Source: Nitrincola sp.
GTDB taxonomy: Bacteria; Pseudomonadota; Gammaproteobacteria; Pseudomonadales; Balneatricaceae
NCBI GenBank assembly: GCA_007125745.1
Contig: SLCQ01000177.1
Coordinates: forward strand, 1 to 34,146
Direction of reading: 5' to 3'
Length of the DNA: 34,146 nucleotides
A program made the translations under genes and the position numbers. Of this stretch, positions 1 to 34,146 are shown piece by piece. Position 1 is the stretch's first letter, and each line of letters begins with the position of its first letter. The notes beneath the pieces were generated by a model. It was not told where the DNA came from, did no database searches, and was given only the letters and a program-made list of their open reading frames with translations.

Positions 1-2
1 TC

Positions 3-968
3 AGTTTCCCAGAAATTGAGAAGTTCGATAACTTACCAGCGCCACGCGCGGAAGGTGCTGAGGCGTTTGTATCCGTGATGGAAGGTTGCAGTAAGTATTG
101 CACCTTTTGCGTGGTTCCCTACACCCGCGGTGAAGAGGTTAGCCGACCCTTGCAGGATGTATTAAATGAAGTGCAAGAATTAGCGGAGCAAGGTGTACGT
201 GAAGTCAATTTGCTTGGTCAAAATGTCAATGCATACTGCGGTGCAACAGATGATGGTGTTGATGCTGATTTGGCAGAACTGATTCGTCGAGTAGCCGCTA
301 TAGAGGGTATTGACCGTATTCGCTTTACTACTTCGCACCCTGTTGAGTTTAGTGACAGCCTAATCGATGTCTATGCTGAAGTGCCCGAACTTGTGAGCCA
401 CCTTCACCTACCGGTACAAAGCGGTTCAGACCGAATTTTGATGGCAATGAAACGTGGCCATACGGCATTGGAATACAAATCTAAATTACGCCGTATACGT
501 AAATTGCGCCCTAATATCAGCTTCTCTTCAGACTTTATCATTGGCTTTCCTGGCGAGACAGATGCAGATTTCCAAGCCACTATGAAACTCATTGAAGACA
601 TAGGCTTTGATGCTTCTTTCAGTTTTATTTACAGCCGACGCCCTGGGACGCCCGCCGCTGATCTGCCAGACACGGTGACCGAAGATGAAAAAAAACAGCG
701 CCTAGGATTGCTTCAGCATCGCATCACGCAACAAGCGATGGAGATCAGTCGTCGTATGGTTGGTAACATCGAGTCTATTTTGGTTAATGGTTACTCCAAG
801 AAAGACCCAGGTCAGCTATCAGGTCGTACCGAAAACAACCGTGTGGTTAACTTCCGCTGTGATAACCCAGATCTGATCGGCCATTTTGCTGATGTAAAAA
901 TCGTTCAGGCATATGCCAACTCCTTAGTGGGTGAGCTGGTCAGCTCAGAGCTTGACACTACCCACTAA
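3..968 (+). CDS. miaB: tRNA-2-methylthio-N6-dimethylallyladenosine synthase MiaB, 5'-truncated by window edge
   Basis: Frame is open from base 3 ([45 protein letters not shown]); radical-SAM CxxxCxxC motif; C-terminal TRAM-like end; upstream of phoH-ybeY-corC-lnt as in many gammaproteobacteria. Confidence 0.96.
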
Positions 969-988
969 TTGATTACCAGGAACTTGAA

Positions 989-1993
989 TTGTCAAATACC
1001 GATACGCTCAATTTTACCTTAGAACCCGACAACCCTAGTGCGCTTGCCAACCTCTGCGGCCAGCTTAATGAACATATTTTGCTGATTGAAGAGCGCACGG
1101 GCGTTGAAGTGCTTCACCGTGGCAGTCATTTTCAGCTATTAGGGAAACATGAAAAGTGTGCTCAAGTGAAGCCCATGCTGATTCAGCTTTATGACGATGC
1201 ATGCGCAGGAACAGAGCTCACACCTGCCCACGTTCATCTTGCGTTGAAAGCAACGGGTATTGAAAACCTGTTAAGCACCACAACACCCTATGACCGTGAC
1301 GTGACCATACGAACGCGCAAGATGCAAATTCGTCCGCGCAGTGATAATCAAAAACGCTATGTTGATTCTGTCCAACGCCTTGATATCAATTTTGGGATAG
1401 GCCCGGCCGGTACAGGGAAAACTTATTTGGCAGTTGCCTGTGCCGTTGAAGCGCTGGAACGCGAGGAGGTCAGCCGTATATTACTGGTGCGCCCTGCCGT
1501 TGAAGCAGGTGAAAAACTGGGATTTTTACCCGGTGACCTATCACAAAAAGTCGACCCCTATTTACGTCCGCTTTACGATGCTTTGTATGAGATGATCGGC
1601 ATTGAGAAGGTGGCGCGATTAATTGAAAAAAATGTCATCGAAATAGCGCCTCTGGCCTACATGCGCGGTCGCACACTCAACGGCTCATTTGTGATTTTGG
1701 ATGAATCCCAAAATACCACTCGCGAACAGATGAAGATGTTTTTGACCCGAATTGGCTTTGGCTCCACCGCCGTTATTACTGGCGATGTCACTCAGATTGA
1801 TCTGCCAAAAGGGGTTAAGTCTGGGTTAGTTCATGCCATAGAGGTGTTAAAAGATGTTGAAGGCATAGGCTTTACGCACTTCACTGCAAAAGATGTCGTC
1901 AGGCACCCATTAGTACAGCACATCGTTTTGGCCTATGATCGCTTTGAAAAGCAGGAAGCAAAACGCCAGTCAGCCGGAGAAAAGCGTGCATGA
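989..1993 (+). CDS. ybeZ: PhoH-family ATPase (YbeZ)
   Basis: Walker A GPAGTGKTYLAVA, FVILDESQNTT; TTG start preceded by CCAGGAA; conserved order. Confidence 0.94.
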   Translation: MSNTDTLNFTLEPDNPSALANLCGQLNEHILLIEERTGVEVLHRGSHFQLLGKHEKCAQVKPMLIQLYDDACAGTELTPAHVHLALKATGIENLLSTTTPYDRDVTIRTRKMQIRPRSDNQKRYVDSVQRLDINFGIGPAGTGKTYLAVACAVEALEREEVSRILLVRPAVEAGEKLGFLPGDLSQKVDPYLRPLYDALYEMIGIEKVARLIEKNVIEIAPLAYMRGRTLNGSFVILDESQNTTREQMKMFLTRIGFGSTAVITGDVTQIDLPKGVKSGLVHAIEVLKDVEGIGFTHFTAKDVVRHPLVQHIVLAYDRFEKQEAKRQSAGEKRA

Positions 1994-2445
1994 GCATCGA
2001 TGTAGATATTCAGATCGCTGTTGAAAATCAGTCCATACCAGAGATCACAGAGTTCCAGCACTGGGTGGCCTTAGCGCTTGAAAATCGCATGAATGAAGCC
2101 GAGCTGTGCATTCGCATTGTATCTTCATCAGAAAGCCAGGAACTCAACAAGACTTGGCGCGGTAAAGACAAGCCGACCAATGTGCTCTCTTTTCCTTTTG
2201 AAGCGCCACCTGGCTTCACCTCGGCTATGATCGGTGATTTAGCCATTTGCGCTGAAGTCGTTGCGACTGAAGCTCAAGAACAAAATAAATCCTTAACAGC
2301 CCATTGGGCACACATGGTGATACATGGGGTCTTGCATCTGATCGGATTCGATCATATAAAGGATGCTGATTCGGAAGAGATGGAAGCGCTGGAGATACAA
2401 CTCTTAGCGCAACTCGATATTCCCAACCCTTATATTTCCGCTTAG
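1990..2445 (+). CDS. ybeY: Endoribonuclease YbeY (rRNA maturation)
   Basis: Zinc motif HMVIHGVLHLIGFDH; 4-bp ATGA overlap with ybeZ. Confidence 0.96.
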   Translation: MSIDVDIQIAVENQSIPEITEFQHWVALALENRMNEAELCIRIVSSSESQELNKTWRGKDKPTNVLSFPFEAPPGFTSAMIGDLAICAEVVATEAQEQNKSLTAHWAHMVIHGVLHLIGFDHIKDADSEEMEALEIQLLAQLDIPNPYISA

Positions 2446-2453
2446 AGGACAAC

Positions 2454-3293
2454 ATGAGCGAAGAGCGATCGGGAAGTACACAGAAAGGCTGGCTAGGAAA
2501 GATAGCGCAAGCCTTTTCGGATGAACCTCCAACACGTGATGATTTAGTTAACGGCCTGTATGAAGCCGCCGAAGCAGGCGTTTTGGATAACGATGCACTC
2601 ACGATTATTGAAGGTGCGATGCAGGTTTCTGACATGCGCGTGCGTGACGCGATGATTCCAAGATCACAGATGACCATGGTTCAAATCAACCAACGGCCCG
2701 TTGATTTTCTTCCCGTGATTATCGATACCGCCCACTCCCGCTTTCCAGTGTGTGGTGAGAATCCTGACGAAGTTGTTGGCATATTACTGGCCAAAGATTT
2801 ATTAACCTATGTCTTAGATGGCAATATGGAAAACTTCTCTATCTGTGATTGCTTAAGACCCGCTGTTTTCATTCCTGAAGGTAAACGTTTAAATGTCTTA
2901 CTTCGAGAATTTCGAGGCACACGTAACCATATGGCCATAGTGGTGGATGAATATGGCGGCGTATCTGGGCTCATTACGATTGAAGACGTGCTAGAGCAGA
3001 TTGTCGGCGAAATCGAAGATGAGCACGATGAAGATGAGAATGAGGGTAATATCAAAGCACTGGATGATAAAGGATATCTGGTCAAAGCCTTGACGCCCAT
3101 TGACGACTTTAACGAGTTTTTCAACACTGAGTTTTCAGATGGAGAATTCGATACAATCGGTGGAATCGTCACGCAAAGTTTTGGCCGCTTACCCAGCAAA
3201 GGGGAAAGTGTCAGTTTAGAAGGTATCAGCTTTAGTGTTCTATCAGCTGATACGCGTCGCGTGAAACTATTACAAGTCACCCCTGAAAACTAA
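2454..3293 (+). CDS. corC: CorC/YbeX-type CBS-domain protein (Mg/Co efflux)
   Basis: MRVRDAMIPRSQM, CBS pair, FGRLPSKGE C-terminal transporter-associated domain; synteny. Confidence 0.94.
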   Translation: MSEERSGSTQKGWLGKIAQAFSDEPPTRDDLVNGLYEAAEAGVLDNDALTIIEGAMQVSDMRVRDAMIPRSQMTMVQINQRPVDFLPVIIDTAHSRFPVCGENPDEVVGILLAKDLLTYVLDGNMENFSICDCLRPAVFIPEGKRLNVLLREFRGTRNHMAIVVDEYGGVSGLITIEDVLEQIVGEIEDEHDEDENEGNIKALDDKGYLVKALTPIDDFNEFFNTEFSDGEFDTIGGIVTQSFGRLPSKGESVSLEGISFSVLSADTRRVKLLQVTPEN

Positions 3294-3309
3294 TGCTAAT
3301 CACCTTTTT

Positions 3310-4875
3310 TTGACACCACGTATTTTGAAAAACACTATTTCGAAAACGAGCCCGGCGTTCATGTTTAAGTCTTTGCCAGCAAAAGCACTCACCGCCATTC
3401 TTGCTGGCGCCATCATGGTGCTTGCCTTTTCACCTTTTGATCTATTTTTGCTGATTCTCGTGGGGCCCGCAATCCTTTACTGGCTTTTGCTGAACTTGAG
3501 CACTCAGCGTCAAGCACTCCTAATCGGCTGGTGTTTTGGCTTTGGCTTGTTTGGCGCAGGGGTGTCATGGGTTTGGGTTAGTATTCATGTGTATGGCTAT
3601 ACCTCAGTGCCGATTGCTACGCTAGCCACACTTTTATTCGTCTCCGGCCTAGCACTTTTGTTTGCCATACAGGCCTGGATATTTTTCCGCTTTCTGAGAC
3701 AACGCGCCTACCCTTGGATAGGTTTTATTGCAGTGTGGGTACTCTTTGAGTGGCTTCGCAGTTGGTTTTTAACAGGCTTTCCATGGTTACTAACGGGTTA
3801 CGCATGGCTGGATACCCCCTTGAGTTCATTAGCCAATCTTTTAGGTGTATGGGGGCTTTCGCTCATGACCCTGTGCTTGTCCATTGCTGGATTTCAAGCA
3901 ATTAAGCACCGGTCTACTGCGGCTTTTATCATCGCATTAGCGCTACCTATGGTGGCTATCTTTTTACCCCAAGAATGGACTCACACTCGACCAGACAGTG
4001 AACTTAAGGTTGCTCTTATTCAACCGAACATTTCTCAGCATGATAAATGGGACAGACGGTTACTTGCTCCGATGCTTCAGCACTTAGTCGACTTGAGTCA
4101 ACCCTATCAGGATCATGATCTGATTGTGTGGCCTGAAACAGCCATACCATCACTCTATTTCCAAGCGGCGCCTTATATTGAACCTTTTTTTGCACAGCTA
4201 GAAAAGCGCAACACGACTTTGATGAGCGGCTTCCCTTACATGACCTACGATTCTCGCAACCCTGAAATTCGGCGCTTCCACAACAGCATCGGCATTTTTA
4301 GCCATGGCGATGGGGTCTACCATAAACAACGCCTAGTTCCTTTTGGAGAATATGTTCCCTTCGAGGATCAATTGCGTGGGTTGATTCATTTTTTTGACTT
4401 ACCCATGTCGGAGTTTAGCTTACCTGAAGATACTGAGTTGACGTTAAACGTTAAAGGTAGACGACTCGCCCCCTTAATCTGCTACGAAATAGCCTATCCA
4501 GAGCTGACTCGACGATCATCGAAACAAGCAGATATCATCATCACAGTGTCTAACGATGCCTGGTTTGGGGATTCTTTAGCGGCAGATCAGCACTTTCAAA
4601 TTGCCCGTATGCGTGCCCTAGAAAATGGTCGTTGGTTAATACGAGGAACCAACGATGGCATCACCGCTCTTGTGGCACCCAATGGCGACCTTGTCCAGCG
4701 TATTAGCCGTGAGCACGCTGGCGTATTAAGCGCCAGCGTACCTTCAATGGAAGGCCACACTCCCTATCAGCGCTGGGGTATTTGGCCCACCTTGTTAACG
4801 AGTCTGGTGTTACTTGTCATCGCTTTCTGGCCAGGGGCGCGGCAAACGGTCAAAGATAACACTATGGCAAGCTGA
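3310..4875 (+). CDS. lnt: Apolipoprotein N-acyltransferase
   Basis: N-terminal TM segments, nitrilase-like domain (VWPETAIPS, LICYEIAYPEL, SNDAWFGDS); start uncertain (TTG 3310 or ATG 3361). Confidence 0.95.
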   Translation: MTPRILKNTISKTSPAFMFKSLPAKALTAILAGAIMVLAFSPFDLFLLILVGPAILYWLLLNLSTQRQALLIGWCFGFGLFGAGVSWVWVSIHVYGYTSVPIATLATLLFVSGLALLFAIQAWIFFRFLRQRAYPWIGFIAVWVLFEWLRSWFLTGFPWLLTGYAWLDTPLSSLANLLGVWGLSLMTLCLSIAGFQAIKHRSTAAFIIALALPMVAIFLPQEWTHTRPDSELKVALIQPNISQHDKWDRRLLAPMLQHLVDLSQPYQDHDLIVWPETAIPSLYFQAAPYIEPFFAQLEKRNTTLMSGFPYMTYDSRNPEIRRFHNSIGIFSHGDGVYHKQRLVPFGEYVPFEDQLRGLIHFFDLPMSEFSLPEDTELTLNVKGRRLAPLICYEIAYPELTRRSSKQADIIITVSNDAWFGDSLAADQHFQIARMRALENGRWLIRGTNDGITALVAPNGDLVQRISREHAGVLSASVPSMEGHTPYQRWGIWPTLLTSLVLLVIAFWPGARQTVKDNTMAS

Positions 4876-5364
4876 GCAGGGTTGAATCGCATCACTGCGA
4901 ATTAACAGTTGTTGCTCACCACAATTAACACAGACCAGCCTGCCCGGTAGCGTAATTTCACCTGCCAAATACTGTTGTTCATCATGGGTTAACTGCTCTC
5001 GAAGGAGCTCATGCTGTACACGCGTTTTATCAGCCAGATCCCAAATACGATTCATGACCGCATTTTCAAGAGCATTCAGATCGAAATTTAACCATGCGGC
5101 AATCCCTTCGCCAGTTTCATGCGCATAGTAACCGATCTGTTTCAAGTCTCGCTCAATATAGGCACTTAACAGATCCATCTCATCACGTGTCATCTCTTCG
5201 GCAGCCATTTCCAACTCAATCGCTTCGTGGATGCGCAACTGCAGTGATTCCCAAGTACTCTCACCGGCCTCATCAAGGCTTCGACGCAAACGATCTAAAA
5301 TACGATCATAGGCAGCTGGGGCTATTTCTGAGTGTTGTACAGGTTTTTTATTTGTATCGTTCAT
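4810..5364 (-). CDS. ybeL: YbeL/DUF1451-type zinc-ribbon protein
   Basis: C-terminal CVNCG...CSAC ribbon; ATG 5364 has AAGGAG 8 nt upstream (ORF track start GTG 5367); upstream of and divergent from leuS; overlaps lnt 3' end by 66 bp. Confidence 0.85.
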   Translation of the reverse strand: MNDTNKKPVQHSEIAPAAYDRILDRLRRSLDEAGESTWESLQLRIHEAIELEMAAEEMTRDEMDLLSAYIERDLKQIGYYAHETGEGIAAWLNFDLNALENAVMNRIWDLADKTRVQHELLREQLTHDEQQYLAGEITLPGRLVCVNCGEQQLLIRSDAIQPCSACHSVIFDRLPRPWPESDDK

Positions 5365-5490
5365 CACACTGACTCCTTAATCACCCAAAGGTGATACCAC
5401 TAAGCCCTGTTTGCGAGCTTATATATATTGTATGCTATGCCGCATTTAGTCATCTTTCCAATTTTAACTGGGTGTCTGAGACATTGTTGA

Positions 5491-8121
<2,631 letters not shown>

Positions 8122-8131
8122 GAGCCTTTAT

Positions 8132-8653
8132 ATGATGAATAGAGGATACCGAATGCAAAGTCATCAAAATAAGCTTATTGTTTTGATGATCTGTACGCTA
8201 ATGGTGATAGCGAGTGGCTGTGGATTTAAGCTTCGCGGACTTTATGATATTCCCAGTAGCTTAACGCATGTTGCTATAGTCACTGAAGATCGTAGTTCTG
8301 CTCTGGCTGATACACTTCAAGAGGCGCTGGAAAGCAATGGTGTGACAGTAGATAGCCAAGCGCCCTATCGTATAGAGATAGTGGAAGAGCGCATGACTCG
8401 CCGTACGTTATCATTGGATAGCAGTGCTCGTGCATCAGAATATGAACTAAGAGGCGAAGTGACCTTTCAGGTTACCGACCAAGATGATCAGTTGATTCTG
8501 ACACCACGGACTTTAGCATCAGAACGTTCATATGAAGTTGATAGCTCAAATATTACCGCGAGCGAATCCCAAGAACCTGTTCTACGACAACAAATTCGTC
8601 AAGACCTTTCTCAGCAGATCATGCGTCAGTATATCAGGATTCAAGTTCAGTGA
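8132..8653 (+). CDS. lptE: LPS-assembly lipoprotein LptE
   Basis: Lipobox ASGCGFKLRG, position between leuS and holA; GGAG SD upstream of 8132. Confidence 0.93.
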   Translation: MMNRGYRMQSHQNKLIVLMICTLMVIASGCGFKLRGLYDIPSSLTHVAIVTEDRSSALADTLQEALESNGVTVDSQAPYRIEIVEERMTRRTLSLDSSARASEYELRGEVTFQVTDQDDQLILTPRTLASERSYEVDSSNITASESQEPVLRQQIRQDLSQQIMRQYIRIQVQ

Positions 8654-9684
8654 AGGTGAGAAGCGACCAGCTAGAGGCTGTGTTGCAGGGATATCAAGGT
8701 CCCAGCATCTTTTTGGTGCTAGGTGATGAGCCGCTACAATCACAGGAGGCTTGTGATTGTTTTCGACGATATTTAAAAACACTACACTATAGCGAACGTG
8801 ATCTGCACCACGTGGATGCAAGCTTCAACTGGGAAAGTGTACTCCTAAGTACCAATGCCCTGTCTCTTTTTGCTGAACGCAAACTGCTTGAAGTACGTGT
8901 GGGTAGCCATAAAATTAATAAAGCGGATGGCCAGTTCTTACTACGCTGGCTAGAGGATCCAGCGCCTGATACAGCACTGCTTATCATCATCGACAAACTC
9001 GACGGTGCGAGCAAAAAAACGGCCTGGTTCAAACACATTGAATCTAAAGGTGTCCTTGTTGAGGTACACAGCCCAGAGACGCATCAACTTCCTCAGTGGT
9101 TATCTAATCGCGCCAAATCGCTCGGTATCCAGCTTGATCATGAAGCCTTGCAAATTCTCTGTGAACGAGTAGAGGGAAATCTGCTTGCTGCGCATCAAGA
9201 ATTAGCTAAGCTTCAGTTGCTATATAGCAGTCATACCATTAGTGCCGAACAAGTAGTCGCGTCGGTATCGGACAGTTCTCGCTACGATGTTTTTGCCCTG
9301 ACTGAAGCTGCGCTGGCACATCAACCCGACCGATGCGAAAAAATCCTGAACGCATTGATGCATGAAGGGTTAGAGCCTCCCATTATTCTTTGGGCGCTGA
9401 CGCGGGAAATTCGTACACTCTATAATGTTCAACTGGCACTGCAACAGGGACAGTCATACGATAGCTTATGCCAAAAAGAGCGGATATGGGGTAAGCGCAA
9501 GATGCTGGTTCGCAAAGCCAGTCAACAAATACCCGCGACTGCACTGGAATCGATGCTCCAAACCGCCTCTCTTGCGGATCAGGCTATCAAAGGAATGAAT
9601 CGTGATAACCCATGGCTTATCCTTAGGCAAATGGCGTTACAATTGGCCGGGACTCCCCTATTGACCCAATCACTGAGTGGATAG
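8650..9684 (+). CDS. holA: DNA polymerase III subunit delta
   Basis: GTG start overlapping lptE stop; HolA-like protein and synteny. Confidence 0.94.
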   Translation: MKVRSDQLEAVLQGYQGPSIFLVLGDEPLQSQEACDCFRRYLKTLHYSERDLHHVDASFNWESVLLSTNALSLFAERKLLEVRVGSHKINKADGQFLLRWLEDPAPDTALLIIIDKLDGASKKTAWFKHIESKGVLVEVHSPETHQLPQWLSNRAKSLGIQLDHEALQILCERVEGNLLAAHQELAKLQLLYSSHTISAEQVVASVSDSSRYDVFALTEAALAHQPDRCEKILNALMHEGLEPPIILWALTREIRTLYNVQLALQQGQSYDSLCQKERIWGKRKMLVRKASQQIPATALESMLQTASLADQAIKGMNRDNPWLILRQMALQLAGTPLLTQSLSG

Positions 9685-9688
9685 TTAG

Positions 9689-10036
9689 ATGATTCGTTAT
9701 TCTTGGATTCTCTTCACCATCACTGCGTTATTACTGACCGGATGCGACCGCGAGCCCTCACCTCAAAATATGACTCGAGGTGACCAGCTTTATGCCTACT
9801 ACTGTAAAGAGTGCCATACCTATAAAGGATTAGGTGACGAACTACAAAACTTACCCCCAGGCGTCAGCCAACTTGAAGTTCATGATGTGGTACTCATTAT
9901 TAAACATGGTGCGCAACTAGGACATCCTATGGGCACCTTTCCTGGCCTTAGCGATGAGCAAGCCTTTACCGTTGCTGAGTATGCCGTTCAGATGCGTCGA
10001 CGGATACGTGAAGAACAGTTAACCCACTCTGACTAA
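9689..10036 (+). CDS. Mono-haem c-type cytochrome, predicted lipoprotein
   Basis: Signal peptide with LLTGC lipobox; single CKECH haem motif; distal HPMGTFPGLSDEQ with candidate Met ligand. Confidence 0.85.
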   Translation: MIRYSWILFTITALLLTGCDREPSPQNMTRGDQLYAYYCKECHTYKGLGDELQNLPPGVSQLEVHDVVLIIKHGAQLGHPMGTFPGLSDEQAFTVAEYAVQMRRRIREEQLTHSD

Positions 10037-11463
10037 CTGTCTTCATCTTCTTCAAGGGTTTCCATACCCAAATCTTTGATTTTACGCGTGAGTGTATTTC
10101 GCCCCCAACCTAAAAGTTCAGCGGCATCGCGCTTTCGTCCCGCTGTATGCTTGAGTGCGACCTCAATCATCGCCTGCTCGAACAAGGGTAGAGCCTCATT
10201 TAAAATACCTTTTCGACCTCGAGATAGTTGTTGATCTGCCCAATTTCTCAGCATTTGATCCCAATTCCCTTCGAGCATGTGACTGGTTTCAGGGCGATCT
10301 AACAGTTCAGGAGGTAGGTCAGAAATCAACACTTCTCTTCCTGATGCCATCACTGTTAGCCATCGACAGGTATTTTCTAGTTGTCGAACATTACCTGGCC
10401 AAGGTAGTTCGCACATAAATTCTTCTGTTTCAGGTTTTAAGGTTTTTGGTTCAACATTAAGCTCTTCGGCTGATCGAGACAGGAAATATCGTGCTAAACG
10501 AGGAATATCTTCGCGGCGCTGGGATAAGCGCGGAATGTGAATACGAATAACATTCAAGCGATGAAATAGATCCTCCCTAAAGCGCCCCTCTTGCACTAAG
10601 TTTTCTAAGTTTTGGTGTGTTGCAGCAATGATTCGCACATCTACTTTGACCGGAGTATGGCCACCTACGCGATAAAACTCACCATCTGCGAGTACCCTCA
10701 ATAAACGGGTCTGAGTATCGGCTGGCATATCTCCTATTTCATCGAGAAACAGTGTTCCTCCATCAGCTTGCTCGAAGCGACCCCGTCGCGCAGCGGCCGC
10801 TCCCGTAAATGCACCTTTTTCATGACCAAAGAGTTCAGACTCAATTAAATCTTTTGGAATAGCCGCCATATTTAATGGAATAAATGGATGAGCGACACGC
10901 GGACTATGACGGTGAAGCGCATGTGCAACAAGCTCTTTACCCGTTCCAGAATCACCATTGATCAACACAGTAATATTGGATTGAGACAGGCGACCTATGG
11001 CACGAAACACTTCCTGCATGGCAGGTGCTTCGCCAATAATTTCTGCGGTATCTGTCTCCAATGAGGCAGGCACTGTTTGCCGCTGCTCATGTGCATGCAC
11101 AACCGCTCTAGAAACCAGTGCAACAGCATCATCAACATCAAAGGGCTTAGGCAAGTATTCGAACGCCCCTCCGCGATATGAAGCGACTGCGCTGTCTAAA
11201 TCGGAGTGCGCCGTCATAATGATAATTGGAATCAACGGATAATCTTTATGAATACGCTCTAACAAAGCCAAACCATCCATACCTGGCATACGGATGTCAC
11301 TGATGATTGCATCCGGCTGTTCTTGGTTTAATTTTTGTAATAACGGATCCGCACCCTCAAATAGCGTGGTTTTAAGCCCTGCAGAGGTTAATGCTTTATC
11401 AAGCACCCAGCGTATCGATCGGTCATCATCAACTACCCAGACGTTACCGTTTGTTTTCATCAT
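10033..11463 (-). CDS. ntrC: Nitrogen regulation response regulator NtrC (sigma-54 activator)
   Basis: Receiver domain ([11 protein letters not shown]), AAA+ [21 protein letters not shown] loop, Fis-type [25 protein letters not shown]. Confidence 0.97.
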
Positions 11464-12517
11464 TTTTCTCCAGCGGAATTAGTAGTTGGAAACGCGTATT
11501 TCCAGGTTCAGTCGTGCATTCAATTAAGCCCTGATGACGATTAATAATCGACTGAGCAATCGACAAGCCAAGACCTGACCCCTCAGCACGACCTGTCACC
11601 ATCGGATAAAAAATAGACGATAAAAGATTGTCAGGAATACCTGGACCATTATCCATTATCTCTATTGCGCAGACTAAACGATGACGCTCAGTACCCAGCG
11701 TCATTTGGCGTAAAGCGCGTGTACGTATCGAAATACAAGGCGCTTCTGTTCCTGCTTCATGCATAGCCTGCATGGAGTTGCGTACTATGTTGAGTATGGC
11801 TTGAATGAGTTGCTCTTTATCTCCAGAAAACTCCGGAATACTGGGATCATAGTCTCGCTTTAATTCAATCTGGTCCGCAGACTCAGCTCGAACAAGACTG
11901 CAAACCCTTTCTAAAATAGCGTGAATATTGACATTTTCGAGATTGGGCAGTTTATGAGGCCCTAACAAGCGATCGACTAGGTTACGTAATCTATCAGCCT
12001 CATCGATAATCACTCGAGTATAATCATGCAACTCTTCATCGGCTAACTCTCTTTCCAGAAGTTGCGCGGCGCCTCGAATCCCGCCCAGCGGATTTTTAAT
12101 TTCATGCGCTAGCCCTCTGACCAAAGATCTCGCTGTTGCATGGCGTGTTAAAAGTTCCTCTTCACGCTCAATACGCATCAACCTATCCCGCGCCTGAATT
12201 TCAACCATCATTCCCAGACTGGGCGATAAATTCACGCTGTAGTCGATTAATGATTCATGCCCCATCGCATTCATCAAGCGCGCTTCCCGTTTGCTGTAGG
12301 GATGCATAGTCTTCATTGCATCTTTAAGCAATAGCAAGTCTTCTTCACTAAACATCAACCAATCTTGAATCGCTTTACCCCGAAGACGTCTGAGCGAAGC
12401 CTGTAACAGCATTTCAGCGGCAGGATTCATATACTGAATAAGCAATTGCTCATCCAATAAAATGACGGATGTTGTTAAATTATCTAACAACTGTTGATGA
12501 ATTGATCTCATGGGCAT
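11444..12517 (-). CDS. ntrB: Nitrogen regulation sensor histidine kinase NtrB
   Basis: PAS domain, H-box GLAHEIKNPLGGIRGAAQLLERE, DNGPGIP and GSGLGLS motifs; likely start ATG 12517 with purine-rich SD (ORF track extends to 12559). Confidence 0.96.
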   Translation of the reverse strand: MPMRSIHQQLLDNLTTSVILLDEQLLIQYMNPAAEMLLQASLRRLRGKAIQDWLMFSEEDLLLLKDAMKTMHPYSKREARLMNAMGHESLIDYSVNLSPSLGMMVEIQARDRLMRIEREEELLTRHATARSLVRGLAHEIKNPLGGIRGAAQLLERELADEELHDYTRVIIDEADRLRNLVDRLLGPHKLPNLENVNIHAILERVCSLVRAESADQIELKRDYDPSIPEFSGDKEQLIQAILNIVRNSMQAMHEAGTEAPCISIRTRALRQMTLGTERHRLVCAIEIMDNGPGIPDNLLSSIFYPMVTGRAEGSGLGLSIAQSIINRHQGLIECTTEPGNTRFQLLIPLEKNDENKR

Positions 12518-12641
12518 TAAAACTCTCCTCTTGCAATTATCTAGCAAGAACAGTGCCATATAAAAAAACAGCTTTGATCCAAAAAAGTGCAGAAAACATC
12601 AGAGTCACTTTCTTTGATTACTTATCATACAGCGACGGTTC

Positions 12642-12656
12642 GCACCATTATAGTGC
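12642..12656. promoter_or_regulatory. NtrC-type binding site upstream of ntrB, overlapping a TATAAT -10 on the minus strand
   Basis: GCACCATTATAGTGC = perfect GCAC-N7-GTGC; minus strand reads TATGCACTATAATGGTGCG. Confidence 0.8.
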
Positions 12657-12722
12657 ATAAAAGCCATCTAGGTGCATGATTAACGCAACCTATTTAAGCA
12701 CTTCCAACAAAAACTCACAGGC

Positions 12723-12752
12723 AAAAAAAAACCTCCTTTCGGAGGTTTTTTT
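12723..12752. terminator. Intrinsic terminator downstream of glnA (T tracts on both strands)
   Basis: AAAAAAAAACCTCC TTTC GGAGGTTTTTTT. Confidence 0.93.
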
Positions 12753-12762
12753 ATGGTCACAT

Positions 12763-14169
12763 TTACACTGAGTAGTAAAGATCAAACTCTACAGGGTGTG
12801 TAGTCATGTTTACGCGCTCAACTTCAGCACGTTTCAGACCAATGTACGCATCAAGCATATCCTTAGAGAACACACCACCACGGGTAAGGAACTCATGATC
12901 TGCTTCAAGCGCATCCAATGCTTCAGTCAAGCTCGACGCAACTGTTGGAATCGCAAGCGCTTCTTCCGCAGGAAGATCATAAAGATCCTTGTCTGCTGGA
13001 TCACCAGGATGAATCTTGTTCTGAATACCATCAATACCCGCCATCAACAATGCAGCGAAGCACAAGTATGGGTTCGCAGCTGGATCAGGGAAGCGAGCCT
13101 CAACACGACGAGCCTTAGGTGTAGTCGTGTAAGGGATACGCAAAGACGCTGAACGGTTACGCGCAGAGTAAGCCAACATAACAGGTGCTTCAAACCCAGG
13201 AACCAAACGCTTATAAGAGTTGGTTGAGGGGTTACACAGTGCATTCAGGGCTTTAGCGTGCTTGATGATACCGCCAATGTAGTAAAGTGCGTATTCACTC
13301 AAACCACCGTATCCGTCACCTGCAAAGATGTTTTTGCCATCTTTAGACATAGACAAGTGAACATGCATACCTGAACCGTTATCACCTACAAGTGGCTTAG
13401 GCATAAAGGTCGCTGTTTTACCATAGGCATGAGCAACGTTATGCACACAGTACTTCAGAATTTGTACTTCATCTGCTTTTTTGACCAACGTGTTACCGGC
13501 TACACCGATTTCACACTGTCCAGCGGTTGCCACCTCATGGTGATGTACTTCGATTTTAAGCCCCATGGCTTCCATCGCATCACACATAGCACCACGAAGA
13601 TCATGTAGAGAGTCGATTGGCGGTACGGGGAAGTAACCACCTTTCACACGTGGACGGTGACCGGTATTGCCACCTTCAATTTTGTGGCTAGACGCCCAAG
13701 ATGCTTCTTCAGATGCAATAGTATAGCCACATCCGCCGATATCAGCATGCCAAGTCACTTCATCAAATACAAAAAATTCAGGCTCTGGACCTAACATCGC
13801 AGAATCTGCAATACCCGTTGAAGCTAGGTATTGTTCTGCACGCAATGCAACTGAACGGGGATCACGATCGTAACCTTGGCCAGTTGCCGGCTCCACAATA
13901 TTACAACGAACAATGACAGTGGATGATTCAGAGAAAGGGTCCATAACAGATGCAGAGTCATCTGGCATCAGGATCATGTCAGATTCATTGATACCCTTCC
14001 AGCCTGCAATAGACGAGCCATCAAACATCTTACCTTCTTCAAAGAAAGAGTCACCCATGTCCGATACTGGAATCGTAACGTGTTGCTCTTTACCTTTAGA
14101 ATCCGTAAAACGAAGATCTACCCATTTGGCGTTATTTTCTTTGATCAGATTCAGAGTATGCTCTGACAT
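12763..14169 (-). CDS. glnA: Glutamine synthetase type I
   Basis: [27 protein letters not shown]-like ([12 protein letters not shown]), adenylylation-type motif DLYDLPAEE, 468 aa. Confidence 0.98.
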
Positions 14170-14258
14170 AGGACGCTCCTATTAATGTTCAAAATTAAGT
14201 TGCTCTAAGCCGGATCTGCCGGAATGCAAACCGACACGACTGCTTGTGATTATACAAA

Positions 14259-14273
14259 GCAATACCCGTGCCA
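14259..14273 (-). promoter_or_regulatory. Sigma-54 promoter of glnA
   Basis: Minus strand TGGCAC-GGGTA-TTGC, exact -24/-12 consensus, upstream of glnA. Confidence 0.92.
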
Positions 14274-14286
14274 GAGTTATAAAGCC

Positions 14287-14301
14287 GCACTATTTCAGTG
14301 A
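14287..14301. promoter_or_regulatory. NtrC-type site upstream of glnA (proximal)
   Basis: GCAC-TATTTCA-GTGA, 7/8 of GCAC-N7-GTGC. Confidence 0.55.
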
Positions 14302-14338
14302 GCTTGGCCAAATCACGCGCCACAAACACCGCATCAAC

Positions 14339-14353
14339 GCCCCATTATAGTGC
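14339..14353. promoter_or_regulatory. NtrC-type site upstream of glnA (distal), overlapping TATAAT on minus strand
   Basis: GCCC-CATTATA-GTGC, 7/8 match; shares 15-bp string CCATTATAGTGCATA with the ntrB site at 12642. Confidence 0.7.
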
Positions 14354-14525
14354 ATAGTATATATTTTTCGCCTCTTAATGAGGCATGCAGACCAAATATG
14401 AGCATTTCACCTCTAAAGTATGCCTGTAGAAGCTTTTAAGCAAGTTTTTCTGCGCTATAGCAGTGCAAACAACTGGGTGGGCAAATAATGAACAAACTTT
14501 CGTCGATTGTTGCGTCCGAGTCACG

Positions 14526-14531
14526 TATAAT
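14526..14531 (+). promoter_or_regulatory. Putative sigma-70 -10 element for typA
   Basis: TATAAT 34 bp upstream of the GTG start at 14565; -35 poorly defined. Confidence 0.45.
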
Positions 14532-14564
14532 GCGCGACTTTACAAAGAAACTTGGAACACTCTT

Positions 14565-16373
14565 GTGATCGAAAACCTCCGAAATATCGCCATTATTGCA
14601 CACGTTGACCATGGTAAAACCACCTTGGTTGATAAACTTCTTCAACAGTCTGGCACGTTAACGCGTCGTGATGAGAGCGCTGAGCGCATCATGGACTCTA
14701 ACGACCAAGAACGTGAACGCGGCATCACCATTTTAGCGAAAAACACGGCTATTAAATGGAATGACTACCGCATTAACATTGTTGACACTCCTGGACACGC
14801 TGACTTTGGTGGAGAAGTAGAACGTGTTCTCTCCATGGTTGATTCTGTACTACTGCTAGTCGATGCCGTTGATGGGCCAATGCCGCAAACACGCTTCGTG
14901 ACGCAAAAAGCCTTTGCTCAAGGTCTGCACCCTATTGTGGTCATCAACAAGGTTGACCGCCCTGGTGCTCGCCCCGACTGGGTTATGGATCAAGTTTTTG
15001 ATCTATTTGACAACCTTGGCGCCACAGACGAACAGCTGGACTTCCCTGTTGTATATGCCTCAGCACTGAATGGTATTGCAGGTATGGATTATGAAGAGAT
15101 GGCCGATGATATGACGCCACTTTTCGAAGCTATTGTAAAACATGTTCACCCCCCCAGAGTTGATCCTGACGGCCCGCTACAGATGCAAATATCAGCATTA
15201 GACTATAACAGCTACGTTGGTGTTATTGGGGTTGGACGTATCAGTCGTGGCCGCTTAAAAACAAACACGGCTGTAAAAGTGATTGATAGTCACGCTGGAC
15301 TGCGTTCTGGTCGAGTATTGCAAATTATGGGATACCACGGATTAGAGCGCGTTGAAGTCAACGAAGCTGAAGCGGGTGACATTGTCTGTGTCACAGGCCT
15401 TGACCAGCTGAATATCTCTGACACTTTATGCGATCCGAATTGCGTTGAAGCACTGCCAGCCCTATCAGTCGATGAGCCGACTGTTTCGATGACTTTCCAG
15501 GTCAACGACTCTCCTTTCGCAGGCCAAGACGGTAAATTTGTCACCAGCCGTAACATTAAAGAGCGCCTAGAGCGCGAGCTGATTCATAATGTTGCATTAC
15601 GAGTAGAGCCCGGTGACACGCCTGAAAAATTTAAAGTGTCCGGCCGTGGCGAGCTTCATCTTTCAGTATTAATTGAATCAATGCGTCGTGAAGGGTTTGA
15701 ACTGGGTGTATCAAGACCAGAAGTTATCCAGAAAGAGATCGACGGTGAAATTCGTGAACCTTATGAGCTTGTGATGCTGGATGTTGAAGAGCAACACCAA
15801 GGTTCGGTGATCGAAGAACTGGGACGTCGTAAAGGCGATATGACCAATATGGAAGTGGATGGAAAAGGTCGAGTACGTGTCACCTTTATGATCCCTTCGC
15901 GTGGTCTGATCGGCTTCCGTAGCCAGTTTATGACACTGACCTCGGGAACTGGCATCATGACATCGGTATTCGACCACTATGGTCGCGTTAAAGATGGCGA
16001 CATGGGTGAGCGTAATAACGGTGTACTCGTTTCTATGGTCAACGGTAAAGTGCTGGCCTTTGCTCTGTTTAACCTGCAAGAGCGTGGACGCCTGTTTATT
16101 CCACCCAATATCGATGTTTATGAAGGCATGGTCATTGGTATCCACAGCCGTTCTAATGATCTGGTTGTTAACCCTACTAAAGGTAAACAATTGACCAACG
16201 TCCGTGCTTCAGGAACCGATGAGAATATTGTATTAACACCTCCTATCAAATTCTCGCTTGAGCAAGCACTTGACTTCATTGAAGATGATGAACTGGTTGA
16301 GGTAACTCCTAACCACATCCGTATCCGTAAGAAGTTGCTGAAAGAGAACGAGCGTAAACGTAGCAAGAAGTAA
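14565..16373 (+). CDS. typA: Translational GTPase TypA/BipA
   Basis: GTG start giving (M)[32 protein letters not shown] track start 14463 is an over-extension. Confidence 0.97.
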
Positions 16374-16390
16374 GCTATAGTTACGCTGAG

Positions 16391-16417
16391 AAAGGCAACC
16401 TTTGGTTGCCTTTTTTT
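16391..16417 (+). terminator. Intrinsic terminator after typA
   Basis: AAAGGCAACC TTT GGTTGCC TTTTTTT. Confidence 0.92.
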
Positions 16418-16454
16418 GTATCATACGACAGTGATGAATAAATTGGAGCCCAAT

Positions 16455-17405
16455 ATGCGCACCCTCTATCCTGAAATTACCCCCTATGCCGAGCATTGGT
16501 TTGAAGTAGATGCGACACATCGTCTATACGTTGAAGAAAGTGGCAACCCTGCTGGCATTCCAGTGATCTTTATTCACGGCGGTCCAGGTGGTGCAACCGC
16601 TCCTTCACATCGCTGTTTTTTCAACCCCGATCTCTATCGTATTGTGTTATTTGATCAGCGTGGTTGTGGGCGTTCTACACCTCACGCTTCACTGGACAAC
16701 AACACCACGCAACACCTGATCGAAGACATGGAAACAATACGCCAACAACTGCAGATCGACAAATGGATGCTGTTCGGTGGTTCCTGGGGGTCTACACTGG
16801 CACTTGCCTATGCAGAAACACACCCCGATCGAGTCTTAAGCATGATATTACGGGGCATCTTTCTGTGTCGTAAAGAAGATATAGACTGGTTTTATCAGCA
16901 TGGCGCCAGCGCGATTTTTCCAGACTACTGGCAAGATTATTTACAACCTATACCGGCTGATGAGCGACGTGATTTATTATCTGCTTATTACCAACGCTTA
17001 ACCTCAGATAATGAAATTGCTCGCATGGCCGCCGCAAAGGCTTGGTCTGTCTGGGAAGGACGTTGCTCAACACTTAAACCTAATGCTGACATCACCCAGC
17101 ATTTTGGTGAACCTCATGTTGCGCTTGCGATGGCTCGTATTGAAGCTCACTACTTCTATCATGGTTGCTTTATGAGAGAAAATCAGCTGATTGAAGAAGC
17201 GGCTTGCCTGAAAGATATCCCCATCACCTTGGTGCATGGTCGGTACGATATCGTCTGCCCTATCAAACAGGCTTTCGATCTACATAAAGCCATTCCTCAT
17301 GCGGAGTTCAACATTATACGTGATGCTGGACACTCTGCTTTTGAACCCGGAATCACAGACAACCTTCTGAGGGCGACTGACCACTTCGCCAGAAGGCACG
17401 CCTAA
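16455..17405 (+). CDS. pip: Proline iminopeptidase (alpha/beta hydrolase)
   Basis: MRTLYPEITPYAEHW, HGGPGGA, FGGSWGSTLALAYAE nucleophile elbow; ATG 16455 has GGAG SD; ORF track start lies in the terminator. Confidence 0.93.
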   Translation: MRTLYPEITPYAEHWFEVDATHRLYVEESGNPAGIPVIFIHGGPGGATAPSHRCFFNPDLYRIVLFDQRGCGRSTPHASLDNNTTQHLIEDMETIRQQLQIDKWMLFGGSWGSTLALAYAETHPDRVLSMILRGIFLCRKEDIDWFYQHGASAIFPDYWQDYLQPIPADERRDLLSAYYQRLTSDNEIARMAAAKAWSVWEGRCSTLKPNADITQHFGEPHVALAMARIEAHYFYHGCFMRENQLIEEAACLKDIPITLVHGRYDIVCPIKQAFDLHKAIPHAEFNIIRDAGHSAFEPGITDNLLRATDHFARRHA

Positions 17406-17408
17406 ACT

Positions 17409-17846
17409 ATGAAAGGACTGATTCAGCGCGTCAAATACGCATCTGTCGAGGTTAATAATGAATGCATAGGCTCGATAGGGCCCGGCATTCTTTTGTTACT
17501 GGGAGTTGAGCGGCAGGATACAGAAGCCAATGCTGACAAACTACTGCACAAAGTGCTCAACTATCGAATTTTTTCCGATAGTGAAGGAAAAATGAATCAA
17601 AGCCTGCTTCAGCAACACAAGGATTTACTCATCGTGTCGCAATTTACCTTGGTGGCGGATACCCAGAAGGGGTTACGCCCTGGTTTTTCACAAGGTGCGA
17701 CTCCTGAGCAGGGAGAGCGTTTATATGATTACTTTGTTGACCAGTCTAAACAATCCCCCATTCGGGTGGCCTGTGGACGCTTTGGCGCCGATATGCAGGT
17801 CAAACTCTGTAACGATGGCCCTGTTACTTTTTTACTGGAATTTTAG
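17409..17846 (+). CDS. dtd: D-aminoacyl-tRNA deacylase
   Basis: [44 protein letters not shown]. Confidence 0.96.
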
Positions 17847-17945
17847 ATAAAAGCGGTAGAATCACCTGACTATCAAGCCACTTTCATGTAACATCCCCAA
17901 GCTTTCATACTCCTTTAGTCTAAAATCAATAATGGATATCTAACC

Positions 17946-19379
17946 ATGAGTTCAACCAAAATTTGGACCCATAAAGGCACCTTTTTACTTGCGGCAGTCG
18001 GGTCTGCCGTAGGCTTAGGTAACCTATGGCGCTTTCCCTATCTAACCGGCGAAAACGGTGGTGGAGCATTTATTCTTGTGTATGCCCTAACCATCGCCAT
18101 TGTCGGGATACCCATTCTTATCGCTGAAACCTTACTCGGTCGTTCAAGTCGTAAAAGCCCGATTATGGGTATGCAGTATCTCACTAAATCACATAATACG
18201 AGTCGTCAATGGCAGGCGATTGGATGGATGGGTGCCTTAGCCGCGTTCATTATACTAAGTTTTTACTCAGTTATTGCTGGCTGGGCCATCCACTATACTG
18301 GCCTGATGTTTTCAGGCTCACTGGTGGGCGCTGATGCAGAGCAGATCGGAGACTCATTCGGCGCATTATTAGCATCACCTGGCCTGCTACTTACCTACCA
18401 CACACTGTTTATTTTAGTGTCCGGGCTTATCGTCGGCATGGGTATTCATAAAGGTATTGAAAACGGCCTGCGCTTTCTAATGCCTGCGCTGTTTTTTATT
18501 TTAATGATCGTGCTGGGCTATGGCGTTATCGCCGGTGACGTGGGCTCTGCTATAAGCTTTCTCTTCACCTTTAACCTTGCAGATTTAAGCCTTGAAGGCT
18601 GGCTTCAAGCCATGGGGCAGTCCTTCTTTACGCTAAGCCTTGGCATGGGCGCAATCATGGCCTATGGCGCATACATGTCCAGCGAAGCTTCTTTAACCCG
18701 GACCGCTGTCTCTATCGCTTTTGTGGATACGGCCATCGCTCTTTTAGCCGGCATCGCCATCTTCTCGCTCGTCTTTGGCAGTGGTTTAGAAGCAGGACAA
18801 GGGCCTGGCTTGATGTTCGTTACCTTACCTATCGCCTTTGCGGAGCTTCCAGCGGGTTGGTTAATCGGTGGCGTTTTCTTCGTTTTAGTGATCGGTGCCG
18901 CAGTCACATCATCTATTTCGTTGATTGAACCTGTCGCCGCCTATCTAGTAGAACGTTTTGGCTTGTCACGCCCCAAAGCTGTCGGATTAATGGTGACATT
19001 TTGCTGGTTGCTGGGCTTAATGACGGTATTTAGCTTTAACCTCTGGTCAGAAGGGACCCTCACACATAGATGGTTTAATCGCACACCTTTTGATGTATTA
19101 GAATTCATTACCAACATTCTGATGCCATTGGGCGGCCTGTTGATCGCTCTTTTTGCAGGATGGGCGTTGACTCGAGACGAAGTGCTTAAAGAGATGGCAA
19201 CAAACGATACATGGTTCCAAGTATGGCAGTTCCTTGTTCGTTTCGTCGCACCGACAGCGGTTGCGTTTGTGTTCTTACGAACCATTCCACAGATTGATGG
19301 CTACGTTATCCCGGCCGTTGGCTCGATTCTATTGATCGGAGCCTTCACGGCCGGTAGAACCTTTGTTAACCGATCTTAA
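17946..19379 (+). CDS. Sodium-dependent transporter, neurotransmitter:sodium symporter family
   Basis: WTHKGTFLLAAVGSAVGLGNLWRFPYLTGENGGGAFILVY signature; about 12 TM segments. Confidence 0.93.
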   Translation: MSSTKIWTHKGTFLLAAVGSAVGLGNLWRFPYLTGENGGGAFILVYALTIAIVGIPILIAETLLGRSSRKSPIMGMQYLTKSHNTSRQWQAIGWMGALAAFIILSFYSVIAGWAIHYTGLMFSGSLVGADAEQIGDSFGALLASPGLLLTYHTLFILVSGLIVGMGIHKGIENGLRFLMPALFFILMIVLGYGVIAGDVGSAISFLFTFNLADLSLEGWLQAMGQSFFTLSLGMGAIMAYGAYMSSEASLTRTAVSIAFVDTAIALLAGIAIFSLVFGSGLEAGQGPGLMFVTLPIAFAELPAGWLIGGVFFVLVIGAAVTSSISLIEPVAAYLVERFGLSRPKAVGLMVTFCWLLGLMTVFSFNLWSEGTLTHRWFNRTPFDVLEFITNILMPLGGLLIALFAGWALTRDEVLKEMATNDTWFQVWQFLVRFVAPTAVAFVFLRTIPQIDGYVIPAVGSILLIGAFTAGRTFVNRS

Positions 19380-20020
19380 TCAACATCTCTGTTGTCCGCC
19401 TGCCAGTGCAGGCGGGCAAAGAGTACAGAACCATAGAAAATTACCACATAGCCTAATAGCTCAAGTCCTTCTTGTACGGAGTTTTTCACCAAAGCCGGGG
19501 CTTGAACACCCGCACCACTGTCTAATATGGCACTCCACAATGAACCGGTTCCAAAAATACGACTAAAAAAGAGTACGATCGCCAGACCCGCCAAAATATA
19601 AGCAAAGGGGTAAGATCGAGTGGCATCAGCCATGGCTGGCACCACAGTTTTACGGAATATAGCGGCAAGCGTAAAGCTGACTAGGATCATCACTGTGACT
19701 GGATACTTCCAGAAGCCATGCTGTATATGATCGAACAAGTAATCAAGCTCCCTTAAGAACATACATGCCAACAATCCCGCTACTAAAAACAGGAAGCCGC
19801 GTTGATCATTGAGCTTAAACGCCATCACATACATCACGATTGTCGAACACAGAAGTATCAACTCTTGGCTGATTTCTGTCACGCCTGTTTCTGGCATACC
19901 GTGGCGAATCACCACGACATCCAAATAGACAGCCAGTGGTGCCCACAGCATGCCTAGTACCAGAAACAGATACAGCAGTGCCGCTTGCTTAATCCTCTTT
20001 AAATCATCTTGCCTTGCCAT
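19376..20020 (-). CDS. Multi-pass membrane protein of unknown function
   Basis: 214 aa with about 6 hydrophobic segments; 4-bp convergent overlap with the NSS transporter. Confidence 0.7.
   Translation of the reverse strand: MARQDDLKRIKQAALLYLFLVLGMLWAPLAVYLDVVVIRHGMPETGVTEISQELILLCSTIVMYVMAFKLNDQRGFLFLVAGLLACMFLRELDYLFDHIQHGFWKYPVTVMILVSFTLAAIFRKTVVPAMADATRSYPFAYILAGLAIVLFFSRIFGTGSLWSAILDSGAGVQAPALVKNSVQEGLELLGYVVIFYGSVLFARLHWQADNRDVD
19396..19415. repeat. GC-rich perfect inverted repeat in the 3' end of the membrane protein gene
   Basis: CCGCCTGC-CAGT-GCAGGCGG, extendable with wobble pairs; no U tract. Confidence 0.75.
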
Positions 20021-20123
20021 CTACACACTCTCATAGGGTTTTGTTCAAAACGCCTATTGTCATTGTATGACGCTGATTTGTCGAGGGAGCCAAGCATGAT
20101 CTCTTATAATGTCTAGTATTACC

Positions 20124-21101
20124 CTAGCCTTGACTTTGCGACAACTCAGCCAAGACGCGGCTTTCCTCTATAAGCCTGAACCAGGTGTCAGCAATTTGAT
20201 CATGCAATTGGCTGATATCTACCTGTATATCATCAATATATTGATGAAGTTTATCTGGCTCAGAGGCTAATAGTGATACATCGGCCTCTGTTAGATGCTG
20301 AATACAATGATCAGCCGCCGCTTGGGCTTTACTACCACCCGGTAAGGTATCTAGCTCTCGGCTGATGCGTGTAATACAGCAGGCAACCGCGCGCGGAAAC
20401 TGACGATCTTGTAATAAAAATCTAAGCACATCAGGTCCTCGAACACGTAAGCGAACATGTTGACGATACATCTGAAAACCGGTCAATGACTTCAGTACGC
20501 TAACCCACTGTAAGGTTTCGAAGGGGGTGAAGTCATCAGAGTTCCGAGGCAATAAATTAGCTGAGCGAACATCAATAATCCGCGTGGTCATATCGGCTCG
20601 TTCAATTTGGCGACCCAGCATGAGAAACGTACGGGTTTGGGTGTAACTGAGCGTACCCGCAATCATCCCATTAACCGCTTCACAGCTACGGATTACACGG
20701 TTTAAAAAGACATCCCGATTGCGAGAATTGATGCCGGATTCAGCTTGCTGTGACACAGCTAGATAAACCTGGTTGACCTCTTCCCAGATACGCTGAGGCA
20801 TAACATCTCGAGTCGTTCTTAGGTTTTCCCTTGCCGCGGCCAAGGATGAGATGATGGACCCTTGATAACGTCGATCACCGCAAAGAAAGTTAAGCACACT
20901 CACTTCATCACGTTGTTCATAATATTTATCGAACAACTCATCACTGCCCGAAATCGACACTAATGTAGACCAACCTAGGCGGGTAGCTTTTGGAAAATCG
21001 AGTAATAAGTGGCTATTGACACTAATCAGTCGAGCCGTATCTTCAGCACGCTCTAAATAGCGGGCTAACCAGTAAACACTTTCAGCAACTCTTGACAGCA
21101 T
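20124..21101 (-). CDS. Alpha-E domain protein (DUF403)
   Basis: MLSRVAESVYWLARYLERAEDTARLI N-terminus; FLLQDRQFPRAV; 4 nt after the ATP-grasp gene. Confidence 0.92.
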   Translation of the reverse strand: MLSRVAESVYWLARYLERAEDTARLISVNSHLLLDFPKATRLGWSTLVSISGSDELFDKYYEQRDEVSVLNFLCGDRRYQGSIISSLAAARENLRTTRDVMPQRIWEEVNQVYLAVSQQAESGINSRNRDVFLNRVIRSCEAVNGMIAGTLSYTQTRTFLMLGRQIERADMTTRIIDVRSANLLPRNSDDFTPFETLQWVSVLKSLTGFQMYRQHVRLRVRGPDVLRFLLQDRQFPRAVACCITRISRELDTLPGGSKAQAAADHCIQHLTEADVSLLASEPDKLHQYIDDIQVDISQLHDQIADTWFRLIEESRVLAELSQSQG

Positions 21102-21104
21102 TGT

Positions 21105-22562
21105 TTAACCCTCATTCACATCGACAATCCAGGTGTCTTTACTGCCACCACCCTGGGAAGAATTGACAACTAACGAACCTTTTGTCATCGCAACACGTGT
21201 TAACCCACCCGTTGTCACATAGGTATCATGGCCACTGGATAAAATAAACGGACGCAGGTCAACATGCCTGGGTTCCATCGCATGACCACACAAGGTGGGC
21301 GCTGTTGACAGGTTTAAAGTGGGTTGCGCCATATAATTTCTAGGATTGTTTCGGATCAACTCGGCAAACGCTTTACGCTCCCGTTTAGTAGAATGCGGCC
21401 CAATCAACATGCCATACCCACCCGACTCATTGGCAGGCTTCACCACCAAGGACTCCAAGTTAGCCAGTACATATTCCTTATCTTCATCAAACATACACAG
21501 GTAACTGGGCACATTGGGAATTAAGGGTTCTTGGTCCAAATAGTAACGAATAATTTTAGGTACAAAAGCGTAGACCACCTTATCATCTGCAACGCCCGCA
21601 CCAGGAGCATTAGCCAGAGCCACCTTACCTGCTCTCCAAGACCGCATTAACCCTGGAACACCTAACATCGAGTCTGGATTAAATGCTTCTGGATCAAGAA
21701 ACATATCATCAATGCGTCGGTAGATAACATCCACGCGCTGAAGGCCATCTACGGTTTTCATATACACGCAGTCATCATCACCGACAATTAAGTCCGTGCC
21801 CTCAACAAGCTCAACACCCATTTGCTGAGCCAAATAAGAGTGCTCGTAATAAGCTGAGTTGTAGATACCCGGCGTAAGCACCACAATTTGCGGTTCATCA
21901 CCGGGACGTGGTGACATACTGGCCAGCATATCGAAAAGTTGATCGGTATAGTCATCGACTGGTTGAATTTGCCCAGTCGCAAACATATCGGGAAGTACAC
22001 GCTTGGTTACGTTACGATTTTCCAGCATGTAGGATACACCCGAAGGTACTCTAAGATTGTCTTCCAGAACATAGAGGGTTCCATCACTATCTCTGACAAG
22101 ATCGGAGCCGCAAATGTGAGCCCAGATGCGATGCGGCGGCGTTATACCGACACACTGTGGTCGAAAATTAACCGACTGAGCTAAGACTTCTGCCGGAAAA
22201 ACACCATCTTTGATGATACGTTGATCATGATATAAGTCATCGATAAACATATTCAGTGCTTGGACCCGCTGACGCAGTCCAGCCGCTGTTCTTTCCCATT
22301 CCGGGCGCGGAATAATTCTTGGTACCGGATCAAATGGCCATGCCCGGTCAATCATATTACCTTCCGAATAGACCGTAAATGTAATACCCATTGTTTGTAT
22401 CGCAACGTCAACTGCATGCTTATGCTCGATCAGTTCCGAAGCTTCTAAATCTTGGAAATAATCACATAGCATTTGTGCTTCTGGGCGAGGGGTTCCAGGT
22501 GATGCAATCAGCTCGTCATAAAATCCCTTGCACGCATAGTCTTGCCAATTTACTTTTATCAT
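21105..22562 (-). CDS. Circularly permuted ATP-grasp protein (DUF404/DUF407 type)
   Basis: DNLRVPSGVSYMLENR, LGVPGLMRSWRAGKVALANAPGAGVADDK, LVVKPANESGGYGMLIG, EPRHVDLRPF, NSSQGGGSKDTW. Confidence 0.93.
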   Translation of the reverse strand: MIKVNWQDYACKGFYDELIASPGTPRPEAQMLCDYFQDLEASELIEHKHAVDVAIQTMGITFTVYSEGNMIDRAWPFDPVPRIIPRPEWERTAAGLRQRVQALNMFIDDLYHDQRIIKDGVFPAEVLAQSVNFRPQCVGITPPHRIWAHICGSDLVRDSDGTLYVLEDNLRVPSGVSYMLENRNVTKRVLPDMFATGQIQPVDDYTDQLFDMLASMSPRPGDEPQIVVLTPGIYNSAYYEHSYLAQQMGVELVEGTDLIVGDDDCVYMKTVDGLQRVDVIYRRIDDMFLDPEAFNPDSMLGVPGLMRSWRAGKVALANAPGAGVADDKVVYAFVPKIIRYYLDQEPLIPNVPSYLCMFDEDKEYVLANLESLVVKPANESGGYGMLIGPHSTKRERKAFAELIRNNPRNYMAQPTLNLSTAPTLCGHAMEPRHVDLRPFILSSGHDTYVTTGGLTRVAMTKGSLVVNSSQGGGSKDTWIVDVNEG

Positions 22563-22605
22563 AGCGTGTATCCATCATTATCATCATTACGATAGTATTT
22601 TTACT

Positions 22606-22620
22606 GCAAATGCTATACCA
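22606..22620 (-). promoter_or_regulatory. Candidate sigma-54 promoter for ATP-grasp/alpha-E genes
   Basis: Minus strand TGGTAT-AGCAT-TTGC; GG-N10-GC spacing kept, -24 box deviates (TGGTAT vs TGGCAC). Confidence 0.55.
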
Positions 22621-22684
22621 AAACTCACGACCTTGATCAGACAGGAAATTGCGTTCAATAAATACGCACCCTTAAAGCACACGC

Positions 22685-22699
22685 GCACCAACCTTGTGC
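22685..22699. promoter_or_regulatory. Candidate NtrC-type site in the divergent amidoligase intergenic region
   Basis: GCACCAACCTTGTGC, perfect GCAC-N7-GTGC. Confidence 0.6.
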
Positions 22700-22706
22700 A
22701 AAAACC

Positions 22707-22721
22707 GCTTTAATATTGTGC
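22707..22721. promoter_or_regulatory. Weaker candidate NtrC-type site
   Basis: GCTT-TAATATT-GTGC, 6/8 of the motif, 22 bp centre-to-centre from the stronger site. Confidence 0.35.
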
Positions 22722-22805
22722 GTGAACCCGTCACTTAATTTACTTTAGTTTGCTTCTATAAAGCCTTCAAATAGGATGATGAAGACTTTTATAGGTTTAT
22801 TTAAT

Positions 22806-22862
22806 AACAAGTGGCATATCTGTTGCTGATGAACCATCATAGGTAATTATTAGCCACTTGTT
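22806..22862. repeat. 10-bp perfect inverted repeat (37-nt spacer) upstream of the DUF2126 gene
   Basis: AACAAGTGGC (22806-22815) and GCCACTTGTT (22853-22862); left arm overlaps the -24 box of the sigma-54 candidate. Confidence 0.85.
22812..22826 (+). promoter_or_regulatory. Sigma-54 promoter for the DUF2126/ATP-grasp/transglutaminase operon
   Basis: TGGCAT-ATCTG-TTGC, GG-N10-GC; predicted start near 22838, about 42 nt upstream of ATG 22880. Confidence 0.72.
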
Positions 22863-22879
22863 CAGCAAGGTAACTGATC

Positions 22880-25800
22880 ATGACGATTCGCGTTGCACTG
22901 AAGCACACCACTCGCTACGACTTTGACAAGCCGGTTGGCGTATCACCTCACTTAATTCGCTTAAGACCCGCTCCACATTGTCGAACGCCCATTGATGCAT
23001 ACTCACTCAAGGTGTCAGGGGGTGAATACTTTATCAATTGGCAACAGGATCCTTTTGGAAACCACTTGGCCAGGCTGGTGTTTCCGGAAAAGATCGATCA
23101 TTTAGAGGTGAGTGTAGAACTGCTTGCTCCAATGACAGTTATCAACCCTTTTGACTTCTTTGTTGAAGACTATGCTGAAAAGTTTCCTTTTAGCTACACA
23201 GATGGGCTGAAGAAAGAACTCGCACCCTATCTCGAAATTACCGAAAATGGCCCTTTACTCACCAAATGGCTTAAAGGCGTTACACAAAAACCTACGCCGA
23301 TTGTTGATTTTCTGGTTGCAATCAACCAGCGTCTTGAAGAGGATATTGAATACACCATCCGCATGGAACCTGGTGTCCAAACGGCCGAAGAAACACTCAC
23401 TAAACAGTTAGGTTCATGTCGAGATTCTGCTTGGCTAATGGTTCAAGTATTACGCCATCTGGGACTCGCGGCCCGTTTTGTATCCGGATATTTAATTCAG
23501 TTAACCGCCGACGTTAAAGCCCTAGATGGCCCATCAGGGACTGAAACCGACTTTACCGACTTGCATGCCTGGACAGAAGTGTTTATTCCAGGGGCTGGTT
23601 GGGTTGGCCTAGATCCAACATCAGGCTTGTTTGCCGGAGAAGGCCATATACCGCTTGCGGCAACCCCTGACCCATCCAGCGCGGCACCCATTACCGGAGC
23701 AACGGAACCATGTGAGGTCAGCTTTGACTTCAGTATGTCGGTCGCTCGTGTACATGAAGATCCACGGGTTACGAAACCCTATACAGAAGAGGCTTGGGAA
23801 GCGATCAATCAACTTGGCGAACAGGTTGATCAGGTGCTTGATGCTGAAGATCTACGACTCACCATGGGCGGTGAGCCCACCTTTGTGTCCATTGATGATA
23901 TGGACGCGGCAGAATGGACTATCGCCGCTCAAGGCCCCAACAAACGCCGTTTAGCAGAAGTTTTGATGCGACGTTTACGCCCACATTTTGCACCCAACAG
24001 CTTGATTCACTATCAACAGGGTAAGTGGTACCCAGGTGAATCCTTGCCACGTTGGGCGCTCGCTTGCTATTGGCGGAAAGATAACAAGCCCATGTGGCAA
24101 GAGAGTGAATGGCTGGCAGACATGTACAAGGACTATGGCTTCAACCAAAATGATGCCCGCATCTTTACCAAGCACCTGGTTCAGCGTCTGCGTATACACG
24201 ACAAACATATTATTCCTTGCTATGAAGATGCCTATTACTATTTATGGCTTGAACGAAAGCAACCCGTTGATATAGACCTAAGCAAAGAAGATCTCAAATC
24301 AGATGAAAACCGTCGTCGTTTGGCACAGCTTCTAGAGCGGGGCCTCGATGAAATCACAGGCTTTACACTACCACTGAGTCGAGATTTGAAATCAAAGCAC
24401 TGGCGATCAGGTCACTGGCAGGTGCGTCGCCGCCGACTCTATCTGATTCCCGGTGACTCACCCATGGGATATCGATTGCCATTAAATGAACTGCCTCTTG
24501 CAGGAAGAGAGGAGCTTCCTCAACCCGCATCTCTGTTTGAACTGAAACCACCGCTTCCCGATATGCATGGGGAAATTGCCAGCCGCTACAGCGCCTTACA
24601 GCAATCGTTCAACACGACCGCCATGAGTGATGACAAGCATCAGAATCTTCAGAAACAACAACTCGATGATTCAAGCGATAGCGTCCTACATACAGCATTA
24701 TGTGTTGAGCCGCGTGAAGGAAAACTCTTTGTCTTCCTCCCCCCGCTAGCAGAGCTTGAACACTATTTAGAGCTGTTAGTGCATATTGAAAACACGGCTA
24801 AGGCGCTACAGATGCCGGTCTGTTTAGAAGGCTATCCACCGCCCTCGGATACTCGAATTGAAAAATTTATGATCACGCCCGATCCCGGGGTGATTGAAGT
24901 GAACATCATGCCATCAAAAAGCTGGCAAGACTTGGTCAACACGACGACACGACTGTATGAAGAAGCACGACTGTCTCGTTTAGGGACAGAAAAGTTTATG
25001 CTTGATGGTCGTCATACAGGTACAGGCGGTGGTAATCATGTGACATTGGGTGGTGCTACGCCTGCTGATTCACCTTTTTTACGTCGCCCCAGCTTATTAA
25101 CCAGCATGATTACTTACTGGCAACATCACCCTAGCTTGTCTTTTTTATTCGCTGGCATGTTTCTAGGGCCTACCAGTCAAGCACCTCGAATTGATGAAGC
25201 CCGCCATGAAGCCTTGTATGAGTTGGAAATTGCGATTCAACAAATGCCTTTAGGCGAAGTACCGCAACCCTGGATGGTCGATCGTTTATTAAGAAACCTG
25301 TTGACCGATATTACTGGGAACACACACCGCGCTGAGTTTTGTATCGATAAACTTTTCTCACCTGACTCAGCCACAGGACGACTCGGGCTACTTGAGTTAC
25401 GAGGCTTTGAGATGCCTCCACATGCTCGAATGAGCTTGATGCAACAGCTGTTGATTCGCGCCCTTGTTGCGCGCTTTACCCGATCACCCTATCGCAAGAA
25501 ACTGGTACGTTGGGGTACACAACTGCATGACCGCTGGATGCTACCGCATTATTTGTGGAAGGACCTGCTGGATATACTTGATGATCTTCGTAGTTTTGGT
25601 TTTGACTTTAACCCTGAGTGGTTTGAACCTTTTCTCGAGTTCCGCTTCCCACAATATGGCGAGGTGATCTATGATCAGGTTCGCATTGAATTACGCCAGG
25701 CCATTGAGCCCTGGCATGTGTTAGGTGAGGAAGTGAGTGGCGGAGGAACGGCACGATACGTAGATTCTTCTGTTGAGCGCCTTCAGGTGAAACTCTTTGG

Positions 25801-26212
25801 CTACAACCCTGAGCGCCATGTTTTAACCTGTAATGGCAGGCGAGTACCTTTACAGCCGACAGGCGTCAACTCTGAAGCGGTCGCCGGTATTCGCTATCGT
25901 GCTTGGCAACCACCATCGGCACTTCACCCACTGATACCGGTTCATGCACCCTTAACGTTTGACCTGGTTGATACTTGGAATCAACGTTCATTAGGGGGGT
26001 GTACTTATCATGTTTCTCATCCAGCAGGACGGAATTACGAAACCTTCCCAGTCAATGCCAATGAAGCTGAAGCCAGGCGTTTATCGCGCTTCTGGGCTCA
26101 TGGTCATACACAAGGAAAACAATACATACCACCAGAGGACATTCCGGGCGAGTACCCTCATACGCTGGACTTACGATTTAACCACAGCAATCCTGGCGAG
26201 TCTGAGATATGA
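22880..26212 (+). CDS. Transglutaminase-like plus DUF2126 (predicted circularly permuted GS-like ligase) protein
   Basis: Bacterial transglutaminase N-terminus (ALKHTTRYDFDKPVGVSPHLIRLRPAP), triad LGSCRDSAW / DLHAWTEV / GLDPTSG; LTMGGEPTFVSIDD and GTGGGNHVTLGGATPADSPFLRRPSLL in the C-terminal part; AAGG SD. Confidence 0.93.
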   Translation: MTIRVALKHTTRYDFDKPVGVSPHLIRLRPAPHCRTPIDAYSLKVSGGEYFINWQQDPFGNHLARLVFPEKIDHLEVSVELLAPMTVINPFDFFVEDYAEKFPFSYTDGLKKELAPYLEITENGPLLTKWLKGVTQKPTPIVDFLVAINQRLEEDIEYTIRMEPGVQTAEETLTKQLGSCRDSAWLMVQVLRHLGLAARFVSGYLIQLTADVKALDGPSGTETDFTDLHAWTEVFIPGAGWVGLDPTSGLFAGEGHIPLAATPDPSSAAPITGATEPCEVSFDFSMSVARVHEDPRVTKPYTEEAWEAINQLGEQVDQVLDAEDLRLTMGGEPTFVSIDDMDAAEWTIAAQGPNKRRLAEVLMRRLRPHFAPNSLIHYQQGKWYPGESLPRWALACYWRKDNKPMWQESEWLADMYKDYGFNQNDARIFTKHLVQRLRIHDKHIIPCYEDAYYYLWLERKQPVDIDLSKEDLKSDENRRRLAQLLERGLDEITGFTLPLSRDLKSKHWRSGHWQVRRRRLYLIPGDSPMGYRLPLNELPLAGREELPQPASLFELKPPLPDMHGEIASRYSALQQSFNTTAMSDDKHQNLQKQQLDDSSDSVLHTALCVEPREGKLFVFLPPLAELEHYLELLVHIENTAKALQMPVCLEGYPPPSDTRIEKFMITPDPGVIEVNIMPSKSWQDLVNTTTRLYEEARLSRLGTEKFMLDGRHTGTGGGNHVTLGGATPADSPFLRRPSLLTSMITYWQHHPSLSFLFAGMFLGPTSQAPRIDEARHEALYELEIAIQQMPLGEVPQPWMVDRLLRNLLTDITGNTHRAEFCIDKLFSPDSATGRLGLLELRGFEMPPHARMSLMQQLLIRALVARFTRSPYRKKLVRWGTQLHDRWMLPHYLWKDLLDILDDLRSFGFDFNPEWFEPFLEFRFPQYGEVIYDQVRIELRQAIEPWHVLGEEVSGGGTARYVDSSVERLQVKLFGYNPERHVLTCNGRRVPLQPTGVNSEAVAGIRYRAWQPPSALHPLIPVHAPLTFDLVDTWNQRSLGGCTYHVSHPAGRNYETFPVNANEAEARRLSRFWAHGHTQGKQYIPPEDIPGEYPHTLDLRFNHSNPGESEI

Positions 26213-26243
26213 TATGGCGTTTTGATCATTGAACAAGGATAAA

Positions 26244-28853
26244 ATGACAGACTTTAGCCTGCTTAGCAGTGAAATGCAGCAACGACTGCTGGCCTATGTG
26301 ACCAGCAGACAGGCATTTGCTGACCCCTCGAATGGATTTGACGAGTTGTTAAGCACCTCTGGAAAGATTCGCTCTCAGTGGCAGCCTGTACTTGAAGAGC
26401 TAGCGAAACTAGACCGAGAAGCTTTACTAAACCGTTGCGAGGAAGCACAAAACCTGCTCCATGAAAATGGTGTCACCTTCAATACCTATGAAGACGACCC
26501 TGGCCAGCTAAGGTCATGGCAGTTGGACAGCTTACCCTACGTTATCAGTACTCAGGACTGGGAGTTTCTTGAAGGTGGACTAATGCAACGCTCTCGATTA
26601 CTGGAAGCGATTGTTGAAGATTTGCATGGTCCAAGATCATTGATAACTCAGGGATTGCTTCCGGCAGAGTTGATTCATAGTTTTCCCGGCTATCTTCTCC
26701 CGGCAGTCAGTGATCAACCCTTAAGAAGGCCCATGTTGATTTTTCATGGGACCGATGTCATACGCAACGCGATGGGAGAGTGGGAGGTACTTTGTGACTG
26801 GACACAGTCGCCCTCAGGAGCTGGCTATGCACTTGAAAACCGAATCACGCTCGCTAGAGCTTTTCCAAATCAATACCGTGAAGCGCCTCTAAAACGTTTA
26901 GCAGGGTTCTTACAAGCACAACACAGAGCGCTAGCATCTTTATGTACCAGCCAACGAGAGCAACCTAATATCGTATTGTTATCACCCGGGTCAGGTAGCC
27001 CAGGTTATTTTGAGCACGCATGGCTTGCCAATTATATGAATTTTTCACTAGTTGAAGGAGCAGACTTGGTCGTACGTGATGGCCAAGTGTCTATGCGAAC
27101 ACTAGGTGGACTCAGGCAAGTAGACGTGATTGTCAGGCACATCAATGATCCTTGGTGTGATCCATTAGAGCTTCGTGGAGACTCATTACTCGGTGTTCCA
27201 GGTTTAATGCAAGCGGCACGAGATGGTGAAGTCGAAATCGCTAATGCTCTGGGCACTGGCATCCTAGAAAACCCAGCTTTAGCGGCATTTTTAGATGAGA
27301 TATGTCAAACCTTGCTCGGCGAGTCGCTTTTAATTAAGCATCGCAAAACGCTATGGGGCGGTGATAGTGAACATCTCTCGCAAATACTCATGTCACCCAA
27401 TACCTGGCTGGTTCGAGATATTACCGAACCAGCCAAAGTGATAAAGCCCGAGGTATTAAACGATGGCGAGAGGCTCCAACTACTCGATAAATTACAATCC
27501 ACACCTTGGCGCTTTGTTGCTCAAGCCAAGTTAAGCGGTGCTACATCACCGATCTATAATAGACGCAAAGATATTTTCGAAGCCAATAACGTCAATTTAC
27601 GATTTTTTAGCTTGATTGAACCTGATCACCTGTTTATCACCCCTGCAGATCGCCGATACCGTATCATGCCTGGGGGGCTAGCCTGGGTTGGCGAGCCTGG
27701 CACCCTGTTAATGGAAAGCAGAACCGTTAAAGATATCTGGGTGATGGCACCTGTACCCCAGCCTCATATCAGCATGCTGAGCCAAGCCAGTGGTCCAATT
27801 GTTGTCACGCGAGACGGTACAGATCTCGCTTGCCGAGTCGCAGACAGTTTATTCTGGATGGGTCGATATGGTGAACGTTTAGATGTACGCTCTCGATTAC
27901 TTCGAGAAACGTTAGGGCGCTTCTTACAGGAAGATCAGTCTGCAGAAGAGAGTGGACTTCTACCCGATCTCTTTACAGCGCTTGAAATTCAACTACCTGA
28001 ATTAGCAATGGAAGAAGAGCGTCTATCCAATATTGAAGACCCCCAACGTCATCAGCAACTCTATCGCAGTTATCGCAATAGTCTACTGGAACTCTTTGAA
28101 GAAAATCACCCTGACGGCATGCCGTGGTTATTTAATCACTTTATCAGAAACTGCCGCTCGGTTCGTGATCATCTAGGTGATGATGCATGGCGTACCGTCA
28201 ACAATTTGCGCCAGCGCTTTAACGACATGCCCAGAACACAAGGCATCATCGTTGGACAACGCCAACTTGAAGGTGTCGTCACCGATCTGGCAGCCTTCTT
28301 TGGCCTATGTAACGAAACCATGCCACACCACTATGGCTGGCGCTTTTTAGATATTGGCCGCTTTATTGAGCGTGTTTTATATACACTGGAGTTGTTAAAG
28401 CTTGCGCTATTAAGTGCTCGACAACCTGGCATTGCGCTTTGTGAGGTCGTCTTAGCGACCACCGACAACTTTACCGTCTATCGTCGACGTTATCGTTCAC
28501 AGCTACACCCCAGCGCTATTCTTGACTTATTATTGTTCGATGAGACCAACCCCCGCTCTATTGGCTATATGTTAAAACGATTGGAAAGACAGATCCGGCG
28601 CTTGCCACAACCAAACCACTCGCCTTATCGTAACCTAGAGTCTAGACTGGTGATTCAGGCAACCAGTGCGTTGCACCTTGTGGATATCGATCGATTAAGC
28701 CAGATAGAGTCGAGTAAAGCATCACAAGTGGTGCTATCAACGCTTCTTGATCAGCTGATAGAGCCCTTATCTGAGTTGACCAATGCCATATCACATAGTC
28801 ACTTTAGTCATGTTGAAGCCCCTGTTCAACTGGTGACTATGCAATCATCATAA
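26244..28853 (+). CDS. Circularly permuted ATP-grasp + alpha-E fusion protein
   Basis: N-terminal DUF404/407-like (SPSGAGYALENR, DSLLGVPGLMQAARDGEVEIANALG) and C-terminal alpha-E (CRVADSLFWMGRYGERLDVRSRLL); ATG 26244 has AAGGA SD (ORF track TTG 26229). Confidence 0.9.
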   Translation: MTDFSLLSSEMQQRLLAYVTSRQAFADPSNGFDELLSTSGKIRSQWQPVLEELAKLDREALLNRCEEAQNLLHENGVTFNTYEDDPGQLRSWQLDSLPYVISTQDWEFLEGGLMQRSRLLEAIVEDLHGPRSLITQGLLPAELIHSFPGYLLPAVSDQPLRRPMLIFHGTDVIRNAMGEWEVLCDWTQSPSGAGYALENRITLARAFPNQYREAPLKRLAGFLQAQHRALASLCTSQREQPNIVLLSPGSGSPGYFEHAWLANYMNFSLVEGADLVVRDGQVSMRTLGGLRQVDVIVRHINDPWCDPLELRGDSLLGVPGLMQAARDGEVEIANALGTGILENPALAAFLDEICQTLLGESLLIKHRKTLWGGDSEHLSQILMSPNTWLVRDITEPAKVIKPEVLNDGERLQLLDKLQSTPWRFVAQAKLSGATSPIYNRRKDIFEANNVNLRFFSLIEPDHLFITPADRRYRIMPGGLAWVGEPGTLLMESRTVKDIWVMAPVPQPHISMLSQASGPIVVTRDGTDLACRVADSLFWMGRYGERLDVRSRLLRETLGRFLQEDQSAEESGLLPDLFTALEIQLPELAMEEERLSNIEDPQRHQQLYRSYRNSLLELFEENHPDGMPWLFNHFIRNCRSVRDHLGDDAWRTVNNLRQRFNDMPRTQGIIVGQRQLEGVVTDLAAFFGLCNETMPHHYGWRFLDIGRFIERVLYTLELLKLALLSARQPGIALCEVVLATTDNFTVYRRRYRSQLHPSAILDLLLFDETNPRSIGYMLKRLERQIRRLPQPNHSPYRNLESRLVIQATSALHLVDIDRLSQIESSKASQVVLSTLLDQLIEPLSELTNAISHSHFSHVEAPVQLVTMQSS

Positions 28854-28866
28854 TGACCATAACACT

Positions 28867-29772
28867 ATGAAATATCACCTTAAACATACTACTCGCTATG
28901 ACTACAGCAGTGATGTAACGCTCAGCCATAACGAGGCACGACTACTACCTCGCAGTCTACCTTGGCAACAAGTGAGCAGTGCTCAGCTGACGATTAACCC
29001 GCAACCGGTTCGTTTACGAGAACGCCTAGATTTTTTCGGAAATAGAGTCAGCTACTTCACCATTCAAGAGTTACATAGCTGTCTTGAAGTAACCTTAGAT
29101 TCTGAAATCACAACCTTGACACGACAAATGCCACCTCAGGGTATCAATATCAGCTGGAATGATGCTGTTGAACGGATGAAATCACAGCGTAGTTTCAATC
29201 CTCTTTTAGAGGATGCACGCTTAATGATGCTGGACTCTGACTTTGTTCAAAGCCACCCTTCATTAATGGAATATGCCAGCCAAGCATTTCAAAAAAATCG
29301 ACCCATTGTCGAAGCAATCCAAACCCTTAATCAGCAGATCTTTACCGATTTTACTTATGACCCTGAACACACAACCATTGCCACACCTGTACTGGATGTT
29401 CTCAATAGTCGGCGAGGAGTGTGCCAAGACTTTGCGCATTTAGCCATTGGTTGCCTTCGCTCAATCGGTCTTCCAGCCCGCTATGTCAGTGGCTATATGG
29501 AGACACTCCCACCTCCAGGACAGCCTAAACTACAAGGTGCAGATGCAACTCATGCATGGTTAGCCGTGGCAATTCCAGACTGGGGTTGGCTGGAAATAGA
29601 CCCTACAAATGGTACTTTGCCGGATGAGCGTTATTTAACCCTAGGCTGGGGGCGTGACTTTGCTGATGTTACCCCACTAAAAGGCGTGATGAATGGCGGT
29701 GGTAAAGACTCGCTTTCTGTTGCTGTCGACGTAACTCCTTTATCCGATAAACATATATTAGAGCTTTTTTAA
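28867..29772 (+). CDS. Transglutaminase family protein
   Basis: LKHTTRYDYSSDVTLSHNEARLLPR; RRGVCQDFAHLAIG, ATHAWLAV, EIDPTNG catalytic motifs. Confidence 0.94.
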   Translation: MKYHLKHTTRYDYSSDVTLSHNEARLLPRSLPWQQVSSAQLTINPQPVRLRERLDFFGNRVSYFTIQELHSCLEVTLDSEITTLTRQMPPQGINISWNDAVERMKSQRSFNPLLEDARLMMLDSDFVQSHPSLMEYASQAFQKNRPIVEAIQTLNQQIFTDFTYDPEHTTIATPVLDVLNSRRGVCQDFAHLAIGCLRSIGLPARYVSGYMETLPPPGQPKLQGADATHAWLAVAIPDWGWLEIDPTNGTLPDERYLTLGWGRDFADVTPLKGVMNGGGKDSLSVAVDVTPLSDKHILELF

Positions 29773-29778
29773 CCTCTT

Positions 29779-30702
29779 ATGCTTTCATCATCGATCGACT
29801 GGCGTGCACGTCTGGCCTTGCTATGCGCCATGGCAATTTGGGGAAGCTCCTTTATTGCATTAAAAATCGCCGTTGACGCCATGCACCCTATGCAGGTGAT
29901 TTTTTTACGAATGTTGATTGGCAGTATGGTCTTTATCGCCATACTCCCCCTATGGAAACGAGGGTTTAATTACCAGAAAGGTGATTGGAAGTGGTTGCTG
30001 GCTATGGCGCTGTTTGAGCCATGTTTGTATTTTATATTTGAAAGCCTTGCTCTGAAATATACGACTGCAGGCCAAGCAGGCATGATCGCCAGTATCTTAC
30101 CGTTAATGGTTGCCATAGGTGCATGGCTATTTTTAAAAGAACGCATTTCAAAATATCAATGGAGTGGCTTTATCATTGCCGTGATTGGCGTAATCTGGAT
30201 GTCATGGGGAAGTGATGTCACCAGCCATGCACCCAACCCTCTACTGGGTAATAGCTTAGAAATGATGGCGATGGTGTGTGCAGTGGGTTATACCCTCGTT
30301 GTAAAGCGTTTAAGCGATCGCTATAGCCCCTTATTTTTAACCGCCTTACAAACCCTAATAGGCACCTTCTTTTTCTTACCTTTAGCACTCTCCAGCCCTA
30401 TTCCAGATTCCATTGAGCTCGAGGTATTCATCTATATTATTTACTTGGGAGTTTTCTCAACCTTAGGTGCTTATGGCCTATACAACTATGCGTTAAGTAA
30501 AGCCCATGCAAGTAAAGTGGCTGGGTATACCAACCTGATCCCAGTTTTCGCTTTACTATTTGCTTATGTGTTTTTAAACGAAGTGCTTAACCTGCAACAG
30601 GGCATTGCTATTTTAGTGGTCTTTGCTGGCATCATGCTAAGTCAGTATAGTCACCGAGGAAGAAAGGTCTTGACCGACATTCCACCAGGAACGGTTCAAT
30701 AA
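29779..30702 (+). CDS. DMT superfamily (EamA) transporter
   Basis: About 10 TM; AIWGSSFIALKIAVD, GYTLVVKRLSDRYSP; starts 7 nt after the transglutaminase stop. Confidence 0.92.
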   Translation: MLSSSIDWRARLALLCAMAIWGSSFIALKIAVDAMHPMQVIFLRMLIGSMVFIAILPLWKRGFNYQKGDWKWLLAMALFEPCLYFIFESLALKYTTAGQAGMIASILPLMVAIGAWLFLKERISKYQWSGFIIAVIGVIWMSWGSDVTSHAPNPLLGNSLEMMAMVCAVGYTLVVKRLSDRYSPLFLTALQTLIGTFFFLPLALSSPIPDSIELEVFIYIIYLGVFSTLGAYGLYNYALSKAHASKVAGYTNLIPVFALLFAYVFLNEVLNLQQGIAILVVFAGIMLSQYSHRGRKVLTDIPPGTVQ

Positions 30703-30732
30703 AGAGTCAATAGGAAGCCGACGTATAGCCGG

Positions 30733-32880
30733 CTACGCAGGCAAGTCTGTTTGATTATGTCTATTGAGTGAGCGCCAATGCTGGTTCTCATCCGATAAGA
30801 TCCGCGTCAACGTTGCATAGAGATCACGCAACTCTCGTGTGTGGCGCCAACTATTATGTGAACCAGTGTTTTGTTTTTTAACTAGAGTTCTCTGAAATTC
30901 GTTACAGGCTTCATTTAAAATAGTTAGTTCACCTGATACTTGACCCGCTAAGGATGACATACGCACTACCTCATTGTGATTCAAAATACCGTGGATCGCA
31001 GCACCCCAAGCAGGCAAGAATGCTGTAAAAATAAGTATCCAGGATATGTTCACAAAAAAGTGTAATGTCACCGCTATAAAGGTGATAAAAAACAGACTAA
31101 ATGACAAGCGGTGAAGATAGACATGATCTCTGTGTAAATTTTGATGACTGCGGGTAAAATATCGCCTGTGCTCATCGAGTACTTGTCGTAAATAGTCTGC
31201 CATCCCCATATTATGCTCAGTTAAACAGTAGCGCTTAGGGTTAGATCGACTCACCGGTAGACCTGAACTGATCAATACACGGTGCAATAACCAGTGCTCT
31301 GCACTAATAAGTTCACCGCCTCTTGCGTTAGATTTAGGCCCCCAAAAAGGCCGATTAAACGCCCGAGGAAGCACCAGCAAGGGAAAGCCTATGCGCAAAT
31401 AGCGCAACTGCTCCGCCAGATAGCGATAGCTCATCCAGTGACCATGCCAATCACGAAACCTTGCTTGCAATACGTGACTGACAATAAACCTGAGTAAAAT
31501 AAACTCCATCACCGCCCAAATCATCAATAAGCCAGGCATATTAGCCGGCCAAATTTTCAGTGCTCCTGCAACAGCACAAAAAACGGCAAAGGCAGCGGCA
31601 TAATAGATCATCCAGATCCCATCACGTTGCCGACGACCAAAGCAACTCGCTTGTGTCTCTGCCCAGTTAAAGATCTGTTCAAGATCAGGCTCATCTATAG
31701 GGTGCTTTTCCTCGTCAGCGGGCAATACCTGTTGATACCCCTTAGTCTGTCCAGGCAATCGCAACGAAGCTTTAAAGTCTTCATAATTTAAGCGTGCAAT
31801 GGAAGAACAAAACAGATGCAGGCGTCCGATTAATCTCTCTTTTACACTAAGAGCGTCCTGCCCTCGAGTCAACAACTCCAGCAAACGGCGAGCTTGCGAA
31901 GGGTTCGGAGGATTAAGCATCACTTTCAACCACAACTTAGCGCCAGACAACCACTGAAACAGATTAGGAGGCCGCTCCTTGACTGATGGTTGAAGGCAGT
32001 ATTGAATCCACAATATAACTAAGCCAAACAGGGACGCTTGTGAAGAGATACTCCTCAGGGTCTGATTTTCTATAGAGCCGTCTTGTGTTGCTGGTAAAAA
32101 AGGTAGCAGTAAAAGAGACATCCACTCTTGTAGTATCAGTTGACGTTGCTGAGTAGACGTAACTTCAGTGAAATACGCAAGAATTGACTCTGTATCCCGA
32201 CTTAAGGTTTCCAGCTCCAACAGTCGAGCATCAGTCAACCCCGATGGGCGATTAATCAGCAACTGAGGCTGATCCTTGGCTGGATCCAGCTTAACCAGCA
32301 AAATAGGTTTGCGCCGCATGAGCGCAGTCGAAATGATACGTGCCGTTCCGCTGGTGATGATAACGGGTTCCTGGGTGTCCCAAACTGCGATTAACAAATC
32401 AGAGAAGCTCAGCGCAATGTCATCGCGTAAAGAATAATCATCTTGGGTCAAAGGCTGATTCGTAATACTGGCTGACATACCCAATACCACTTTATGATCA
32501 GCTTCTTGTGGTCGTGGATGGCCGTCGCTTTCGTCAGCGGCCTCTGTTTGACGCACTTCTTGAGCGACCAATGTCGAGAGTTCATAGCCACTTTCGTGTG
32601 CAAGCTCTGCGGCCATTTGGTCAATACCTGTGGCTTCCCCCGTCACCAGCTTAAGCCGACTAGGTTCTGTAGCGTAAATATCATGAGCTTGCGAAAAAGC
32701 ATCATCTGCCGCCGTTTTAACATCGACTAGGAGTTGCTTGAGTATGACTCTCAAGTCATTTTCACGTACTTGAGAGTCTTTTAACCAGTGTCGGTGTAAG
32801 CGTTGCATTCGATGACCTGCGACCAACACACCAAAGTCTGGGCGCAAGCGAGGTCGTTGAAGCTGTTCTATAGAAGACAC
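30733..32880 (-). CDS. SLOG-like N-terminal domain fused to SLATT-like multi-TM C-terminal region
   Basis: GVLVAGHRMQRL, LVTGEATGIDQMAAELAHESGY, ALSFSDLLIAVWDTQEP...SGTARIISTALMRRKPILLVK; C-terminal 2TM followed by WMSYRYLAEQLRYLRIGFPL, then a second 2TM block; GTG start, weak SD. Confidence 0.7.
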   Translation of the reverse strand: MSSIEQLQRPRLRPDFGVLVAGHRMQRLHRHWLKDSQVRENDLRVILKQLLVDVKTAADDAFSQAHDIYATEPSRLKLVTGEATGIDQMAAELAHESGYELSTLVAQEVRQTEAADESDGHPRPQEADHKVVLGMSASITNQPLTQDDYSLRDDIALSFSDLLIAVWDTQEPVIITSGTARIISTALMRRKPILLVKLDPAKDQPQLLINRPSGLTDARLLELETLSRDTESILAYFTEVTSTQQRQLILQEWMSLLLLPFLPATQDGSIENQTLRSISSQASLFGLVILWIQYCLQPSVKERPPNLFQWLSGAKLWLKVMLNPPNPSQARRLLELLTRGQDALSVKERLIGRLHLFCSSIARLNYEDFKASLRLPGQTKGYQQVLPADEEKHPIDEPDLEQIFNWAETQASCFGRRQRDGIWMIYYAAAFAVFCAVAGALKIWPANMPGLLMIWAVMEFILLRFIVSHVLQARFRDWHGHWMSYRYLAEQLRYLRIGFPLLVLPRAFNRPFWGPKSNARGGELISAEHWLLHRVLISSGLPVSRSNPKRYCLTEHNMGMADYLRQVLDEHRRYFTRSHQNLHRDHVYLHRLSFSLFFITFIAVTLHFFVNISWILIFTAFLPAWGAAIHGILNHNEVVRMSSLAGQVSGELTILNEACNEFQRTLVKKQNTGSHNSWRHTRELRDLYATLTRILSDENQHWRSLNRHNQTDLPA

Positions 32881-32889
32881 TGAAATTGA

Positions 32890-33318
32890 CTATTTCATTA
32901 ACCGGGTAAAGAAATCCGGCATATCATAGCCAGCTGATTTAAGTTGATCCACTAATGACTCTGGCGCTTGTTGGTGCCGCTGACTTAAAGCCCAAAGCAT
33001 TCCACAACGTGCTCCAGAGCGACAAAAAGCCACGACTGGGGTGTCCGCTTTATTCAGTATCTCACCAAATTCATCGCCCTGTGCATCCTCTACCTGCCCA
33101 GAAATGACAGGCTGGTAATACCAGGTTAACCCCAAGCTTTCTGCGTAAGCTTGCAAGCTAGTGGAAGAGGGCTGTTCGGGTTCTTCAAAATCTGGGCGGT
33201 TGCAAATAAGTGTTTTAACACCTTCATCAGCCAAGGCTTTTATATCATCCTTCGATAATTGAGCACAGGCGCTTAAGCGATCAGTCAGTTTACGCATGGC
33301 AGGTAGTTGTTGTGGCAT
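32890..33318 (-). CDS. TIGR01244/DUF442-type sulfurtransferase or DSP-like phosphatase
   Basis: LSKDDIKALADEGVKTLICNRPDFEEPEQPSS; active-site-like loop FCRSGARC. Confidence 0.87.
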   Translation of the reverse strand: MPQQLPAMRKLTDRLSACAQLSKDDIKALADEGVKTLICNRPDFEEPEQPSSTSLQAYAESLGLTWYYQPVISGQVEDAQGDEFGEILNKADTPVVAFCRSGARCGMLWALSQRHQQAPESLVDQLKSAGYDMPDFFTRLMK

Positions 33319-33363
33319 AGAACTCTCCTCAATAATCCGTGAGCGATCAATATTTCTTATAAG

Positions 33364-33972
33364 CTAAAGATAATGTAGTAATCGTTCACTTAAATCAACC
33401 AGCCATTTGTTGAGATAAGACTGACTGGCAGATGCTAAACCCTGTGCAGTCACCTCTGGCAACGCTTCTGATTGTTGCCACTGCCATGAAACAATGGGTT
33501 GGCCATTAGCCTTAATCAAATCGGCACTGATACCCACCAATAATCGCTGGGAGGTTTGATCTAAGTGCCACTGATGCAGATGAATTCGTAAACGATAGTC
33601 AGACAGTATGCCCGGTTGATCCATTAATACATTAACACCCTGCAAATGTGTACCTAAATACTCTGTCGCCAGTCTCTCCATCTGCAAAGGTAATGGCTCT
33701 GTCCAAATATGATCTCTAAAAGGGGTCAGCTGATGCGCACCTGTTTGATACCAAAGTGCACGACTATTTAAAGCAGTTGTAGCCAAGGGAGTCTCAACAA
33801 TCAGGGTACCCCGCTCTGCAGTCCAAACCGTTTCATTTAAGCTATCTTCTGTAATCGTTGAGATCAACTGTAACTGGTTTGGTGCGGGGCCTGCTTGGGG
33901 TAGTAGATTACAGCCAGCGAGTCCAAGCCCGACGACTAGCCCAACACATAGCTTTACAATTTTTATGCTCAT
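33364..33972 (-). CDS. ABC-type transport auxiliary lipoprotein (PqiC/DUF330-like)
   Basis: Lipobox GLAGCNLL; NSRALWYQTGAHQLTPFRDHIWTEPLPLQMERL; adjacent to MCE gene. Confidence 0.85.
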   Translation of the reverse strand: MSIKIVKLCVGLVVGLGLAGCNLLPQAGPAPNQLQLISTITEDSLNETVWTAERGTLIVETPLATTALNSRALWYQTGAHQLTPFRDHIWTEPLPLQMERLATEYLGTHLQGVNVLMDQPGILSDYRLRIHLHQWHLDQTSQRLLVGISADLIKANGQPIVSWQWQQSEALPEVTAQGLASASQSYLNKWLVDLSERLLHYL

Positions 33973-33975
33973 CTC

Positions 33976-34146
33976 TTACTCTCCAGGGCCAGCAGGCAAG
34001 GTACCTGGGCCTTTTATCAAGATATCACCTTGACGCTGTAACGTTTCACTTAAGGAACGTGTTTCTCTGATCAGCGGCGCCAGCTCTCTCGCCAGCACCT
34101 GGCTATCTCGAGACATCGCCATGAGTTGACGGTTAGTCTGTTCCAA
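33976..34146 (-). CDS. MCE (MlaD/PqiB-like) family protein, C-terminal end only; gene continues past the window edge
   Basis: Minus-strand frame reads LEQTNRQLMAMSRDSQVLARELAPLIRETRSLSETLQRQGDILIKGPGTLPAGPGE*; coiled-coil tail typical of MCE proteins; upstream of auxiliary lipoprotein gene. Confidence 0.72.
   Translation of the reverse strand: MEQTNRQLMAMSRDSQVLARELAPLIRETRSLSETLQRQGDILIKGPGTLPAGPGE

Follow-up and report, generated by a model that had tools for sequence, protein, structure and literature searches.

The two divergent halves of a putative amidoligase cluster in this Nitrincola sequence are parted by a short gap in which outward-facing sigma-54 promoter elements flank an NtrC-type palindrome, and nitrogen regulation of the cluster is very likely real. 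We consider it highly probable, from the motifs, their conservation and their genomic context, that nitrogen limitation switches on both sigma-54 promoters through phosphorylated NtrC bound at the central palindrome. The window, that is, the whole stretch of 34,146 nucleotides analysed, is a single contig from the draft genome G000 (2.52 Mb). From ORF to ORF, the gap spans 22563–22879 (317 bp) and separates minus-strand CP-ATP-grasp and Alpha-E genes from a plus-strand DUF2126 group. The features of cluster and gap are as follows.

20124–21101, minus strand: Alpha-E protein, gene 2 of the left operon (Pfam PF04168)
21105–22562, minus strand: circularly permuted (CP) ATP-grasp type 2 protein, gene 1 of the left operon (Pfam PF14403/PF04174)
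22605–22620, minus strand: predicted sigma-54 −24/−12 element TGGTATAGCATTTGCA of the CP-ATP-grasp/Alpha-E operon, predicted start about 22594
22666–22680, no strand assigned: possible second, weak NtrC-type site GCACCCTTAAAGCAC, 6/8 arm bases, 19 bp upstream of the main site
22684–22700, no strand assigned: main NtrC-type palindrome CGCACCAACCTTGTGCA, candidate common enhancer, arms exact in 10/11 Nitrincola-group loci, spacer variable
22707–22721, no strand assigned: weak half-site GCTTTAATATTGTGC, 6/8 arm bases, poorly conserved in that form
22812–22827, plus strand: predicted sigma-54 −24/−12 element TGGCATATCTGTTGCT of the DUF2126 operon, predicted start about 22838
22880–26212, plus strand: transglutaminase-like and DUF2126 putative amidoligase, 1110 aa, gene 1 of the right operon (Pfam PF08379, PF01841, PF09899)
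26229–28853, plus strand: CP-ATP-grasp/Alpha-E fusion protein (Pfam PF14403/PF04174/PF04168)
28867–29772, plus strand: transglutaminase-like protein (Pfam PF08379/PF01841)
29779–30702, plus strand: EamA-family transporter after the right operon (Pfam PF00892)

DUF2126, CP-ATP-grasp, Alpha-E and transglutaminase domains are thus all encoded in adjacent genes, the combination by which membership of this cluster type was assigned, and the EamA transporter gene is present at the cluster only in closer Nitrincola relatives. Such clusters occur in several bacterial phyla; in the literature we found no biochemical data on peptide-ligase activity, nothing on DUF2126, and no known product of clusters with this domain set. 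Two neighbouring genes are conserved in Nitrincola. One adjoins the cluster and encodes a 715-aa protein (30733–32880, minus strand) that matches no Pfam family and shows a weak SLATT-domain hit at its C-terminus (29.5 bits vs a cutoff of 41); the other, 3′ of the Alpha-E gene, encodes a hydrophobic, membrane-like protein of 214 aa (19376–20020, minus strand) without a family match.

The sigma-54 sites in the gap read TGGCATATCTGTTGC on the plus strand (22812–22826) and TGGTATAGCATTTGC on the minus strand (22606–22620), with GCACCAACCTTGTGC (GCAC-N7-GTGC) between them at 22685–22699; all three motifs lie where the first-pass annotation, made from the letters alone, had placed them. The palindrome centre falls at −146 and −98 from the predicted starts at 22838 (plus) and 22594 (minus), respectively, each start being placed 12 nt after its −12 element; both distances are within enhancer range, and the starts and distances given in that annotation follow from the coordinates. 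Both promoter sites carry the GG-N10-GC / TGGCAY-N5-TTGC element, the minus site (TGGTAT) with one deviation from TGGCAY. An approximate matrix, with weights based on the published consensus, scored the plus site (TGGCAT) at 16.1 and the minus site at 13.5; further high scores in promoter position within the window occur at glnA (19.6) and ntrB (15.7). The window contains five matches to TGGYRY-N5-TTGC where 1.03 would be expected, a count reached in 0/100 shuffles; two of them fall in the gap, and single matches lie upstream of glnA (14259) and at ntrB (12544). In addition, rpoN is encoded in the same genome (501.8 bits, G000:C77). Element, conservation among orthologues (see below) and rpoN are all present, as expected of sigma-54-dependent promoters, and we predict both sites to be such. 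It could be argued from the off-consensus sequence and lower score of the minus site that only one operon is controlled by NtrC and sigma-54, the other site being decorative or very weak and its operon using another promoter. This we regard as improbable: the minus site is conserved as strictly as the plus site in the Nitrincola group, Halopseudomonas, Zobellella and Pseudohongiella, often as TGGTAC, and none of the sigma-70-like sites sought in the gap exceeds chance.

Exact GCAC-N7-GTGC occurs twice in the window against 0.88 expected, which is not significant alone; its weight therefore comes from conservation and from position and context. On a matrix trained on glnA and ntrB sites, the central site of the window scores 13.1, compared to 14.6–23.7 in relatives. 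The weaker copy that had been noted at 22707 is present, but the better secondary half-site is that at 22666–22680, the equivalent position of which gives a 7/8 arm match in four relatives (L010, L011, L014 and L104). A terminator-like hit at 22684–22700 is the NtrC palindrome itself; its T-run is weak, and we do not regard it as a terminator.

The window also contains glnA and, about 10 kb from the gap, ntrBC; their features are as follows.

10033–11463, minus strand: ntrC, the presumed activator (NCBIfam PRK10923 equivalog, 786 bits vs a cutoff of 620)
12543–12558, minus strand: predicted sigma-54 element before ntrBC, TGGCACTGTTCTTGCT, matrix score 15.7
12641–12657, no strand assigned: NtrC site before ntrB, CGCACCATTATAGTGCA, exact motif at 12642–12656
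14258–14273, minus strand: predicted sigma-54 element before glnA, TGGCACGGGTATTGCT, conserved in the genus

GCAC-N7-GTGC had been reported before both glnA and ntrB. It is exact before ntrB, but the sites before glnA are degenerate, with only 7/8 versions of the NtrC-type motif (GCCCCATTATAGTGC at 14339–14353 and GCACTATTTCAGTGA at 14287–14301). Throughout the genus, NtrC-type sites are found at the glnA and ntrB promoters and a strong sigma-54 site at every glnA promoter; four genomes of the genus are without a strong sigma-54 site at ntrB. Within the longest ntrB ORF, which begins at 12559 (minus strand), lies the sigma-54 element at 12543–12558; the ntrB profile match starts at residue 20, and an ATG behind AGGAGAG near 12516 is the likelier start.

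To place the gap among its orthologues, DUF2126 relatives were drawn from related genomes and from named GTDB genomes, their neighbours were mapped, and the upstream gap was scanned. Sigma-54 sites facing both ways were found at threshold in 27/37 non-redundant divergent loci, compared to 0.025 expected from dinucleotide shuffles of the same gaps. Both are present in 11/11 Nitrincola-group loci, all of which keep the plus element as TGGCATATC-NN-TTGCT and the minus element as TGGTAYRGCAWTTGCW, although such counts are not independent events because genomes of the genus are related; the pair also occurs in Zobellella, Halopseudomonas and Pseudohongiella relatives. Invariant positions in the Nitrincola alignment are largely confined to the promoter pair, the palindrome between them and the edges of the genes. 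The central site is exact in ten of the 11 members, with 7/8 arm bases in the remaining one (L011), and shuffled gaps yield a site of this quality at a rate of ~0–5% each. Its 7-base spacer varies (CAACCTT, CTCTTTA, CATTATA, TTAAATA, CAAAATA and others), a contrast with the arms that is partly built in because sites were picked by arm match. Failure of the motifs to persist in relatives had been named as one outcome that would count against nitrogen control; the comparison was run, and the sigma-54 pair and central palindrome are kept across the Nitrincola group.

Beyond the divergent layout, ten more distant genomes carry co-directional clusters (ATP-grasp, Alpha-E and DUF2126 on one strand), and a forward sigma-54 site (score of at least 11.5) lies 45–196 bp before the ATP-grasp gene in 9/10 where that gene was found, suggesting that sigma-54 control follows the cluster through rearrangement. 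Saccharospirillum and Marinospirillum have swapped the divergent-pair partners and retained the site before DUF2126, which is weak in Saccharospirillum (12.7–13.5). The Halomonas-type and Gluconacetobacter loci scanned were without the sigma-54 pair. Three Modicisalibacter/Halomonas loci (L058, L060 and L095) have the same divergent layout, with both sigma-54 sites and the NtrC site gone, a lineage-specific loss. An Enterobacter roggenkampii plasmid from a blood isolate (L153; NZ_CP116251.1; 90.7 kb, typed as IncFII) also carries, at 4603–13794, a full cluster of CP-ATP-grasp, Alpha-E, DUF2126, ATP-grasp and transglutaminase genes, the first of which is preceded at ~370 bp by a sigma-54-like site.

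Regulon statistics were computed in G010, a 4.2-Mb, 99% complete relative, by setting the 50 listed exact NtrC palindromes, out of 60, against the strong sigma-54 sites. At least seven G010 promoters have an exact palindrome 40–250 bp upstream of a strong sigma-54 site, whereas randomised positions gave a mean of 0.12 and never more than 3 over 10,000 trials. Among the matches listed are the promoters of glnA, ntrBC, a nitrate reductase (a molybdopterin oxidoreductase of the assimilatory nitrate reductase type), urease (ureABC) and an ABC importer operon, along with both sides of the cluster; the combination of NtrC and sigma-54 sites in these matches marks almost only nitrogen genes and the amidoligase cluster. 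The site in the gap resembles the organism's glnA and ntrB sites and is common to known nitrogen genes. Within G000, urea-transporter-like ABC genes are followed by a strong sigma-54 site (G000:C288). Further afield, the amidoligase cluster of an Acidithiobacillus MAG (L065, 3588–13424) directly adjoins ntrB, ntrC and glnA; the cluster and ntrB are each preceded by NtrC and sigma-54 sites, an arrangement that lends gene-neighbourhood support to a nitrogen role. Chance resemblance of the motifs, with a cluster that is not nitrogen-regulated, could appeal to the exact NtrC motif, which alone is not over-represented in the window. We find this scarcely credible, as it is contradicted by conservation, geometry and regulon-wide statistics, and by the experimental NtrC/sigma-54 dependence of the orthologous operon in Burkholderia cenocepacia (PMC5491218). 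Conservation, the G010 regulon and this orthologue all support the first-pass proposal that the cluster is nitrogen-switched.

The NtrC site is distributed more patchily than the promoters, reaching threshold in 16/37 divergent loci, and it is not kept wherever the sigma-54 pair is kept. Its absence or weakness in Pseudohongiella, one pseudomonad group and others with the pair indicates that NtrC need not activate everywhere, which limits the claim for the wider family, though nitrogen control of the cluster in the window does not require such universality. The sigma-54 promoters might alternatively be driven mainly by another enhancer-binding protein, e.g. a CbrB-like carbon regulator, with GCAC-N7-GTGC accessory or accidental. 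The wider conservation of the sigma-54 pair is in keeping with this, as are the Pseudohongiella gaps, which have a mostly intact pair and no NtrC site above background, while the glnA sites of the same genomes are canonical. Several Pseudohongiella-group gaps have a different conserved element, TTGTATC...GGCAACWG, present once or twice per genome in the genomes searched. The gap of Pseudomonas sp. WN033 (L100) contains a perfect TGTAACACT-GCT-AGTGTTACA palindrome that includes the published CbrB subsites GTAACA/TGTTAC (PMC6296734). However, all 11 Nitrincola-group members keep the NtrC palindrome, ten of them in exact form, and nitrogen genes of G010 carry the same pairing of NtrC and sigma-54 sites; CbrAB has been described as a pseudomonad-only system (PMC6296734); and in the loci examined no NtrC-related enhancer-binding-protein gene lies beside the cluster, save ntrBC (L065) and a distant two-component pair (L074). 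A different main activator in the window is therefore unlikely, and CbrB as a general activator, raised by the L100 palindrome, was rejected for Nitrincola.

In six gaps (L053–L056, L107 and L108), TTGTATC...GGCAACWG lies between the sigma-54 promoters and is a possible site of another activator. The L053 contig, from a bin labelled Rhodoferax sp. OV413 MAG, has a Pseudohongiella-like cluster and promoters and is probably mis-binned. The Pseudohongiella element and the L100 palindrome hint at a possible enhancer swap. Tentatively, sigma-54 control may be an ancient, nearly fixed trait of DUF2126 amidoligase clusters, one that withstands gene rearrangement, in which the enhancer between the promoters has been exchanged, with NtrC sites in Nitrincola/Zobellella and Burkholderia and another cluster-specific element in the Pseudohongiella group. 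If so, the product would be a stress or nutrient-limitation product linked to sigma-54 activators, and not to nitrogen alone.

For the window we favour activation by NtrC at the central palindrome. Nitrogen shortage would lead NtrB to phosphorylate NtrC, dimers of which would occupy the palindrome at 22684–22700, probably aided by the weak neighbour at 22666–22680. The resulting NtrC oligomer would loop to sigma-54 polymerase at the two outward −24/−12 promoters, with starts 98 and 146 bp off, and both cluster halves would be switched on: the left CP-ATP-grasp and Alpha-E genes, and the right DUF2126 amidoligase, fused ATP-grasp/Alpha-E and transglutaminase genes. We infer that NtrC binds and activates transcription in Nitrincola and that one enhancer serves both promoters; the ligase system, through its peptide product or the breakdown of that product, may serve nitrogen economy. 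Regulation and domain content together allow the guess that the enzymes make or salvage a nitrogen-containing peptide or amide. The company of glnA, ntrBC, urease and nitrate reductase genes in so small a regulon points to nitrogen limitation as the condition for seeking this product, for which named Nitrincola species offer culturable relatives.

Precedent exists in B. cenocepacia H111, where I35_5080-83 (BCAM1233–1236) are common sigma-54/NtrC targets, and BCAM1233, 1234, 1235 and 1236 were lowered 8.2-, 9.4-, 9.4- and 6.0-fold, respectively, in an ntrC mutant (PMC5491218). BCAM1233 is a DUF404/DUF407 protein, BCAM1234 a DUF403 protein and BCAM1236 a large transglutaminase-like protein (PMC5491218); the CP-ATP-grasp family was earlier called DUF404/407, and the Alpha-E family DUF403 (PMC3597751). 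In a second B. cenocepacia strain (L151), the cluster order of CP-ATP-grasp, Alpha-E, transglutaminase and DUF2126 matches BCAM1233–1236, the DUF2126 protein is 57% identical to that of the window, and a canonical NtrC site, TGCACCGTTGTGGTGCG, lies 80 bp upstream of a sigma-54 site, AGGCACGTTCCTTGCA, before the first gene. The Burkholderia and Nitrincola clusters are alike in protein set and in having an NtrC site and sigma-54 promoter upstream; they differ in that BCAM1233–1236 form a single-promoter co-directional operon, whereas the window has two divergent operons with one promoter each and a central candidate enhancer in common.

Pseudomonas putida PP_2685–2688 (the Anbu operon) is up under nitrogen limitation, an effect assigned to NtrB/NtrC (PMC7801951, PMC3325844, PMC8050072, PMC5666114), and a PP_2688 promoter fragment responded 3.7-fold to nitrogen depletion (PMC7801951, PMC8050072). 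This operon resembles the window's cluster in its CP-ATP-grasp and transglutaminase genes and in induction by nitrogen limitation, but it has an Anbu proteasome-like subunit, and the publications cited here name no DUF2126 protein for it. The domain content of the window's cluster is also that of the ATP-grasp/Alpha-E/transglutaminase amidoligase systems predicted by Iyer et al. (2009) to synthesize or modify peptides, a prediction that, per the citing papers (PMC3597751, PMC5666114), concerns enzymes and not regulation. A publication on the nitrogen transcriptome of Paraburkholderia phymatum does not mention the cluster, and a transglutaminase homologue in a Caulobacter NtrC paper was ruled out as the same cluster, being the capsule regulator hvyA. 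In Escherichia coli, the hyp/hyc region is a divergent sigma-54 promoter pair with activator sites in common; it likewise places enhancer sites between two outward −24/−12 promoters, with another activator and other genes. Overall, the NtrC/sigma-54 dependence in B. cenocepacia and nitrogen induction in P. putida are precedents for the physiological claim; the Nitrincola cluster would extend the Burkholderia dependence to Oceanospirillales-type bacteria, with sigma-54 promoters that outlast gene reordering.
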